A DNA stretch of 64,000 nt. It comes from Lachnospiraceae bacterium oral taxon 500. GTDB lineage: Bacteria > Bacillota > Clostridia > Lachnospirales > Vallitaleaceae. The stretch lies in assembly GCA_002999035.1 (NCBI GenBank), contig CP027241.1, positions 871,001 through 935,000 on the forward strand. The letters are read 5' to 3'. Positions 1-64,000 of this stretch are shown here, piece by piece. Each line of letters begins with the position of its first letter. Within the stretch, counting starts at the first letter, position 1. The notes beneath the pieces were generated by a model. The model searched no databases. It had not been told where the DNA came from and saw nothing but the letters and a program-made list of their open reading frames with translations. Both the position numbers and the translations under genes were made by a program.

Positions 1-69
1 CCTCTTTATTTTTATGAGTATATTGCAATATTTTTACTGGCTGGCTTGTTTTTATACGAGGTATTTTAA
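1..69 (+). CDS. C-terminal end of a membrane protein (probably ECF transmembrane component)
   Basis: Frame 1 is open from the first base and ends in TAA at 67-69, directly before the ATG of the ATPase gene. The 22 visible residues are hydrophobic and aromatic, ending in GLFLYEVF, like the last helix of an integral membrane protein. A GAGG motif at its end would serve as ribosome binding site for the next gene. The position before a double-ATPase EcfA gene and an S-component gene suggests an EcfT-type transmembrane protein. This is inferred from context, since most of the gene lies outside the window. Confidence 0.45.
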   Translation, partial: PLYFYEYIAIFLLAGLFLYEVF

Positions 70-1470
70 ATGATTGAATTAAAAGATGTTTCTTTTTCGT
101 ATTATAAGGGACCGAAAGCTCTAAATAACATTAGCTTAAATATTAAAAAGGGAGAATTAATTTTACTCCTTGGAGAAAGTGGATCAGGAAAAACCAGTCT
201 AGCTAGGACTATAAATTGTTTGGTTCCTAAATTTTTTGACGGAGATTTTAAAGGCGAAGTTAATGTTTTGGGAAAGCCAACTAAGGATCTTAGTATGGTT
301 GATTTATCAAGTATGATAGGAACTGTCTTCCAAAACCCAAGAAACCAATTTTTTACTCTGGATACCACAAGCGAACTTGCTTTTAATTTGGAAAACCATG
401 GAATAAATCCCGAGCTAATAAAAAGTCGTGTATTTGATATTTTTAATGACCTCAATATAAATCATCTTAAAGATAAAGATGTTTATAAGCTTTCAGGTGG
501 GCAAATGCAGATGGTTGCAATCGCAAGTGCCTGTGCATTAAATCCAGAAATTTTAGTCTTAGATGAGCCTAGTGCCAATCTAGACAGATCTAGTATTTCT
601 GATTTGATAGAGTTATTAAAAATATTCAAATCAAATAAAACTACAGTCATTATTTCAGAGCATAGACTCTATTACCTTAAAGATTTAGTTGATAGAGCTT
701 TTTATATTAAAGATGGCGAAATAAAAAATATTTTTAAGGGATACGAATTATATTCCATGAATGATAGGAAGAGGTTAGAATATGGTCTTCGCTCTTTAAA
801 TGACGATAGCATTCTTATTAAAAACAAGCCATCAGAGAAAGATGAAAATTTGCTAGAATTTAAAAATCTCTCAGTTGGATATAAAAAACCGCTTATTAGT
901 AAGATGAATTTGAAAATAGAAAGCGGTGAAGTACTTGGAATAATAGGTGAAAATGGCTCGGGAAAATCTACCTTATTAAATACAATATCTGGTTTGATTA
1001 AAGAAATTTCTGGCGAAATTTTATTCAATGGAAAAAAACTAAATAGAAGAGATAGACAAAAGCTTTGCGCACTAGTTATGCAAGAACCAAGTTATCAATT
1101 TTTTATGGAAAGTGTAGAAAAAGAACTTACTTTCGGTATAAAAAACTATGACGAAAATAAACTCAATAAGTATTTGCAAGATATGAATTTAAAGAACATA
1201 AAAGATAATGATCCCTTAAAATTGTCAGGGGGTGAAAAACAGCGACTCGCTATTTTGATAAATCTCTTAGACAATAAAGATGTTTTTCTTCTGGACGAGC
1301 CAAGTTCAGGTCTTGATTACAAAAATATGTTAGTTATTTCCGATGAAATAAAAAAACTTCAGGAAAAAGGAAAAATAATCATCATTATAAGTCATGACTA
1401 TGAGTTACTTTCAGAAGTTTGTACCAAGATTATATATTATAATCAAGGAGGTTTTATTAAAATGACATAA
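70..1470 (+). CDS. ECF-type ABC transporter ATPase with two fused nucleotide-binding domains
   Basis: A 466-residue protein with two complete ABC ATPase domains in tandem. Domain 1 (about 1-230) has Walker A GESGSGKT, signature LSGGQ and Walker B ILVLDEPSA. Domain 2 (about 265-466) has Walker A GENGSGKS, signature LSGGE and Walker B VFLLDEPSS, with the switch histidine in ISHDYE. Fused EcfA-EcfA' ATPases power energy-coupling-factor importers for vitamins or metals, together with a T protein and a substrate-binding S protein. It directly follows the end of a membrane protein and precedes an MptD-type S component, so the set forms one transporter. Substrate is unknown. Codon use is AT-rich, consistent with element cargo. 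Confidence 0.88.
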   Translation: MIELKDVSFSYYKGPKALNNISLNIKKGELILLLGESGSGKTSLARTINCLVPKFFDGDFKGEVNVLGKPTKDLSMVDLSSMIGTVFQNPRNQFFTLDTTSELAFNLENHGINPELIKSRVFDIFNDLNINHLKDKDVYKLSGGQMQMVAIASACALNPEILVLDEPSANLDRSSISDLIELLKIFKSNKTTVIISEHRLYYLKDLVDRAFYIKDGEIKNIFKGYELYSMNDRKRLEYGLRSLNDDSILIKNKPSEKDENLLEFKNLSVGYKKPLISKMNLKIESGEVLGIIGENGSGKSTLLNTISGLIKEISGEILFNGKKLNRRDRQKLCALVMQEPSYQFFMESVEKELTFGIKNYDENKLNKYLQDMNLKNIKDNDPLKLSGGEKQRLAILINLLDNKDVFLLDEPSSGLDYKNMLVISDEIKKLQEKGKIIIIISHDYELLSEVCTKIIYYNQGGFIKMT

Positions 1471-1544
1471 TTTTTTGCACTCTACATATCAGTAATATGT
1501 GTAGTTTCTAATCTTTTAAATTAAAACTTGAAAGGAGTATTAAT

Positions 1545-2123
1545 ATGACAAACAAATTAGACGTTAAAACAATGATTAAACTGGCAATATTTACAGTAGT
1601 GTTGTATATTTTGATAAGGGTTTCCTCTTTAGTATCATTAATTCCTGGAGTATATCCCTTCACGGCAGCTATAACTTTAATACCAGTTGGTATTGTGTGG
1701 ATTTATTTAAGGATGAAAGTTAAAGCGAAATATAGCATTTTAATTCAATGTACCCTACTATCTATTCTAACTTTTGTTGGAGGCTCACCTTATTTTATTG
1801 CTCTTGGCATGCTACTTGGAGGAGTTCTTGCAGAGTTTATAACTTTTGATAAAAATGGAAATTCCACCCACAGAAGTATTTTGTATGGTTATATAGGTTT
1901 TGGATTTGTTTTCTATATTTCAACATATCTTATTATGCTTGTTGCAAGAGATTACTATATAACCTATATAGAATCTTTAGGAATGCCTATAGATATGGTT
2001 CTAAGATTAGTAAACCTTGTTACCTTGCCTACATTTATTATAGGTATGTTACTTGTTCCTATTTGTAGTTTTATAGGACTTCATATTGGAAAAAAAGTCT
2101 TTGTCCGCTATTTTAACAAGTAA
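1545..2123 (+). CDS. MptD-family ECF transporter S component
   Basis: A 192-residue integral membrane protein with about five to six hydrophobic helices and few charged residues between them. It resembles MptD-family putative S components, which bind the transported substrate and dock on the EcfT-EcfA module. It has a good ribosome binding site (AAAGGAG, 7 bases before the ATG) and lies 74 bp after the ATPase gene. The gap contains a small stem-loop (CTACATAT...ATATGTGTAG) that could tune expression. The substrate cannot be read from the sequence. ECF units of this type are common cargo on clostridial conjugative elements. Confidence 0.7.
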   Translation: MTNKLDVKTMIKLAIFTVVLYILIRVSSLVSLIPGVYPFTAAITLIPVGIVWIYLRMKVKAKYSILIQCTLLSILTFVGGSPYFIALGMLLGGVLAEFITFDKNGNSTHRSILYGYIGFGFVFYISTYLIMLVARDYYITYIESLGMPIDMVLRLVNLVTLPTFIIGMLLVPICSFIGLHIGKKVFVRYFNK

Positions 2124-2129
2124 GATTTA

Positions 2130-2280
2130 GGGCTGTTGCAGAGTGAATAAATCGTCCTTATATCATTAAAAGAACCTTCGCGAGAATGTTTACTAAATGA
2201 GCTAGCAGACTAAACAAAAAATTCTCTGAAAGAACCTTTTAATGATAGGACGATACTTATTCATAGTTTTGCAACAGCCC
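2130..2280. repeat. Long imperfect palindrome with GGGCTGTTGCA ends
   Basis: A 151-bp element starting GGGCTGTTGCA and ending TGCAACAGCCC. The outer arms of about 48 bp are complementary with few mismatches, and inner parts (TTCGCGAGAAT / ATTCTCTGAA) also pair, so the whole can fold into one long hairpin. It lies after the S-component gene and 26 bp before the stop of the converging adhesin gene. The same end sequence flanks hairpins at 14739-14822 and 51337-51443. It could be a MITE-like insertion or a bidirectional terminator. Confidence 0.75.
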
Positions 2281-2305
2281 ACTTGTATAGAAAGAACAAA
2301 AGGGA

Positions 2306-3346
2306 TTATATTATATTTTTATATTTTGTTTTTCCTATTACCAGTTCTCTAAATACACCATAGCTTAGCTTCTGAGCCTTAATCTTAGCGTAGAAGCTGT
2401 CGTATGTATCTGAAGAGCTCTGTGTAATCTGTGTAAAATACTGTGATACTGGAAGCCAGTTACTTCCTGACTCAATAGGCATTACTGTACCAGCTGCTGC
2501 AGAAGTATAGTGTGGATTTCCTCCCGCTGGAACCTCTGCCCAGTTATATCTAACAGCTGTGAACGAAATTGTGTCTATATCAATTACACCATTGTGTGGA
2601 ATCTTATCTACGAGCATCAAATTTGTCTGCTCCTGATATGTTCCAAAAGCATCGTCAATCTTATTATATGTGTTAAATAGACGAAGTGAGCCTAGCTGGT
2701 TTCCGATTAGCTTGATGTGTGCTGTATCGTATCCAGATGGCCATCCCTGTTTCTCTAACAATCTATTATTGATTGTTCTAGCACCTGGACTTGGTCCAAT
2801 TCCACCAGTTCCTGTTCCAGGAGCTGCAGCTTTAACCTTAAATGTTACATTTGCGTTTGCATCTTCGATTGTAAGAGCCTTAGTCACAGGATTTCCATCT
2901 GTTGCTCCGTTATCTAGAGCCTTTAGACGTGCTCCCGTATAGATACTTCCTGTCAAGAAGTTTCTGTCTGCTGGGAAATCAGCACCTAGTGTAATCTTGA
3001 CCTCTGTACCTGTAACTACTGCTGTAGCAATCTGCTGTCCATTATCAGAGAAAATTGCAATCTCTGAGGTTGGGAGACTTCCGAACATCGTTCCAATATT
3101 TGTAGAAAGATTGATCGTATCTCCTGGCTTCATTGCATTGCCTGACTGTGTTTCGATATTAAAATCGAACTTAAGTGAAGCAAGCGATCCAACGTCTACC
3201 TGACCTGGTGAAACCTGAATGTTTGAAACGGTTATGTTATAACCATCTTTAGATGTAGTTGCGCTTGCATCATCAATATTTGAAAAAAGCCCAAGCGTAA
3301 CTGCCATTACTGCTATCAAAGCAATAAATTTCTTAGTAATTTTCAC
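2306..3346 (-). pseudogene. Secreted Ig-like surface adhesin, 3'-truncated
   Basis: The gene starts with GTG at 3346 after a strong GGGGAGGAA site. The 346 residues begin with a signal peptide (KKFIALIAVMAVTLGLFSNI, cleavage near DASA). They continue as beta-rich sequence like the first adhesive Ig-fold domains of Gram-positive MSCRAMM/SdrG-type proteins (pattern MKPGDTINL, then a TFKVKA strand). A Gly-Pro linker lies near 185. No LPXTG sorting signal or SLH domain is present. The frame ends in a low-complexity KTKYKNII just 26 bp from the GGGCTGTTGC hairpin, so the 3' part was probably lost by insertion or deletion. If it is still exported, it would be released rather than anchored. Confidence 0.6.
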
Positions 3347-3420
3347 TTTATTCCTCCCCTTTTACTCATATCGCGGGCAAAGCTCTAGCGATATTAACAT
3401 CTCTATATCAATATATAGGC

Positions 3421-3524
3421 GCTCTAAAATATTGGGTTGGGGTTGGTACTCTCTAAATTATCGGGTTGGTAAAAACAGCCCGTTTTTTCTTTGAGGTTGG
3501 TGGCCTCTAAATTATCGGGTTGGT
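3421..3524. repeat. Three short direct repeats (CTCTAAATTATCGGGTTGGT)
   Basis: The 20-mer CTCTAAATTATCGGGTTGGT occurs exactly at 3451-3470 and 3505-3524, with a diverged copy at 3421-3440. The two exact copies are each followed by an A-run and AGCCC. They lie just upstream of a truncated transposase start, so they may be nested IS-end sequences left by repeated insertion or deletion. Confidence 0.6.
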
Positions 3525-3729
3525 AAAAAAAATAGCCCTTCGCATATAATGTATTTAACCACAATACTCTAATTACGAAGGGAGGAACAATATGATTCCT
3601 AATACTGATTTTATCACAACTTTTCTCAATATCAGAGATTCCGATCTGGAATATTTCTTTGTTTCTACATAAAATGGTAAAACTTACTTCCATGTTCAGC
3701 GTTTTTCTTGCTATCTCTTCATTGATCAA
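3424..3729 (-). pseudogene. Small ICE ORF at the TnpW position, disrupted
   Basis: The ATG overlaps the stop of the DnaC-like gene (ATGA), as expected for the next gene of this operon. In related Tn1549-type elements this position often holds a small TnpW-like protein. Only about the first 20-25 residues (start MINEEIARKTLNMEVSFTI) look like real coding sequence. After that the frame runs antisense through an IS remnant and the CTCTAAATTATCGGG repeats, producing the repeated peptide FYQPDNLE. I read this as a small gene whose 3' end was replaced by an IS fragment. Confidence 0.4.
3592..3672 (+). pseudogene. N-terminal remnant of an IS transposase (ISL3-like)
   Basis: A very strong ribosome binding site (GGGAGGAA) precedes ATG at 3592. 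The 26-residue reading frame MIPNTDFITTFLNIRDSDLE... stops at 3670. The start resembles ISL3-family transposases, but this is from memory and the match is short. Sequence after about 3670 belongs to the antisense small ICE gene, so only the 5' tip of the transposase gene is left. It shares a fragment with the repeats upstream. Confidence 0.4.
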
Positions 3730-4577
3730 GTTCTCTCACCTCCATTCAGTAGCCTCTCTTTATTACGAGCCAGCTTATCCTTTTGAATAACCTTTCTAAA
3801 ATCTTCTCCTACAACCATAACAGGAATACACATCTCTATGATTCGCGAATAAATCCTCTGATACTCCACACTTTCCGTGCAATTTAGAATTGTGTCATAG
3901 GAAAGGTTTGTGGTAAAAATAGTCGGTTTTTGTTTTAAGTACCTGTTATTAACAATGTTATATACCTGTTCTTTTGCATAACTTGTATCCCTTTCAATTC
4001 CTAAATCATCCAAGATAAGAACGGAAGTATTTACAAGAGATTCAATATATGCGTTTTTATCAAGGTCAAATCCGCCTTTTTGTAATTCGTTGATAATCTG
4101 TGCAAAATTTCTTATCTTAACCCTTACCTGATATTGTTCAATTAGAGCATTGGCGATAGAACAAGCAAGGTATGTCTTTCCACTACCTACCGAACCATAA
4201 AACAAAAGTCCTATATTTTCCTTTTTCATTTCCTCATAATCTTTTACAAAATTCTTGGCAATAATAAGGCTTTGATTTTCTTTTCCCTGATAGTTTTCAA
4301 AGGTATATGCCCATTGAATAATGGATGTGAAGCAGATACTTTTTAATCTCTCGATTTCAAGCTGCTTTTGTCTTTCTTTTTCTTTTGCTTCTCTATTTCT
4401 ATCGCATTTACAAGAAATCTTAAATATCATCTTGTTATCAAAGAACTCCATCACTTTTCCGTCTTTTCTTTCATGGCAAACTTTACAAAATGCGTGTCCA
4501 TCCTTGATATATTCTTTTTCAGGATCGTAAGAATACTCTACATCTTCTATAATTACTTTTTCTAATTCTTTCATCAT
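3726..4577 (-). CDS. DnaC/IstB-like ATP-binding protein of a mobile element
   Basis: A 283-residue AAA+ ATPase. A Cys-rich N-terminal part (CKVC...CKC, about 37-60) may bind zinc. The ATPase core has Walker A YGSVGSGKTYLA and Walker B SVLILDDLG, with a sensor region IFTTNLS. This is the DnaC-type helicase-loader family found next to RepA on clostridial ICEs, where it probably loads the replicative helicase during element replication. It overlaps the repA stop by 4 bp (ATGA), and AAGGAG lies 7 bases before the ATG. Being full length, it suggests the replication module is not fully decayed. Confidence 0.85.
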   Translation of the reverse strand: MMKELEKVIIEDVEYSYDPEKEYIKDGHAFCKVCHERKDGKVMEFFDNKMIFKISCKCDRNREAKEKERQKQLEIERLKSICFTSIIQWAYTFENYQGKENQSLIIAKNFVKDYEEMKKENIGLLFYGSVGSGKTYLACSIANALIEQYQVRVKIRNFAQIINELQKGGFDLDKNAYIESLVNTSVLILDDLGIERDTSYAKEQVYNIVNNRYLKQKPTIFTTNLSYDTILNCTESVEYQRIYSRIIEMCIPVMVVGEDFRKVIQKDKLARNKERLLNGGERT

Positions 4578-5353
4578 AGGTGTTCTCCTTTATCATATTC
4601 TTCCCATGTCGGGATATTTGATGTTTTCACTTCTTTTCCTCTCCCCTGATCTTTATAAAACCAAGAAAGGATTGTCGCTTTATGGTCTTTATAGGTCTTT
4701 CCGGTGCTTTTGATATATGCAGATAATCTCTCAATGTAATTATCAAGCTGTGAGTTCATTATGATTTGTAAATCGGATATATCTTCTGCCGTTAAAAATA
4801 CATTTTGAAATGTTCCAAGCCCGTTTTCACCAAAACTATATTCTCTCTTACTATACTTACTCTTATTATTCTCTATATAGTTAGAGTCAAGATTTTGAAC
4901 TTCCTGAAGTTCATTTTCTTTACTTCTGAGGTTAAAATCTTTTACTTCTGAAGTTAAGTTTTTTGACTTCTGAAAGTCATTTTCTTTTACCGCTAATATG
5001 CTCATAAAGTCTTTAACATATATGACATTCGGCTTACCAAGCCCAAGCCTTACTCTTTCAATCAGTCCGATTCCTTTTTTCATATCGAGTTCATCTAATG
5101 TTTTTATAGCTGTCGGCTTTGAGATATTTCTTCTTCTCATAATTTCTTCAACAGTAAAATAGATAAATACCCTGCCATCTTTGTCTATCCAGTTATTCTT
5201 AAAAGACATTCCTGTCCGTTTAAGAAGCATTGAATAAAGGATAATTGCTTCAGCGGATAATCCCTTAAATTCTTCTCCGTCTACCAATATCTCCGGTACT
5301 TTTAGAAAGTTAAATCTTTCTGCTTCTCTGTTATAGAAATAGTCAAAGTCCAT
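4574..5353 (-). CDS. Replication initiator protein A (RepA N-terminal family)
   Basis: I chose the ATG at 5353 because GGAGGTGAAGCG stands right before it; the frame is open further upstream. The 259 residues begin MDFDYFYNREAERFNFLKVP, typical of the RepA_N domain. A winged-helix part follows (ILYSMLLKR, then IMRRRNISKPTAIKTLDEL as recognition helix). A less conserved acidic/Lys-rich linker leads to a C-terminal DnaD-like helical region (about 200-259). It initiates replication of plasmids and ICEs and forms an operon with the downstream DnaC-like gene. Confidence 0.87.
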   Translation of the reverse strand: MDFDYFYNREAERFNFLKVPEILVDGEEFKGLSAEAIILYSMLLKRTGMSFKNNWIDKDGRVFIYFTVEEIMRRRNISKPTAIKTLDELDMKKGIGLIERVRLGLGKPNVIYVKDFMSILAVKENDFQKSKNLTSEVKDFNLRSKENELQEVQNLDSNYIENNKSKYSKREYSFGENGLGTFQNVFLTAEDISDLQIIMNSQLDNYIERLSAYIKSTGKTYKDHKATILSWFYKDQGRGKEVKTSNIPTWEEYDKGEHL

Positions 5354-5440
5354 CGCTTCACCTCCCTCCTTAAAAATTGGCAAAGAAAAAGACGATAGTT
5401 TTTTATCTATCGCCTTTGGCAACCATTTGTATGAATTATT

Positions 5441-5722
5441 TTAGATTGATTTTATTGCTTCATTGATTCCCTGAAGGAACGCTATAACAGCTGCTCCGAT
5501 CATCGGTATTCCATAAGGACTTAACAAAAATCCTAATACCAATGCCTCAATGCCAAGTGATATATCTTTTTGCATAAATGATCCTATTGCAGCAACTATA
5601 CACATCAGCATCAAGAAATATAGAATAGTTGTTCCTATGCCGAGCAGGAATGTCAGAAATGCAGTGAGGATACTTAACAGCAATCTAATTGGAAATAAGA
5701 TTATTTTTAATATCCATCTCAT
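5441..5722 (-). CDS. CD1845-like small membrane protein of ICEs
   Basis: A 93-residue, strongly hydrophobic protein with three probable helices (about 8-35, 38-50, 60-85). It starts MRWILKIILFPIRLLL, as in the CD1845 family that sits beside repA on Tn1549/CTn-type elements. GGAGGG lies 5 bases before the ATG. Function is not established. Its presence between repA and the rlmD junction supports the ICE reading of this end. Confidence 0.75.
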   Translation of the reverse strand: MRWILKIILFPIRLLLSILTAFLTFLLGIGTTILYFLMLMCIVAAIGSFMQKDISLGIEALVLGFLLSPYGIPMIGAAVIAFLQGINEAIKSI

Positions 5723-5740
5723 AAATACCCTCCATTTCTA

Positions 5741-7408
5741 TTAAATCATCTTAAAATGCCTTAACGCATCCATGATAGCTTCCTCTTTTTCCGGTGTGCA
5801 TTGTGGAATAACCTGTTTCTCTTTTTTTGATTTATTATAATGCTCCCTCAGTACAATTCCACATTTCTTTTTAATCTGTGCAATATAGAGTGTCGAAACC
5901 TTTAAATCAAACTTTTCCAATATATATTTCTTGATTTGTGCATAAGTCGCTTTACTTTCTGCACTTGTCAAATCAAGCTCATCAAGCTTAATTTCAACAT
6001 CTATATGTTTATCGACATCAAGTTTGGACAATAACGCTACCGTCTCCACATGCCCGCCTCTGGCGAACATATCAAGCCCCTGCACCTTCGCTAACTGATA
6101 GCGGGCACCGTCGGTATCGGCCGCTGCCAGCCGCTTGATATCTCGGGCCAAAGTCGCCGGATTGCAGGAAACATAAACAATCCGCTCCGGCTGCATGTGG
6201 CGCAGTGTTTCAACTACACTTTCCTCCAAGCCCTTGCGCGGCGGGTCAACCACAATGACCTCGGCTCTTTTGCCCTCAGCATACAGCCGGGGAAAAATTT
6301 CCTCCGCCTTGCCAGCATAAAAGCGGGCGTTTTGCACACCGTTTCGGACAGCGTTTTTCTCGGCATCGGCAATCGCCTCCGGCACGATCTCCACACCGAT
6401 TACTTCCTTGGCTTTTTCCGCCAAAAAGAGAGAAATCGTGCCAATCCCGCAATACAGGTCAATCACCCGCTCATTTCCGGTCAAAGCCGCATATTCCAGC
6501 GCCGTTTGATACAGGCGCTCAGTCATCACCGAATTGATCTGGAAGAAAGAATTGGGCGAAATCAAAAAACGGTACCGGCCAATATGGTCTTCGACATACA
6601 GCTCACCCAGTACCGCTTCCGTTTTCCGCCCCATGATCACGTTGTTTTTTTCATTATGAAAATTAATGCTGACCCCGGAGATCTGAGAAAGCCCCGCAAA
6701 AGTCTGCCGAATGGCCTGAGCCAAACGCTCCGTCATTTTCGACTCATTGACAACTAAAGTCAAATGAAAGTTTTGGTACAAATCGGATTTTCGAATCACA
6801 CAGTGCCGGAGCAGCCCGGTATGCCTTTCTTCGTCATAGGCGGTAAAGCCTCCGTTTTTCATCATTTCCTTAATCTTTTGCAAAATCACGCCAACCCATT
6901 CGTCCTGCTGACAGCAAACCGGTGCTTCTATAACGCGGTGCGAGGCCGGCGCAAAAAAACCGATCTGAACTTCCCCGTCTTTCCCGGTTCGAATCGGATA
7001 CTGCATCTTATTACGATAGCGCGTCGGATCAACCATCCCCAAAACCGGCGGCACGGATACGTCCGTTAAACCGCCGATTCGCTCCAGACAGTCCTTAATC
7101 TGCTTTTGCTTTAATTTCAGCGTTTCCTCATAGCGGATATGCTGCAAAGTACAGCCGCCGCACAAAGGGCCAGCCGGGCAGTCCGGCTCCTGACGCAGCG
7201 GAGAAGTTTTCAAAAAATCCAAAGTCTTGGCATAACCAAAGCTGCCGCCCGCCTTCAAAACCTTAACCTTAACGACTTCCTGCGGCAAAGTCTTTGGCAC
7301 AAACAAAGTATAGCCCTCATAGCGCCCAATTCCCTCGCCCTCAGCGGAAACATCCTCAATCGTAATCATCAATTCTTCATTTTTTTTAACCGGCGCTTTT
7401 CGTTTCAT
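5741..7408 (-). CDS. rlmD: 23S rRNA (uracil-C5)-methyltransferase RlmD/RumA with ICE-supplied C-terminus
   Basis: A SAM-dependent enzyme that methylates a uracil of 23S rRNA. I chose the ATG at 7408, which has GGAGGAG in front; the frame extends further upstream without a good site. Visible parts: an N-terminal TRAM domain (ITIEDVSAEGEGIGR), an iron-sulfur cysteine cluster (CPAGPLCGGC), SAM motif DLYCGIGTISLFLA, catalytic-loop VVDPPRKG and the nucleophile region VYVSCNPATLARD. Normal homologues end shortly after HVETVALL. Here about 90 extra AT-rich residues (from KLDVDKHIDVEIK to the end) follow. They match the tail that integrating CTn elements typically add, so the gene stays open across the junction. 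The tail, with a Lys-rich helical pattern, may be a passive cap or have an element function. Confidence 0.88.
   Translation of the reverse strand: MKRKAPVKKNEELMITIEDVSAEGEGIGRYEGYTLFVPKTLPQEVVKVKVLKAGGSFGYAKTLDFLKTSPLRQEPDCPAGPLCGGCTLQHIRYEETLKLKQKQIKDCLERIGGLTDVSVPPVLGMVDPTRYRNKMQYPIRTGKDGEVQIGFFAPASHRVIEAPVCCQQDEWVGVILQKIKEMMKNGGFTAYDEERHTGLLRHCVIRKSDLYQNFHLTLVVNESKMTERLAQAIRQTFAGLSQISGVSINFHNEKNNVIMGRKTEAVLGELYVEDHIGRYRFLISPNSFFQINSVMTERLYQTALEYAALTGNERVIDLYCGIGTISLFLAEKAKEVIGVEIVPEAIADAEKNAVRNGVQNARFYAGKAEEIFPRLYAEGKRAEVIVVDPPRKGLEESVVETLRHMQPERIVYVSCNPATLARDIKRLAAADTDGARYQLAKVQGLDMFARGGHVETVALLSKLDVDKHIDVEIKLDELDLTSAESKATYAQIKKYILEKFDLKVSTLYIAQIKKKCGIVLREHYNKSKKEKQVIPQCTPEKEEAIMDALRHFKMI
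6012..6052. other. Probable ICE attachment-site junction in rlmD
   Basis: Composition changes from GC-rich chromosomal to AT-rich element sequence within codons for HVETVALLSKLDVDKH. This is where CTn-type elements are known to recombine with rlmD/rumA. The exact crossover core cannot be set without the empty site or the other element end. Confidence 0.5.
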
Positions 7409-7543
7409 TTTCTCCTCCGCTTTTGCCCACTCACAAACTGTATTTCTTCGTATTATTAATGGTGCCATGCGTGTCGCCCTCTAAGCTCATCTGCTAGCAT
7501 AAAAATTATGCCCTATGCCCTGGCTAAGTGCCATTTTTCAATC

Positions 7544-8500
7544 TTATTTTTCCTGGCTTTTGTATCTGGTGCGGCGCAGCATACTGTCAAACAGCTTGGA
7601 ATAACCAATCCAGGTATCCTCGTTTTCACTCTCGGCCAGCAATGTCTGGAAAGTCATAATCTTCGCGTCAATATTGTCCGCATAGTGCAGGACCATTGCT
7701 TCGATAATGGCCGGCCGTTTCGGTGAGCCATACTCCAATTCTCCGTGATGTGCCAAAACCATATGGCGCAAAATATTGGCCAAATCCGCCGGAAAACCCG
7801 GGATTTGCCGAATCTTCTCATTCATCCGCTCAACACCGATTACAATATGTCCAATCAAATTGCCCTCATCGGTATAATCAACCAGCGGAAACTCCGATAA
7901 TTCCTGCATTTTTCCAATATCGTGCAGCAGCGCACCCATCAGCAAAACATCCCGATCCAGCACCGGATACTGCCCGGCCAGAAAATCGCAAATCTTAAGA
8001 ATCCCCAAAGTATGCTCCAGCAGTCCCCCCTGAAAATTATGATGCACCGTTTTGGCTGCCGTATGCTTTTTAAAGCGCCCCACAAAATCTGTGTCCTTAA
8101 CAAAAAGCTCCTCCGCCAGCGCCCGAATATAGGAATTTTTCAAGCTGCTGACATAGCCCAAAAGCTGCCGGTACATTTCCTCGGGATTTTGCTTGGTGGT
8201 CGGAATATAATTGGCCGGGTCATACTCGCCCGGTTCACTGCGGCGAACCCGCTTTACATTGAGCTGATTGGCATTTTGAAAGCTGACCACCGAACCGTCG
8301 ATTTTGATAAAATCCCCCGCCTCAAAATGCCCGACTGCATCCGTCAAATCCCAAATTTTGGCATCAATGCTGCCGCTTTTATCCTGCAAAGTCATCGAAT
8401 AATACGTCTTTCCCGCCCGCGTTTTCAGCACTTGCTTGGTTACGCACAAATAAACCTCCTGAATACGCTCACCCTCTTTTACTTCTGCTAAATAAATCAT
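7544..8500 (-). CDS. yhaM: 3'-5' exoribonuclease YhaM family
   Basis: I chose the ATG at 8500, because AAAGGG lies 6 bases upstream; an in-frame ATG at 8515 has no good site. The 318 residues show an N-terminal OB-fold (about 10-85; MTLQDKSGSIDAKIWD) and a C-terminal HD phosphohydrolase domain with HHNFQGGLLEHT, LLHDIGK and AHHGELEYGS. This is the arrangement of YhaM, a metal-dependent 3'-5' exoribonuclease of Firmicutes that trims RNA 3' ends. It follows the MNIO-like gene closely on the same strand, so both may share a transcript. Confidence 0.9.
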   Translation of the reverse strand: MIYLAEVKEGERIQEVYLCVTKQVLKTRAGKTYYSMTLQDKSGSIDAKIWDLTDAVGHFEAGDFIKIDGSVVSFQNANQLNVKRVRRSEPGEYDPANYIPTTKQNPEEMYRQLLGYVSSLKNSYIRALAEELFVKDTDFVGRFKKHTAAKTVHHNFQGGLLEHTLGILKICDFLAGQYPVLDRDVLLMGALLHDIGKMQELSEFPLVDYTDEGNLIGHIVIGVERMNEKIRQIPGFPADLANILRHMVLAHHGELEYGSPKRPAIIEAMVLHYADNIDAKIMTFQTLLAESENEDTWIGYSKLFDSMLRRTRYKSQEK

Positions 8501-8522
8501 CTTTAACCCTTTCATTTATTAC

Positions 8523-9440
8523 TCAATTTGGTAAAATCTCCATTAAACGCTTCATTTGCCTGATAATCGCTTCCGCCGAAGTTACCCGGCCGGCCGAGTC
8601 CTTGGCCCAGCCATACTCTAAAGTGACATATTCCGGCGTGTTTTTCTGCCACAGCTTTTCAATCCAGATGTAATCTTCCTCTGTCAGTTCCTCATGCACA
8701 TCGATCCGTCCTAATTTCGGGCAGTGACCATCGTTAGACAACCGGATTGCTTTTTGTCTGTCCTCCGGCATCCGCTGATAATACTCGGCAAAGTCAGCAC
8801 TGCCAGATAAATGAATCTCCTTAACCCGATTCATCGGCAGCCGCCGGCAATATTCGTCAAAAGCCATGCCCAAGTGTTCGGCTGAAACCCGGGCATGAGA
8901 CAGGTCAAATAAAAAACCGATTTCCGTTTCTTCCACCAGTCTTTTGATTGTTTCCGGCTGTGCCGCGTAAGACACCGTACTGATTTGGCCAATCTTAGGG
9001 TATTCCGGGCAATAGTCAATGTTTTCAATCAAGACCGGCACCTCTAAGTGTTCTTTTAAATATAAAATATTTTGCTTCATCCGCTCATGTAACTGCCATT
9101 CTTTTTCCGCCTGATCGCCGCTCAGGTCAGCCATATCTTCCGGATAAACCAAACAGTGAAAGGCCACATGCGGGCTGTCATAATAATAAAGCAATTCATT
9201 CATTCTTTGCACGGCTTTGGTCAGATTTCCACCATATTCTTTCGGAATCTCGGCTTTGGTCAAATCCATGCCGATTCGCTCGTACCAGCCGAAACCATGC
9301 AAAAGCAGCGGCCTTTGGGCAAAAGCCGCTTCCAAATCGTTATCCCCAAACGCTCCGGCTTTAATATAATTCAGTTCCGGCAATTCTCCCTGCTTCAGCA
9401 ATTCCAGCAACGCTTTTGAATAATTGCAGCCCCATTTCAT
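8523..9440 (-). CDS. DUF692/MNIO-like TIM-barrel iron enzyme, standalone
   Basis: A 305-residue TIM-barrel protein whose motif order matches the DUF692 (MbnB/TglH/BufB) multinuclear non-heme iron oxidase family. Motifs are LLLHGFGW (His48), AFHCLVY (His95), VLIENID (Glu139), FLFDLSHARVSAEH (Asp179, His182), EIHLSG (His210), NDGH (Asp237, His239) and TLEYG (Glu275). All positions that bind iron in the family appear occupied. Known members modify cysteines of ribosomally made peptides, but no Cys-rich peptide gene or partner protein is visible next to it. Neighbours are yhaM downstream and a repeat array plus tRNA upstream. Xylose-isomerase-like or UvsE-like TIM barrels are the alternatives and fit the motifs less well. 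Confidence 0.65.
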   Translation of the reverse strand: MKWGCNYSKALLELLKQGELPELNYIKAGAFGDNDLEAAFAQRPLLLHGFGWYERIGMDLTKAEIPKEYGGNLTKAVQRMNELLYYYDSPHVAFHCLVYPEDMADLSGDQAEKEWQLHERMKQNILYLKEHLEVPVLIENIDYCPEYPKIGQISTVSYAAQPETIKRLVEETEIGFLFDLSHARVSAEHLGMAFDEYCRRLPMNRVKEIHLSGSADFAEYYQRMPEDRQKAIRLSNDGHCPKLGRIDVHEELTEEDYIWIEKLWQKNTPEYVTLEYGWAKDSAGRVTSAEAIIRQMKRLMEILPN

Positions 9441-9480
9441 AGCCTTCTCCTTTTTTGTTTTTTCTCATGTTTTCATGTCC

Positions 9481-9870
9481 ATGTCGGTTGCCTTGCGGGG
9501 TGCATGCGCCTTTGCATGTGAGGCATACACAGCGTCTGCGGTTTCGATTGTCTTATAAGCTACGGATTTCTCCGCTGCTTCGCTGCTCCCGAAATCCTAC
9601 CGTCATTCGCATTCCGGGCTACCGCCCTTCTTGCTCATGCCGGTTGCCTTGCAGGGTGCATGCGCCTTTGTATGTGAGACATGCACGGCGTCTGCCGTTC
9701 GATTGTCTATAAGCTACGGATTTCTCCGCTGCTTCGCAGCTCCCGAAATCCTACCGGCATTCGCACTCCGGGCTACCGCCCTCCTTGCTCATGCCGGTTG
9801 CCTTGCAGGGTGCATTCGCCTTTGCATGCAAGCATGCATGGTGCGTGCGCTGCGCAAGAGCTTATACGAC
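9481..9870. repeat. Tandem repeat, ~155-bp unit, about 2.5 copies
   Basis: Copies start at 9481, 9637 and 9791 with GTTGCCTTGC(A/G)GGGTGCAT and have periods of 156 and 154 bp. The third copy decays after about 80 bp. The unit includes CATGTGAG(G/A)CAT, TAAGCTACGGATTTCTCCGC and CCGGGCTACCGCCC, all able to form small stem-loops. It fills the gap between the MNIO-like gene and tRNA-Thr. Open frames through it are an effect of the repetition and are not credible genes. Confidence 0.85.
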
Positions 9871-9906
9871 AAAAAAGCCATCCTTTTTTGGGACAGCTTT
9901 TCTTGC

Positions 9907-9979
9907 AGCTTTCAGCCGGACTCGAACCGGCGACCTATGCATTACGAATGCATCGCACTACCAACTGTGCTATGAAAGC
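9907..9979 (-). tRNA. tRNA-Thr (anticodon CGT)
   Basis: On the minus strand the 73-nt sequence folds as a full cloverleaf. Acceptor GCTTTCA pairs with TGAAAGC, the D-stem is GCAC/GTGC, and the anticodon stem ATGCA/TGCAT carries loop TTCGTAA. The T-arm is GCCGG-TTCGAGT-CCGGC. Anticodon CGT reads ACG, so this is threonine. Discriminator base is T, and CCA is not encoded. Confidence 0.95.
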
Positions 9980-10046
9980 AATGAACGTTAATTATTATAA
10001 AGGGTTTGGACTTTTTTGTCAATCCCTTTTTTTATAATTTTGGATG

Positions 10047-10216
10047 CAGTTCAGGCAAGGCTATATTACAGTCCGGACAAGCCATTCGCAATCCACCGAC
10101 ATAACTTTCGTCGAATTACTCATGTATGCGTCAGCAAATAAGTATTAGCAATGGATACCTTTTGAAAGCAAGCTTTCCGCCCTATCCATCGTCAATACCT
10201 ACTTGCCCGAACTGTA
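10047..10216. repeat. Intergenic element with CAGTTCAGGCAAG / CTTGCCCGAACTG inverted ends
   Basis: About 170 bp between tRNA-Thr and prfA, bounded by CAGTTCAGGCAAG and CTTGCCCGAACTGTAA, which are inverted copies of each other. The interior has small palindromes and no plausible ORF. Similar end pairs bound 11357-11494 and 40158-40283. Confidence 0.55.
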
Positions 10217-10265
10217 ACCAAGCTGTATTCCGGTGCCGCGAGACCGCGTCGGTCTCTATGGGCTC

Positions 10266-11339
10266 TTATTCCTTTTCCATACTGTTGAGCCGCTCGGTTT
10301 GATCGGCGGTAGTCAAGGCATTGATCATTTCCTCCAAATCGCCGTCCAAAAAGTCATTTAACCGGTACAGCGTCATTTTAATCCGATGGTCGGTTACCCG
10401 CCCCTGCGGAAAGTTATAGGTTCTGATTTTTTCCGAACGATCGCCGGTTCCGACCTGATTGCGACGGTTCTGCGCCAGTTCCTTTTCCTTTTTCTCCAGT
10501 TCCATATCATAGAGCCGGGCACGCAGCACTTTCATGGCCTTATCCTTATTTTTCAGCTGTGACTTCTCGTCCTGCATCGACACGACAATACCGGTGGGAA
10601 TATGCGTCAGCCGCACCGCGGAATCGGTCGTATTGACCGACTGGCCGCCATTGCCGGACGAACGAAAAACATCAACCCGGACATCATTCATATCCAAATC
10701 AATCTCAACGTCATCCGCTTCCGGCAGCACCGCTACCGTAACCGTGGAGGTGTGAATCCGGCCGCCCGACTCCGTTACCGGCACGCGCTGCACCCGGTGT
10801 ACGCCGCTTTCGTATTTCAGCTTGGAATAAGCGCCCTTGCCGTTGACCATAAAAATAACTTCCTTAATTCCGCCGACGCCAATCTCATTTAAACTGACCA
10901 CTTCGGTTTTCCAACGATGCCGCTCGGCAAAGCGAGTGAACATCCGGTACAAATCCCCCGCGAACAACGCCGCTTCATCGCCGCCTGCACCGCCTCTGAT
11001 TTCAATAAACACATTTTTATCGTCATTCGGGTCTTTGGGAATCAGCAAAATCTTGATTTCCTCCTCCAAAGCTGCCGTGCTCTCCTTGGCCTCCGCCAAT
11101 TCCTCCTTCGCCAGCTCTTTCATCTCGGCGTCACTGCTCTCCTCCAATATCTCTAAGGATTCCCGAATCGTCTCTTTCGCCTTTTTATAGTCACGGTACT
11201 TTTCAATAATCGGCGTCAGGTCGTTGTGCTCTTTCATCAGCTTCTGCCATTCCTCCTGATTGGCAATCACTGCCGGGTCACTGACGAGCCTGCCGACTTC
11301 CTCATAGCGTTTCTCTGTTACTTCCAAATTTTCAAACAT
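10266..11339 (-). CDS. prfA: Peptide chain release factor 1
   Basis: A 357-residue class I release factor that recognises UAA and UAG. The GGQ motif ([17 protein letters not shown], about 226-242) enters the peptidyl-transferase centre. The stop-codon reading motif is PVT, the PxT form of RF1 rather than the SPF of RF2, in [16 protein letters not shown]. Length and the long N-terminal helical domain are normal. The release-factor methyltransferase gene prmC lies next to it, upstream on the same strand; that methylase modifies the GGQ glutamine. Confidence 0.97.
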
Positions 11340-11356
11340 TTTTTTCCTCTTTCTAC

Positions 11357-11494
11357 TTGGTTATAGTTCCAGCAAAATCAATACTTGATATGACCGAAAA
11401 CTGCTCTCATGAGAAATAGCAAATATATTTGCTTAACACCCAATCTCGTAATGCATTAAAAACAAATTACAAACCGCTTGCCTAAACTATAACT
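11357..11494. repeat. Intergenic element with GTTATAGTT / AACTATAAC inverted ends
   Basis: The space between prfA and prmC begins GGTTATAGTTCCAGCAA and ends CTTGCCTAAACTATAACTT, an imperfect inverted pair of about 17 bp. The right end reaches into the last codons of prmC. The layout matches the CAGGCAAG-end family seen at 10047 and 40158. Confidence 0.45.
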
Positions 11495-12464
11495 TAACTT
11501 CTGTTCTTGGCGCAGTCGCCGTAATGATTCGTTCCCGGCCGGTTAAATCCGGCAAAATTCCGATTTCCTGCCAGCCATTTACTCGCAAAAGCTGTGCCAC
11601 CGCCGTCCCCTGCCCACAGCCAATTTCCAAAAGAAGCCTGCCGCCGCGGGCTTTTTCCTGAACCAACGCGCTGCCCGGCTCTACTGATTTCGCTTCGTTT
11701 TCTTCCGTCGCAGCCTGTTTTTTTTCGATTAAATCTGCCGGCACCCGGCAATATGCGGCTGAGCCTCTTCTGAGATAGGACGCCGCCCGTCCGGCAATCT
11801 GCCGGTAAAAATCCAGTCCATCGGCACCGCCGTCCAGTGCCAGTTCCGGGTCATAGTTCCTCACTTCCGCTTCCAAATCTTTCATTTCCGCCGCCGCAAT
11901 ATAGGGCGGATTGCTGACAATAAAATCAAACTTTTCCGCCGATAAACCGGCAAACAAATCGCTTTGCAGCCACTTAATCCGGCTGTTTAAGCCGTGCCGC
12001 TCGCCATTTTTACGCGCCTGTGCCAACGCCTTTTCCGAAATATCTACCGCTGTCACTTCCGCCGCCGGATTTTCCGCCGCCAAAACAATCGCAATGCAGC
12101 CGCTGCCGGTACACAAATCCAGCACTTTGGGCTGCGCCAGCCCGGCCATTTCCTTTAAAGCCAGTTCCGCCAAAAGCTCCGTTTCCGGCCGGGGGGTCAA
12201 CACATCCGGGCTAACGGCTATTTCATAGCCGTAAAAGTTTTGGCTGCCGGTAATTTCCTGTAACGGTACCCCGGCCATTCTCCGCTCCAGCAAAACATGA
12301 TAACTCGCCACATCCGCCGCCGAAACTTCCGCCTTGCCGGATAAAAGGTAATCCTGCAAGCGCCAGTCTTTTAGAAATAAAAGCAATTCCTTCGCATCAT
12401 TTTCTGCTTTCCCGGTAGCGGCTAATTCCTGCTTCGCCTTATTTAATAACTCATGATAATTCAT
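11487..12464 (-). CDS. prmC: Release factor glutamine methyltransferase PrmC with an internal insertion
   Basis: A SAM-dependent enzyme that methylates the glutamine of the GGQ motif in release factors. The 325 residues show an N-terminal helical domain, TPRPETELLAELAL, SAM motif VLDLCTGSGCIAIVLA and the active-site FIVSNPPYI. Usual length is near 280. The extra part is a charged stretch of about 40 residues (roughly 236-275, including IEKKQAATEENEAKS) between LRRG and LLLEIGCGQG. It looks like a surface loop insertion. The gene lies next to prfA as in most bacteria. Confidence 0.93.
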   Translation of the reverse strand: MNYHELLNKAKQELAATGKAENDAKELLLFLKDWRLQDYLLSGKAEVSAADVASYHVLLERRMAGVPLQEITGSQNFYGYEIAVSPDVLTPRPETELLAELALKEMAGLAQPKVLDLCTGSGCIAIVLAAENPAAEVTAVDISEKALAQARKNGERHGLNSRIKWLQSDLFAGLSAEKFDFIVSNPPYIAAAEMKDLEAEVRNYDPELALDGGADGLDFYRQIAGRAASYLRRGSAAYCRVPADLIEKKQAATEENEAKSVEPGSALVQEKARGGRLLLEIGCGQGTAVAQLLRVNGWQEIGILPDLTGRERIITATAPRTEVKL

Positions 12465-12643
12465 CTTAAACGATTCCTGCTTGCCGAATGATTAACTCAA
12501 CTTTCCCCTGATTGAACTCCTGCACACTTCTGCCCCGGAGGCACAGCCTGCATGAACCCCGCTTTTGGCACTTTTCTTGCCTGTTCCGCATAAGATTTTC
12601 ATGAGAGATTTCTCAGGCTGATTTCTCCTTATTTTTATCCCTT

Positions 12644-13744
12644 TCACGGCAACATGGTCTCCATCTGCCTTAGTACCTTTCGCTCGTTTTCTAATTCCCT
12701 TCCCCGGCGCAGAAGCTCTTCTTTTTCTTCCGTCAGCCTTTCTTTCAGCCGATCCCGGCCGCCGGCGCTGGCATAATAATCCGAATCCTGCAAAAACAAA
12801 TCAATCAATTCTTCTTCCTTTTCCGGCAGCATGGCCGCCATTTCCCGGGCAATATCCAGCGCCGTCAGCCGCTGCTGTTTTTCCAAATCTTCATAACGCT
12901 GTCTTTGGTGTTTTTCTTTGGTAAATATTTCATACCGCAGCCGTAAGCCTTCGGAGCTGTTAATTTCAAACTTTTTATATTCATAGTCCAGCAGCCGCCG
13001 GTACCGAACATATTTCAGCTTAACCTTATTCATCAGCTTAACTGCTCTTTGCTGCATTTTCCCGTTTTTCTCTAGCGCACTGCGAAAATAGCGGCGAAAA
13101 ACCGCCGCCCATATTCCGAAAAAACCGATGCTCAAAATCAGCACCACCGCCGGCACAAAAATATTCTGACGTTTGGATAACAGAAAAAGAAAAATCGTTC
13201 CCAAAATTGCCGCCGCTACCGCTGCATAAAGGACAATACCGGTAAGCAAAAGCCCAATCCGGCTGCGTTTGAATTCATATTCCAGACTTGACCGCTCTCC
13301 CTCTAAATAGCTCAAATCTTTTTGTACCTTTTGAAACTCCAGTTCATTTTCCTCAATAATTTTCAAGACTCTGGGCAAATCTTCATCAAAGGTCAAATCA
13401 GAAATCTGATTCAAATATTCCCGCATTTCCTCATGATGATCCTTGGCCTCCTGCTTTTGGCCGCGCAAAGCCGAATATTGTTTGGCCATTTGCACTAAGA
13501 CATTCCGGCGCCGTTCCGGAAAGCGGGCAAATCGGTCCGTCAGCTGCAGCCTTTTTTCATTGCGCGCTGCTCTGGGCAAATGTTCAGCCAACGCCGCGTC
13601 ATTTTCCGCCTGCCAGCCCGCCAGCTTCGCGGCCGGATTATCGCTTTCTCTTAATTCCTTAGTGTCATAGCCTCCGATATAGGTTACTTCATACGGCGTC
13701 CAATAGGAACGCAGTTTTTCTTTAATTTTAGCAAAAATTCCCAT
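12644..13744 (-). CDS. Coiled-coil membrane protein of unknown function
   Basis: A 366-residue protein not recognised as a named family. The N-terminal half is charged and helical, including EMREYLNQISDLTFDEDLPR. Two transmembrane helices follow (about 163-187, ending GTIFLFLL, and 194-214, VPAVVLILSIGFFGIWAAVF). A second long, highly charged coiled-coil region rich in Lys, Arg and Glu (about 225-366) completes it. No signal peptide is seen; both coiled coils are probably cytoplasmic with a short hairpin in the membrane. It could organise or tether proteins at the membrane, but nothing in the neighbourhood fixes the role. Confidence 0.6.
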   Translation of the reverse strand: MGIFAKIKEKLRSYWTPYEVTYIGGYDTKELRESDNPAAKLAGWQAENDAALAEHLPRAARNEKRLQLTDRFARFPERRRNVLVQMAKQYSALRGQKQEAKDHHEEMREYLNQISDLTFDEDLPRVLKIIEENELEFQKVQKDLSYLEGERSSLEYEFKRSRIGLLLTGIVLYAAVAAAILGTIFLFLLSKRQNIFVPAVVLILSIGFFGIWAAVFRRYFRSALEKNGKMQQRAVKLMNKVKLKYVRYRRLLDYEYKKFEINSSEGLRLRYEIFTKEKHQRQRYEDLEKQQRLTALDIAREMAAMLPEKEEELIDLFLQDSDYYASAGGRDRLKERLTEEKEELLRRGRELENERKVLRQMETMLP

Positions 13745-14064
13745 TTCCGCCCTTTCTGTTTATCATGGCTACATACAACAATACCATCTGATTGCGTCAG
13801 TCAAACCGCTGCTCCCGCCGAAAGACTTCTTTGTTGAGTTCCTGATTCATTATAAATTCTTTTTTGATATCTGTCAATTTATATCGCGATGTTTCTTCAT
13901 TTTTCATTGAAATTCTGTTTTCCCTTTCTATATCCCCATCAAATTAAAAAAATATTATCCATTTTCCCTTGACAGTATATAATAAGAGTATTAGCTGCAT
14001 CAAGCGTTCAGTCTTTGTACAGTCAATCGCTGAATTAACTCTATCTGCTAAGGATGTATTCCAT
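13745..14064. other. Intergenic gap without recognised gene
   Basis: About 320 bp between the coiled-coil protein and the toxin-antitoxin promoter. It is AT-rich, with a TTGACA followed closely by TATAATAAG near 13970, too close together to be a normal promoter. No credible ORF, tRNA or repeat is seen. Confidence 0.5.
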
Positions 14065-14099
14065 AAGAAGAAGTAAAGATTTTTTCTTTACTTCTTCTT
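14065..14099. terminator. Perfect 15-bp hairpin (AAGAAGAAGTAAAGA arms)
   Basis: AAGAAGAAGTAAAGA at 14065-14079 and its exact complement TCTTTACTTCTTCTT at 14085-14099 enclose a short T-rich loop, with T/A-rich flank after it. It looks like an intrinsic terminator, though no gene obviously needs one on the + strand. It overlaps the probable -35 of the relB promoter, so it may instead isolate or regulate that operon. Confidence 0.5.
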
Positions 14100-14115
14100 T
14101 ATTTTATGATATAGT
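14087..14115 (+). promoter_or_regulatory. Probable sigma-A promoter of the toxin-antitoxin operon
   Basis: TTTACT at 14087-14092 and TATAGT at 14110-14115 are separated by 17 bp, and relB starts 89 bp downstream. The -35 lies inside the second arm of the hairpin at 14065-14099. Confidence 0.45.
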
Positions 14116-14203
14116 AAAAACAGAAACTATAATCTAAAAAATATTTCAAACCAAATACCGAGTGCTCAAAGCCTCACCCGATAGCATAGGAGGAACTTTT
14201 ATT

Positions 14204-14470
14204 ATGGCTCAAACCGTAAATGTTAATTTCAAATTAGACGCTGATGTAAAAAAAAGCATGGAAGCCGTCTGTTCAGAATTAGGTCTTTCTATGAGTGCCG
14301 CTTTTACCGTATTTGCTAAAAAAGTCAGCCGGGAAAAACGAATTCCATTTGAGCTTTCCGCTGATCCGTTTTACTCGGAAAGCAATATTCGCTATTTAGA
14401 GGGTATAATGCATGACATAAAAGCAGGGAAAGCCCACTTTGCTGAGCATGATCTGATTGAGGTGGACTAA
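14204..14470 (+). CDS. RelB/DinJ-family antitoxin
   Basis: ATG at 14204 is preceded by AGGAGGAAC; the frame opens a little further upstream without a site. The 88 residues begin MAQTVNVNFKLDADVKKSME, the ribbon-helix-helix DNA-binding start typical of RelB/DinJ, followed by SELGLSMSAAFTVFAKKV. The C-terminal part should wrap the toxin. It binds its own operator and neutralises the partner. The stop overlaps the toxin start (TAATG), so translation is coupled. Confidence 0.9.
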   Translation: MAQTVNVNFKLDADVKKSMEAVCSELGLSMSAAFTVFAKKVSREKRIPFELSADPFYSESNIRYLEGIMHDIKAGKAHFAEHDLIEVD

Positions 14471-14727
14471 TGAAACTTTTATGGGAAGATAGAGCATGGG
14501 AGGACTATTTATACTGGCAAGACCAAGATAAAAAAACGCTAAAAAAAATAAACGCATTAATAAAGGATATCCAAAGAAACACTTTTAACGGAATTGGAAA
14601 ACCAGAACCATTGAAAGAAAATTTAAATAGCTTGTGGAGCAGACGAATTGATGAAACAAATCGGATTGTTTACTATGAACAAAACGGAATTATTTTCATT
14701 GTTTCCTGCCGCGGACATTACGACTAA
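14470..14727 (+). CDS. Txe/YoeB-family ribosome-dependent mRNase toxin
   Basis: An 85-residue protein with the full YoeB pattern: MKLLWEDRAWEDYLYWQ, KKINALIKDIQRN, GKPEPLKENL, SRRIDETNRIVYY and the C-terminal SCRGHYD. The catalytic Glu, Arg and C-terminal His-Tyr positions of YoeB are present. YoeB binds the ribosome and cuts mRNA in the A site. It is paired here with a RelB/DinJ antitoxin rather than YefM. The pair is followed by a long hairpin, so it forms a self-contained unit. Confidence 0.92.
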   Translation: MKLLWEDRAWEDYLYWQDQDKKTLKKINALIKDIQRNTFNGIGKPEPLKENLNSLWSRRIDETNRIVYYEQNGIIFIVSCRGHYD

Positions 14728-14738
14728 ATCCCCTAAGA

Positions 14739-14822
14739 AAAAGGGCTGTTGCAAAATAAAGCTTTTACACAAGATACCTTGATAAATCTTGTGTAAAAAT
14801 CTTAAAATGCAACAGCCCTTTT
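14739..14822. repeat. Hairpin with AAGGGCTGTTGCA ends after the toxin gene
   Basis: An imperfect palindrome of about 84 bp, with arms AAAGGGCTGTTGCA.../...TGCAACAGCCCTTT and inner arms TTTTACACAAGAT / ATCTTGTGTAAAA. A T-run follows, so it can work as terminator for the toxin operon and also for pyrG reading toward it. Its ends match the elements at 2130-2280 and 51337-51443. Confidence 0.75.
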
Positions 14823-14877
14823 AAATTCATCTTCTTTTACCGCCGCAGGCCTTCTGCCAAAATCACGGCAACGATTG

Positions 14878-16554
<1,677 letters not shown>

Positions 16555-16682
16555 TCAAGCGACTTTTTTCCTTTTCGCCGTTTCGGCTCTCCACGTACTT
16601 TTGCCGCTCCGCCATTGCCCATCTGAAAAACTAAAAAACACGGGCTTTGCAAACAAAATCTATCGCCGCTTCCCTTTCGCTA

Positions 16683-18077
16683 TTATTTTAAAAGCTTGAC
16701 GCTTTCCGCTGCCGCCCGCTCCAAGACTTGATCCTGTTGACTCAGCTTAGCCCTAAGCGCCGTGTTCAGCGCATTCTGTGTGCTAAAATCTATAACCGGA
16801 TATTCGCCAAGACCGCTTGCCTTTTGGAACGCCAGTACCGCCGGCAAAGTATTGGCTTCATATTTGTTGTCTGGCGTTTCCTGGAAATAACCTAAATAGC
16901 GGAGGATGTCTTCGGCCTTTTTGATTGCCTCATTTTCATCGCCGATAAAGAAGCGCCGGTCGGAAATAATATAATCCGGTGTTTCCGCCAAAATATCGGG
17001 AGCAATTCCCACCTTCTGCACCGGCGTGCCTTTCGGTGTAAAAAAGTCCTTAAAGGTCAGCTTAAAGCTGTACTGGCCGCCATTGATATTCAGAACTTCC
17101 TGCGCTACGCCCTTACCGTAAGTCCTTTCGCCTATCAATAGACCAATACCGGAATCCTTTAACGCGCCGGCCAATATTTCAGAAGCCGAAGCCGTGTTTT
17201 TATTGACAAGCACAATGATTTTCCGGTACGGTGCCTGGGTTAGCTCCGAGTAATAAATTTCCTCTTCCCCCTGATTATCGCGAAAACTGACAATCCTTCC
17301 TTTCGGCACAAGCATTTGTGCAATTTCAATGGCCGAATGAACATAGCCGCCGCCATTGTCACGCAAATCCAGTACCATTACCTTGGCTGCTTTATTTTCG
17401 GCTTTATCCATAATCGCCTTTAGTTCTGCGGCCGTATCCGAGCCAAAGCTGGTCAGCGCCACATACAGCACCGCCTGCGGATTCATATCGGCCGGCAAAG
17501 TCAGCGCCAGGCGATTCCAGGCGATCTGCTCAGCTGTCAGCAGCTGCAGCGTCCGTCTTTCCAGCCGAAAACTCAGTGTTTGCCGGCCGCGCTTAACTTC
17601 CAGCAGCACATAGGTCCCTTTTTCACCCAGAATCTTATTGGCAACTTCCTCCGTGGTAGTCATGTCGGCAAAACTCACGCCATCGGCTCCCAGCAAAATA
17701 TCCCCCGGCAAAACGCCGCCTTCTTCGGCGCTGCCGCCGGCAATCAGCTTGGTTACCACAAAGATATTATTTTCCCGGCGAAACTGAATGCCAATCCCCT
17801 CGAACTTTTTATCAATGCTGCGTTCAAACTCCCGAGCCTGCTCCTGAGTAAAAAATTCCGAGTATTCATCAAGGCTTTGAAACATTCCCTTCATCGCCGC
17901 TTCAAACAGTTCCTGCCGGCTGATATTACCGGTGTAGTCCTGCTCAATCCGCTCCATCACTTGTTCAAAGATCCGAGCGTACTCCGCACTGTCGGCCGCA
18001 GCCGGCAGCATACTACTCCAAATCAGCGTCAATACAATCGCTCCGGCTAAAACTTTTTTTAGAATCCTTTTTTTCAT
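16683..18077 (-). CDS. C-terminal processing peptidase, S41 family (CtpA-like)
   Basis: ATG at 18077 is chosen because of GGAGAGGACAAAAG before it. The 464 residues have a signal peptide or N-terminal anchor (ILKKVLAGAIVLTLIW), a PDZ domain (about 85-165) and the S41 protease core. The core shows LDLRDNGGGYVH, the catalytic Ser in NKNTASASEILAGAL and the catalytic Lys in GERTYGKGVAQ. A C-terminal peptidoglycan-binding-like domain (about 395-455, LPAVLAFQKASGLG) follows. It acts outside the membrane on secreted or wall proteins. Confidence 0.9.
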   Translation of the reverse strand: MKKRILKKVLAGAIVLTLIWSSMLPAAADSAEYARIFEQVMERIEQDYTGNISRQELFEAAMKGMFQSLDEYSEFFTQEQAREFERSIDKKFEGIGIQFRRENNIFVVTKLIAGGSAEEGGVLPGDILLGADGVSFADMTTTEEVANKILGEKGTYVLLEVKRGRQTLSFRLERRTLQLLTAEQIAWNRLALTLPADMNPQAVLYVALTSFGSDTAAELKAIMDKAENKAAKVMVLDLRDNGGGYVHSAIEIAQMLVPKGRIVSFRDNQGEEEIYYSELTQAPYRKIIVLVNKNTASASEILAGALKDSGIGLLIGERTYGKGVAQEVLNINGGQYSFKLTFKDFFTPKGTPVQKVGIAPDILAETPDYIISDRRFFIGDENEAIKKAEDILRYLGYFQETPDNKYEANTLPAVLAFQKASGLGEYPVIDFSTQNALNTALRAKLSQQDQVLERAAAESVKLLK

Positions 18078-18155
18078 CTTTTGTCCTCTCCGTTTTTGCA
18101 TAATTCAACTTTTTTATAATAGTTTTTATCATCTTACTATAAGCCCTCCAGTTTT

Positions 18156-19610
18156 TCAACTGAAATAATTCACAATCTGCTCAAGCTCGTAAAGCTGCGC
18201 TCCGCTTTCTTTAACCGCCGCTATGAGTTTTTTGTCAAATCCGCTCTCCGAAAAGAGGGCATAATGAAACTTGGCTTTCTCTTTCAATGGCATCAACTTA
18301 ACCAGTGTATCAAGATATTCCGAGTAAGAGAAAGGACTGGCTTTGAATTTACATTCACCAACCAAATATTCACCGGCCTCTCTGTCAACGGCTAAAACGT
18401 CAATTTCCGTTTCTGCCGTCCGCAAACCGCCTGGTGCTTTTTCATCGCGCACCGTGGTTTTGCCCATCCACCGCCCTATTTTGGCATAGCGGAAAGGCAA
18501 TTCTTTTTTCTTTTGCTTCTCCCTAATAAACTCACGGCAGATTTCCTCAAAGACAGGAGCGGCAAATTCATGCAGCGCAGGCGCGACAGCATATTCATAA
18601 ACGCCGTCTGCATCGCCGTCCTCTAACTGCGAGAAGTTCACAAAACCAAAAGCATACCAAAAACGGAAGAAATGATCCGTCAGACGATATATCCCTCGGT
18701 TTGCGTTTGCCTGTTCTTTCATTTTGGTATCCACCGAAAATTCTCGCTTAACAATGCCGAGTTCCATTAGATTTTTCAAATAAACGCTGGTTTTGGAAGC
18801 ATCTTCTATCAGTGATTTTTGGCTAATTGCGCTTAACTTGGTATTGCCGAGTGCAACCGCTTCAATAATAGAGTTATAAAGAGATGTTTCCCGCAGTTCC
18901 TGATGCAGTAAAAACTCCACCTCGCTATAAAGAATACAGCCCTTGGTCAAAATATTTTGTTTGATGTTCTCCCGCACAGTCAGCCGAGGGTTCCATTGCC
19001 GCAAGTAGTGCGGAATACCGCCAAGAACAGCATAAGCCATCACTTTATCACGGGCAGAATAATCCGGGAAAAACTTTGCTGCATCATAAAACCCCATTTC
19101 TTTCATCTTATAAATACCGGTAGCCCGGCCATAAAGCGGATTTTTCTCTGCCAGCAGTTCCTTTTCGATAAAACTCATCGCGCTGCCGCACAAAATCACC
19201 ATCACATTACCGCCACGAAGCTCCCCATCCCAAAGATTTTGCAAAACAGACGGAATACTCCTATTGCCCCGGCACATATACGGAAACTCGTCAATCACAA
19301 CTAATTTTTTGGCACTGCCGTAAGGCAAATCCAAAATAGCCCGGAATGCTTTTTCCCAGTCAGCAAATTCGGTGATATAATTTTTAGCTGGAATATTCTC
19401 TTTCAATATCCGGTCTGAAAAATTCCTAAGCTGCACCCGGTCTGTCGTCTGAGTGCAGGAAAAAAAGAAATGCGGCTTCCCCTTACAAAACTCTCGCAGG
19501 GTTTCAGTTTTGCCCACACGTCGTCGGCCGTACCAAACAATCAGCTGTCCGCCACTTTCCCTGTACTTGTCGCTTAAAAATTTCAATTCCATTTCTCTGC
19601 CTATAAACAT
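18156..19610 (-). CDS. AAA ATPase with C-terminal DUF234 domain
   Basis: ATG at 19610 has AAGG seven bases upstream; a GTG at 19616 is too close to it. The 484 residues begin MFIGREMELKFL. They show Walker A YGRRRVGKT, Walker B KLVVIDEFPYM, an Arg-finger region GRATGIYKM and a winged-helix part near 250-300. The C-terminal DUF234 domain has a PD-(D/E)XK-like nuclease signature (TEIDVLAVD, then VGECKFKASPFS). This family (ATPase_2 plus DUF234) is widespread in archaea and Firmicutes, often in mobile or defence settings, with no settled function. A 10-bp inverted repeat lies just upstream. Confidence 0.87.
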   Translation of the reverse strand: MFIGREMELKFLSDKYRESGGQLIVWYGRRRVGKTETLREFCKGKPHFFFSCTQTTDRVQLRNFSDRILKENIPAKNYITEFADWEKAFRAILDLPYGSAKKLVVIDEFPYMCRGNRSIPSVLQNLWDGELRGGNVMVILCGSAMSFIEKELLAEKNPLYGRATGIYKMKEMGFYDAAKFFPDYSARDKVMAYAVLGGIPHYLRQWNPRLTVRENIKQNILTKGCILYSEVEFLLHQELRETSLYNSIIEAVALGNTKLSAISQKSLIEDASKTSVYLKNLMELGIVKREFSVDTKMKEQANANRGIYRLTDHFFRFWYAFGFVNFSQLEDGDADGVYEYAVAPALHEFAAPVFEEICREFIREKQKKKELPFRYAKIGRWMGKTTVRDEKAPGGLRTAETEIDVLAVDREAGEYLVGECKFKASPFSYSEYLDTLVKLMPLKEKAKFHYALFSESGFDKKLIAAVKESGAQLYELEQIVNYFS

Positions 19611-19632
19611 CTGCACACCTTCTCTCGAAAAT

Positions 19633-19669
19633 ATATCTAATCGTGATTTACCAAATCCTGATTAGATAT
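19633..19669 (-). promoter_or_regulatory. Perfect 10-bp inverted repeat upstream of the AAA ATPase
   Basis: ATATCTAATC (19633-19642) and GATTAGATAT (19660-19669) are exact inverted copies around a 17-base centre, beginning 23 bp before the start codon. The layout suits a dimeric repressor operator or an mRNA hairpin near the ribosome binding site. Confidence 0.5.
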
Positions 19670-19749
19670 TATTATATCTTGTTTCGGTGAAAAAATCAAG
19701 TCAGGCCGAAGTTCTTGATTGGAATATCATATAAGTTTCTTCCTCACAC

Positions 19750-19780
19750 AAAAGCGCACGGCCTATCACCGTGCGCTTTT
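19750..19780 (-). terminator. Intrinsic terminator after the SLH-protein operon
   Basis: AAAAGCGCACGG and CCGTGCGCTTTT form a perfect 12-bp stem with a 7-base loop and T-runs on both sides. It ends the leftward transcript of 19877-24382 and may work in both directions. Confidence 0.9.
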
Positions 19781-19876
19781 ATTTTAACTTTCCTTGCCTA
19801 TAAGACTCTACCCAGCGAAAAGGCAAAATCCTTTCATCAAACCTAAGGAACACAAAAAAACTTACATCTATTCCCT

Positions 19877-21376
19877 TTAATACGCCGTGCCGATTTCACT
19901 GCGCAAGTAATTAATCAGCCGGTTAATCACCGCTGCCGCTTCCGCTTTGGTAAACCACTGCGTCGGTTTGACATTGCCGTCGCTGTCGCCTAAAATCACA
20001 CCGATTTTGTAACCGGCCATAATCTCGCGCTTCGCCCACGGCGCAATCTGCGCATCATCACGAAACGGTGTCTGCAAAGCCGTCATTACGCCCAGCCGCT
20101 CCAGACCGATGACCCTGACATAAATGGTAAAAGCCTCCTGCCGGGTAATGGGCTTGTCCACGGAAAAGTTTTCCCCCGTGCCGTCCACCATCCGGACATC
20201 ATACGCCGCCATAATATACGGATAAAGCGGATGCTCCGGCCCGACATCACCAAATATCTTAGGCGCATTCTTTTTCGGATTCTTATACTTAGAAATATCC
20301 ACATTCATGGCCAGACATAAGGCTTTGACATACTCGCCCCGGCTCATGGCCTCATACTGCATGCCGCTGTGCGGAATCTCGGTATATACCCCCAAACTGT
20401 ATAACTGCTTGATATCCTCCTCCGCCCAGTGCCCGCTCAAAAACTCCAGATTTTTCGGAATCAGCAGCTTTTCAATCGGATTGGCCGGCATAAACAAAAT
20501 GGAATTAGCCTTTTCTTTGGCAGTCAGTCCCGGCTCGTCATTGCGAATCTCGTAAGTCAGTGTTGCTTTTCTTTCCAGCCTTTGATTATAGGTACCGGAA
20601 AAACTGATTTGATAAGGGTCACTTTGCTCATAATAAATACTGCGGTTCGCCTCCAGCCGCGGCTTTATCTGCACATCCCGGTGAAATCCGGTCGGCGAAT
20701 CAATATTCAGTTCCAGCACCTGACTTTCCAGCTTCGCCCACGGCTGCTTAAAACCGGTAATCTTACCGTTCATAGTCGCATAATACGGTTTTTTATCGCC
20801 GTCCAAATAAGTCGCCACATAGGACACATCGGTCGTAAAATAATTGACGCCGGGCGTAATATCTTCGGCCGTTGATTTGGAAAAAGTGGTCGCACTCGGA
20901 TCCAGCGTCAGTGTCTTGTCGCCGACCTTAATCGTTTCCACCCAGTTCAGAAGCTTCGAGTCCTTGATGACCTGAAAACTATATGGGCTTTCCTGCTTGC
21001 GGAAAGAAGTCGACAGCCGCACCCGCCGGTCAATGCTGGCTGCTGCCGCTTCGTTTTTCGCATTAATCTGATATTCCTCGGTATAAGAGCCAGCCTCACT
21101 GGATGCTATTTTATCAGTATTCATCGTCACCGTAATCGTCCCGGTCATTTCTATCGGCTTTGCCCCGAAAAAAATCATTTCCTTATACTGATAGGTCTTT
21201 TTGGCTTCCTTCTTGACTGGTACATATTCTTCCATAATTTTCGGCAGGGTGTCACCCTCGGAAATCCCGCCGAAAAAGCCAAGTTCACCCTCCGCCGCCA
21301 GACTTATGTCCGCAAATAAAAACAACAGCGCCGCACACAGAAGCGACCCTAATTTGATTTCCCAATTTTTTTTCAT
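19877..21376 (-). CDS. S-layer-homology protein (C-terminal SLH)
   Basis: A 499-residue exported protein with a signal peptide (LGSLLCAALLFLFADISLAA). The central beta-rich region (about 35-310) is of no known family. Three SLH repeats form the C-terminus: LSGHWAEEDIKQLYSLGV, PEHPLYPYIMAAYDV and IAPWAKREIMAGYKIGVI. SLH repeats hold proteins to pyruvylated secondary wall polymer. It lies 12 bp after a second SLH protein in one operon, and both likely act together in the cell envelope. A hairpin terminator follows. Confidence 0.85.
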   Translation of the reverse strand: MKKNWEIKLGSLLCAALLFLFADISLAAEGELGFFGGISEGDTLPKIMEEYVPVKKEAKKTYQYKEMIFFGAKPIEMTGTITVTMNTDKIASSEAGSYTEEYQINAKNEAAAASIDRRVRLSTSFRKQESPYSFQVIKDSKLLNWVETIKVGDKTLTLDPSATTFSKSTAEDITPGVNYFTTDVSYVATYLDGDKKPYYATMNGKITGFKQPWAKLESQVLELNIDSPTGFHRDVQIKPRLEANRSIYYEQSDPYQISFSGTYNQRLERKATLTYEIRNDEPGLTAKEKANSILFMPANPIEKLLIPKNLEFLSGHWAEEDIKQLYSLGVYTEIPHSGMQYEAMSRGEYVKALCLAMNVDISKYKNPKKNAPKIFGDVGPEHPLYPYIMAAYDVRMVDGTGENFSVDKPITRQEAFTIYVRVIGLERLGVMTALQTPFRDDAQIAPWAKREIMAGYKIGVILGDSDGNVKPTQWFTKAEAAAVINRLINYLRSEIGTAY

Positions 21377-21388
21377 ACCGGCTCCCTT

Positions 21389-24382
21389 CTACTGCTCGAC
21401 AAAGAACAAATATCCTTCAGCCGTGCGATCCGAACTGTCTTTCACACTCTTAATCAAATCCTTGGTCGTCATCGCCCGAAGCACCTCGCCTACTTTTAAG
21501 CTGTCCTTTTCCGTCGCTTTATTTTCCCGGAAAAAGAGAGCGGAAGCATGCACAGTTAAAACGGCATAACTGTTGCTTAAACTGAGCGGCACCCATTTTT
21601 TCTGCGCCCGCTGATACACAAACACATCCTTAATCTTAATGCCGTCGCCGTCAATCGCATAAATTGTTCCCTTAACGCCTTCCTGTAAATAGGGCTGTTC
21701 CAGCACATAATTCGCTTTGGCGCCGTCGGAAATGATATTATACACCTTGTCCGTATGCGTAACTTCCCCATAGGATAAAAACTTCGACTGATTGATAAAG
21801 CCCTCGCCCGAATAAATTCTGGTATTATGGTCCATTTCAAACTCACGTTTAATCGGTGAGTAAACCCAGTTCATCCCTTTTAAAGCAGCATTTGACTGGA
21901 GCTTAAAGCCCTGCATTTCATTAATTTTGGCAATCCGGCCGCGGAAGATTTGCAGACTGCCATTGCCCGGCTCAGCCGTTACTTCAATCAGCGCTGCCTG
22001 ATTTTCACCATTTAAAATCACTCTGGCATAATCCGGCGGCAAAAGGCTGCCAAAGCTGACAACATGATTATCCTTTAAAATAATCGTACCGTCATCGGTT
22101 TGAATCGGCGCCGTCCGGTCCTCTAAAGTCAGGCGGCTGTTATCACGTACTGTTTCAATCCTGTCTCTGGCCAGCATCGTTTCCCGGCTGTCCCTGAAAC
22201 TAAGCGTATCCAAAATCTCACCCGAATAAAACTGGGTCGTCACCGCGTAGCCGGTCATATCCTTGGAATAAAGGAACTTGCGCACATAGTCGGCCGTAAC
22301 TCGCTGGCCGTTGTAATAGTATTTGGTCTGCTCATTCTGCTGAAAGACCCGGCTGGCCTGATAATTATCCCAGCGATTATATTGCAGCTGATAGGAATGA
22401 TTCAGCGTCAGCTGTTTCTGTGCCTGATTTAAAAGGCCGATATTGCCCTTATAAATATTAGCCACCTGATTCCCCAGCTTATCAACGGCAATTTCCTTAA
22501 CCGTTTCCTTTAAAGTACCAGGACTGATTACCGCCTGATTAATCAGGAGCTTAACCGTTTGTCCGGCCTGCAGCCGCGCCAGAGAACTCCGTTCTTCGCC
22601 GTAAAAAACACCGACTAGCGGCGCAACCGTATAGGTATTCAGCGACTCATCCGGACGGCGAATCGTAATCTGCGAACCGGCATCGCCGCCATCACGGACA
22701 TCTACAATCCGGCCAAAATCCGCCACATAATTCGTACTGGCCGAAATCCGGGTAATATACTCCTCATCCTCCTCCGACAGCAGCGCATGAACAATATCGC
22801 CAACCTCTAAATCGGTAATTTTGCCGTCATAAGGGTCAAAACGGTAATGCCGGAACAATTCATCAAAATAACCGGAATTGACATTGTTTTCATAATACGG
22901 CCTTTTTTCAATGGTTAACTCGGAGGCATTATATTTTTTGGTCAAAAGCTTACTGTCCCAGGTTTCAATCACAATGTACTTAAAATCCAGCTGAATATCC
23001 TTAATAATCCCGCTGACTTCATTGGTCCGGATGATATCGCCCTGATAATAAATTTCGGTTACCAACTTATCCTTGACCGTCACCGTTACCCGATGGCTGT
23101 ACGGCAGGCTCGCCAGCGGCACAAACCGGTCATTATACTGGATTTTCAGCGCCACCTGATCAGGATTGCGCCGATAGAGACTTGGCGTCATGGTAAAATG
23201 ATAGCTGTTTTCCCCGTCCTTTAAAATGATTTGACCCTTGTCCAAATCAAAGGGCTGCAAACTCCCAGAAAAAGAATAGGGCTGATCCGGTTCCTTGGCG
23301 CTGACATATAACAGACCGCCCTTATCGTCTACCAAATACTCCACCTTATCGCCTTCTTTGAGGGCCAGCATCGTTGACAGGGTACCATAGCGCAGCACCG
23401 GTGCCGACAAGATCGTTTTTTGATTATCGCTGCTGATTTCCTCGGCGTAAATCAGCTTATCGACCTGGCCGGTTTGATTGCGAACCAGATAATTCCTTTC
23501 TTTTTTGGAAGTTTGATTGTTTAAGGTCGTATCGTCGGCAATATGCCCGACATAACCGTCTTTCATGGTAATATTTCTCAGCCGGTACAGGGTTTGCCCC
23601 ATATTACGGATAGCCTGTGCCATCTCGGCCCGGGTAATCCCCCGCTTCGGCGCAAAAGCATTGCCGGATCCTTTCATAATCCCGGCTCTGGTCACCATTT
23701 CCACATAAGGCAAATACTCGGCCTTGATATTTTGCCAGTCGCTGTAACGGAAAATCGCCTGATTTTCATACTGCGGAACCATCTCCGTCGAACCGGCTGC
23801 TGAAGCTAATTTAACCAGCCAAGCCGCTACTTCTTCCCTCGTTGCCATATCTAAACGACGAAAGTTTTCCATCGGCAGCAGTGCCGATTGATCCTCTGCC
23901 AGGGCATCATTCAGCTGTGCCTCAGTAATTGCGCCCAGTCTCCTGGCTACCGTTAAATAGCCTTTGGACCAAAAAGTTAAGTTGCTTTGCACAGTTTCAC
24001 CGGCCTCAATCCCTTCGGCCGCTTTCTTCGCATCGGCTTCTTTGCCGATTGTCCGCAAAAGAAGTGCCAGCGCTTCTTCTTTGCTGACCAGTTGGTTGGG
24101 CCGGTAATAATACCGTCCGCCCTCGGAATAGCCCTGAACAATGCCCAGCGCCCCCAGTCGGGAAACGGCTTCCTTGGCCCAGTGCCCCCCTAAGTCAGCA
24201 AAGTTTAAGTTTTGGCGAATGGTATCGCCCAGCATCAGGCCGCGGTACACTCCGCTGACCGGATCGGAAACGATCCCCTGATCCTCGGTAATTGCCGCCC
24301 GGACACCAAACGGCTGCAGCAATACTAAACACAGCAAAAATGCTGCTGCTCTGAAAATGATAGATTTTCTTCCTGACTTCAC
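21389..24382 (-). CDS. Large S-layer-homology protein (N-terminal SLH)
   Basis: A 997-residue exported protein starting with GTG at 24382 behind GGGAGGAAAAAA. A signal peptide (AAAFLLCLVLLQPFGVRAA) is followed by three SLH repeats (about 47-260; FADLGGHWAKEAVSRLGALG, then YLTVARRLGAIT, then ITRAEMAQAIRN). The remaining 700 residues are repeated beta-rich modules with alternating strands and Tyr/Asn-rich stretches, not recognised as an enzyme. It probably forms part of the wall surface layer or a scaffold. With the next gene it makes a two-gene envelope operon. Confidence 0.85.
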   Translation of the reverse strand: MKSGRKSIIFRAAAFLLCLVLLQPFGVRAAITEDQGIVSDPVSGVYRGLMLGDTIRQNLNFADLGGHWAKEAVSRLGALGIVQGYSEGGRYYYRPNQLVSKEEALALLLRTIGKEADAKKAAEGIEAGETVQSNLTFWSKGYLTVARRLGAITEAQLNDALAEDQSALLPMENFRRLDMATREEVAAWLVKLASAAGSTEMVPQYENQAIFRYSDWQNIKAEYLPYVEMVTRAGIMKGSGNAFAPKRGITRAEMAQAIRNMGQTLYRLRNITMKDGYVGHIADDTTLNNQTSKKERNYLVRNQTGQVDKLIYAEEISSDNQKTILSAPVLRYGTLSTMLALKEGDKVEYLVDDKGGLLYVSAKEPDQPYSFSGSLQPFDLDKGQIILKDGENSYHFTMTPSLYRRNPDQVALKIQYNDRFVPLASLPYSHRVTVTVKDKLVTEIYYQGDIIRTNEVSGIIKDIQLDFKYIVIETWDSKLLTKKYNASELTIEKRPYYENNVNSGYFDELFRHYRFDPYDGKITDLEVGDIVHALLSEEDEEYITRISASTNYVADFGRIVDVRDGGDAGSQITIRRPDESLNTYTVAPLVGVFYGEERSSLARLQAGQTVKLLINQAVISPGTLKETVKEIAVDKLGNQVANIYKGNIGLLNQAQKQLTLNHSYQLQYNRWDNYQASRVFQQNEQTKYYYNGQRVTADYVRKFLYSKDMTGYAVTTQFYSGEILDTLSFRDSRETMLARDRIETVRDNSRLTLEDRTAPIQTDDGTIILKDNHVVSFGSLLPPDYARVILNGENQAALIEVTAEPGNGSLQIFRGRIAKINEMQGFKLQSNAALKGMNWVYSPIKREFEMDHNTRIYSGEGFINQSKFLSYGEVTHTDKVYNIISDGAKANYVLEQPYLQEGVKGTIYAIDGDGIKIKDVFVYQRAQKKWVPLSLSNSYAVLTVHASALFFRENKATEKDSLKVGEVLRAMTTKDLIKSVKDSSDRTAEGYLFFVEQ

Positions 24383-24476
24383 TTTTTTCCTCCCACAATC
24401 CAGCTTGCTTTTTTATTTATTTATTTCGGCGCTTTTTCGCTTTTTCTAAAGATTTTTCATTGAATTTATAAAAAGA

Positions 24477-24911
24477 TTAAACTGAACCGTCTTTTTTTAA
24501 GGGAACCGCCACGACATGCAGCTGATTTCTACCCAGATCGGAACGGTTTAATTCAATCTGATAATCAATCTTCAAATCAAAACCGCCCTCTAAGGGGGTC
24601 AGGCTGACATCCTGTGTATGGCTGATTACTTCCATATAGCCGAACGGCGTTTCGTAGGGCACGATATGTGATACCCCTTTTTCAAACAACAAATGCGTAT
24701 TTTTTTGACCATAGCGAATAATTGACACCAAATCGCCGTCAGCCTTAATCAAGGTCTTAACCGGATTTTCCGTATCCAGTAAATTATCAATATAGGATAA
24801 ATAGAGTTTGCCGTCCTTTTCCCGGTACTGCCCGGTCGTTATCATTTCCACCGCATCGCCGTCAGCCGACTCCTGCATGCCGACGATACTGATCTTTACA
24901 TTTTCTTCCAT
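24477..24911 (-). CDS. DUF1934 beta-barrel protein (YwiB-like)
   Basis: A 144-residue protein of the DUF1934 family, with an expected lipocalin-like beta barrel. Visible strands include VKISIVGMQ, KLYLSYID, HLLFEKG, TPFGYMEVISHT and FDLKIDYQIEL. Cytoplasmic, with no signal peptide. Its molecular role is unknown; it is common in Firmicutes near housekeeping genes. It is followed on the same strand by the SLH genes after a 95-bp gap and preceded by the phosphatase gene at 24942. Confidence 0.75.
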   Translation of the reverse strand: MEENVKISIVGMQESADGDAVEMITTGQYREKDGKLYLSYIDNLLDTENPVKTLIKADGDLVSIIRYGQKNTHLLFEKGVSHIVPYETPFGYMEVISHTQDVSLTPLEGGFDLKIDYQIELNRSDLGRNQLHVVAVPLKKDGSV

Positions 24912-24941
24912 ATTTGCTCCTGATTTTTAATTTCTCTTTGC

Positions 24942-25622
24942 TTACTTGTCGGCCGATTCCCCGCATAAAAGCGCCATCAGCTGCTCAGGACGGTCAATAA
25001 TATAGGTAATCTCCGCTCCTGCTTTCTCCAAATCCGCCAGTCGGCGAAAGCCCCAACTGACAAAGGCACTGTCAATTCCGGCATTTTGAGCCGTTGCCAT
25101 ATCCACTTCCGAATCCCCGACATAAAGGGTTTCCTCCTGTGCCGCACCGGCTGCTGCCATAATCCTTTCCGCTCCGGCTGGACTTGGCTTAATGGGCAGT
25201 TCCTCGGTCGCACCGCTAATTTCCGCCCAGTTCCAGTCAGCCAGATAATCGGCCGCAATCTTTTTGACCATATAGTCAATCTTATTGGAATTGACCGCCA
25301 ACTGATAACCGGCCTCCGTCAGCCGGTCAAGAAGTCCGGCAATCCCCGGATACAGGCCTAAGCCTTCCTTATAATGTGTTTCATAGGCCTTAACCAGTTC
25401 CTCATAATAGGGATGAATTCCGTCCCGGACAAACACCTCAGCCGGCAGTGCTCTTTCCGCTAATTTTTTTAAGCCGTTGCCCACAAAATAGCGATACTCC
25501 GCCTTGGTATGAACTGGCAGCCCATGCCCGGACAGCACCGCGTTCATGGCCGCCCCAATCCCCTCTAAGGAATCCAGCAGCGTTCCGTCTAAATCAAAAA
25601 TGATTAGTTTATATTTTTTCAT
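24942..25622 (-). CDS. HAD-family phosphoglycolate-type phosphatase
   Basis: ATG at 25622 lies 10 bases after GAGGAG. The 226 residues have the HAD motifs: nucleophile LIIFDLDGTLLDS, motif II NSNK, Lys in PIKPSPAGAERIM, and motif IV YVGDSEVDMATAQNAG. The helical cap (about 20-85) is of the Gph/PGPase type. It probably removes phosphate from 2-phosphoglycolate or a similar small sugar phosphate; substrates vary widely in this family, so the exact one is open. Confidence 0.85.
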   Translation of the reverse strand: MKKYKLIIFDLDGTLLDSLEGIGAAMNAVLSGHGLPVHTKAEYRYFVGNGLKKLAERALPAEVFVRDGIHPYYEELVKAYETHYKEGLGLYPGIAGLLDRLTEAGYQLAVNSNKIDYMVKKIAADYLADWNWAEISGATEELPIKPSPAGAERIMAAAGAAQEETLYVGDSEVDMATAQNAGIDSAFVSWGFRRLADLEKAGAEITYIIDRPEQLMALLCGESADK

Positions 25623-25935
25623 TATGGTCGCACTCCTCATCTGTGCAGCCTCTCTGAAGGCCCCGCCCCACAGGCATAGCCGCCGGAAGATACCCCGGCG
25701 CCAAAAAATCTCACACTTTTATAGTATACCATAAAACTACAAAATGTGCATACAAAAAACATCGGAAAAAGTTTTATTTTTTTAAAACTCAGGCAAGTCG
25801 TTTCAAAGAATTACGAATGTCTTTTCTGAACCGCAAACAAATTTTCCAGCGCCTTTTTAAACTTGTAAAAGTCACGTAAATATGCTATTCTTTTATGTAA
25901 GAACACAAAAACATAACAACAGATAGGAGATTGCC
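25623..25935 (+). promoter_or_regulatory. Intergenic promoter region of the LuxE/LuxC-like cluster
   Basis: 313 bp between the divergent phosphatase and SDR genes. A sigma-A-like promoter is seen: TTGTAA at 25863-25868, 17 bp, TATTCT at 25886-25891, about 45 bp before the GTG start. Upstream at 25786-25806 lies AAAACTCAGGCAAGTCGTTT, nearly identical to the sequence at 32546-32566 in front of the ACP gene. No regulator gene or recognised riboswitch is present. Confidence 0.55.
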
Positions 25936-26685
25936 GTGGAAAAAAAATTAGCAGGCAAAAATGCCATTATTACCGGCTGCAATCGAGGAATCGGCAGTGC
26001 GCTGGTACAGGAATTTGCCAGTCAGGGCTGCAATATTTGGGCATGCGCCCGTAAGAATAGCCCCGAGTTTGAAAGTCAATGTCAAAAATGGGCAGAACGT
26101 TATCAGGTATGGATTCAACCGGTTTATTTTGAATTAAGAGAAGAAGAAGCCATAAAAAAAGCAGTGCAGGGTATTATTCATCAGGGTTTACCGGTCGATA
26201 TTTTAATTAACAACGCCGGTGTGCCAGCTCATGGCATATTGACCATGACCTCTGTCCGGGAAATGAAAGAGGTCTACGCCGTCAATGTTTTTGCTCCGGT
26301 TATTTTAATGCAAAATCTGGCTCGGCAAATGATGAAACAAAAAAGCGGCAATATTATCAATATTTGTTCCGTTGGTGGGATTGAAGCTCAGGAAGGATAT
26401 TTAGCCTACGGCTCGAGCAAGGCAGCTCTACTGTGGATTACCCGTTCGGTCGCTAAGGAACTGGCCAAATATCAAATCCGAGTAAATGCTCTGGCGCCGG
26501 GGTTAATTGAAACCGATATGGGCAATTACAAAGCGCCGGCCGAAAGAGAAAAGGTATTGGCACGTACCAGTCTAAAGCGAATGGGAACGCCGGAGGAAAT
26601 TGCCAAAGCGGCATTATTTTTAGCTTCCGAAGATTCTTCGTATATGACGGGGCAAATTTTAACAATAGATGGAGGCAGGGTATGA
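25936..26685 (+). CDS. Short-chain dehydrogenase/reductase (FabG-like), first of two
   Basis: A GTG start follows TAGGAGA. The 249 residues show the NAD(P) motif TGCNRGIGSALVQEF, NNAGVPAHG, catalytic Ser in NICSVGG and the Tyr-Lys pair in YGSSKAALLWITR. The C-terminus LASEDSSYMTGQILTIDGG is typical of FabG-like ketoreductases. It opens a twelve-gene operon and overlaps the transketolase gene by 4 bp. It is a paralogue of the SDR at 30757: both share an unusual segment (NIWACARK / NVWTCARK, VWIQPVYFEL / VWIRPVYFDL). Its probable role is reduction or oxidation of a hydroxy-ketone in the pathway. Confidence 0.88.
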   Translation: MEKKLAGKNAIITGCNRGIGSALVQEFASQGCNIWACARKNSPEFESQCQKWAERYQVWIQPVYFELREEEAIKKAVQGIIHQGLPVDILINNAGVPAHGILTMTSVREMKEVYAVNVFAPVILMQNLARQMMKQKSGNIINICSVGGIEAQEGYLAYGSSKAALLWITRSVAKELAKYQIRVNALAPGLIETDMGNYKAPAEREKVLARTSLKRMGTPEEIAKAALFLASEDSSYMTGQILTIDGGRV

Positions 26686-27509
26686 ACTACTCACAGCAGG
26701 AAATTCAAGATTTAACGCAGATGGCCAAAAGAATGCGTCTGGCAGCGCTGGATATGACGCTCTCAACCGGTCAGGGCGGTGCGCATCTGGGCGGCGGTAT
26801 GTCCTGTATGGAAATTTTGGCAGTATTGTACGGCAAGGTTATGAAATTTGATGTCCAGAATCCGCTGAATAAGGAGCGGGATCGGTTTCTGCCCAGCAAA
26901 AACCACTGTGTGCTGGCACATCTTCCAGCACTGGCTGAAGTCGGCTATATCAGCCGGGAAGAACTTTGCGAGTTTCAGAAAAATGGCGGCCGGCTGACCA
27001 GTTATCCCAAACGACCGGAAATTGGTTTGGAATACGCCGGCGGAAGTCTGGGTATGGCACTTGCCTTAGGAATCGGAATTGCTCTCAGTGCCCGGCAGCA
27101 GCAAAAAAAGAATACCATTTATGTTCTTTTAGGCGACGGAGAATTAAATGAAGGCTCCAACTGGGAGGCCTTTATGGCGGCCGGCCATTACCGACTGAAT
27201 AATTTGGTGGCCATTATTGACCGAAATCATTTGGCTTATGACGGCAACACCGAAGAAGTGATGGGACTGGAATCTTTGCAGGCTAAACTGGAAAGCTTCC
27301 GCTGGCAGGTATCCTGCTGTGACGGGCATAAGGTGGAATCGCTTTTGACGGCATTTGCCGACAGAGCCGGACATGGGCCGCAGGTCATTCTGGCTGATAC
27401 CGTTAAGGGCAAAGGCGTATCTTTTATGGAAAACCGGCCGGAATGGCATCATCATGTACTGACGCAGGAACAGTATGAGCAAGCAAAAAAAGAGATTATG
27501 GAGTCATAA
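26682..27509 (+). CDS. Transketolase N-terminal subunit
   Basis: A 275-residue protein equal to the thiamine-diphosphate-binding half of transketolase. It contains STGQGGAHLGGGMSCMEILA, SLGMALALGIGIAL, and the TPP/Mg motif GDGELNEGSNWEAFMAAG followed by IIDRN. Split transketolases are normal in many anaerobes, but here the pair is inside an acyl-activation cluster. It may transfer a C2 ketol unit to an aldehyde made by the LuxC-like enzymes rather than serve the pentose phosphate pathway. The next gene starts 1 bp after the stop. Confidence 0.92.
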   Translation: MNYSQQEIQDLTQMAKRMRLAALDMTLSTGQGGAHLGGGMSCMEILAVLYGKVMKFDVQNPLNKERDRFLPSKNHCVLAHLPALAEVGYISREELCEFQKNGGRLTSYPKRPEIGLEYAGGSLGMALALGIGIALSARQQQKKNTIYVLLGDGELNEGSNWEAFMAAGHYRLNNLVAIIDRNHLAYDGNTEEVMGLESLQAKLESFRWQVSCCDGHKVESLLTAFADRAGHGPQVILADTVKGKGVSFMENRPEWHHHVLTQEQYEQAKKEIMES

Positions 27510-27510
27510 A

Positions 27511-28494
27511 ATGAAAATATCATCCCTTAAAATTAAATCTTGGGCAAAGCTGGGACAAAGAGGAACGGTTTTTGGGATTGTTTTGCCGGAATTAGCAAAA
27601 CAAAAGGCAAATCTGAAACTGCTGACAGCTGATGTGGCTCTGCTTTCCGGCATGGAGCGGTTTTGCAGTCAGTATCCAGAGCAATTTTTAAACGTAGGCA
27701 TTGCCGAGCAAAATATGATTGGAATTGCGGCCGGTTTGGCTTTGGAAGGCGATATCGTCTTTGCAACAACTTACGCTTCTTTTTTGGCAGTCAGATGTTT
27801 GGAGCAGGTACGGCAGCATTTGGCCTATATGAAAAATAATGTTAAATTAATCAGCTTTTCGGCCGGTATGGCAGCGGCTAAATCGGGAGTGTCGCACTGG
27901 GCAACAGAAGATATCGCCTTTATGAACGCTTTGCCAAATATGGTGGTAATGTCGCCGGCCGACAGCTTGGAAGCACTGAAAATGACAGAATGGGCAGCAG
28001 AATATGAAGGTCCGGTCTATATTCGCCTCAGCGGCGGTGTAGATTGTCCAATTGTCTATGAAAATGATTATGACTGGCAGGCCGGGAAAATCATAACCTT
28101 GGCGGAAGGCCGTGAAGTGGCGCTGATTGCAACTGGTTTAATGGTCAAAGAAGCACTGGCCGCTGAAAAAATCTTAGCAGAAAAAGGAATTTCCTGCTCT
28201 GTCTATAATCTACATACCATTAAGCCCTTAGACCGGGAAAAACTGCGTGCAGTCTTTCAAACTCATTCGCTGATTGTTTCAATTGAAGAGCATAATGTAA
28301 TCGGTGGAATCGGCAGCGCCATCGCACAATATAAGTCAGAATTAACCAATATGCCCCGGCAGGTTATGATTGGCGTAGAAGATTTTGCAATTGACGCTGG
28401 CGGACAAAAATATATTTGGTCGGAGATTGGTTTAACCGCTGAAAAAATCGCCGACAGAGTAAAAAAAGAATGGGAGAAAACCTGTGATTGCTGA
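27511..28494 (+). CDS. Transketolase C-terminal subunit
   Basis: ATG at 27511 is chosen, with GGAG upstream, just after the stop of the N subunit. The 327 residues carry the pyrimidine-binding domain with the catalytic Glu in NVGIAEQNMIGIAAGLA, then TTYASFLAVRCLEQVR, and a C-terminal transketolase domain (about 200-327, EEHNVIGGIGSAIAQ). It forms the active site with the N subunit at their interface. It overlaps the LuxE-like gene by 11 bp, so the ORFs are translated together. Confidence 0.92.
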   Translation: MKISSLKIKSWAKLGQRGTVFGIVLPELAKQKANLKLLTADVALLSGMERFCSQYPEQFLNVGIAEQNMIGIAAGLALEGDIVFATTYASFLAVRCLEQVRQHLAYMKNNVKLISFSAGMAAAKSGVSHWATEDIAFMNALPNMVVMSPADSLEALKMTEWAAEYEGPVYIRLSGGVDCPIVYENDYDWQAGKIITLAEGREVALIATGLMVKEALAAEKILAEKGISCSVYNLHTIKPLDREKLRAVFQTHSLIVSIEEHNVIGGIGSAIAQYKSELTNMPRQVMIGVEDFAIDAGGQKYIWSEIGLTAEKIADRVKKEWEKTCDC

Positions 28495-29560
28495 TTTTTT
28501 TGAATGGGCACCATATGAACTGGAAAAAAAACAAAAAAACAAAAAATTGACGGAAGAATTGATCCGTCTGACCCGCTACCATCAAGCACACTGCGAACAT
28601 TACCGTCATTTTTTGGCAGCAAGTGGTTATGTGGAGGAAAAGGTACAGTCGGTGGCAGATATTCCGTTTTTTCCGGTGCGTTTGTTTAAAGAAATGGATC
28701 TTTTAAGCATTGACCAAAACGAAGTCTTTAAAATTATGACTTCCTCCGGTACGACCGGACAAAAGGCGTCAAAAATCTTTTTAGATAAGGAAACTGCCAT
28801 GCTTCAGCAAAAGGCGATGATTCAAATCTTAGGCGATTTTTGGGGCAAGCAGCGCTTGCCAATGCTGGTTGTTGACTCTCCTGATATTGTGCGGGATCGG
28901 GCTAAGTTTTCGGCGCGAGGAGCAGCGCTGATGGGCTTTCGAATGATGACTAGGGAAATGACCTATGTTTTGAACTCGGATATGAGTTTAAACTGGCCGG
29001 CACTCCACTCTTTTCTGGAAAAATACCAGCACCAGAAATTTATTGTTTTTGGCTTCACTTTTATGGTTTGGCAGCATTTTTATAAAGCTTTGCTTGGGCA
29101 GGAGCAACAATTTGACTTTGCTAATGCTTACTTAATGACTGGCGGCGGCTGGAAAAAATTAGAGGCAGAGGCAGTTCCCCGTCAGGAGTTTAAAGAGCGC
29201 CTCCGGGCGGCCTTAAATTTTCAACATTTCTTGGATCATTACGGTATGGTTGAACAAACGGGCTGTATGAATGTGGAGTGCGCACACGGGCATTTGCACG
29301 CCAGCAATTTTTCTGATGTGATTGTCCGAAATCCCGTAGATTTTTCCGTCTGCGACATCGGTCAAAAAGGTATTTTGCAGCTGGTATCAGTTTTGCCGCA
29401 TTCCTATCCCGGCCACAGCTTACTCAGTGAGGATGAGGGTATGATTCTGGGGGAAGATGACTGCCCCTGCGGCCGCAAAGGCAAATATCTCGCCGTGCTG
29501 GGCAGGCTGAAAAATGCAGAATTAAGGGGGTGCAGTGATGTCTATGCCAGCCGTTTTTGA
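28484..29560 (+). CDS. LuxE-like acyl-protein synthetase, copy 1
   Basis: A GTG start follows GGGAG. The 358 residues belong to the LuxE/PaaK-like adenylate-forming group. The P-loop-like motif is MTSSGTTGQ (about 85-93), with LMTGGGWKK and HYGMVEQTG in the middle, then GEDDCPCGRKGKYL. Near the end, LRGCSD holds a cysteine in the place of the one acylated in Vibrio LuxE. LuxE activates a fatty acid with ATP, carries it on that Cys and hands it to LuxC. There is no luciferase here. The gene overlaps luxC-like copy 1 by 23 bp, as expected for a tight partner. Confidence 0.85.
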   Translation: MIADFFEWAPYELEKKQKNKKLTEELIRLTRYHQAHCEHYRHFLAASGYVEEKVQSVADIPFFPVRLFKEMDLLSIDQNEVFKIMTSSGTTGQKASKIFLDKETAMLQQKAMIQILGDFWGKQRLPMLVVDSPDIVRDRAKFSARGAALMGFRMMTREMTYVLNSDMSLNWPALHSFLEKYQHQKFIVFGFTFMVWQHFYKALLGQEQQFDFANAYLMTGGGWKKLEAEAVPRQEFKERLRAALNFQHFLDHYGMVEQTGCMNVECAHGHLHASNFSDVIVRNPVDFSVCDIGQKGILQLVSVLPHSYPGHSLLSEDEGMILGEDDCPCGRKGKYLAVLGRLKNAELRGCSDVYASRF

Positions 29561-30764
29561 TAAACTTCATTATTTAGTCGGCGATAGCAATTGTTTGGGC
29601 AATATGCCCCGTCAAAAAGCATTGCCGTTTTTTTCCGAGGAAGTCGTTGATTTTTTAGGTGCTCTGTCAAAAACTATTTTTGCCGATAAAAAAGCCCGCG
29701 AGTATAAAGATGTTATGGCTTATGCTTATTGGATTCGGAATGCTTCGCTGCGACAGGCGGCGCTGGTGCATCAGGATGATAAACGGCGAATAGGCCGGGG
29801 TGTGGTCTTTCATATTGCTCCCTCTAATGTGCCGGTCAACTTTGCGGTGTCAATGACTTCGGCTATGTTGGCAGGAAACGCTTCTATCATTCGAGTATCG
29901 GACAAAACGTTTGCGCAGGTTACTATCATTTGTGATGCGATAAACAAGTTGCTGGGTTCAACACACAGCCATTTAAAAGGATATATCTGTATTCTTCGTT
30001 ATGAGCATAACGAGGAAATCACGCAGGCTTTGACCAATTTTTGTGATGTTCGAGTCGTTTGGGGCGGTAATCAGACTATTCACGCAATCCGGCAGGCGGC
30101 GCTGCCGCCGCGGGCGATTGAGATGACCTTTGCCGACCGCCATTCGCTGGCAGTCATTGATGCTGACAGTTATTTGTTGGCAGATGCGAAACAAGTAGCC
30201 GAACATTTTTATACCGATACCTACTATATTGATCAAAACGCCTGCAGTTCGCCGCGTCTGGTCGCATGGCTGGGGCGGGAAACAGAAGCGGCCAGACAGC
30301 GCTTTTGGAAAACACTGGCCGAAAAAGTAAAAGATGAATATATTTTTCAGCCTATTCAGGCAATTGACAAATATACAGCTTTTGCTCGGCTGGGTATGGC
30401 GCAGGAAGGTATTACTCTGCTGGCAGAAGACAATCGGCTGTTTCGCCTGCCGGTTACCAATCTGACAGCAGATTTAATGGATTATAAAGAGGGCGGCGGC
30501 TTTTTCTTTGAGTATGTACTAAAGGATTTAGAAGAACTTTTGCCGATTATGGGCAAATCTTGTCAAACTGTGGCTTATTTAGGAAATCTGGCTGAACAAT
30601 TAGAGCAATTGGTTATCACCAACGGCGTTCGAGGTGTAGACCGGATTGTTCCAATTGGTGAAACTATGGACCTTACTTTTTTCTGGGATGGCTTTGATAT
30701 GATAAAAACAATGAGCCGAATCCTTGACCGCACAGTCGAAAAAGGGAGAAAAGCAGATGAGTAA
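29538..30764 (+). CDS. LuxC-like acyl reductase, copy 1
   Basis: ATG at 29538 follows AAGGGGGTG by 5-7 bases, a site located inside the codons of LuxE RGCSD. The 408 residues show GRGVVFHIAPSNVPVNFA (nucleotide-binding ALDH-like motif), LPPRAIEMTFADRHS and the probable active-site Cys in YYIDQNACSSPRLVAWL (about residue 235). They also contain the C-terminal GVRGVDRIVPIGETMDL. LuxC enzymes reduce an acyl group, taken over as a Cys thioester, to an aldehyde with NADPH. In this cluster it should supply the aldehyde for the next step. Confidence 0.87.
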   Translation: MSMPAVFDKLHYLVGDSNCLGNMPRQKALPFFSEEVVDFLGALSKTIFADKKAREYKDVMAYAYWIRNASLRQAALVHQDDKRRIGRGVVFHIAPSNVPVNFAVSMTSAMLAGNASIIRVSDKTFAQVTIICDAINKLLGSTHSHLKGYICILRYEHNEEITQALTNFCDVRVVWGGNQTIHAIRQAALPPRAIEMTFADRHSLAVIDADSYLLADAKQVAEHFYTDTYYIDQNACSSPRLVAWLGRETEAARQRFWKTLAEKVKDEYIFQPIQAIDKYTAFARLGMAQEGITLLAEDNRLFRLPVTNLTADLMDYKEGGGFFFEYVLKDLEELLPIMGKSCQTVAYLGNLAEQLEQLVITNGVRGVDRIVPIGETMDLTFFWDGFDMIKTMSRILDRTVEKGRKADE

Positions 30765-31491
30765 AAACGCAATTGTAACCGGCGGCAGCCGGGGAATTGG
30801 CCTAGCACTGGTTGAAAAGCTGGCTAAAAGCGGCATCAATGTTTGGACTTGCGCCAGAAAACCACAGCCAGAAATTGAAAAAGAATGGCAGCAATTAAGC
30901 CAAGCCTGCAATGTTTGGATTCGGCCGGTTTATTTTGACCTGTTAGATGACAAGCAAATAGAAGCAGCTTATTTAAAAATTCTATCCGAGAAAGAAAGCA
31001 TTGATATCCTGATTAACAATGCCGGCATCGGACATCTGGGACTGCTGGAAATGACCCGATTTGAGGATATTAAAAAGATTTATCAAATCAATGTTTTAGC
31101 GCCGATTCGGCTGTGTCAGCTGGTCTTGAAAAAAATGACCCGGCAACGTTCCGGCTATATCCTCAATATTGTGTCAACTGCCGCCGATGAGGTTTATATG
31201 GGAAATTCCATTTACGGCGCTTCTAAAGCCGCTTTGGCCCAGTTTACCAAATCACTGGCTGCTGAAGTTGCCAGCCGGGGAATCACGGTCAATGCAGTAG
31301 CGCCAGGATTGACCGATACAGAAATGAGTCCTATTTTTGAAGGCACAGACCCTACTCTGCCAATGCAAAGAAGCGCACTCGGCCGAAAACTGACACCCGC
31401 AGAAGTAGCTGATGCAGCCATCGCTTTGATGTCGCCGGAAATGAGAATGCTCAATGGTCAGGTGATTGCCGTCAACGGAGGTGCAAAATAA
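30757..31491 (+). CDS. Short-chain dehydrogenase/reductase (FabG-like), second of two
   Basis: ATG at 30757 has GGGAGAAAAGCAG before it and overlaps the end of the LuxC-like gene. The 244 residues have TGGSRGIGLALVEKL, NNAGIGHLG, catalytic Ser in NIVSTAA, Tyr-Lys in YGASKAALAQFTKSL and the ending LNGQVIAVNGG. It is a paralogue of the first SDR of the operon. Two SDRs suggest two redox steps or one reductase for each of the two LuxE/LuxC pairs. Confidence 0.88.
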   Translation: MSKNAIVTGGSRGIGLALVEKLAKSGINVWTCARKPQPEIEKEWQQLSQACNVWIRPVYFDLLDDKQIEAAYLKILSEKESIDILINNAGIGHLGLLEMTRFEDIKKIYQINVLAPIRLCQLVLKKMTRQRSGYILNIVSTAADEVYMGNSIYGASKAALAQFTKSLAAEVASRGITVNAVAPGLTDTEMSPIFEGTDPTLPMQRSALGRKLTPAEVADAAIALMSPEMRMLNGQVIAVNGGAK

Positions 31492-31492
31492 A

Positions 31493-32533
31493 ATGCCGGG
31501 AAAATTAGAAGAACGATATCGCTTTTATTTAGCCAAAAAGCAAGATATTCTCGATATTATGACATATATCGGCAAATACTGGAAACCGAATCATATTTTG
31601 GCACAAAATCGGGAGTTTTTTGAATATGAATTTGCCGCCGGAGAGGATATTCACTTTGTGTTGGCCCGCGACAGAAAAGATGAAAGTTTAGCCGGTATTC
31701 ACGGCTATTACCTTTGTTCCAAGAACAAAGCACATTGGGATATTTGGGGTTCGATGTGGAGCGCCCGCAGTGAGCCGGATGATCTCCCCTTTTTAGGCGT
31801 GGAACTGGCCCGGCAAAGGGACAAGCTGCTGAAAGAACGCTGCCAGATTGGAGTGGGCAACAATCCCAAAACTGCAATCCCCCTGCTGGAAAGAGTTTTT
31901 AAGCACCACTGCGGAAAATTGGATCATTATTATATGCTGAATGATTTAAAAGAATATACAATCGCGCAAATAAAGACAAAACCGCTCCCCTCCTCCAGCC
32001 AAACGGACGACAAAGGATATTTTTTAGAGCGCATAGAAACTCCGGCCGAACTGGCTGCAAAGTTTCCGTTTACCGATTATACCGACCAAATCCCCTATAA
32101 AGACTTATGGTACTATCAGCATCGTTTTTTTGAGCATCCCGTTTATCACTATCTGATTTACGGCTGCTTTACTCCCGAACAGAAAATGAAAGCAATTTTA
32201 GTCTTTCGCCGGCAGGAACAAAATGATTCGGCCGTGCTCCGGCTGGTAGATTATTACGGAGAGCATGAGGCTTTATCGCACTTGAACCGGGAACTGCGGG
32301 CGCTGTTAGGGCCGGAAATGGAATATATTGATTTTTATTGCTGCGGTTTTGCGCCGGAAATTCTGACAGCGGCAGGCTTTGTTTTAAAAAATGCCGAAGA
32401 CGGCAATATTATTCCCAATTATTTTGAGCCCTTTGTGCCGGAAAATATAGATATATGGTATAACAGCAGTCTGCCTAATCCCATCATCTGCAAGGCCGAT
32501 GCCGATCAGGACAGACCCAATGCCGTCAAATAA
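31493..32533 (+). CDS. GNAT-like acyltransferase-type protein, copy 1
   Basis: ATG at 31493 follows GGAGG, which is inside the last codons of the SDR. The 346 residues have an N-terminal GNAT-like half (about 1-165, DILDIMTYIGKYW, FVLARDRKDESLAGIHGYY, IGVGNNPKTAIPLLERVF). The motif CGKLDHYYMLND resembles proteins of polysaccharide-modifying loci. A second alpha/beta half follows (about 185-335). A clear acetyl-CoA loop (Q/RxxGxG/A) is not obvious. It is a distant paralogue of the protein at 35119. It may transfer an acyl group to the pathway product; this is inferred from fold and context only. Confidence 0.55.
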   Translation: MPGKLEERYRFYLAKKQDILDIMTYIGKYWKPNHILAQNREFFEYEFAAGEDIHFVLARDRKDESLAGIHGYYLCSKNKAHWDIWGSMWSARSEPDDLPFLGVELARQRDKLLKERCQIGVGNNPKTAIPLLERVFKHHCGKLDHYYMLNDLKEYTIAQIKTKPLPSSSQTDDKGYFLERIETPAELAAKFPFTDYTDQIPYKDLWYYQHRFFEHPVYHYLIYGCFTPEQKMKAILVFRRQEQNDSAVLRLVDYYGEHEALSHLNRELRALLGPEMEYIDFYCCGFAPEILTAAGFVLKNAEDGNIIPNYFEPFVPENIDIWYNSSLPNPIICKADADQDRPNAVK

Positions 32534-32545
32534 AATGAAACAGAA

Positions 32546-32580
32546 AACTCAGGCAAGTCATTCCAACTTCTTGCCTGCAC
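32546..32580. promoter_or_regulatory. Short hairpin between the two halves of the cluster
   Basis: CAGGCAAG (32550-32557) and CTTGCCTG (32570-32577) form a perfect 8-bp stem with a 12-base loop, in the only real gap (69 bp) of the operon. No T-run follows, so it is more likely a processing or attenuation site than a terminator. The left arm and flank repeat the sequence at 25786-25806. Confidence 0.55.
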
Positions 32581-32602
32581 TATACACAAAAAGGAGAGAA
32601 AA

Positions 32603-32839
32603 ATGACAAACGAAGAAAAGTATATCAATGCCTTTACAGAAGCTTTCGAATTGGAAGTTGAAGACGCCAAAAAAGCAAAATACGGGCAAACAACTAATTG
32701 GGATTCGGTCGGACATATGGAACTGATTGCCGCGCTGGAGGATGCTTTTGCGGTAATGCTGGATATGGATGATGTCATCGCCTTAAACTCTTTTGACAAA
32801 GGTAAAGAATTATTAAGAAAGTACGAAGTGGAGATATAG
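32603..32839 (+). CDS. Acyl carrier protein
   Basis: A 78-residue acidic helical protein with AGGAGAG before the ATG. The phosphopantetheine attachment serine is in TNWDSVGHMELIAALE, and the helix pattern is that of a type II ACP. It is a dedicated copy, separate from fatty-acid genes. Standing first in the second half of the operon, before the second LuxE/LuxC pair, it probably carries the acid substrate that the terminal AMP ligase loads. Confidence 0.87.
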   Translation: MTNEEKYINAFTEAFELEVEDAKKAKYGQTTNWDSVGHMELIAALEDAFAVMLDMDDVIALNSFDKGKELLRKYEVEI

Positions 32840-32850
32840 GAGAAAAGCAA

Positions 32851-33927
32851 ATGGATTACTCGGCAGTATTGGCGCAGGAGGCTTTCACCTTGGAAAAAGC
32901 GCAGAAAAGAGCGCTTTTAAACCGGCGGCTGCGGGAATTGGTGCAGTATCATTATGAGAATTGCCCGGAATACGGGCGAATTTTAGATTTTTTGGACTTT
33001 TCCCCGGAAAAAGAACTGGAATATGAGGACAGTCCCTTCATCCCGATTCGGCTATTTAAAGAACTGGCTTTAAAAAGCATACCGGAAGAACAGATTTTTA
33101 AAGTTATGACTTCATCGGGCACAACCGGACAAGCTGTATCCAAAGTTTATCTGGACGAGGAAACTTCCCGTAATCAGCAAAAAACCTTAATCAAAATTAT
33201 GGCGGATTTTCTGCCGGCGGAACGAATGCCGATGCTCATTCTGGATACAGCCAGGGTTGTTAAGGAACGAAACTTCTTTTCGGCCCGTCGCGCCGGAATT
33301 TTAGGTTTTTCCTTATTCGGCAGGGACAAGTTCTATGCTCTTGATGACGATATGCAGCTAAACATTGCACAAATTGAGGAGTTTTTGCAAAAATACCATA
33401 ACCAGCCGATTTTTGCCTTTGGCTATACCTTTATTATTTGGCAGTACTTGTATGAAGAATTAAAAAAACAAGGCCGCCGGTTAGACCTTTCTCATGTGAC
33501 TTTGGTGCATGGCGGCGGCTGGAAAAAGCTGGCAAACCGCAATATTACCGACCGCCAATTTAGAGAAGGACTGCTGGAAACCACCGGCTTAAAGCAAATT
33601 TATGAGTTTTACGGCATGGCCGAGCAAACCGGGACAATTTATTTGGCCTGTGAACATGGGCATATGCATACCAGCAGCTATTCGGATATTTTAATTCGGC
33701 GGGCAAAGGATTTTTCACTGTGCGATATCGGTGAAAAAGGAATGATTCAGTTGATTTCCCTGCTTCCTCAGTCCTATCCGGGACATAATATCCTGACAGA
33801 GGATGAAGGAATGATTCTGGGCGAGGATGATTGCCCCTGCGGCCGAAAAGGCAAATACTTTAAAATCTTGGGCCGAATTCAAAAAGCCGAAGTAAGGGGG
33901 TGCAGCGATACCTATGAACGCAAATAA
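32851..33927 (+). CDS. LuxE-like acyl-protein synthetase, copy 2
   Basis: A 358-residue paralogue of the protein at 28484, with the same layout. It has MTSSGTTGQ, VHGGGWKKL, FYGMAEQTG, LPQSYPGHNILTEDEGMILG, GEDDCPCGRKGKYF and a C-terminal VRGCSD with the presumed acyl-carrying Cys. GGAG lies before the ATG. It overlaps the second LuxC-like gene by 14 bp. Whether it takes acid directly or acyl from the ACP cannot be told from sequence. Confidence 0.85.
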   Translation: MDYSAVLAQEAFTLEKAQKRALLNRRLRELVQYHYENCPEYGRILDFLDFSPEKELEYEDSPFIPIRLFKELALKSIPEEQIFKVMTSSGTTGQAVSKVYLDEETSRNQQKTLIKIMADFLPAERMPMLILDTARVVKERNFFSARRAGILGFSLFGRDKFYALDDDMQLNIAQIEEFLQKYHNQPIFAFGYTFIIWQYLYEELKKQGRRLDLSHVTLVHGGGWKKLANRNITDRQFREGLLETTGLKQIYEFYGMAEQTGTIYLACEHGHMHTSSYSDILIRRAKDFSLCDIGEKGMIQLISLLPQSYPGHNILTEDEGMILGEDDCPCGRKGKYFKILGRIQKAEVRGCSDTYERK

Positions 33928-35116
33928 AATCAAACATTATACCGGCAATTATTTGGAACTGGGACGGCCGCTGGCAATTTTTGCACCATCGGTCTGCGAT
34001 TTTCTGCAGGAGTTGTCGCAGGTTTTGATGAAAGACCCTGAAGCCAAGGCGTTTCCGGATATTATCACCTTTGCTTTTTGGATTCGGCGGACCAATCTGC
34101 AAAAATATAAGGCTAACTATCCGGCCGAGCTGCGGGCAATAGGTCGGGGAACAGCGTTTCATATTGCGCCGTCCAATGTGCCGATTAATTTTGCTTTTTC
34201 TCTGGCATTCGGCCTTTTAGCCGGTAATGTCAATATTATCCGGGTTTCCAGCCGGGATTTCCCGCAGACAGACATTGTCTGCCGTCATATAAAACACTTG
34301 CTGGCAAGCGGTCAATATCCAAGGCTGGAAAAAAATATTATTGTCCTGTCTTATGAGCATGATTCAGAAATAACGGATTACTTTTCAGCACAGTGCGATG
34401 CCCGCATTATTTGGGGCGGCGACCGGACGATTGCTGAAATTCGCCGTTCTCCCTTGCCGCCGCGGGCAGTTGAACTGACCTTTGCCGACCGCTATTCTTT
34501 TTCCCTGATTGATGCCGGGCAGTTTTTGGCAATAGGCAATGCAGAACTATCCAAACTGGCAAATGCTTTTTATAACGATACCTATCTGATTGACCAAAAT
34601 GCCTGCTCATCGCCGCATCTCATTGCTTGGCTGACAGCAGACTTATCAGCGGACACTTTGGCAGCAGTCAAAGAACGATTTTGGCAGGCAGTAGCCGAAG
34701 CTGCTAAAAAATGGGAAATTCAGGATATTCATGCCAGTGAAAAATATCTCCTTGCCTGTAAATATGCGGCGGAGTACCCGGCGCTCAAAAAGCTGCGGCG
34801 CTATGCCAATTATGTTTATGTTATGGAATTAGCAGAAATCCGGGCACAGGTTTCAGAAATCAGAGGCAAGTTCGGTTTGTTTGCAGAAACAAATATTCAT
34901 TCTTATCACGAGCTTTTACCGATCCTTGGTAAAAACACGCAAACTATCACCTACTATGGAATTAACCCGCAAGAGTTGGCCGATTGGGTCATTACCGAGG
35001 GTCTCCTTGGCGTTGACCGGATTGTACCGTTCGGTGCTTCTTTGGAACTGGATTTGATTTGGGACGGTTATGACTGGATTGGCAGCCTCTCACGCCGGAT
35101 TACGGCAGGCAGGTAA
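33914..35116 (+). CDS. LuxC-like acyl reductase, copy 2
   Basis: The 400 residues start with ATG at 33914, with AAGGGGG 13 bases upstream in the LuxE RGCSD codons. It has GRGTAFHIAPSNVPINFA, LPPRAVELTFADRYS, the presumed catalytic Cys in YLIDQNACSSPHLIAWL and GLLGVDRIVPFGASLEL. It is a clear paralogue of the copy at 29538. Its presence with its own LuxE suggests a second substrate or a heteromeric complex. The stop lies 2 bp before the next gene. Confidence 0.87.
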   Translation: MNANKIKHYTGNYLELGRPLAIFAPSVCDFLQELSQVLMKDPEAKAFPDIITFAFWIRRTNLQKYKANYPAELRAIGRGTAFHIAPSNVPINFAFSLAFGLLAGNVNIIRVSSRDFPQTDIVCRHIKHLLASGQYPRLEKNIIVLSYEHDSEITDYFSAQCDARIIWGGDRTIAEIRRSPLPPRAVELTFADRYSFSLIDAGQFLAIGNAELSKLANAFYNDTYLIDQNACSSPHLIAWLTADLSADTLAAVKERFWQAVAEAAKKWEIQDIHASEKYLLACKYAAEYPALKKLRRYANYVYVMELAEIRAQVSEIRGKFGLFAETNIHSYHELLPILGKNTQTITYYGINPQELADWVITEGLLGVDRIVPFGASLELDLIWDGYDWIGSLSRRITAGR

Positions 35117-35118
35117 CT

Positions 35119-36018
35119 ATGGCAGCAGATATTAAAACGAGAACAGCCACGACAGCGGATACGGACGCGATTTTAGAATTTTTACGAGTAAACTTTCCCC
35201 GGCGAAAACTGTATTATGAAAACCGGCAGTTTTTTTTGAATGAATTTCAGGCGGATGATAACATGCTTAATTTTTGGCTGGCAGCTGACGAAAGCAGCGG
35301 TGAGTTGCTGGCGGTATCCAGTTATTATCCGGCCAATACTAAGGATTCGCCGGATATTATTTCCGGAATTTGGTATGCCAAAGACAGCGGACCGGTCATG
35401 CTGGGCTTTTTGCTCCGGCGAGAAATGCTGAAGCATTTAAATGCCCGTTTTTTTTGCGGAACAACCGCAGTCGAGAGTTCGTTCCGCTCGCACCGTTCCT
35501 TTGCCAAATGGATCAACCCCTTTCAGAAGTGGATATTGCGCGGGGGGGGGTACACTCAATCCTCTAAATATAAGGAATTGACCGAAATAACAGCGGCAGC
35601 CGAACTGAAAAAATGCTTAACCGAGGGGCAGATTGTTTTTGAAAACGCAGTCGAAAAAGATTTTTCTTACTTTTACCGGCGGTATTGGCAGAATCAATTT
35701 TTGGGATATCGAACTTTTTCTTTTCAAACAGACAAAGGTACCGAAAGTTTGGTTGTCTTAAAAAAAGATTCTCTTAAATCAAGCTTGATTTTGTTTGATT
35801 ATGCCGGTCGGGAAAGCCTGCTTCCGGAAATGACCGCTGCCTTCGCCGAGCAACTGGCGCGGCAGCAATGCGGTCGGCTTTCTTTCCGGCAAATTGGCTT
35901 TGATGAGACTTTTTTAGCAGCAGCCGGGTTTGAACCGGCACCGGAAAACGAAGCGGTGCTGTATGGCTTCGCCAATCAGCCAATTCGAATGACCGAAGGA
36001 GACGGTATTTTTGAATAA
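35119..36018 (+). CDS. GNAT-like protein, copy 2, with a coding poly-G tract
   Basis: A 299-residue protein with an N-terminal GNAT-like part (about 1-115, ATTADTDAILEFLRVNFP, FWLAADESSGELLAVSSYY). The C-terminal alpha/beta half (about 165-290, ESLVVLKKDSLKSSLILFDY) is in the same order as the copy at 31493. The two align poorly around 130-150. There the gene contains nine consecutive G (35542-35550) coding Gly-Gly-Gly, and the GKLDHYY motif of copy 1 is missing. Gain or loss of one G would shift the frame, so the gene may be phase-variable, or the tract may carry a sequencing error. Function as in copy 1, not established. Confidence 0.5.
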   Translation: MAADIKTRTATTADTDAILEFLRVNFPRRKLYYENRQFFLNEFQADDNMLNFWLAADESSGELLAVSSYYPANTKDSPDIISGIWYAKDSGPVMLGFLLRREMLKHLNARFFCGTTAVESSFRSHRSFAKWINPFQKWILRGGGYTQSSKYKELTEITAAAELKKCLTEGQIVFENAVEKDFSYFYRRYWQNQFLGYRTFSFQTDKGTESLVVLKKDSLKSSLILFDYAGRESLLPEMTAAFAEQLARQQCGRLSFRQIGFDETFLAAAGFEPAPENEAVLYGFANQPIRMTEGDGIFE

Positions 36019-36055
36019 AACCTGCCGCGCTTTTCCGGCAGAAAGGACAAAGACT

Positions 36056-37459
36056 ATGAATTTTTATGATTTTACGCTCCGGCCGCCAACAGAGTTGCTG
36101 TTTAAGGATGACAAAGGAATCGACTTTACCGTATCGGACTTTAAAAAATTGAATGATATGATTCGGGCAGGCATCCCTAAGCGAAGCTTGGTTTTTTTGT
36201 TTGCCCGCAATGAGCGAATCCCGGTCGGAATGTACCTGAGTCTTTTGCAGAATAAGATTGTGCCGCTCCTGCTCTCACCGGCTCTGCATCCGGATTTGCT
36301 GCGATCACTTTTGCAGATTTATCAGCCGGACTTTATTTTGGGGAAGGAAAGCCTTTTACCGGTGGAACTGAATTATTCAGTCATTCAGCGAATCGAGGAT
36401 TATATTGTTTTAAGAACCGGCTTTCGCTACCCACATCGGCTGCATGAAGACCTGGCGCTGCTGCTGACCACTTCCGGCAGTACCGGCAGCCCCAAATTAG
36501 TCCGCCAAAGCTACCGCAATATCGAATCCAATGCAGCAGCAATTGCTGATTACCTAAATCTTTCCTCGGCCGAGCGCCCGATTACTACTTTACCGATGCA
36601 CTATACCTACGGCTTATCGGTCATCAACAGCCATTTGCAGGTGGGCGCGCCCGTGCTTTTAACGGAAAAATCTATTGTTGAAAAGGAATTTTGGGATTTT
36701 TTAAGACAGGAAAAAGCAACCTCCGTCGCCGGAGTGCCGTATACCTATACCATGCTGGATCGGCTTCGCTTTTTTAATATGGATTTACCGGATTTAAAAA
36801 TGATGACGCAGGCCGGCGGCAAGCTGTCAGAGGAATTACAGCGGAAGTTCACCGAATATGCGGCGCAGACCGGCCGAAAGTTTGTGGTGATGTACGGTCA
36901 AACCGAGGCAACGGCTCGAATGGCCTACCTGCCGCCGGAAAAAGCGCTGGCTAAAATCGGCTGTATGGGGATTGCCATTCCGGGCGGGCGATTTGAACTG
37001 ATTGATGAAGAAGAAACTGTAATTGAACAGCCGGAAACAGCCGGTGAATTGATTTATTACGGCCCCAATGTAACCTTGGGCTATGCCGAACAGGCAGAAG
37101 ACTTAAGCCGGGGCGATGAAAGAAAAGGACGACTGGCCACCGGCGATATGGCTGTTCGGGATACTGACAGCTTTTACCGGATTGTCGGCCGAAAAAAACG
37201 TTTTCTTAAAATTTTCGGCAATCGAGTTAATTTGGATGAAATCGAAGCCAAATGCGCTGCCAAATTTGTCGGCCATGAATTTGCCTGTATCGGCCGTGAT
37301 GATGAAATGACCATTTGCCATACCGGCGAGCTTCCCGCTGAGAAGATTCAAGGCTTTTTACAGGAGCTGACCGGGCTGTATAAAGGCGCTTTTGTCTGCC
37401 GGCCAATTAATGAAATCCCCAAAAACGAAGCCGGCAAAATTTTATACGCTAAATTATAA
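36056..37459 (+). CDS. AMP-forming acyl ligase
   Basis: ATG at 36056 follows AAAGGACAAAGACT; the frame runs further upstream. The 467 residues show the adenylate-forming enzyme motifs: TTSGSTGSPKLVRQSYRNIE, YGQTEATARMAYLPP, ATGDMAVRD, GRKKRFLKIFGNRVNLDEIE and the C-terminal catalytic Lys in NEAGKILYAKL. Such ligases make acyl-AMP and pass the acyl to CoA or a phosphopantetheine arm. As the last gene of the operon that holds an ACP, it is the likely loader of that ACP. The acid specificity is not readable. Confidence 0.85.
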   Translation: MNFYDFTLRPPTELLFKDDKGIDFTVSDFKKLNDMIRAGIPKRSLVFLFARNERIPVGMYLSLLQNKIVPLLLSPALHPDLLRSLLQIYQPDFILGKESLLPVELNYSVIQRIEDYIVLRTGFRYPHRLHEDLALLLTTSGSTGSPKLVRQSYRNIESNAAAIADYLNLSSAERPITTLPMHYTYGLSVINSHLQVGAPVLLTEKSIVEKEFWDFLRQEKATSVAGVPYTYTMLDRLRFFNMDLPDLKMMTQAGGKLSEELQRKFTEYAAQTGRKFVVMYGQTEATARMAYLPPEKALAKIGCMGIAIPGGRFELIDEEETVIEQPETAGELIYYGPNVTLGYAEQAEDLSRGDERKGRLATGDMAVRDTDSFYRIVGRKKRFLKIFGNRVNLDEIEAKCAAKFVGHEFACIGRDDEMTICHTGELPAEKIQGFLQELTGLYKGAFVCRPINEIPKNEAGKILYAKL

Positions 37460-37603
37460 CTCAACTTCCCCAGCTCCGCCAAAACTGTTTCTTTATGGCA
37501 GAACGCCCGCCCGGACAGAAGTGCACAGCACTTCGCTCAGGGGTAGGTCACCCGCCCGCGCAGAAACGGACAATGCTTGGCCGAGGAAAAGTTGAATTAT
37601 AAC
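37456..37603. repeat. Intergenic element with TTATAACTCAACTTCC inverted ends
   Basis: The gap after the ligase starts TTATAACTCAACTTCCCC and ends GGAAAAGTTGAATTATAA, an inverted pair of about 16 bp. The inside contains GCCCGCCCGGACAGAAGTG and ACTTCGCTCAGGGG, which recur in altered form at 49208-49253. It may end transcription of the cluster. No ORF is credible. Confidence 0.6.
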
Positions 37604-37657
37604 AACAGAAACAAACAAAAAAAGCAACCACTTAACCGGTTCAGCGGAGGGAATATC

Positions 37658-38092
37658 ATGACTACTCAGGAATTTTGGAGCAAAGTAAAATCACCGGACT
37701 ATAAAATCACCAAGCCGCGCCTGGCTTTTGCTCAAGTTTTAGTTGAAAACCAAAATGCCATGCTGACGGCTGAAAGTCTGTACGCCAAGACCAGGGCGCT
37801 TTTTCCCAAAGCCAACCTGTCCACCATCTACCGCAACTTAGAAGCGCTGGAACAGCTGAATATGCTGTATAAAATCACCACCGACAAAGGCGTCAATCTG
37901 TATAAACTCAAGTGCGCCAGCAGCCATCATCATCACCATATCATCTGTACCAGCTGCGGCAAGGTATTGGATATTCATTACTGCCCCTTTGACGCCTTCG
38001 CCCAAATCGCCGCTGAAGCGGGCTTTACCATCTCCGAGCATCGGCTGGAGCTTTATGGCCTGTGCGCCGACTGTCAGGCCAAATCCCTGTAA
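37658..38092 (+). CDS. Fur-family metalloregulator
   Basis: ATG at 37658 follows GGAGGG. The 144 residues have a winged-helix N-terminal half (ITKPRLAFAQVLVE, then recognition helix NLSTIYRNLEALEQLNML). The C-terminal metal-binding half has HHHHHIICTSCGKVLDIHYC and the second Cys pair LCADCQ for structural zinc. It could be a Fur, Zur or PerR type; metal choice cannot be told. It converges with the hydrolase gene on the other strand, with a 19-bp overlap of their 3' ends. Confidence 0.88.
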   Translation: MTTQEFWSKVKSPDYKITKPRLAFAQVLVENQNAMLTAESLYAKTRALFPKANLSTIYRNLEALEQLNMLYKITTDKGVNLYKLKCASSHHHHHIICTSCGKVLDIHYCPFDAFAQIAAEAGFTISEHRLELYGLCADCQAKSL

Positions 38093-38748
38093 ATCTCAAT
38101 GCCGTTCATCTGCATATTATAGACCGCAAAAGTATTCATCAGCTCCGCCTGATGATTGGTCGCCGGCAAATCAAAGGTTTCCGCCGCCGTCAGCGGAAGC
38201 ATCAGCCGGGAAACAATATTTTTTTCATTAAAATAACTTTTCAGTGTTAAGGCAAAGGTCATCACGCAAATATCGGTCACCAATCCCGCCAGCACAAAGT
38301 TCACCACCTCAGGGTGCGCGGCCAACCAGCTTTGAAATCCGGGCGCCATAAAGCCGTTGGTGCAGTTCTTTTCAATTTGCAGGCTTCTTCCATCCGCTTC
38401 CGGTATCAATTCGCTGATCAGCTCCGTTTCCGCCGTGCCTTTCAGGCAGTGCGGGACATAAGCTCCAAACTCGGCGCTGTCTTTGGTATGGCAATCCTGA
38501 AAATAAATTTTATGAAAGCCCTTCGCCTCCTCATTTAAGCGTTTGACCGGTGCAATGATGTCCTTCGCCCGCTCCGACGCCAACGGGCCTTGATTAACAA
38601 AACCCTCAATCACATCGACAAATACAACCGCTGTCTGATCCGGACTCAAACTGCTCAGTTCCAAATCCGGCAAACCCTTCCAGCTTTCCTCTATCGTCAG
38701 CAGGCTAATCATTGCCTCTTCTTTTTTCTGAAATAAATCTAAATGCAT
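38074..38748 (-). CDS. Isochorismatase-family cysteine hydrolase
   Basis: ATG at 38748 is chosen because AAAGGAG stands 7 bases before it. The 224 residues have the catalytic Asp in AVVFVDVIEGFVNQG, the Lys in IEKNCTNGF, and the catalytic Cys in VLAGLVTDICVMTFAL. This is the nicotinamidase/isochorismatase fold. The substrate is probably a small amide or nicotinamide, but it is not determined. The 3' end overlaps the convergent Fur-family gene by 19 bp. Confidence 0.82.
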   Translation of the reverse strand: MHLDLFQKKEEAMISLLTIEESWKGLPDLELSSLSPDQTAVVFVDVIEGFVNQGPLASERAKDIIAPVKRLNEEAKGFHKIYFQDCHTKDSAEFGAYVPHCLKGTAETELISELIPEADGRSLQIEKNCTNGFMAPGFQSWLAAHPEVVNFVLAGLVTDICVMTFALTLKSYFNEKNIVSRLMLPLTAAETFDLPATNHQAELMNTFAVYNMQMNGIEIYRDLA

Positions 38749-38861
38749 GGCAAACTCCTTTTCATTCTTTCTTAACTCTACCGAAAAGGGCAAGCCGTCC
38801 GCCTGCCCTTTCAAATGCCCGGTTAAAGCCGGATCGGACACCCTGTTCCGGCGGCTGCTGT

Positions 38862-40136
38862 TTAAAGTTTAGTTAATGCGTTTTTCACATCCGCTAAAAT
38901 ATCTTCAATATTTTCAATCCCCACCGAGAACCGAACCGTACCTTCGGAAATTCCGGCTGCTGTCAGCTGCTCCGGCGTAAGCTGACGATGGGTCGAACTG
39001 GCCGGATGCAAAATACAGGACCGAATATCAGCCACATGCACTTCATTGCTGACCAGCTCCAAACTATCAATAAAGCGAACTGCCGCCGCCCGGCCGCCGG
39101 CCATATCAAACGATACTACACCCGAAGCACCGGCCGGCATATATTTTTGCTGCAAAGCATGGCTGAAATCGGTTTCCAAGCCGGGATAAGCTACCTTGGC
39201 AATCTGATCGGATGCCGCCAGGAGTTTAGCCACCGCCAGCGCATTATCCGAATGTGCCTTCATCCGCAGAACCAGCGTTTCCAAACCTAAGTTTAAAATA
39301 AACGCCGTCAAAGCCGGCGGATAAACGCCGAAATCCCGCATCAGCTGGACTCTGGCCTTGACAATATAGGCCTGCCGGCCAAAACTTTCGGTGTAGCTTA
39401 AGCCATGATACGACGGGTCGGCTTCCGTCAGTTCAGGAAACTTACCGTTTTTCCAGTCAAAATTACCGCTGTCCACAATCACGCCGCCAACCGCTACGGC
39501 ATGACCATCCATATACTTGGTGGTCGAATGCACCACAATATCGGCCCCATGCTCAATCGGACGGCACAGCGCCGGTGTGGCCAAAGTATTGTCCATAATC
39601 AGCGGCACACCCATTTCATGCGCAACTCCTGCCCATTTTTCAATATCCAAAATAATCAAAGCCGGATTCGCCAAGGTTTCGGCAAAGACCGCTTTGGTAT
39701 TTGGTCGAAATGCCGCCTTTAACTCTTCCGCCGAAGCCGTAGAATCGACAAAACTGCACTCAATTCCAAACTGCTTTAACCGAACGGCAAATAAATTAAC
39801 TGTTCCGCCGTAAATGCTGGTGCTGCTGATAAAATGATCGCCCGCCTTTAAAATGTTTAATAAACTCAACAGCGTTGCCGCCTGCCCGGAGGAGGTACAC
39901 AGCGCCGCCGCACCGCTCTCTAAAGCGGCAATTTTTTTCTCCACCGCTTCCACCGTCGGATTGGACAGCCGCGAATACATATGGCCGCTGGCCGTTAAAT
40001 CAAAGAGCTTGCCGATGTGCTCGGTACTGTCATAGGTATAGGTTGTTGACTGGTAAATCGGCAGTACCCGCGGCTCCCCGTTGCCCGGAGTATAGCCGGC
40101 GTGCAATGCCATGGTTTGTTGTCCCTGTTTCATCAT
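38862..40136 (-). CDS. metY: O-acetylhomoserine sulfhydrylase (MetY-type)
   Basis: A PLP enzyme of the Cys/Met metabolism family. It joins O-acetylhomoserine with sulfide to form homocysteine. The 424 residues begin with ALHAGYTPGNGEPRVLPIYQ and have the PLP-binding STTKYMDGHAVAVGG with its Lys. They also contain FGRQAYIVKARVQLMRDFG and a C-terminal RQLTPEQLTAAGISEGTVRFSVG, all typical of MetY. AAAGGAAACG precedes the ATG. I saw no SAM-riboswitch or T-box pattern in the upstream gap, which holds an inverted-end repeat instead. Confidence 0.93.
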   Translation of the reverse strand: MMKQGQQTMALHAGYTPGNGEPRVLPIYQSTTYTYDSTEHIGKLFDLTASGHMYSRLSNPTVEAVEKKIAALESGAAALCTSSGQAATLLSLLNILKAGDHFISSTSIYGGTVNLFAVRLKQFGIECSFVDSTASAEELKAAFRPNTKAVFAETLANPALIILDIEKWAGVAHEMGVPLIMDNTLATPALCRPIEHGADIVVHSTTKYMDGHAVAVGGVIVDSGNFDWKNGKFPELTEADPSYHGLSYTESFGRQAYIVKARVQLMRDFGVYPPALTAFILNLGLETLVLRMKAHSDNALAVAKLLAASDQIAKVAYPGLETDFSHALQQKYMPAGASGVVSFDMAGGRAAAVRFIDSLELVSNEVHVADIRSCILHPASSTHRQLTPEQLTAAGISEGTVRFSVGIENIEDILADVKNALTKL

Positions 40137-40157
40137 CGTTTCCTTTCTTTTGCTGGT

Positions 40158-40283
40158 TTACAGTTCAGGCAAGCAGCCGGTAATGCCTGATAGACCGGGA
40201 GAGGGCTTACTCTCCTAAGGCATATCCGGTGCTGCCGGGATATTTGCTTATCGCCCACACTGGTTATTCACTTGTCTAAGCGG
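40158..40283. repeat. Intergenic element with ACAGTTCAGGCAAG / CTTGTCTAA ends
   Basis: The 189-bp gap upstream of metY contains ACAGTTCAGGCAAG near 40158 and CTTGTCTAAGC near 40275 as an imperfect inverted pair. Internal stems are CCGGTAATGCC / GGCATATCCGG. Next to it, GCGGTAACG and CGTCATTACCGC form a further stem. It matches the family at 10047-10216 and 11357-11494. Confidence 0.5.
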
Positions 40284-40325
40284 TAACGTTTTTGCTCCTC
40301 GTCATTACCGCCTGTATTTTCCTGC

Positions 40326-41204
40326 CTATTTCTGCTCCTGATTATCGTGATAATAGCGAAACAGCGCCTGCGTTCCCAAATCGCCCATTCCTTCCGCCGC
40401 CATCCCCTCATAATGCTGCAGTACCAATTCCAGCACACTTAGGTCAAGTCCGGCCGCCGCCGCTTCTTCCCGGGCTAATTTCATGTCTTTAATAAAATGC
40501 TTGATAAAAAAGCCCGGCGCAAAATCACCTGCCAAAATCCGGGGCGCTAAACTCTCTAATTGCCGGCTGCCGGCCGCGCCGCTGCCGATGGAGCGCAGCA
40601 CCGTCGGTAAATCCAAATCTTTGGCACAGGCATAACTCAGCGCTTCGCATACGCCGGAAATCGTCCCGGCAATGATAATTTGATTGACCATCTTGGTATG
40701 CTGCCCCTTACCGGCCGTCCCCTGATAATTGATATTGCTGCCCATAGCCGCAAACAGTGGATAACACTCATCAAAATCGGCCCGGTCGCCGCCCGCCAAA
40801 ATAGAAAGCATTCCCTCACGGGCACCGGTATCACCGCCGGTCACCGGCGCATCCAAGGCGTGAACGCCCAGTTCCTTTGCCTGCGCATAAATTTTTTCCG
40901 CCAGCTTCGGGCTGGACGTGGTCATATCAATCACATAAGTGCCCGGTTTTACATTCGCCAAAATTCCGGCCGGCCCGAAATATACTTCCTCCACATCGGC
41001 CGGATAGCCGACAATGGTAATCACCGCCTCCGCTTCTTTGACACAGTCCCGAATGCTGTCATAGCAGGGCACTCCTTCGGCAATTAAGTCCGCTGCCTTC
41101 TCCCGGTGCCGGACATACATGCCGACCTCGTAACCGGCTTTGCGCAGATTGCGCAGCATGGATTTGCCCATAATACCCGTACCGATAAAAGCAATTCTTT
41201 TCAT
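40326..41204 (-). CDS. 2-hydroxy-3-oxopropionate/3-hydroxyisobutyrate-type dehydrogenase
   Basis: A 292-residue beta-hydroxyacid dehydrogenase. The Rossmann motif is FIGTGIMGKSMLRNLRKAG, the substrate motif DAPVTGGDTGAREG, and the catalytic Lys is in GKGQHTKMVNQI. The ending helix DLGTQALFRYYHDN is family-typical. It oxidises or reduces a small 3-hydroxy acid or semialdehyde such as tartronate semialdehyde. The exact substrate is not known. Neighbours metY and sigH give no clue. Confidence 0.85.
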   Translation of the reverse strand: MKRIAFIGTGIMGKSMLRNLRKAGYEVGMYVRHREKAADLIAEGVPCYDSIRDCVKEAEAVITIVGYPADVEEVYFGPAGILANVKPGTYVIDMTTSSPKLAEKIYAQAKELGVHALDAPVTGGDTGAREGMLSILAGGDRADFDECYPLFAAMGSNINYQGTAGKGQHTKMVNQIIIAGTISGVCEALSYACAKDLDLPTVLRSIGSGAAGSRQLESLAPRILAGDFAPGFFIKHFIKDMKLAREEAAAAGLDLSVLELVLQHYEGMAAEGMGDLGTQALFRYYHDNQEQK

Positions 41205-41247
41205 AAACCGCTCCCTCCTTCTTATCCAGTTTTAAAAGCCTTGCCGT

Positions 41248-41874
41248 CTAATTCCATTCACTGCGGACAACTTCTTCCGCCTTTTTCTTAATGCGCTGCA
41301 AGGCATTGTCGATTGACTTAACCGGCCGCTGCAAAATCCCAGCCACTTCTTTATAATTAACGCCGTTTAAATGCAGCTGCAGGACCTGTTTTTCCAGCTC
41401 GCTCAATTTGCCGAGCAGTTCCTCTTTAATCCGGGCACTCTCCTCCTGCCCGATAATCAAGTTTTCCGGATCCTCCAACCGGCCGGCCGGAACATAAACC
41501 AGCATATCCTCATCACTTTCCTCTTCTTCAAAGTCAAACGCCGGTTTATTCAGGGAAATATAATTATTTAACGGCCCATGCTTTTTGCGAGCCGAGCGCT
41601 TAACCGCCGTAATAATCTGACGGGTAATACATAGTTCCGCAAAAGGGAAAAAGGCAATATTTTTCTGGGCCTGAAAATCCCGAATCGCTTTAAACAGGCC
41701 AATCATTCCTTCCTGGGTCAAATCCTCACGGCTGCCGCCGTTGATAAAATACGACCGGGATTTTTTCTCAACCAGCGGTTTATAGCGGCTGAATAAATAG
41801 TCCATCGCCTCATTGTCGCCGCTGCTGATTAAGTTCAGGATTTCTTCATCGGTCAAATTGGAGTAATCTTTCAT
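41248..41874 (-). CDS. sigH: RNA polymerase sigma-H factor
   Basis: A 208-residue sigma-70-type factor. Region 2 has EAMDYLFSRYKPLVEKK and DLTQEGMIGLFKAIRDF. Region 4 ends NYKEVAGILQRPVKSIDNAL followed by QRIKKK, which is typical of Firmicutes sigma-H. Sigma-H starts the switch to sporulation and other stationary-phase genes. As in other Clostridia and bacilli, it stands next to the rlmB gene and near mrnC-cysS-cysE, a conserved block. Confidence 0.93.
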   Translation of the reverse strand: MKDYSNLTDEEILNLISSGDNEAMDYLFSRYKPLVEKKSRSYFINGGSREDLTQEGMIGLFKAIRDFQAQKNIAFFPFAELCITRQIITAVKRSARKKHGPLNNYISLNKPAFDFEEEESDEDMLVYVPAGRLEDPENLIIGQEESARIKEELLGKLSELEKQVLQLHLNGVNYKEVAGILQRPVKSIDNALQRIKKKAEEVVRSEWN

Positions 41875-42044
41875 ACTTGCCCTTTCTGTTATTGCTTCCT
41901 CTTATCTGCCAAGTGCCATGTCCACCCTTATCTCCTGCCGGAATTGGTGTTTTTGCATAACTATCTCCTGCCCATTGCCAACCGAAAGCTATCGACAGGA
42001 TCACCTGCCCGGCCCGCATTTGCCATGCTTTTAAGGCGGCCGTC

Positions 42045-42830
42045 TTAAAACCCCCGGCGCTGGCGGACGGCTTCATAAATCAGAACACCCGCTGAAACCG
42101 AGGCGTTTAACGAATCAATCCGGCCAAACATCGGCACCGATACGATAAAATCACATTTTTCTCTGGTCAGGCGGGAAAGCCCATCCCCCTCACTGCCAAT
42201 GACAAGACCGAGCGCCCCCTTTAAATCGGCCTGATACATGATCTGGCCGTCCATATCGGCACCGGCAATCCACAAGCCCTGCTTTTTTAAATAATCAATG
42301 GTTTGGTTTATGTTAGTCACCTGCGCCACCGGCAGATATTCAATCGCTCCAGCACTGGTCTTAGCCACCGTTTCCGTCAGCGGCGCCGACCGCCGTTCCG
42401 GTACAATTACCCCATGACAGCCCGCCTGATGCGCCGTCCGAATGATCGCCCCCAGATTATGCGGATCGGTAATCTGGTCTAACAAAATGACAAAGGGCGG
42501 CTCACCCTTTTGCGCCGCTGCCGCTAAAATGTCATCCAGCCGCGCATATTGATACGCTCCGGCAATCGCCACCACTCCCTGATGCTTCTCCGGGCAGTAG
42601 CGGTCAAGTTCCTCTTTCTCCAAATATCGAACCGGCACCCCCGCTGCCGCCGCTAAGGCTTCCAGCTCCTCGTTCCGGCTGCCCGCCTGCAAAAGAAGCT
42701 CCCTCACTTCGCCGCCGGCTTTTAATTTCTCAGCCGCGGCATGATACCCGCCCAGCCACAGACTGCCATCTCTTGGCGAAACATAGGGTCGCTTGCTGTT
42801 TTTCCCGTTTTTATTATAGCTTTTTCCCAT
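42045..42830 (-). CDS. rlmB: 23S rRNA 2'-O-ribose methyltransferase (RlmB/TrmH family)
   Basis: ATG at 42830 is chosen; a TTG frame opening upstream has no site. The 261 residues have a small N-terminal substrate-binding domain (about 20-90, WLGGYHAAAEKL) and the knotted SPOUT domain. SPOUT motifs are LLDQITDPHNLGAIIRTAHQ, VIGSEGDGLSR and VSVPMFGRIDSLNASVSAGV. It methylates a ribose in 23S rRNA (G2251 in E. coli). It lies in the conserved block cysS-mrnC-rlmB-sigH, here separated by a flippase gene. Confidence 0.92.
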   Translation of the reverse strand: MGKSYNKNGKNSKRPYVSPRDGSLWLGGYHAAAEKLKAGGEVRELLLQAGSRNEELEALAAAAGVPVRYLEKEELDRYCPEKHQGVVAIAGAYQYARLDDILAAAAQKGEPPFVILLDQITDPHNLGAIIRTAHQAGCHGVIVPERRSAPLTETVAKTSAGAIEYLPVAQVTNINQTIDYLKKQGLWIAGADMDGQIMYQADLKGALGLVIGSEGDGLSRLTREKCDFIVSVPMFGRIDSLNASVSAGVLIYEAVRQRRGF

Positions 42831-42996
42831 TTTTTTCTCGATTCTGTATTTACGATACAATTGTCAAAAATCCTCTGTTTATCCCTATTCGGCTACTCTT
42901 TTGTAACTCCGCTTTTGGCGCGGCTCTGCCCAAAACTTGGCTTTTCCGCGGTATCTGCCAGCCGCGGTGCCGCTCATTTGGATTTTCAGCCGTTAT

Positions 42997-44595
42997 TTAC
43001 TCAACCCAGCCCCGGCTTTGCAGGTACTTTAAAATTCGCCCGCCTCTGGGCAAAATCAAAATTTCTTCCGCCGTAAACCCGCGCAGCTTCAGCATCAACA
43101 GGCTGTACACCGGCACCGCCGCCGCTACCGCCAGCAGCACCGCTGCGGCATTTTTAGCGCAGACGGCCATCACCGCCGTATAAACCAGCCGGGCGACCGC
43201 TCCCATCCCGGCCGAAGCTGCCAGCGGACGCCAAAGAATCAATCCGTAATTCAGGTTCAGTCCGGTTTCCTTTTTTAAAAAGAAAGCATTCATCCCCAAA
43301 ATAACCATAAAATAAAGGATAGACGCCCAAATAAGCGCTGCCGCCCCCAGTCCCGCTTTTAAAAACACGATATTGCCGGCCAGCTTAAAGACCGCCGCCG
43401 CCAGCACCGCCAAGAGAGTCTTGTAATAGCCGGATAGGCCCTGTAATATACTGCTGACGCTTTGCGCCAAAATCATAACCAGCATACAAATGCTGTATAG
43501 CTGCAATAAACCGCCGGGAATCCTCTCCTTGTAGTACAGCAGCCGCAAAATCGGCTCGGCCAGTAAAAAAATGCCAACCATCGCCGGCAGTCCCATTTTC
43601 ATCACCAACTGCAAACCCATGTTGATTTTGTCATTCATTTCCGCCTGATCGCGGCGGACTCCGGCCACTGCCACCGCCGGCAAAATACTGACCGCCAGGG
43701 CGGCGCTGACCGCCAGCGGCACATTAATTACCGTTTGCGCCGTCGTTACGCTGCTCAGTGCCATGCGCGCGTTTTCGGCCGAATCGCCCAAAGCGGCAAA
43801 TAAGTGATAGATGGTACTCGAATCAATAAAGCCCATAATCGATATCATAGCCGAAGAAATCGTAATTGGCGCCGCAATCCAAACCATCTTTCGGAGTAAA
43901 GCGGCACTACCCTGTCCGGCTGCCGCACCGCTATCCGCCTTTTGCGAAAAATTCGGTCGCTGCCGCTGGTACTGCCTAAGCAAATAGAGGGTAACCGCCA
44001 CAAAACTAACCGAAATCCCCACTGCCGCACCGCTGACGCTGATATAGTCGGGCTGACCGCGCTTCATCAAAAAAGAAACCAATCCCACCCCGATGGCGGC
44101 TTTGCCCGTGTTTTCAATAATTTGGCTGACCGCCGTCGGCAGCATATTCTGCATGCCTTGAAAATAGCCGCGAATCGCTCCGGAAATACCGATTAAAAAA
44201 GGCGACAGCGCCAGTCCCCATAGGACATAGCGCGTTTCCGGCTCCCAGGCAAAAGCGCCGGCCCAAGCCGGCAAAAAAACAAAGGCAATGCTGACAACCA
44301 GTCCCAGTGCCGCCGCCAGCCAAAAACCGGTTTGAAAAACCTGATGCGCCCGGCGGTAATTGCCCGCTTCCCGCTCCTCGGCCACTAATTTGGAAATCGT
44401 GGCCGGAATCCCGGTCAACAACGCCGCCGTCAGCACCAAATAAATCGAATAAACGGTATTAAAATAACCCATCGTTTTGATGCCAACCAGATTGGTCAGC
44501 GGCAACTTATATAAAATATTGATTAGTTTAACGAAAAGCCCGGAAAACGATAAAATCATCGTGCCGGTGATCAGACGCTTTGTCTGCTTTGTCAT
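42997..44595 (-). CDS. MurJ/SpoVB-like lipid flippase
   Basis: A 532-residue protein of the MOP flippase superfamily with about 14 membrane helices and the start TKRLITGTMILSFSGLFVKL. Stretches such as GIPATISKLVAEE and SALMG-like SSVTTAQTVINVPLAVSAAL are typical of the SpoVB/PST group. It probably moves a lipid-linked wall or spore-cortex precursor across the membrane. It starts 1 bp after mrnC ends and is inserted in the usual rlmB-mrnC order. Confidence 0.87.
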   Translation of the reverse strand: MTKQTKRLITGTMILSFSGLFVKLINILYKLPLTNLVGIKTMGYFNTVYSIYLVLTAALLTGIPATISKLVAEEREAGNYRRAHQVFQTGFWLAAALGLVVSIAFVFLPAWAGAFAWEPETRYVLWGLALSPFLIGISGAIRGYFQGMQNMLPTAVSQIIENTGKAAIGVGLVSFLMKRGQPDYISVSGAAVGISVSFVAVTLYLLRQYQRQRPNFSQKADSGAAAGQGSAALLRKMVWIAAPITISSAMISIMGFIDSSTIYHLFAALGDSAENARMALSSVTTAQTVINVPLAVSAALAVSILPAVAVAGVRRDQAEMNDKINMGLQLVMKMGLPAMVGIFLLAEPILRLLYYKERIPGGLLQLYSICMLVMILAQSVSSILQGLSGYYKTLLAVLAAAVFKLAGNIVFLKAGLGAAALIWASILYFMVILGMNAFFLKKETGLNLNYGLILWRPLAASAGMGAVARLVYTAVMAVCAKNAAAVLLAVAAAVPVYSLLMLKLRGFTAEEILILPRGGRILKYLQSRGWVE

Positions 44596-44596
44596 A

Positions 44597-45007
44597 TCAA
44601 GATACCCCTTTGGCCATTAACACGCTTAATCTCTCCATTTCGCCCTTTAAAAAAAGATAGCCCAGCAATGTTTCCACGCCGGTGGCGACCGCATATTCCT
44701 CCGGGCTGGAATGCTTCGGCACATGAAGAGTCTTGGCATTCCGGCCGCGTTTAAAAATGGTTTGTTCTTCTTCGGTCAACTCCGCTTTAATCTTTTCATA
44801 AAAGGCTGCCTGCCCTCCGGCTTTGACATAGGCCGTTACCCGCTCATGATAACGGTGCGCCTGGGCATTGCCCTCAGCCACCACCATATAGCGCAGGAAC
44901 AGGTCAAAAATATTGTCCCCCAAATAGGCCAGACTTAAAGGAGAATAGGTTTTAATATCCTTGGGTACAATTTGCAGCCGCGCCAAAAAATCAGCAAAAA
45001 TATCCAT
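44597..45007 (-). CDS. mrnC: Mini-ribonuclease III
   Basis: A 136-residue RNase III catalytic domain without the double-stranded RNA-binding domain. It has YSPLSLAYLGDNIFDLFLR, which holds the acidic metal-binding residues, FKRGRNAKTLHVPKHSS and YAVATGVETLLGYLFLKG with the second acidic site. Mini-III matures 23S rRNA in Gram-positive bacteria. It lies directly after cysS, as in many Firmicutes. Confidence 0.93.
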   Translation of the reverse strand: MDIFADFLARLQIVPKDIKTYSPLSLAYLGDNIFDLFLRYMVVAEGNAQAHRYHERVTAYVKAGGQAAFYEKIKAELTEEEQTIFKRGRNAKTLHVPKHSSPEEYAVATGVETLLGYLFLKGEMERLSVLMAKGVS

Positions 45008-45130
45008 AAACTTCTTCTATCCTCATCGAACCGGCACATTGCCCTTTCCATTCTTTCTGCACACTAAAAACTTTATTTCTCATTCCTTTCAGAAAATACC
45101 GGCAGCTTGCCGGTTTACGGCTTCCGCACA

Positions 45131-46552
45131 TTAATCTCTATCCTTTTCGCCCGCACGGATGCGCTTATATTTAACGCCTTCCCGCGTGTCTTCCAGCACA
45201 ATTCCCTGCTGCAAAAGCTCCTGCCGAATTTGATCGGCCTTAGCAAAATCCTTGGCTTTGCGGGCATTTTGCCGCTCTTCAATTTTTTGCTGAATTTCAG
45301 CATCCAGCAAAACCTTTTCCGCCTGTAAATCCAGTCCCAGCACAAAGCCGAACTCCGCAAACAGACGTAAATATGCCAGTTTTTCGGGGGCCGGCGTTTC
45401 TTCGCTAACGGCGGTATTACTCAGCCGACTCAGCTCAAAGAAAGCCGTAATAGCATCCGGCGTATTAAAATCCGCTTCCATCGCTCGGATAAAGTCCTGC
45501 TTGATTTGGTTCAACTCCGGAAAAGCAGAAAAATCGCTGTTTTCGCTGCCCTGTGGCATTTCTCCGCTGGTCAGCTCTTTTAACCGGTTATACGCATTGC
45601 TTAACCGGGTCAAACTCTGCACCGCCGCTTCCATCAGCTGGCGGCTGAAGTTTAAAGGCTTGCGGTAATGGGCTGACAGCAGTAAAAAGCGAATCACCGA
45701 ATAGGGGTACTCCGCTGCAATCTGCCGCACCGTGAAGAAATTACCCTCCGATTTGCTCATTTTCTTATTGTCGACATTGATAAAACCGTTGTGCATAAAA
45801 TAGCGGGCAAACTCCCGGCCGCTGGCACACTCGGACTGCGCAATCTCATTTTCGTGATGCGGAAAAATCAAATCCACGCCACCGGCATGAATATCAATCG
45901 TTTCGCCTAAATAGCGGCGGGCCATTTCCGAACATTCAATATGCCAGCCTGGCCGGCCGTCACTCCAGGGTGAACTCCAGTACGGCTCGCCTTCTTTTTT
46001 CGGCTTCCACAGCACAAAATCAAAGGGACTGCGCTTTTGTTCGTCAACCTCGACCCGACTGCCCGCTTCCAGTTCTTCCAGTTTTTTGCCCGACAGCTTG
46101 CCGTACTCATCAAACTTCTGGGGCATAAAAAAGACGGAGCCCCCTTGCTCATAGGCATAGCCCTTCTCAATCAGCTCGGTAATCATTCGGATAATGCCGC
46201 CGATTTCCTCGGTCGCACGGGGATGAATCATCGGCAGGGTACTTAGCCCCGCATAATCTTTTTCCATCTCGGCAATCATGCTTTCCGCGTATTCGGCCGA
46301 ACTCACGCCTGCCTGATTTGCCCGGGCAATGATTTTATCATCAATATCGGTATAATTTTGAACAAAAGCAACGTCATAGCCGCTGTAACGCAAGAAGCGG
46401 TGCACCGTGTCGAAAACCACTACCGGCCTGGCATTGCCGATATGCATCAAATCATAAACCGTCGGCCCGCAGACATACATTTTTACCTTGCCGGGCTCTA
46501 TCGGCTGAAAAACTTCCTCTTTCTTGGACAGCGTATTATAAATTATAAGCAT
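45131..46552 (-). CDS. cysS: Cysteinyl-tRNA synthetase
   Basis: A 473-residue class I synthetase. The HIGH motif is DLMHIGNARPVVVFD and the KMSKS motif is KKMSKSEGNF. Zinc ligands are in MYVCGPTVYD, WHIECSEMA and HHENE. A C-terminal helical part (about 400-473) matches the family. It joins cysteine to tRNA-Cys. It overlaps cysE by 10 bp, so serine acetyltransferase and this enzyme are made together, linking Cys supply and use. Confidence 0.96.
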   Translation of the reverse strand: MLIIYNTLSKKEEVFQPIEPGKVKMYVCGPTVYDLMHIGNARPVVVFDTVHRFLRYSGYDVAFVQNYTDIDDKIIARANQAGVSSAEYAESMIAEMEKDYAGLSTLPMIHPRATEEIGGIIRMITELIEKGYAYEQGGSVFFMPQKFDEYGKLSGKKLEELEAGSRVEVDEQKRSPFDFVLWKPKKEGEPYWSSPWSDGRPGWHIECSEMARRYLGETIDIHAGGVDLIFPHHENEIAQSECASGREFARYFMHNGFINVDNKKMSKSEGNFFTVRQIAAEYPYSVIRFLLLSAHYRKPLNFSRQLMEAAVQSLTRLSNAYNRLKELTSGEMPQGSENSDFSAFPELNQIKQDFIRAMEADFNTPDAITAFFELSRLSNTAVSEETPAPEKLAYLRLFAEFGFVLGLDLQAEKVLLDAEIQQKIEERQNARKAKDFAKADQIRQELLQQGIVLEDTREGVKYKRIRAGEKDRD

Positions 46553-47250
46553 TTATGATCTCCCTCACAGCATTCCTGATATAAATAGTCCAAATCTTCT
46601 TTGCTCAGGCCTCCGGCTCGGTGCTCCACATAGCGCATCCGCAGTTTCAGCTTGCAGATTTCACGCCGAATAGGATCGGGCAAATCAACCTGATTTAGCG
46701 TATCTTTGGGAGCTTGATGAACCCGGTTTTTTACTACCCGGCCGGGAATCCCGACCACCGTTGAATACGGCGGCACCGGATGCAGCACAACCGCCCCGGC
46801 TCCGATCTTAGAATCATGGCCGACCGTAAAAGAACCCAATATTTTAGCTCCGGCACTGATCATCACATTATCTTCAATCGTCGGATGCCTCTTTTTCCAT
46901 TCCTTGCCGGTTCCGCCCAGAGTAACGCCCTGATAAATGGTAACATTATTCCCAATCACCGCTGTTTCGCCGATGACGACGCCATGTCCGTGGTCAATAA
47001 ACAGGCCCTTGCCGATTCTGGCCCCCGGATGAATCTCAATCCCGGTTCGCCGGGCACTCCACACCGAAATCAACCGTGCTAGAAAAAAGAGTCTCCGCCG
47101 GTAGAAATAATGTGCCAGCCGGTAATGCAAAAGGGCATGCAGACTGGGATATAAAAGAATCTCCGCCCGGCTTTTAATGGCCGGGTCTCGATCCGTGATG
47201 ACCTTTATTTCATCTTCAATATTTTTTTTAATCTTCTTATAGATTGACAT
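46543..47250 (-). CDS. cysE: Serine O-acetyltransferase
   Basis: ATG at 47250 is chosen, after GAAAGGGTGC. The 235 residues have the N-terminal helices (RAEILLYPSLHALLHYRLAH) and a left-handed beta-helix of hexapeptide repeats. The active-site region includes IHPGARIGKGLFIDHGHGVV, IYQGVTLGGTGKEW and RHPTIEDNVMIS. It acetylates serine to O-acetylserine, the first step of cysteine synthesis. It overlaps cysS by 10 bp. The ~35 C-terminal residues are charged and could take part in feedback or complex formation. Confidence 0.94.
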   Translation of the reverse strand: MSIYKKIKKNIEDEIKVITDRDPAIKSRAEILLYPSLHALLHYRLAHYFYRRRLFFLARLISVWSARRTGIEIHPGARIGKGLFIDHGHGVVIGETAVIGNNVTIYQGVTLGGTGKEWKKRHPTIEDNVMISAGAKILGSFTVGHDSKIGAGAVVLHPVPPYSTVVGIPGRVVKNRVHQAPKDTLNQVDLPDPIRREICKLKLRMRYVEHRAGGLSKEDLDYLYQECCEGDHKCL

Positions 47251-47388
47251 TTCTTTAGCACCCTTTCGTTTCAGCCAGCCTCTGTCCAAATACGGCAGCC
47301 CGCCGCCGGTTTTTGCCGCCGGCTCACCATCCGCACGATTTGTCCGGCCGAAGCGAACGGCCAGCCGGCAAATGATGAGAAAACCCGG

Positions 47389-48753
47389 TCATTGACTGAG
47401 AGCGGCTATTCTGGATTCGGCATAGCCCTTCTTATCGGTATTCGGATATTTTTCCAGCAAAAGTTTAAACATTTCAAGGGCTTTGGCCTTATCTCCGGCT
47501 TTTTCATAGGTTCTGCCCAAAAAATAAATCACGTCATCGCTGAAATCAACGCCGGCATCATACTTCATCGCCAGGGTCAAATCTTCGATTGCCTTTTCCA
47601 GCTGATTCCGGCTGTAAGCCGCATAACCGCTGATATAAAGGGCCTGACTGACTTTGGGAAAAACTAATTGTTTGAGCTGAGCAACCGCCGTATCCACCAA
47701 TGCGTTTTCAGACGGCACAATCGCTGCCAGTGCTTCGGCTGCCGCATTGAAATCGCCCGCCAGATAAGCTCCGGCCGCCGTAATATAACCGTCGGCCGCC
47801 GCCGTTTTCTGCGCCGCCAGCTGCACTTCCTTAACCATCGCTTTCACCTGCTGTTCCTTTTGCAGGGCTTCCTTATCGGCCGTTTCCTTTTCCTGACGCA
47901 GAGCGTTATTTTCTTCTTGCAAAATCACGATCTCTTTCTTTAAATCCTCGGATTTATCTGTCAGCAGGCTTTTTTGATAGGGCCAAACCAGGAAATAAAG
48001 CAGCCCTGCTCCCAACAGAATTCCCAGACCTAAAGTCGCAATCTGCTGAATGCTTTGGTTGAGCACAATCTGTCTTTGATTTTGCTGCTTAAGTTTTTGA
48101 GTTTCCTCCTCCGGCATCAGAATCTTCTCCTCGCCGTCTTTTTGCACCAAATCGGTATAGTATTTTCTAGCCAAGCAATGACTGGCGTCAATCTGCAGCA
48201 CCTTTTGCAGTTCACGCTTAGCCTCCAGCGTATCACCGGTTTTAACGAACAAAAGTGCCAGCAGCAGATACGCTTTAATAAAATTCGGATTTAACGACAC
48301 CGCTTTTTTCAAATTAATGATCGCCAAGTCATACGACCCGCTCCGAATATGCTCTAAGGACTGATTATACTTTTTTATAGTATTGTCCACAGTTTCCAGA
48401 GTGCTTTTATTTTGCTTAATAACTTCCAAATACTTCCCGGCAATATTGTCCTCCGGAAAAAAGTTTTGGCTTAAAACCCATTCACTTAAAGCCAGTACCG
48501 TTTCGCCCTGTTCAAAATAAACCAAACCCAGCAGATTTCTGGCATCTTTATTGTATTTATTCAGACGAACGCTTTGCTTTAAGGTGTCGGCTGCCCCGCT
48601 TAAATCCCTAGTTTTCGCTCGCTCCAAGCCCAAGTTATAGTATAGCTTTGACAACTCTTCGGCTTTTCGATAGGAGGGATATTTTTGGTGACAGACCCTA
48701 CATTCCAGATCTTCGGTCAAAACATTCCCGCAGCGAAAACATCTTCTATTCAT
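47389..48753 (-). CDS. TPR membrane protein with zinc ribbon
   Basis: A 454-residue protein. It starts with a zinc ribbon (CFRCGNVLTEDLECRVC), followed by TPR repeats (about 30-200; LGLVYFEQGETVLALSEW, FIKAYLLLALLFVKTGD). One membrane helix lies near 240-262 (LGLGILLGAGLLYFLVWPY), then a coiled coil (about 268-320). Further TPRs run to the end (ALYISGYAAYSRNQLEKAIE, VIYFLGRTYEKAGDKAKALE). TPRs are thus on both sides of the membrane. It may act as a scaffold; function is unknown. It is translationally coupled to the small gene before it. Confidence 0.75.
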   Translation of the reverse strand: MNRRCFRCGNVLTEDLECRVCHQKYPSYRKAEELSKLYYNLGLERAKTRDLSGAADTLKQSVRLNKYNKDARNLLGLVYFEQGETVLALSEWVLSQNFFPEDNIAGKYLEVIKQNKSTLETVDNTIKKYNQSLEHIRSGSYDLAIINLKKAVSLNPNFIKAYLLLALLFVKTGDTLEAKRELQKVLQIDASHCLARKYYTDLVQKDGEEKILMPEEETQKLKQQNQRQIVLNQSIQQIATLGLGILLGAGLLYFLVWPYQKSLLTDKSEDLKKEIVILQEENNALRQEKETADKEALQKEQQVKAMVKEVQLAAQKTAAADGYITAAGAYLAGDFNAAAEALAAIVPSENALVDTAVAQLKQLVFPKVSQALYISGYAAYSRNQLEKAIEDLTLAMKYDAGVDFSDDVIYFLGRTYEKAGDKAKALEMFKLLLEKYPNTDKKGYAESRIAALSQ

Positions 48754-48901
48754 GCGTCGGCTTCTCCTCCTTCAGTTCCTGAATCATTTCATTTAAAACG
48801 TCAATCACGTCCTTGGTTTCATATTTATGAATCACATCTTCTACTTCCGATAAATCAGCGCAGGGTTTAAACTTTTTAATTTCTTCTTCAAAACGAATCA
48901 T
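48746..48901 (-). CDS. Small acidic helical protein coupled to the TPR gene
   Basis: A 51-residue ORF starting ATG at 48901, with a strong AAAGGAG site 6 bases upstream, ending TAG at 48746. It overlaps the start of the TPR gene by 8 bp and includes that gene's ribosome binding site (GGAGGAG). It begins MIRFEEEIKKFKPCADLSEV, and the rest is helical and acidic. A good promoter (49043-49071) lies upstream. No known family is recognised. It likely forms a helix or coiled-coil partner of the TPR protein. Confidence 0.65.
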   Translation of the reverse strand: MIRFEEEIKKFKPCADLSEVEDVIHKYETKDVIDVLNEMIQELKEEKPTHE

Positions 48902-49042
48902 TTTCTGCTCCTTTCCGGTGCTGTCCTTATCTTCCGCCCGCGATAGACTTGGAAAGCGGCTTCACCATTTCCGCCGCAGTCGCTCCGCAGAGAAACTCTT
49001 CCAACAAAATAAAAAAAGATAAAATGCACCCAATTTTATCTA

Positions 49043-49071
49043 TCATATCATTCTTTTGCCGTTCTGTCAAA
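49043..49071 (-). promoter_or_regulatory. Sigma-A promoter of the small-protein/TPR operon
   Basis: On the minus strand TTGACA (49071-49066), 17 bp, TATGAT (49048-49043): a near-consensus promoter about 140 bp before the small protein's ATG. Confidence 0.75.
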
Positions 49072-49157
49072 AAAAAGTCGGTGAAAAACACATTAGAAAA
49101 CCCTTAATTCAGCCGCTAAAAAAACGTTTCCTCGGTACGTCAAAAGAAATGTTTTTT

Positions 49158-49255
49158 AATTAACTCAACTTTCCCATGTTCTCAAAACTGGAATAGTCTT
49201 TTTCAAGCAGGTTGCCCGCCCGGGTAGAAGTACGGAGCACCTCGATCAGGGGAAC
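49158..49255. repeat. Diverged copy of the 37456-37603 intergenic element
   Basis: TTAACTCAACTTTCCC at 49159 is followed by GCCCGCCCGGGTAGAAGTAC and GGAGCACCTCGATCAGGGG, matching the order in 37456-37603 with mismatches. No mirrored right end is seen. It lies in the 601-bp gap before htrA. Confidence 0.5.
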
Positions 49256-49274
49256 ATTAAATAATCAGCTATCA

Positions 49275-49330
49275 TTTTCACAGTTTTTTCACAATTTTCA
49301 CATAAAAATGACACATTGCTTTTTTATAAT
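49275..49330 (+). promoter_or_regulatory. TTTTCACA direct repeats and -10 box upstream of htrA
   Basis: TTTTCACA occurs at 49275, 49286 and 49295, spaced 11 and 9 bases, about one helical turn each. A TATAAT box lies at 49325-49330, with no good -35, about 170 bp before htrA. This is the pattern of an OmpR-type response-regulator site feeding an activator-dependent promoter. HtrA genes of Firmicutes are often controlled by such a system (CssR in Bacillus). Confidence 0.55.
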
Positions 49331-49502
49331 ACAATCATTCTCCTGAGAGATGTCCCATGATTCCGGCTTGAAAAGACACGAACCGGCTTTTATGAAGCCT
49401 CTCCGGAAAAAACGCCAGGCTGCGCACTTGCATCCGGACTTTCTTTGAAAAATCAACTGACAATTAAGGTTAAAACCTTTGACCATAAATAAGGAGGACA
49501 CT

Positions 49503-51299
49503 ATGGATAATAGAAATCAAAATCTTAATAATGAAAATCTTCCGGCCACGCCGGAACCGATAGCTACCCCGGAAACCCACTTTACCGGCAGCAGCCAAAA
49601 CATGTCAGAGGCAAGTGCCGCGACAGGCGCCGGTGCCGGACAAATTATGACAGACAACGCCCAACCGGAAATAGCCGAAGCCGCCGTTACGCCAAGTACA
49701 CCTGTTTTTCACGACCATTCCTCGGCAGCAGCCGCGCCGGAAATTGACCCGATTTATCAGGATGTTTCGGCTGGCTCTTATTCTCAGTCCGATCAGGAAT
49801 ACACAGTCAACCCACAGCCAACGCAGCCGGCACAAACTCCGCAAAGCGGCTCAGCTATGGGCTATGGACAGTATCAGGCGAATTATCAAGAGAAGCCAAG
49901 CGGCAGCCCCTATTTTTCAGCGCAGCCGGCTCCGGCTCCGGCCGGCTCTAACCCCAGCTATCAGGAAGTGAAGGAAAAACGGCGTAAGCGCGGCAAAGGG
50001 ATGCGTTTTATTGCCGCTTGTCTGGCCCTGGCGCTGGCTTTGTACGGCAGCTACTCCTTTGGCTCCTATCAAGCCGAACAGCGGATTGATGCCAAACTGA
50101 CGGAATTTCAACAGGAACTGAAAAATATACAAACCACTCAAACTACCGCTGTTTATCAGCCGCTGCCCTCTTCGCAGCCGGCGGAAACAACCATAGCGGA
50201 AGGAACAACCAAAGAAGCAGCGGTCAGTCCGGCACCTGCCACCAGCGTATCACCGGTAGTCGCCATCGCCGAACGGGTGGTGCCGTCGGTGGTAACAATT
50301 ACCAGCACACTTGCCCCGTCCCGCAGTTCCGGCCTTTTTTCCGGCGGTCAGGCCTCCGGCAGCGGTATTTTATATAAGACAGAGGGTGATAATCTGTATT
50401 TGATTACCAATCATCATGTCATTGAAAATGCCAGTCTGATTCGGGTTACTTTTTCCAACGGCGAAAGCGCCGATGCGGAAGTCGTCGGTTATGATTCCCG
50501 CAATGATTTAGCGGTTTTAAAAGTCAATCTGTCTGACTTAAACGATAAAAACTTAACCATGGCTGTTTTCGGCGATTCCTCCGCCCTAAAGGTCGGCCAG
50601 CTGGCCGTCGCAATCGGCAATCCCTTGGGCGAAGGACATGACCACACCATTACCGCCGGTGTCATCAGCTCGGTCAACCGGACTCTGGATATCGAAAATA
50701 TTAAAAATCTGGAAGTAATCCAAACCGATGCTGCCATCAATCCCGGCAACAGCGGCGGAGCTTTGGTGAATGAGCGCGCCGAGGTCATCGGCATCAATAC
50801 CGCCAAATACTCCGATGTCAAAGTCGAAGGCATGGGCTTTGCCATCCCCAGTAATATCGCTATGTCGGTCGTAGAAAAAATCCTGAAAAACGGCAGCGGT
50901 GATGCAGCCTATGCAATGAGCGATGAGCGGCCGTTTTTGGGCATCGGCTATTCGCCCATCAACAGCGATATTTACGCCAAGACCGGCGTACCGTTCGGCG
51001 TTTATGTAACCAAAGTTTATGAAGGCAGCGCCGCTCATGCCGCCGGGGTAAAGGCCGGCGATATCCTGTTCTCGCTCAACGGCGTGCGGATTAAAGACGC
51101 CAATATGCTGTTTGACAATATCGGCAAGCTGGAACTGGGACAAGAAGTTAAACTGGGCTTAGTGCGCGGCGAGGAAATCTTTGAAGTCGAGGCGGTCATC
51201 ACTTCCTTCGGTGAAGTCAATGCTAAAAATAACGGCGAATTAGGAAACAAATCGCAGGAAAACCGCAGTGAAAACCAAAACACTGATCAAGATAAATAG
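49503..51299 (+). CDS. htrA: HtrA-type membrane serine protease
   Basis: ATG at 49503 follows AAGGAGGACACT. The 598 residues start with about 165 residues of low-complexity Ala/Pro/Gln/Ser/Thr sequence, then a membrane helix (about 170-190, FIAACLALALALYGSYSF). The S1C protease has His in YLITNHHVIENA, Asp in DSRNDLAVLKV and Ser in INPGNSGGALVNERAE. A PDZ domain (about 475-575, AHAAGVKAGDILFSLNG) follows. The protease faces outside and degrades misfolded exported proteins. The long cytoplasmic tail is much longer than in Bacillus HtrA and may be a signalling or interaction region. Three TTTTCACA repeats lie upstream. Confidence 0.93.
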   Translation: MDNRNQNLNNENLPATPEPIATPETHFTGSSQNMSEASAATGAGAGQIMTDNAQPEIAEAAVTPSTPVFHDHSSAAAAPEIDPIYQDVSAGSYSQSDQEYTVNPQPTQPAQTPQSGSAMGYGQYQANYQEKPSGSPYFSAQPAPAPAGSNPSYQEVKEKRRKRGKGMRFIAACLALALALYGSYSFGSYQAEQRIDAKLTEFQQELKNIQTTQTTAVYQPLPSSQPAETTIAEGTTKEAAVSPAPATSVSPVVAIAERVVPSVVTITSTLAPSRSSGLFSGGQASGSGILYKTEGDNLYLITNHHVIENASLIRVTFSNGESADAEVVGYDSRNDLAVLKVNLSDLNDKNLTMAVFGDSSALKVGQLAVAIGNPLGEGHDHTITAGVISSVNRTLDIENIKNLEVIQTDAAINPGNSGGALVNERAEVIGINTAKYSDVKVEGMGFAIPSNIAMSVVEKILKNGSGDAAYAMSDERPFLGIGYSPINSDIYAKTGVPFGVYVTKVYEGSAAHAAGVKAGDILFSLNGVRIKDANMLFDNIGKLELGQEVKLGLVRGEEIFEVEAVITSFGEVNAKNNGELGNKSQENRSENQNTDQDK

Positions 51300-51336
51300 C
51301 TCCTTTTAGTCAGCGGATAAATCCCCCCTTTATCCG

Positions 51337-51443
51337 GAAAAAGGGACTGTTGCCTCAAGGTCTGATCACAAGATATTATGTTGATACCGATAAATCTTTT
51401 CAACATCTTGTATCATGGACCTGAGGGCAACAGCCCCTTTTTG
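51337..51443. repeat. Hairpin with AAGGGACTGTTGC ends after htrA
   Basis: A 107-bp imperfect palindrome: AAAAAGGGACTGTTGCCTCAGG-like left arm, GGGCAACAGCCCCTTTTT right arm, and inner CACAAGAT / ATCTTGTATC. A T-run follows, so it can terminate htrA. It belongs with the elements at 2130 and 14739. Confidence 0.75.
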
Positions 51444-51472
51444 TTTTATTGTTTTCTGCCGGTTTACTGTTC

Positions 51473-51750
51473 CCGGTCGAAAGTTTTTCTTTCTGCGCGG
51501 GGCGCAGCCTGACTGAATCAAGGTGCTGCGGGCCTCGGCCGGTTAGTGGTCTGCCTTTTTCCTGCTTGGTTCACCTCTGCCCGGTCGAAAGCTTTTCTTT
51601 CTGCGCGGGGTGCAGCCTGACTGAATCAAGGTGCTGCGGGCCTCCGCCGGGTAGTGGCCTGCCTTTTTTTCTTGGCTTACCGTTCGCCCGGCCGAGTGTT
51701 TTTCTTTCTGCGCGGGGCGCAGTCTGTCCGGCCGGCTACCTGCGTTATTG
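51473..51750. repeat. Tandem repeat, ~108-bp unit, about 2.6 copies
   Basis: Copies start near 51474, 51582 and 51689 with CCGGTCGAAAG(T/C)TTTTCTT, followed by CTGCGCGGGG(C/T)GCAG. Periods are 108 and 107 bp. Copies 1 and 2 share GAATCAAGGTGCTGCGGGCC; copy 3 is cut after CGCAGTCTGTCC. It fills the gap between htrA and the malic-enzyme gene. No CRISPR-like spacing or gene is present. Confidence 0.85.
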
Positions 51751-51807
51751 CAAGCCGCCTAGCAAAAAGACTGCTCTATTTTTGTAGAACAAATACAGTT
51801 GAAGCCA

Positions 51808-52959
51808 TTATTTGACTGCTTGCTTAACTGCCGCCGCCACCGCCGGCGCTACCCGGCCGTCAAAAGGATCGGGAATCAAATATTCGGCGGTTAATTCCTG
51901 TGACTGAATCAATCCGGCCAGCGCCTCGGCTGCCGCCATTTTCATTTCTTCGGTAATTTCTTTCGCCCCGGCGTCCAACGCTCCCCGAAAAATTCCGGGA
52001 AAAACCAACACATTGTTGATTTGGTTCGGATAATCGCTTCGACCGGTAGCAATAATCGCCGCTCCGCCCCGGCGCGCTTCTTCCGGCATAATCTCCGGCA
52101 CGGGATTGGACATGGCAAAAATCATCGGTGCCGGAGCCATTGACCGCACCATCTCTGCTGTCAGGATATTCGGCGCCGATACGCCGATAAACACATCCTT
52201 ACCCTGAATCACATCGGCTAAACTGCCTGTTTCCAAACGGGGATTGGTCAGCCCCGCAATCTCTTTTTTAGCGGCCGTCAAACTGTTATCGCTTCGGACT
52301 AATGCCCCCTTTCTATCAAGCAAAATAATATCTTCTACCCCAAAGCGGAGCAAAAGTTTGGCAATCGCAATTCCGGCCGCTCCTGCTCCGCTGATTACCA
52401 TTTTCATCGTCGCCAGCGGCCGGCCGGTAAAGCGCGATGCATTCAGCAAAGCCGCACACAGCGCAATAGCCGTGCCATGCTGATCATCATGGAAAACCGG
52501 AATATCCAGCTCTTTTTTTAAGCGGCTTTCAATTTCAAAACAGCGTGGTGCCGAAATATCCTCTAAGTTAATGCCGCCAAAACCCGGCGCAATATTTTTC
52601 ACGGTTTGAATGATTTCCTCGGTATCTTTGGTCGCTAAACAAATCGGAAACGCATCGACATTGCCGAACTCCTTAAATAAAATCGCCTTGCCCTCCATCA
52701 CCGGCATAGCCGCTTCCGGTCCAATATCCCCCAAGCCCAAAACCGCCGTACCGTCCGTAACGACCGCCACCAAGTTTCCTTTGGCTGTATATTTATAAGC
52801 ATCCGCCCGGTTTTCGGCAATCCGCAGACAAGGCTCCGCCACACCGGGCGTATAAGCCGCGCTTAAATCTTCTCTGGTCTTTACTTTGACCTTGGGCTGA
52901 ATCGCAACCTTGCCCCTATGCTGTTCATGCAGTTTCAAACTTTCCGCTTTAAAATCCAT
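51808..52959 (-). CDS. NAD(P)-dependent malic enzyme
   Basis: ATG at 52959 is chosen, because GGAGG lies 6 bases before it and directly abuts the ATG at 52965. The 383 residues have [20 protein letters not shown], the substrate and metal region [35 protein letters not shown], and the Rossmann motif [20 protein letters not shown]. It decarboxylates malate to pyruvate with reduction of NAD(P). It follows fumC, so fumarate can flow to malate and pyruvate. Confidence 0.93.
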
Positions 52960-53003
52960 TTTCATCCTCCGTTATTTTAGTTACACCCATACTCAATCAC
53001 TAT

Positions 53004-54368
53004 TTACACCATATCTTGCGGCCGGTAAATCCGGTCAAACTCTTCTGCCGTCAAAAAGCCCAACTCGGCACAGGCCTGCTTTAAGGACAGATTTTCCCGA
53101 TACGCCTTTTTAACCGCCTGAGCGGCTTTATCATAGCCGATATAAGGATTAAGCGCCGCCGCCGTCATCAGCGAACGGTTCAGATTATCCTCCATTTTCC
53201 GGCGATTAGCCTTGATTCCGGCCGCACAGTTCCGGTCAAAGGAGCGGATGCCGTCGCCGAGCAGCCGCACGGACTGCAAATAATTATAAATACAAACCGG
53301 CATAAAAACATTCAGCTGAAAATTTCCCTGCGCCGCCGCTAAACCAATGGCTGTATCATTGGCCAGCACCTGTACCGCAATCATCGTCAATGCTTCGGCT
53401 TGAGTCGGATTGACCTTCCCCGGCATAATCGAACTGCCCGGCTCGTTTTCCGGAATCTGAATTTCGCCCAGCCCGCAGCGGGGGCCGCTGGCCAGCCAGC
53501 GGATATCATTGGCAATTTTCATCAGATCGGCCGCCAAAGCTTTCAGCGCACCATGACTAAAAACAAGGGCATCCTTACTGGTCAGGGCATGAAACTTGTT
53601 TCCCGCTTCCCGAAAGGGCAGCCCTGTTTTCTGAGCTATTTTTCCGATCGCCGCGGCGGCAAAGCCCGCCGGTGCATTCAGGCCTGTGCCAACCGCTGTC
53701 CCGCCCAGCGCCAGCTCCAGCAGTCCATCCTGCGCCGCCAAAATCATGTCCCGGCTTCTCTCCAACATCACCCGCCAAGCCGAAATCTCTTGGGCAAAAG
53801 CAATAGGCGTTGCATCCTGCAAATGGGTCCGGCCGGACTTGACAATACCGGCATTTTCCGCCTCCAATCGGGAAAAAGTAGCCACTAATTCCTCCAGCGC
53901 CGGCAGCAGCTCTGTTTGCACGCTGGTCGCCGCAGCAATATGCATGGCGCTGGGAAAAACATCATTGGAGCTTTGCGCCATATTAACATGGTCATTGGGG
54001 TGCAGGAGCCTCTCGCCGGCTAATTCATTGCCGCGGCCAGCAATCACCTCATTGACATTCATATTGGTCTGCGTCCCGCTCCCCGTCTGCCAGACCGACA
54101 GCGGAAACTCTTCCGGCCATTGCCCAGCCAGAATCTCGGCACAAACCTGCGTAATCTTCTGCGCCCGCTCCGCCGATAAACGCCCCAGCTCGCAGTTCAC
54201 TTCAGCCGCCGCCGCTTTGATGGAGGCCAGCGCCCGAATCACTTCGTCCGGCATTTTCTCCCGGCCAATGGCAAAAAACTGCCGGCTTCTCTCCGTCTGC
54301 GCCCCCCAGTAATGTTCGGCCGGTACGGCAATCTCACCGATGGAATCCTTTTCTATACGATAGGTCAT
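53004..54368 (-). CDS. fumC: Class II fumarate hydratase
   Basis: ATG at 54368 is chosen, with AAAGGAGAAACT before it; the frame continues upstream without support. The 454 residues have HYWGAQTERSRQFF, VWQTGSGTQTNMNVNEVIA, HPNDHVNMAQSSNDVFPSAM, GRTHLQDATPI and the signature GSSIMPGKVNPTQ. It is iron-free and interconverts fumarate and malate. The malic enzyme gene follows 45 bp downstream, so the two form an operon. Confidence 0.96.
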   Translation of the reverse strand: MTYRIEKDSIGEIAVPAEHYWGAQTERSRQFFAIGREKMPDEVIRALASIKAAAAEVNCELGRLSAERAQKITQVCAEILAGQWPEEFPLSVWQTGSGTQTNMNVNEVIAGRGNELAGERLLHPNDHVNMAQSSNDVFPSAMHIAAATSVQTELLPALEELVATFSRLEAENAGIVKSGRTHLQDATPIAFAQEISAWRVMLERSRDMILAAQDGLLELALGGTAVGTGLNAPAGFAAAAIGKIAQKTGLPFREAGNKFHALTSKDALVFSHGALKALAADLMKIANDIRWLASGPRCGLGEIQIPENEPGSSIMPGKVNPTQAEALTMIAVQVLANDTAIGLAAAQGNFQLNVFMPVCIYNYLQSVRLLGDGIRSFDRNCAAGIKANRRKMEDNLNRSLMTAAALNPYIGYDKAAQAVKKAYRENLSLKQACAELGFLTAEEFDRIYRPQDMV

Positions 54369-54416
54369 AGTTTCTCCTTTAATAAATCTTTGCTCCAGCC
54401 TGCACTCTTTGGTTTC

Positions 54417-54543
54417 GGCGTGAGTGCACGAGAAAATCCTTTCGGATTTTCTCTCCGCATCGCCGCTCTTATAAGCTGCTCGGAAAATGCGCTTGGACAT
54501 GCAAGCATGTCCCGCTCATTTTCCTACACCTTGCACTCACGCC
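54417..54543. repeat. Intergenic hairpin element with GGCGTGAGTGCA ends
   Basis: GGCGTGAGTGCA (54417-54428) and TGCACTCACGCC (54532-54543) are exact inverted copies bounding 127 bp. Inside are perfect stems GAGAAAATCC/GGATTTTCTC and GGACATGC/GCATGTCC. It can fold as a multi-stem structure on either strand. It lies upstream of fumC in a 315-bp gap. Confidence 0.65.
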
Positions 54544-54615
54544 TTCACTGCGCAACATTATACCACATAATCTGGTCGAAATGGTTGAAAAAAACTTTTT
54601 TTGACCAGAAAAACA

Positions 54616-54656
54616 AAAAAATACCGCTATCAACTTAATTCGTTAGCGGTATTTTT
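54616..54656 (-). terminator. Intrinsic terminator of the SIS/YjbQ operon
   Basis: AAAAATACCGCTA (from 54616) and TAGCGGTATTTTT form a 13-bp stem, with a T-run on the minus strand, 28 bp after the stop of the last SIS gene. It marks the end of the leftward operon. Confidence 0.88.
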
Positions 54657-54683
54657 ATCACAAAATATTCGGCCAATAAAAAT

Positions 54684-55853
54684 TCAATCTACATATTCAA
54701 TTTTGCTGGTTTTAATCGTATTAATTCCGCCTTCCTGACTAAACAAAGGATTACTGGCGTCCATTCCGCCAAAATATTCATAATTCCGGCCAATGGCGAT
54801 GTAATTGCCCAGCATAAATAAAGGAATAAAATTCGCCAGGGGATTCACAAAATCATCCTTTGCACCGGGAATCCGGCATACCGTTACCCCGGGATAAAAA
54901 GTTTCCGGCTCTGCATCTGTTACCACCAGCACATTCCGATTAGATTTCTGCATAGAGGCTATTGTTTCCACCGTTCGGCTAAAGGAAGCGCATTCCCTGA
55001 AAGCAACAGCTATGGTGCCCAACTGGTCTCTTTTAGTCTGAAAATAATCAATATGACACCAGTCTTCACTGTCATTTAAGCAATTCAGGCTGCCGCACAG
55101 TTCAAAAAACTTAGCCGTCGCAAAATAAGCGGTCGCAAAATCACTTCCTCCACCTACAAAGCCAAAGCCAAGGTAATTTCTCCAAGTCTGGGCTAATTCA
55201 AACATTTGGCAGTCCACCTGAGTTAAGATATTATCATTGCACACGGCAGACACATAGCCTACGGCTTCTTTGCGGATTTCATCCGCTCTCTCCGCCGTAA
55301 TAGTTCCTCGAATTTGACCAGCATGAAGAGCCATAAGTAATGTGGTACAAACGGCTGCCACATATGTTCTGGTTTGAAATACCGGTGAAAAGCCTGTACC
55401 CTTGGGAATCTCAATCTGAAGAACATGGCCTGCTTCTTGCGCTAACCCGGATTTCGGATTTCCGGTAATAGCTAACGTTATACAACCTTTGGCAGCTGCT
55501 CGCTTCATCGCCTCAATAACCCGGGAGCCGCCGCCCGAAACACTAATGACCACAACCAAAGTTTGTTCCGGATGTTCCGGTGAAAACACATGATGACGAC
55601 TCACATCAATACAGCGGAGAACTTGATAATCCGCTTCCAGAAACATTCGGCTGCCGATTTCCTTGGTTGCCAGACTGGCAGCGTAAGAATCACCATTGCC
55701 AGTCACTACTACATGGCGAATATTTTTTAAAATCTCATCGGGAATTATTCGGGACATAACATCATCTGTAAGTTTATCCATAAGCCCCTGTACGAACTCG
55801 GGATAATCCTTAAGCCCTGTCTTTACATTATTATCTCTTTCCATTCCTTTCAC
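54684..55853 (-). CDS. SIS-domain sugar isomerase/deglycase-like protein, copy 1
   Basis: GTG at 55853 follows GGAGG by 7 bases. The 389 residues have two SIS domains. The first has GNGDSYAASLATKEIG and VISVSGGGSRVIEAMKRA; the second holds NDSEDWCHIDYF, with the Glu and His expected of the catalytic pair in GlmS/FrlB-type SIS enzymes. The ending TIKTSKIEYVD is shared with copies 2 and 3. It binds a phosphosugar, probably to isomerise it or split a sugar-amine bond. Last gene of the operon, after the MFS gene. Confidence 0.8.
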   Translation of the reverse strand: MKGMERDNNVKTGLKDYPEFVQGLMDKLTDDVMSRIIPDEILKNIRHVVVTGNGDSYAASLATKEIGSRMFLEADYQVLRCIDVSRHHVFSPEHPEQTLVVVISVSGGGSRVIEAMKRAAAKGCITLAITGNPKSGLAQEAGHVLQIEIPKGTGFSPVFQTRTYVAAVCTTLLMALHAGQIRGTITAERADEIRKEAVGYVSAVCNDNILTQVDCQMFELAQTWRNYLGFGFVGGGSDFATAYFATAKFFELCGSLNCLNDSEDWCHIDYFQTKRDQLGTIAVAFRECASFSRTVETIASMQKSNRNVLVVTDAEPETFYPGVTVCRIPGAKDDFVNPLANFIPLFMLGNYIAIGRNYEYFGGMDASNPLFSQEGGINTIKTSKIEYVD

Positions 55854-55865
55854 TGTAAAACCTCC

Positions 55866-57137
55866 TCATATATCTGCATTCTGGAACCGTGCCTGAAGTT
55901 TTCGGTTCTGATTAATAGAAATAGCTCCCAGTACACCGGCTACTGCATAAAGCACTATCCCCATAATAAAGGCGCCCCGATAAGAACCAAACTTATCATA
56001 AAACAGGCCGATACTGGCATATAAACCACCGCCGATCAAACTATTAACCATCATCATCAAAGACCAAATTTCAGAATAATGGCCGCTGCCCACGATATTT
56101 CTGGCCAGAAGCGGACATTGCACCATATACATACTGTTGCCCAAACCAACAATAAACATTGCCGGATATACAAAAATCGGATTTTGAAAGCTCAAAAACA
56201 TTGTAAGATATCCTAGAGCCGTGGTAATGCCGCCCCAAAGCAGACCAGCTTTCACACCTCGTCGATCATTAATTTTTCCCACAATGACACTGCTTAGCGT
56301 CCCTCCCAGATTCGAAAACACGCCAACCGCCGCCCCAAAGTTAATGCTTTGCTTCAGTTCAATCGTTGCAAAATTAGTAGCATAGCCCGAAACACCGCAG
56401 GCATAACTATACAGTACACAGGCTGTCCAGGCAATATACAGCAACGGCAGCTGAAAAGCCTGCTTTTTAGTTAAACTATGAGTAGACGCTGCCGCCGAAA
56501 CCTCTTCTTGAGTGTCTTCTTTTTCACTGGCACCATAAGGTTCACATCCCATTTCCTTAGGACTGCGAATCAACGCAAATACAGCCGGGATAGTAATAAC
56601 TGCTGACATGGCTGCCATAATAAAGTACGCATTCCGCCACCCCAAGTCTGTAATTAACTTAGCAGATAACAGCGTATACAAAATCGTTGCTGCTGTTCCA
56701 ACTGCAGTAACAACACCCAATACTGTCCCATTTTTTTTACGAAACCACATATTCAACAAAATAGGGATGGAAACAAAACCGGTAAATGCCTGAGCAATAC
56801 CAATCATAGCCCCGGAAAAATAAAACATCTGAACCGTTTGATAAGTTCCCATTAACGCCAGACCGATGACCTCCAAGACAGAAGAAATTCCGATAACTAA
56901 GCCAACCTTTTTAGTTGTAATCATACGTGCTGCAGTAGTATACAGTAATGCCATAGAGATAGCCTGAATACTGGTAAACATGGTAAGTTGACTGACCTTA
57001 CAACCCAAGTCCTGAACAATTGGCGTAATAAAGTTGCCTACCGCCGCCGCACAGGCTCCACCGGTTCCTAGTTTCATTAAAATACAGGCAATTACAATTT
57101 TCCATGCATAATGCATTTTTGTTTTTTCATTTTTCAT
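55866..57137 (-). CDS. MFS transporter (OFA-like)
   Basis: A 423-residue protein with 12 predicted membrane helices in two halves, separated by a charged loop near 190-225. It starts MHYAWKIVIACILMKLGTGG, as in the oxalate/formate-antiporter-like MFS branch. It lies between BtpA and SIS copy 1 and most likely imports or exports a substrate or product of the pathway. Which compound is not known. Confidence 0.82.
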   Translation of the reverse strand: MKNEKTKMHYAWKIVIACILMKLGTGGACAAAVGNFITPIVQDLGCKVSQLTMFTSIQAISMALLYTTAARMITTKKVGLVIGISSVLEVIGLALMGTYQTVQMFYFSGAMIGIAQAFTGFVSIPILLNMWFRKKNGTVLGVVTAVGTAATILYTLLSAKLITDLGWRNAYFIMAAMSAVITIPAVFALIRSPKEMGCEPYGASEKEDTQEEVSAAASTHSLTKKQAFQLPLLYIAWTACVLYSYACGVSGYATNFATIELKQSINFGAAVGVFSNLGGTLSSVIVGKINDRRGVKAGLLWGGITTALGYLTMFLSFQNPIFVYPAMFIVGLGNSMYMVQCPLLARNIVGSGHYSEIWSLMMMVNSLIGGGLYASIGLFYDKFGSYRGAFIMGIVLYAVAGVLGAISINQNRKLQARFQNADI

Positions 57138-57165
57138 ATATTTCTCACTTCACTCTTTTTTAAGT

Positions 57166-57987
57166 TCAGGCTTTATTCAGTTCCTCTTCCAATTCTCTGA
57201 CATTGCGGACATATTCTGCAACAATAGAGCCAATAATGGGTCCTCCCCATTTGCCGCCTTCAAAAGCAGTTCCCACCAATGCGCCGTCGGCATAGCACAA
57301 GCGTTCTTTACAATTGTCTGCAGAAGTAGCGCCACCTAAAATCACGGGGAAATTACCAGCTGCTTTCACATCTTGAACTAAACGTTCATTTCGCGCAAAA
57401 TCTCGATCACAAACCTCAATTGCATCGGCTCCCATACGCATAGAAGTCTGAGCCAAATTTTGGATCTCCGTCGAACTATACTCACCCACATGGTGATAAC
57501 CAGATATCTCTGAAAGCATCCCGATGTTCATAGCATCAATTTTCTTGCGATACTCCGCCACCTTTAGAGGCTGTCCCTCCATAATACCATACAATGTCTC
57601 CACTCTTCCTACCAGCGCAGAACAACGAGTAAAATCTGCTCCTGCCGCCTTACAAACTGCCAAGGATGGCGTAATACAGTTCATCATAATTTGTGCGCCA
57701 ATAATAAAATTGGGACCGACAGCATCCCGAACTCGAGCCGTCACTGCGGCCAGTCCCGCTACTCTCGCATAGTCCGTATCATCTCCGCTGGGATAAAATA
57801 CATCTACCGTCTGGATCAATCCGCCGTCGGCTCCATTCTCTTTCAGCGCTAGGCAGTCCGAAATAGCTTTTTTAGTCATCTTATCCAAAAATCCCTCTTG
57901 GTAAAGAGGAGTAGAAACCATAGGTAAAAGGTGAACCAATCCAATAACCAGTTTCTTCCCGTTCAAATTATCAAAACAAGTACTCAT
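57166..57987 (-). CDS. BtpA/SgcQ-family TIM-barrel protein
   Basis: ATG at 57987 has GGAGGG before it. The 273 residues match the BtpA family (SgcQ of E. coli). They include VIGLVHLLPM, ALKENGADGGLIQTVD, IIGAQIMMNC, ADFTRCSALVG, and a C-terminal PVILGGATSADNCKE then ADGALVGTAFEGG, a phosphate-binding pattern. The fold is a TIM barrel like that of phosphoribosyl isomerases. SgcQ sits in a PTS/sugar operon, so a sugar-phosphate substrate is likely. Reaction not known. Confidence 0.8.
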   Translation of the reverse strand: MSTCFDNLNGKKLVIGLVHLLPMVSTPLYQEGFLDKMTKKAISDCLALKENGADGGLIQTVDVFYPSGDDTDYARVAGLAAVTARVRDAVGPNFIIGAQIMMNCITPSLAVCKAAGADFTRCSALVGRVETLYGIMEGQPLKVAEYRKKIDAMNIGMLSEISGYHHVGEYSSTEIQNLAQTSMRMGADAIEVCDRDFARNERLVQDVKAAGNFPVILGGATSADNCKERLCYADGALVGTAFEGGKWGGPIIGSIVAEYVRNVRELEEELNKA

Positions 57988-58013
57988 ACTGCTTCCCTCC
58001 ACTTCAGCATCTT

Positions 58014-58415
58014 TTAAACACCAAATACCATTACCGTATATCTGCGCTGCTGCCCTCCGCAATACTCCGCAAAAAAAATCCCCTGGGAATCCCCCAGTTT
58101 TAATTCACCATCCGCTACAATAAAGTCCATAGTTTGTCCTGCCACCGCAGCTTTACTTTGAGCCGCCGCCTGCCACGGGTCATCGGTTCCAGCATAATCC
58201 AGACGGGCCGGCCAAATCCGATTAAAATCATCCATAATATCCTCATGTCCCTTCTTGTCATAAAAGGACGTGCACAAAATCCCTGCATCTACCGTCGGCG
58301 CAGATACTACGGCAACGCCATGCTTCACTCCGCTCTCTGCCACAATCTGCTTAACGCTTTCCGTAATTTCCAGCAAAGACCCTTTTTGCGTTTGAATCAT
58401 TTTTTCTGTATACAT
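58014..58415 (-). CDS. Degenerate UPF0047/YjbQ-type protein
   Basis: ATG at 58415 is chosen, with AAAGGAG eight bases before. The 133 residues have the UPF0047 fold: FAEYCGGQQRRYTVMVFG at the end, LKLGDSQGIFFAEY and GVAVVSAPTVDAG. The conserved HTTAG is changed to PTVDAG, and the GHVK motif is replaced by AAQSKAAV, so the usual active-site histidines are absent. It may be a non-catalytic partner of the tandem protein or have shifted specificity. Codons and overlapping operon position indicate a real gene. Confidence 0.78.
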   Translation of the reverse strand: MYTEKMIQTQKGSLLEITESVKQIVAESGVKHGVAVVSAPTVDAGILCTSFYDKKGHEDIMDDFNRIWPARLDYAGTDDPWQAAAQSKAAVAGQTMDFIVADGELKLGDSQGIFFAEYCGGQQRRYTVMVFGV

Positions 58416-58428
58416 ACCCATCTCTCCT

Positions 58429-59583
58429 TTAAACAACCTTAATTTTGCTGGAACGAATGGTATTGTTTCCCGGCTCTGACCAAATTCCACCGCCTCGGAA
58501 GAAAGACTCACCATTCAGCGTGGAAAGATAGCCCGCCAAAATAGCACCCGGAACATAATTCATCATCGCAAGCAAAAAGTTATATTCCTCCGGTGCCTGA
58601 GGAACTTGGCAAAGAGTCACACCCTGTGCGTTACCGAAATCACTGAGATTTCCATCCGAAATCAACAGCAGCGGTCTCTTAATCCCGGCTGCTTGCAATA
58701 AGGTCTCTCCAATTCGGCTCCGATCATTGGCTTTCTTGTCAGCTACTACCACTGTACCAATACTACCGGGATTTTTTTGAAAAAATCCCGCATGACACCA
58801 GTTTTCGCTATCGTCTGCAGCCGCCATATAGCCTGCTGTTTCCACAACTTTCGCCGCCATAAAAAAGGCAGAGGCAAACTGAATATCATCACCAATATAG
58901 TCAAATCTCCGAAAATCCTTCCAAGTCTGAGCCAGAGAAAACATCTGCTGGTCAATTCGTTCCATCTCATCACCCCAAGACATGGCGTTGTCCACAATAG
59001 CCTTCCCCATATTTGAGTCTGCATCCTGAACGCTGCATCCGGCAAGCTCACCCAGCCGAGCTGCCAATAAATATAAGCCCGTCAGTGAACCGAAATAATT
59101 CCGTAAACCGGGATTCGCATTAGGAAAATCTGGAGTATGAACGCAAAAGGTATATGCCGCTTCCTGAGCTGCCGGCGAATCCGGATTATTCGTCAAAGCT
59201 AAAGATACACAGCCATAGTGATTAGCCCGACGCAAAGCCTCTTGAACTCGGGCCGGACCACCGGAACAGCTTACACCAATAACCAATGTATTCTCACCAC
59301 TAAACTTCGAAAAATCCATAAAACGAGTTACATCAATCGCCCGAGCATAGGAAAAGTCACTTCCAAATCGGCCTGCAAACTTTCGAAATGCAGGAATAGA
59401 AGCCAATGCTGCCACATAAGAATCTCCGCAGCCCGTGATAATTACACGGCGAATTTTCTTCATAACCTTATCTGGTATGGCTTGAGCCAATCCCAAACGA
59501 GCACCTTCTACTTGTGGTCTTGCCAAAGCCGGTAAACTAAGGCACTGCTGGCGTAGGGGGTTATCAAATGCAATCTTTTCCAT
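58429..59583 (-). CDS. SIS-domain sugar isomerase/deglycase-like protein, copy 2
   Basis: A 384-residue paralogue of copies 1 and 3. SIS motifs are GCGDSYVAALASIPAF and GVSCSGGPARVQEALRRANH; the central DDSENWCHAGFF carries the same Glu and His. Ending TIRSSKIKVV. GGAGG precedes the ATG. It lies between the two UPF0047 genes. Confidence 0.8.
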   Translation of the reverse strand: MEKIAFDNPLRQQCLSLPALARPQVEGARLGLAQAIPDKVMKKIRRVIITGCGDSYVAALASIPAFRKFAGRFGSDFSYARAIDVTRFMDFSKFSGENTLVIGVSCSGGPARVQEALRRANHYGCVSLALTNNPDSPAAQEAAYTFCVHTPDFPNANPGLRNYFGSLTGLYLLAARLGELAGCSVQDADSNMGKAIVDNAMSWGDEMERIDQQMFSLAQTWKDFRRFDYIGDDIQFASAFFMAAKVVETAGYMAAADDSENWCHAGFFQKNPGSIGTVVVADKKANDRSRIGETLLQAAGIKRPLLLISDGNLSDFGNAQGVTLCQVPQAPEEYNFLLAMMNYVPGAILAGYLSTLNGESFFRGGGIWSEPGNNTIRSSKIKVV

Positions 59584-59603
59584 CTATCTTACCTCCGTTC
59601 TAT

Positions 59604-60407
59604 TCAATCCGTATAAACTGCCACAAAATAATTCCGCGGCCGAGGCCCATCATATTCAGCAAATACCACGGCCTGCTCCTCTCCTAACATTAATTGGCCA
59701 TCCTGTATGGTCAATGTAAGCTGGGAATCAGTCAAAGCAGTTTTCACATGGCCGCCGGCATCAGATGCGGTTTCTCGATGCTTGAAATCTACTCGGGTAG
59801 GTACCATTCGTTCAATATCCGTCATTATGTCCTTCGCCGCCTGTGGATTTCGGGGTGCCAAAAGTAAACCGGCTGTGGAATGCAGCATGGAAATATGACA
59901 AATCCCATCTTTCACACCGCTACGCGCAATAACGTCGCAAACACCTTTGGTTATATCATGCATTCCCATATAAACTGTTTGAATATTTTCTTTTTCAATG
60001 CACATGGGTTTTTCAATGATTTCTACCAAAAATTTTCGAGGCCGAGGGCCATCAAACTCCACAAATACCAGCCCTTGGGAAGATCCCAACACCAACTTGC
60101 CACCATGAATGATTAGAGTAGCAGAACTACCCATTAAAGCCGATTTTACATGACCAGAAGCATCATACGGCGAATCCTGATGTTTGTAGCTTACTCGGGT
60201 AGGAATATTTCGGTCGATCTCATCCATCAGATCGGCTAAACCTCTCGGATCCCAGAAAGAAGTGATTGCTAAGCCTGCAGTCGTATGGGGAACAGAAATA
60301 ACACAAAAGCCCTCTTGTACTCCGCTTTCTTCTAAAATATCATTAACGTCTGCCGTAATGGACATACATGCGCGAAATTCTGTATTGATCTTTTTTTCAT
60401 ACAACAT
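59604..60407 (-). CDS. Tandem UPF0047/YjbQ-domain protein
   Basis: A 267-residue protein made of two UPF0047 domains (about 1-132 and 137-267). Each keeps the conserved set: HTTAG / HSTAG, YKHQDSPYDASGHVK / FKHRETASDAGGHVK, and LGSSQGLVFVEFDGPRPR / LGEEQAVVFAEYDGPRPR. Normal members are single domain and often trimeric. A fused dimer would change the assembly. The family is annotated as secondary thiamine-phosphate synthase, but the in vivo role is doubtful. Here it sits between two SIS genes. Confidence 0.88.
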   Translation of the reverse strand: MLYEKKINTEFRACMSITADVNDILEESGVQEGFCVISVPHTTAGLAITSFWDPRGLADLMDEIDRNIPTRVSYKHQDSPYDASGHVKSALMGSSATLIIHGGKLVLGSSQGLVFVEFDGPRPRKFLVEIIEKPMCIEKENIQTVYMGMHDITKGVCDVIARSGVKDGICHISMLHSTAGLLLAPRNPQAAKDIMTDIERMVPTRVDFKHRETASDAGGHVKTALTDSQLTLTIQDGQLMLGEEQAVVFAEYDGPRPRNYFVAVYTD

Positions 60408-60421
60408 GGTTATCCCCTTCC

Positions 60422-61597
60422 TTAATCAAAAATTTCAATTTTGCTGCTATCGATCGTCATCAAGGATTGCTCACAAAAATTGCCATTTAAGTCCGGCGTT
60501 TTCTGGAAACGAGAAGAAGTTTCTGTTTGAAGTTCTGCCACATAGCCGGCCAGCAAAGATAGCGGTATATAATCCATCAGCGGAAGCAGCCATTCATATC
60601 CGTCCGGAGTTTCCGGAATTTGGCAAACTATGGCCTTAGAGACAAAGTCTTCTGGATCTCCATTCGTCACAACCAAGACCGGCCGCCCAATCGCTACTGC
60701 CGATCTTATCGTCTCCCGTTCCCGATCATAGGCCGGAGAATTTCGATCAGCTATAACTATCGTCCCAACCGTATCCGGCTCTTTTAAAAAGTAGTTGATA
60801 TGGCACCAATCCTCACTGTCATCTACCGATACACAGCAGCCATTCGCTTCTAAAAATTTAGCCGCACCAAAAAGTGCGGAGCTAAGTTCTGCATCGTCAC
60901 CGATAAAATCAAAGCGTTCAAAGTCTTTCCATCTTTGTGCTAATTCATACATCTGGGCATCAATCGTATCCAATGATTTAGCAAAAGACATCACATAGTC
61001 TCGAACTGCCGCTTGAAAAGCACTTGATGCCATAGGCGGTAAAGTCCCTCTTACATGGCCAAAACGATTAGCAAAAGAAAGTAAGCCTATTAGAGATGCA
61101 AAATAAGACTGCACATCCGATCCTTTATCCGAAATCCCCAAAATATTCAGGCAATACACCCGCTTAGCCAGCATAGCTGCCCGAGACTCAGAATTGTTTG
61201 TCATCAGAATAGAAAAAGCCCCGACCTCATTAGCCTTTTTCAATGCTTCGCAAATCCGCGCCGTACTGCCTCCGGCGCTAATGGCAATAACCAAAGGACT
61301 GTTAGGTTCACCAATCCCTATTTCATTCTTGCTCAAAAATCGAGTAAAGTCTATAGCGCGCATAACCTGAACGCCAAAGCAATCACAATATTTTTCTACA
61401 ACAGGAGCCATAGCAATGGCAGCTGCATAAGAATCACCGCAGCCAGTTAAAATAATTTTCCTGACATCAAAAATTTCCGCCATAGTCATCAATTCCCGCA
61501 AGCCCGAACCGAAGCAGGCTTCGAGTTGAGCTTCAACTATGTTTGGAAGATTAAAGACTTGCCGCCGAATCGGATTGTCACATTGAATGTTTTTCAC
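60422..61597 (-). CDS. SIS-domain sugar isomerase/deglycase-like protein, copy 3
   Basis: GTG at 61597 is chosen, following GGGAGGGAAAAAA; a TTG upstream lacks a site. The 391 residues have GCGDSYAAAIAMAPVV, VIAISAGGSTARICEALKKA, and the central DDSEDWCHINYF. Ending TIDSSKIEIFD. It is the third paralogue of the operon; the three copies share the same order and about the same length. Confidence 0.8.
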   Translation of the reverse strand: MKNIQCDNPIRRQVFNLPNIVEAQLEACFGSGLRELMTMAEIFDVRKIILTGCGDSYAAAIAMAPVVEKYCDCFGVQVMRAIDFTRFLSKNEIGIGEPNSPLVIAISAGGSTARICEALKKANEVGAFSILMTNNSESRAAMLAKRVYCLNILGISDKGSDVQSYFASLIGLLSFANRFGHVRGTLPPMASSAFQAAVRDYVMSFAKSLDTIDAQMYELAQRWKDFERFDFIGDDAELSSALFGAAKFLEANGCCVSVDDSEDWCHINYFLKEPDTVGTIVIADRNSPAYDRERETIRSAVAIGRPVLVVTNGDPEDFVSKAIVCQIPETPDGYEWLLPLMDYIPLSLLAGYVAELQTETSSRFQKTPDLNGNFCEQSLMTIDSSKIEIFD

Positions 61598-61622
61598 TTT
61601 TTTCCCTCCCTTGCGCAAAAAA

Positions 61623-62627
61623 TCAACCGTAATTATAAAAGAACAACAGAATCAGACCAATAAAATACAGCCCCAAACCCATAATCAGTGTAATCATCGT
61701 TCGTTTTTGTGCATTTTTAAACTCTCGGTAATAAAATCCCCAAAAATATGTCCAAATCGTAGATGTTTTGCCAAAAAGAAAAGAAAGTGTTGCACTAATA
61801 GCCGGCATAGAATAAATAGACAAAATATTTCCACCGTAATGGCATAGAGCAGAAACAGCACTCATAAAAAGAGGTCGCTTGCTGCTTCCAATACATAACA
61901 CCGTTTTCCATTGTTTTTTCCAAGTGAAAAAAATAATACCTAATACCAACACAGATAGTGCCGAGCCGGTAGCCATAAAGGCACACGTTAGAATCGGAGG
62001 CAAATTTGCTGCCGTACCTGTAGCTGTCCCGCTAACCCATCCATTCATCAGCAAACAATCTATCAAGAGCCAAAATATAACTTTCCAACCCACTTTATTC
62101 TTAGAATTTTCTTTCCTCTGACCGGTTATCGCCGCTTGATCAAGTGCGCACATTTGGGAGGCTTTGGAACAAACATAGCTGGCCACAATAAAAATAATCG
62201 TAGTAGTCACAATTAAAGGAAGTGCTTGAGGAGTATCTGGCAATCCTTCTTTGGAAATAGATGTCATAAGCCCCATAATGCTGGTAACCGTACCGGAAAG
62301 AGTTGTCGTCAACATCAGTCCCAAATTATTCATAATAGTTAAACTGATTACCATTCCGATCGACATCATGCCGCCGCCTAACATAATCTCCCACATCACA
62401 TCAGTTTGCTGCCCTATGGCTGTAAAAAGGCCTTCCGGCAGAAGCACAGGTGCTAAAAGCAAAGTAACGCCCCAAACCAAGACAAAGGAAAACATATATA
62501 GCATAAATGCAATTCCAATAATTGGATAATCCTTTTTTAGTTTAATGACCTGCATCCAGCTTCCCCACATACTGGCAGCCAGCAAGGTCAAAAAAATCGC
62601 TATCGGTGTTGAAAAATAATGCGTCAC
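61623..62627 (-). CDS. DMT-type sugar/metabolite permease
   Basis: A 334-residue protein with about ten membrane helices and little outside them. It starts IAIFLTLLAASMWGSWMQVIKL and ends LIMGLGLYFIGLILLFF, like the drug/metabolite or glucose/ribose porter (GRP)/RhaT-type families. Being in a sugar-phosphate operon, it is a likely importer. The substrate is not known. Confidence 0.7.
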   Translation of the reverse strand: MTHYFSTPIAIFLTLLAASMWGSWMQVIKLKKDYPIIGIAFMLYMFSFVLVWGVTLLLAPVLLPEGLFTAIGQQTDVMWEIMLGGGMMSIGMVISLTIMNNLGLMLTTTLSGTVTSIMGLMTSISKEGLPDTPQALPLIVTTTIIFIVASYVCSKASQMCALDQAAITGQRKENSKNKVGWKVIFWLLIDCLLMNGWVSGTATGTAANLPPILTCAFMATGSALSVLVLGIIFFTWKKQWKTVLCIGSSKRPLFMSAVSALCHYGGNILSIYSMPAISATLSFLFGKTSTIWTYFWGFYYREFKNAQKRTMITLIMGLGLYFIGLILLFFYNYG

Positions 62628-62688
62628 CTCAATTTCCCCCTTACTTTATCACTCAACTTTCCTACTTATCAAAAACACACCAAAATCT

Positions 62689-63123
62689 TTACTTAAACGA
62701 ATAATCAGACTTGCTGCCGGCGTCTATAAAGTTCTGATAGACAGCCTGGATATAGCTATTAAAATCATTCTGATAAGCAACGCTGTGTAAGTTTTCAATA
62801 CTGGCAAATAAATAAGTAAAAAAAATAAAGACAATCATCATTCCCAGTAAAGTAAAACCCGCTCGTCGTTTGCAAAACAGCGGAAGATAACGGCGAACTG
62901 TTGTATCCGATAAAAAGAAAGCCGGACTTAACAACCAAAGAACCAATATTACTGCACTGAACCGATAAATTATCTGATCATATGCAGATGCCGGAATCGG
63001 GGTCGGAGTTGTCAAACCGAAAAATAAGATAATCAAGTTTAATATATACCATGTCGACGCTACAAGCATTTTCCACGGTCTGCCCGAGCGAAATCCCAAT
63101 ACTTTTTTCCAAGTTTGTTTCAT
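62689..63123 (-). CDS. Small membrane protein of unknown function
   Basis: A 144-residue protein with three probable membrane helices (about 17-37, 50-70, 88-108; AVILVLWLLSPAFFL, GMMIVFIFFTYLFA). The C-terminal part (SIENLHSVAYQNDFNSYIQA) should lie outside or in the cytoplasm. No known family is recognised. It lies between the kinase and the permease and could assist the latter. Confidence 0.55.
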   Translation of the reverse strand: MKQTWKKVLGFRSGRPWKMLVASTWYILNLIILFFGLTTPTPIPASAYDQIIYRFSAVILVLWLLSPAFFLSDTTVRRYLPLFCKRRAGFTLLGMMIVFIFFTYLFASIENLHSVAYQNDFNSYIQAVYQNFIDAGSKSDYSFK

Positions 63124-63144
63124 GTTCTCGTTCCTCGCATATGT

Positions 63145-63999
63145 TTAAAGCTTTCGTTCCGCTTTCAGTTTTTTTAAAGTTTCCTCCGCTAACTTTCGAG
63201 CATTGGCCATAACTTCTTTGGTATAAAGAGGATATGGCCCCCATTGGGCAGCATTATAGCCACTGGCCACATTCGCCATAACCGCTGCCATGTCTGGAGA
63301 CTCTCCGGAAAAAAGCGCATAAGCCGCCGCCCCAGTCGAACAATTTCCACAGCCAGTTGGATCTGCTGATTCTCCAAAAGGTTTAATCACCGGACAAAAA
63401 TAAGCATTAGCCGGAGTTACGGCATAAGAACCCCTTTCACCTACCCGGTAAAATGTAAAAGGAACTGGCAATTTCTGAAGTTCGTTGATAATAGCGGCAT
63501 CATCTTCTTTAGGCAAATCAAACATGTCGGCCGCTTCGTTATTGTTGATAGACCAAGCATCCGCTATCTCCAGCACTCGCCGAACTCGGTTTTGGACTTC
63601 TTTCCGGCTCATCCCCCAATTTTTTCGATAAACTCCCGCATACTCTATTTCCCACATAATCTTTAATCCGTTCTTTTCCTTGACTTTTCGGAGATTTTCC
63701 CAGACCACCGCATCTAAATTATGTGCCATATAGATACCGCGGATATGGTAACCCCGAGCAGCTTCATCAATATCATCTGCATGCGTCTTTAAAAAACCTA
63801 AATGTTCCAGCGAAAAGCTGGGGGTGGGTTTAAAGGAACCATCCTTATTATATTTCAATGTAAAACGAGTATGCTGCTCCATCTCCACCCGAACGGATTC
63901 CTGAGTCACGCCGTTAGACACCATCCATTTTCCATAGGTATCTTTGTAATCTGCACCCGTTTTACAAACCAGTTTACAATTCGGTGTCCAAATCCGCAT
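63145..63999 (-). CDS. PfkB-family sugar kinase, N-terminal part outside the window
   Basis: 284 residues of a ribokinase/PfkB-type fold are visible; the window ends before the start can be confirmed. Sugar-kinase parts seen are GYHIRGIYMAHNLDAVVWEN, EIADAWSINNNEAADMFDLP and FTFYRVGERGSYAVT. The C-terminal motif is ADPTGCGNCSTGAAAYAL. The usual signature is D-T-x-G-A-G-D with the last Asp as base. Here that Asp is Asn and is flanked by Cys, so phosphoryl transfer may be altered or lost. By position it is upstream in the operon and may phosphorylate the substrate for the SIS proteins. Confidence 0.75.
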   Translation of the reverse strand: MRIWTPNCKLVCKTGADYKDTYGKWMVSNGVTQESVRVEMEQHTRFTLKYNKDGSFKPTPSFSLEHLGFLKTHADDIDEAARGYHIRGIYMAHNLDAVVWENLRKVKEKNGLKIMWEIEYAGVYRKNWGMSRKEVQNRVRRVLEIADAWSINNNEAADMFDLPKEDDAAIINELQKLPVPFTFYRVGERGSYAVTPANAYFCPVIKPFGESADPTGCGNCSTGAAAYALFSGESPDMAAVMANVASGYNAAQWGPYPLYTKEVMANARKLAEETLKKLKAERKL

Positions 64000-64000
64000 C

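Follow-up and report, generated by a model that had tools for sequence, protein, structure and literature searches.

The operon described here, from Lachnospiraceae bacterium oral taxon 500, carries a split transketolase that belongs to a LuxE-linked clade. This clade, in which two of four presumed phosphate-binding residues appear from the alignments to be replaced, is new here. The operon probably supplies a surface glycan. The further proposition that it produces an uncommon building block of such a glycan, most probably of the one on the flagellin of this species, by joining an aldehyde to a ketol unit is in our view evenly balanced.

Gene content of the operon

The window, i.e. the whole stretch of 64,000 nt analysed here, contains a run of 12 ORFs, all on the + strand, spanning 25936-37459 in the ORF listing. 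Neighbouring ORFs overlap or lie a few bases apart; the sole gap of more than 11 bp measures 69 bp and is located 5' of the acyl carrier protein (ACP) gene. The listing agrees with the tightly joined, single-strand cluster of twelve genes proposed in an earlier reading of the sequence alone (hereafter the sequence-only reading). Pfam likewise agrees with its two short-chain dehydrogenases (SDRs), split transketolase, two LuxE, two LuxC and AMP ligase, with the ACP below the cut-off and a DSV motif present. The constituent genes are:

25936..26685, + strand: SDR1, short-chain dehydrogenase, FabG/glucose-1-dehydrogenase-like (Pfam adh_short_C2, 6.9e-56; YGSSK motif)
26682..27509, + strand: tkN, N-terminal half of the split transketolase, TPP-binding domain (Pfam Transketolase_N, 1.5e-31)
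27475..28494, + strand: tkC, C-terminal half of the split transketolase (Pfam Transket_pyr, 5.9e-30; Transketolase_C, 6.3e-26)
28484..29560, + strand: LuxE1, acyl-protein synthetase of the transketolase-linked clade (Pfam LuxE, 1.4e-53; RGCSD cysteine)
29535..30764, + strand: LuxC1, acyl-protein/acyl-CoA reductase (Pfam LuxC, 1.7e-28; QNACSS cysteine)
30724..31491, + strand: SDR2, short-chain dehydrogenase (Pfam adh_short, 6.7e-52; YGASK); translation may in fact begin at an internal ATG
31466..32533, + strand: GNAT-like 1, tandem GNAT acyltransferase by predicted fold (no Pfam match)
32603..32839, + strand: ACP, 78 aa (PP-binding, 0.0016, below the Pfam cut-off; DSVGH motif)
32851..33927, + strand: LuxE2, acyl-protein synthetase of the ACP/AMP-ligase-linked type (Pfam LuxE, 3.6e-47)
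33914..35116, + strand: LuxC2, acyl-protein/acyl-CoA reductase (Pfam LuxC, 8e-29; QNACSS)
35119..36018, + strand: GNAT-like 2, tandem GNAT acyltransferase by predicted fold (no Pfam match)
36011..37459, + strand: AMP ligase, likely an acyl-ACP synthetase (Pfam AMP-binding, 3.9e-38; TSGSTGSPK motif)

The catalytic motifs are intact, namely YxxxK in both SDRs, the cysteines of both LuxE and both LuxC proteins, TSGSTGSPK of the ligase and the TPP motif GDG. As had been noted before, the 12 genes include no luxAB, KS or glycosyltransferase; luxD is also absent from them. All five gene types of the LuxE-LuxC-ACP-AMP ligase-SDR module known from glycan islands are present in this operon-like run (the ACP below the Pfam threshold). 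The ACP matches the ACPs of related clusters at 44-54%, the latter value applying to an ACP that adjoins an AMP ligase (locus L009), and its DSV motif resembles an attachment site. The ligase presumably prefers ACP over CoA.

Both GNAT-like proteins are predicted to adopt a tandem-GNAT fold, in line with their initial classification. The AlphaFold model of GNAT-like 1 (pLDDT 71.9, pTM 0.75) superimposes on Eis2 (Z 13.1, 278 aligned, rmsd 4.4), and that of GNAT-like 2 (pLDDT 77.9, pTM 0.77) matches N-myristoyltransferase and tandem-GNAT structures (Foldseek E 4.7e-11). Relatives of GNAT-like 1 are found directly 3' of LuxC in L012 and L089, and a few genes from LuxE in L022, L099 and L011.

Just upstream, on the opposite strand, the window encodes two SLH-domain proteins (19877-21376 and 21389-24382), and a protein of the Polysacc_synt/MatE family is encoded 5.5 kb downstream (42997-44595, - strand). 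Exact matches to a sigma-D consensus pattern were also counted: there is none upstream of the operon and two elsewhere in the window (0.86 expected). Neither is near the operon, and a flagellar sigma-D promoter as a link between operon and flagella is unsupported.

A LuxE-linked transketolase clade with an altered phosphate site

We take R358, S385, H461 and R520 (TktA numbering) to be phosphate-binding residues of transketolase. In the tkC of the window the equivalents of His461 and Arg520 are replaced (RLSGG, no His), the Arg at 358 is kept and a Leu is found at 385. The catalytic Glu (TktA E411) is E in all 41 LuxE-linked tkC proteins considered. These were compared with 29 phylum matches (30 loci listed minus the window's own) and with 28 family controls, which correspond to 27 distinct genes, as the genome's own split transketolase was entered twice (L106, L134), and of which 7 are rows of 621-632 aa, read as DXS-like.

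A His at the H461 site occurs in none of the 41 LuxE-linked proteins and in 28 of the 29 phylum matches. Only 10-12 of the 28 family controls have it (12 by segment, 10 by the H461 column, the difference being the twice-entered own gene, whose His is located at another point of the segment), and inside the family this residue by itself is therefore no clean marker. At the R520 segment, an R or K within four residues is found in 5 of 41 LuxE-linked proteins versus 28/28 family controls and 28/29 phylum matches; four of these five carry it inside an insertion, and L031 looks ordinary there. In a first alignment, 38 of the 41 have G in the R520 column, and all 28 family controls have R or K there. 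With more rows added, a one-residue insertion shifts the column, which then contains mixed residues (R/K in 5/41), and the segment count, being less dependent on the alignment, is therefore preferred. R358 (23/41 versus 13/28 family controls) and S385 (13/41 versus 17/28) show no clear contrast. Because R358 is kept in the window and in these 23 proteins, and S385 in 13, the phosphate clamp appears altered and not wholly gone.

In a tree of 75 rows (with 10 of the 29 phylum rows, 3 of the 7 DXS-like rows and, of the two entries L106 and L134 for the own gene, only L134), calculated by a quick method with SH-aLRT support only, 40 of the 41 LuxE-linked tkC, including that of the window, form one clade together with one other row, which stems from beside flagellar genes. 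The best PDB matches are 6yak, a split transketolase, for tkN (5e-59) and 6yaj for tkC (5.1e-64). This enzyme of Carboxydothermus hydrogenoformans has the same two-chain division; it differs from the window tkC, which is LuxE-linked, in having both His and Arg at the aligned places.

With two of the four presumed phosphate-binding residues lost, an unphosphorylated aldehyde becomes likelier as substrate of the LuxE-linked transketolases. The sequence-only reading had the transketolase add a ketol unit to an aldehyde; this gains in likelihood, although the residue loss does not fix the substrate. We put an aldehyde acceptor at somewhat below an even chance.

Two LuxE/LuxC pairs

The two LuxC genes of the operon are the sole LuxC-family matches in the genome at E 0.001. 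Each LuxE and LuxC protein has a cysteine that presumably takes part in an acyl relay. These cysteines align with those of the solved LuxC-LuxE complex (7xc6), so that the conversion of an acid into an aldehyde, as postulated in the sequence-only reading, is plausible, but the reaction itself is deduced. The aldehyde supply of bacterial luciferase, to which this complex belongs, shares both families and both relay cysteines with the operon; it differs in that the operon is devoid of luxA, luxB and luxD and has in addition ACP, transketolase, SDR and GNAT genes.

The window operon is a variant in that LuxE/LuxC is present as two pairs, of which one travels with the transketolase. LuxE1 falls into a clade of six (SH-aLRT 100), and LuxE2 pairs with the LuxE of L012 (SH-aLRT 99). 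A LuxE of the separate clade is located directly 3' of tkC in the window, L035, L049 and L067. In all six loci, the member of the LuxE1 clade is accompanied by a LuxE from the other clade; this co-presence is biased, as similarity to LuxE2 had served to confirm and rank the loci. A LuxE1-first sample from another order gave 0 of 20 genomes and has no bearing on this co-presence.

Proposed pathway

From the protein families, the AMP ligase would put a carboxylic acid onto the ACP. LuxE2 and LuxC2 would relay the acyl group over their two cysteines and reduce it to the aldehyde, which the split transketolase may couple to a two-carbon ketol unit, using substrates that probably lack the usual terminal phosphate. 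The SDRs would reduce the transketolase product. LuxE1 and LuxC1 could carry out activation and reduction on another acid or on what a second round yields, and the tandem-GNAT proteins, going by their predicted fold, may move acyl groups onto an amino sugar. The order of these steps is our inference.

Related clusters

The comparison covers 80 loci that were selected solely by LuxE, with similarity to LuxE2 used to confirm and rank them. An AMP ligase is found in 77, LuxC in 72, ACP in 63, an SDR in 53 and both transketolase halves in 33 of them, and in 27 of 39 cases the gene immediately preceding tkN encodes an SDR. Glycan markers occur in 58 of the 80 loci, a count made without base-rate control. 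Luminescence or a plain fatty-acid pathway was rejected, as the 12 genes lack luxAB and such clusters usually have glycan genes as neighbours. A transketolase (33/80) and an IlvB-type TPP enzyme (14/80) never overlap (P 2e-4); the mutual exclusion of these two thiamine enzymes in such clusters is new here. The remaining 33 loci have LuxE/LuxC and, within the stretch examined, neither of the two thiamine enzymes in complete form, and two of them have one transketolase half; the greedy ORF picking saw only tkN in L057 and only tkC in L072, and overlooked the LuxE ORF itself in some loci, e.g. L043, L046 and L071. A neighbouring transketolase is therefore not needed by LuxE/LuxC.

Similar gene sets have been published. 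According to the available text, LuxC, LuxE, an AMP ligase, two transketolase genes, two FabG-like SDRs and an ACP lie together between fliA and fliC in Dickeya zeae; the set is tied to flagellin glycosylation in one study (PMC7575072) and thought unlikely to serve flagellar biogenesis in another (PMC4522980), so its function is only a proposed one. Compared by description, not sequence, it differs from the window operon in having one LuxE/LuxC pair and a glycosyltransferase, and no GNAT pair in the gene string as given. Whether the gene set belongs to a described pathway had been raised with the sequence-only reading: the set itself is published for D. zeae, but a worked-out pathway is not. 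The flagellin-glycosylation islands of Aeromonas group II and enterobacteria contain ACP, SDR, AMP-dependent synthetase/CoA ligase, LuxE and LuxC (PMC7874193, PMC4875605). LuxE/LuxC in such islands have been noted since at least 2016, and in the available text the authors suggest only a liposugar part of the glycan. The word transketolase is absent from both main texts, whereas our operon has a split one; the Aeromonas set, as described, also lies among pse genes and glycosyltransferases, unlike the window operon. In Shewanella oneidensis, sfmABCDE (PMC3765264) comprises a TPP-dependent enzyme, a FabG-like SDR and a NeuB homologue and is needed for flagellin modification, in which a 236 Da moiety, predicted as C9H16O7, is found on a nonulosonic acid. 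As described in the available text, this set differs in having no LuxE, LuxC, ACP or AMP ligase, and its TPP enzyme is annotated as ilvB, not as transketolase. In the literature searched, with preprints and most subscription journals outside it, the available text gives neither an assay of the enzymes nor a measured product for any set of LuxE, LuxC and transketolase.

The most serious competitor of the proposed pathway, which we nevertheless hold to be improbable, has two supply lines for the same glycan that are never joined: ACP, AMP ligase, LuxE and LuxC would deliver an acyl or aldehyde decoration, attached by the GNAT proteins, and transketolase and SDR a separate rare ketose or polyol. 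It is consistent with the 33 loci with no complete TPP enzyme in view, with the transketolase-free wording on Aeromonas and with G003, a genome in which SDR-tkN-tkC stands apart from LuxE (contig C10 versus C6). Relatives of the GNAT protein beside or near a polysaccharide-deacetylase gene (L022, L089, L099) would suit deacylation and re-acylation. Against it, the altered phosphate site is a clade trait of LuxE-linked transketolases and would be odd for an ordinary sugar-phosphate maker, and a LuxE of a separate clade is located directly 3' of tkC in four loci.

A relative on a plasmid of Rhizobium anhuiense consists of tkN-tkC-acyltransferase-(ORF in the 78-aa range at the place of the ACP)-AMP ligase-glycosyltransferase-DegT-LuxE-LuxC-SDR-GMC oxidoreductase-FabZ-methyltransferase, and its transketolase has the altered phosphate site as well. 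Within the 21 kb examined it is surrounded by siderophore receptor and amino-acid transporter genes. Such neighbours, and the isolated position of the window operon, which has no glycosyltransferases, would suit a secreted small molecule, e.g. an alpha-hydroxyketone acting as a signal or a natural product of lipid-like character, with glycan neighbours elsewhere being incidental. We consider this quite unlikely in view of the glycan markers in most of the 80 loci, the direct connection of the set to a flagellin island within the genus (see below), and the glycosyltransferase, DegT aminotransferase and acyl-ACP sugar acyltransferase in the Rhizobium set itself.

Probable link to flagellin glycosylation

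G318 is the only other genome of the same genus with a LuxC match. Its run, with neighbour families assigned by Pfam here and in G003, consists of luxE-luxC-GNAT-tkN-tkC-FabA-like hotdog-SDR-tkN-tkC-radical SAM-ACP-MBL-AMP ligase and leads straight into O-antigen-ligase-like, sugar transferase, Maf, NeuB and NeuC-type genes, with fliD and, where the contig ends, the first part of fliC. Contig C10 of G003 carries an altered split transketolase with its SDR two genes from fliS and near Maf, and on contig C6 of that genome ACP-AMP ligase-LuxE-LuxC adjoins pse-type genes. The matching flagellin-glycosylation island of the window genome (C1:1.194-1.210 Mb, between flgK/flgL-type genes and fliD/fliC) is without the lux and transketolase genes of the operon and about 285 kb away from it. 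No flagellar, Maf, nonulosonic-acid or glycosyltransferase gene was found by Pfam among 40 proteins of the window. We do not file the operon as a flagellin-glycosylation island because the window has no such linkage; it is present in G318. The earlier statement that this is not a standard polysaccharide pathway is probably wrong, as homologues of this cluster are located in islands for flagellin glycosylation and in glycan clusters of other kinds.

Flagellar and Maf genes were each recognised in two of the 80 loci, with few markers used, and flagellin is therefore not the general target. An S-layer or another surface glycan as target in place of flagellin would fit this low flagellar count as well as the SLH-domain and Polysacc_synt/MatE-family proteins near the operon, but is quite unlikely given the lack of a glycosyltransferase among the 40 scanned proteins and the flagellar setting in the same-genus G318 and in G003.

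Implications

Tentatively, and with less confidence than for the operon itself, we suggest that acids, and not sugar phosphates, are the starting material of carbohydrate-like glycan residues in bacteria of several phyla: LuxE/LuxC would reduce a carrier-bound acid to an aldehyde, and the transketolase clade with the altered clamp would extend it with a ketol unit. In sister clusters the same slot would be taken by an IlvB-type enzyme together with a NeuB-type synthase, and a double LuxE/LuxC set as in the window would allow two rounds of activation and reduction per growing chain. LuxE/LuxC together with a dedicated altered-site transketolase clade offers a concrete, testable reaction for flagellin-glycosylation islands. 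It might explain glycan parts of unsolved structure, e.g., as a speculation, the 102 Da part of the flagellin glycan of Aeromonas piscicola AH-3. If true, it would add a way of forming C-C bonds between acyl and ketol units, which would be of use to enzymologists and glycobiologists.

The operon and its surroundings

The operon consists of twelve genes on the + strand (25936-37459), and an ORF listing returns the run exactly as the sequence-only reading had placed it. Pfam searches assign SDR1 and SDR2 (short-chain dehydrogenases), both halves of the split transketolase (tkN and tkC), two pairs LuxE1/LuxC1 and LuxE2/LuxC2, and an AMP ligase, together with a weak match for the ACP; on inspection of the sequences, the catalytic motifs of the operon enzymes are kept. 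The products of 31466-32533 and 35119-36018 have no Pfam match. Their structure models, built from seven-row alignments (pLDDT 71.9 and 77.9, respectively), resemble tandem-GNAT acyltransferases, e.g. Eis2 and N-myristoyltransferases, and the earlier label "GNAT-like" would accordingly be appropriate for both predicted folds.

On the 5' side the operon is flanked, on the opposite strand, by genes for a HAD hydrolase, a DUF1934 protein and two SLH-domain proteins, and on the 3' side by a Fur-family regulator (+ strand). Among the 40 window proteins covered by the Pfam scan, the closest polysaccharide-type gene is:

42997-44595, - strand: Polysacc_synt/MatE-family protein (Pfam)

Elsewhere in the window, the stretch 2306-5422 looks like an integrated plasmid-type element, given a RepA_N gene (4574-5422), an IstB/DnaA-like gene (3726-4577) and a step in GC content from 30-37% to about 49% near 6 kb. 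A further gene (8523-9440) encodes a protein of the MbnB/TglH/ChrH family of RiPP precursor-modifying enzymes (Pfam E 1.1e-13).

LuxE-selected loci in other genomes

A scan of named genomes with a LuxE alignment yielded no fewer than 563 relatives. The top 80, picked on LuxE alone, were used as loci. An AMP ligase is found in 77/80, LuxC in 72/80, an ACP in 63/80 and an SDR in 53/80. Both transketolase halves occur in 33 of the 80 loci; by a rough estimate from about two copies per 2.5 Mb, chance would place such a pair in 1-2% of 21 kb stretches. The co-occurrence of LuxE, LuxC and split transketolase, which the sequence-only reading had proposed to look for, recurs elsewhere. Immediately 5' of tkN lies an SDR gene in 27/39 cases, and the gene 3' of tkC is an ACP (16/39), an AMP ligase (5/39) or LuxE1 (3/39).

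By NCBI names the loci belong to Bacillota (61), Candidatus Melainabacteria (5), Bacteroidota (4), Pseudomonadota (4), Synergistota (2) and three further phyla (1 each), with one unplaced. A plasmid of Deinococcus sp. NW-56 carries ACP-SDR-AMP ligase-LuxE-LuxC 3' of glycosyltransferases; a plasmid of Ponticoccus alexandrii carries ACP-SDR-AMP ligase-LuxE with LuxC close by. A third plasmid set is that of Rhizobium anhuiense pRA_T24_2:

L171 3194-15377: tkN-tkC-acyltransferase-small ORF-AMP ligase-GT-DegT-LuxE-LuxC-SDR-GMC oxidoreductase-FabZ

In loci L022, L089 and L099 the tandem-GNAT family with the C-terminal motif DQDRPN adjoins or lies near a polysaccharide-deacetylase gene, and an N-acyl swap on an amino sugar is possible there.

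LuxE1 of the window falls into a clade of six (SH-aLRT 100), whose gene lies directly 3' of tkC in the window, L035, L049 and L067. All six loci also hold a LuxE of the other clade, in a sample biased by ranking the loci on LuxE2 likeness. The two pairs fit two activation-reduction steps, one earlier and one tied to the transketolase, an order that we infer.

Thiamine diphosphate enzymes of the set

A 75-row tree places 40 of the 41 LuxE-linked tkC sequences in one clade (SH-aLRT 98) together with L139, a locus from a transketolase-first search whose neighbours in genome G003 are an SDR, FliS (Pfam 2.8e-32) and Maf. Residues were compared with E. coli TktA. The catalytic Glu is present in 41/41 LuxE-linked tkC. 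H461, R520, R358 and S385 of TktA we take to be phosphate-binding. A His in the H461 segment occurs in 0/41, versus 12/28 family controls (10/28 by column) and 28/29 phylum hits; the R520 segment contains Arg or Lys in 5/41, versus 28/28 and 28/29, respectively. R358 (23/41, including the window, versus 13/28 controls) and S385 (13/41 versus 17/28) do not separate the groups. The tkC of R. anhuiense, reached via LuxE1 and not LuxE2, has likewise lost the His461 and Arg520 equivalents. On this reading, the LuxE-linked transketolases probably lack the usual mode of holding a substrate that ends in a phosphate. At the position of TktA His100, the window tkN (26682-27509) has Tyr, as in 3/40 LuxE-linked tkN (window included); 34/40 have His.

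Fourteen of the 80 loci have an IlvB-type TPP enzyme in place of a transketolase, and 9 of these contain the run FabZ-IlvB-NeuB. In three such sister clusters, FabZ-like, IlvB-type and NeuB-type genes adjoin AMP ligase, LuxE and LuxC:

L020 3174-12236: sister cluster with KAS III-like enzyme (TPP_enzyme, FabA-like, NeuB and KAS III by Pfam)
L095 2392-12227: sister cluster with KAS III-like enzyme
L089 4249-13297: sister cluster

None of the 80 loci holds both a transketolase and an IlvB-type enzyme (hypergeometric P 2e-4, a test that is not strict as the loci are related). Both enzyme types use thiamine diphosphate, and their well-known members join a two-carbon unit to a carbonyl. Of the hints to the acceptor of the TPP enzyme, this exchange with its common chemistry speaks most strongly for the LuxE/LuxC aldehyde; against it, neither type of enzyme is present in complete form in 33/80 loci, of which two have one transketolase half. 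The route from acid to aldehyde to ketol proposed from the sequence is plausible and gains support at one point, in part, from the transketolase site.

Distribution and relation to flagellin glycosylation

The window covers bases 871001-935000 of one 3.2 Mb contig. At E 0.001 the LuxC family in this genome comprises the two operon genes and no others. The distribution of LuxC1 is patchy: at E 1e-15, relatives occur in 2/22 family and 4/299 phylum genomes, the window's own counted in each. Within the genus, the only other LuxC matches are in G318; the third genome, G319 (89% complete), has none.

The order in G318 is luxE, luxC, GNAT-like, tkN, tkC, FabA-like hotdog, SDR, a second tkN-tkC, radical SAM, ACP, metallo-beta-lactamase-fold (MBL) hydrolase and AMP ligase. 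Directly after the ligase follow O-antigen-ligase-like, sugar transferase, epimerase, Maf, dehydratase, DegT and nucleotidyltransferase genes, then NeuB and NeuC-type genes, fliD and, at the contig end, the start of a flagellin gene with 91% identity over 82 residues to the window-genome flagellin. Pfam backs the ligase-like, transferase, Maf, dehydratase, NeuB, epimerase, FliD, hotdog, radical SAM and MBL assignments. A matching island, its members likewise assigned by Pfam, lies at 1.194-1.210 Mb of the window genome between flgK/flgL-type genes and fliD/fliC (identity to G318: ligase-like 61%, sugar transferase 75%, Maf 44%, NeuC-type 56%). This island contains neither lux nor transketolase genes, so the window operon looks like the unlinked counterpart of the part that G318 keeps joined to its flagellin island.

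The earlier statement that the operon is not a polysaccharide pathway is not supported, since the homologous set of G318 runs into a flagellin-glycosylation island and glycan markers occur in 58/80 loci (41/52 in loci of at least 19 kb), raw counts from markers that pick up general sugar genes too (DegT and RmlB relatives, for instance).

The authors describing the Dickeya zeae insert judged a link to flagellar biogenesis unlikely (PMC4522980). Aeromonas group II and enterobacterial islands are described with LuxE, LuxC, ACP, SDR and AMP ligase, and both author groups suggest a liposugar product (PMC7874193, PMC4875605). The A. piscicola AH-3 glycan includes a 102 Da part of uncertain structure, and one may speculate that it is made via LuxE/LuxC-type genes. 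In Shewanella, SfmA (NeuB-like), SfmB (TPP enzyme) and SfmC (SDR) are among the products of an operon without which flagellin is not modified normally; the modification contains a 236 Da part, with C9H16O7 as its predicted formula (PMC3765264). Among the publications found, none reports an assay of the LuxE/LuxC/transketolase set. The gene set is of an already known kind, and the window operon is a variant of it with two LuxE/LuxC pairs and two tandem GNATs, without a linked island.
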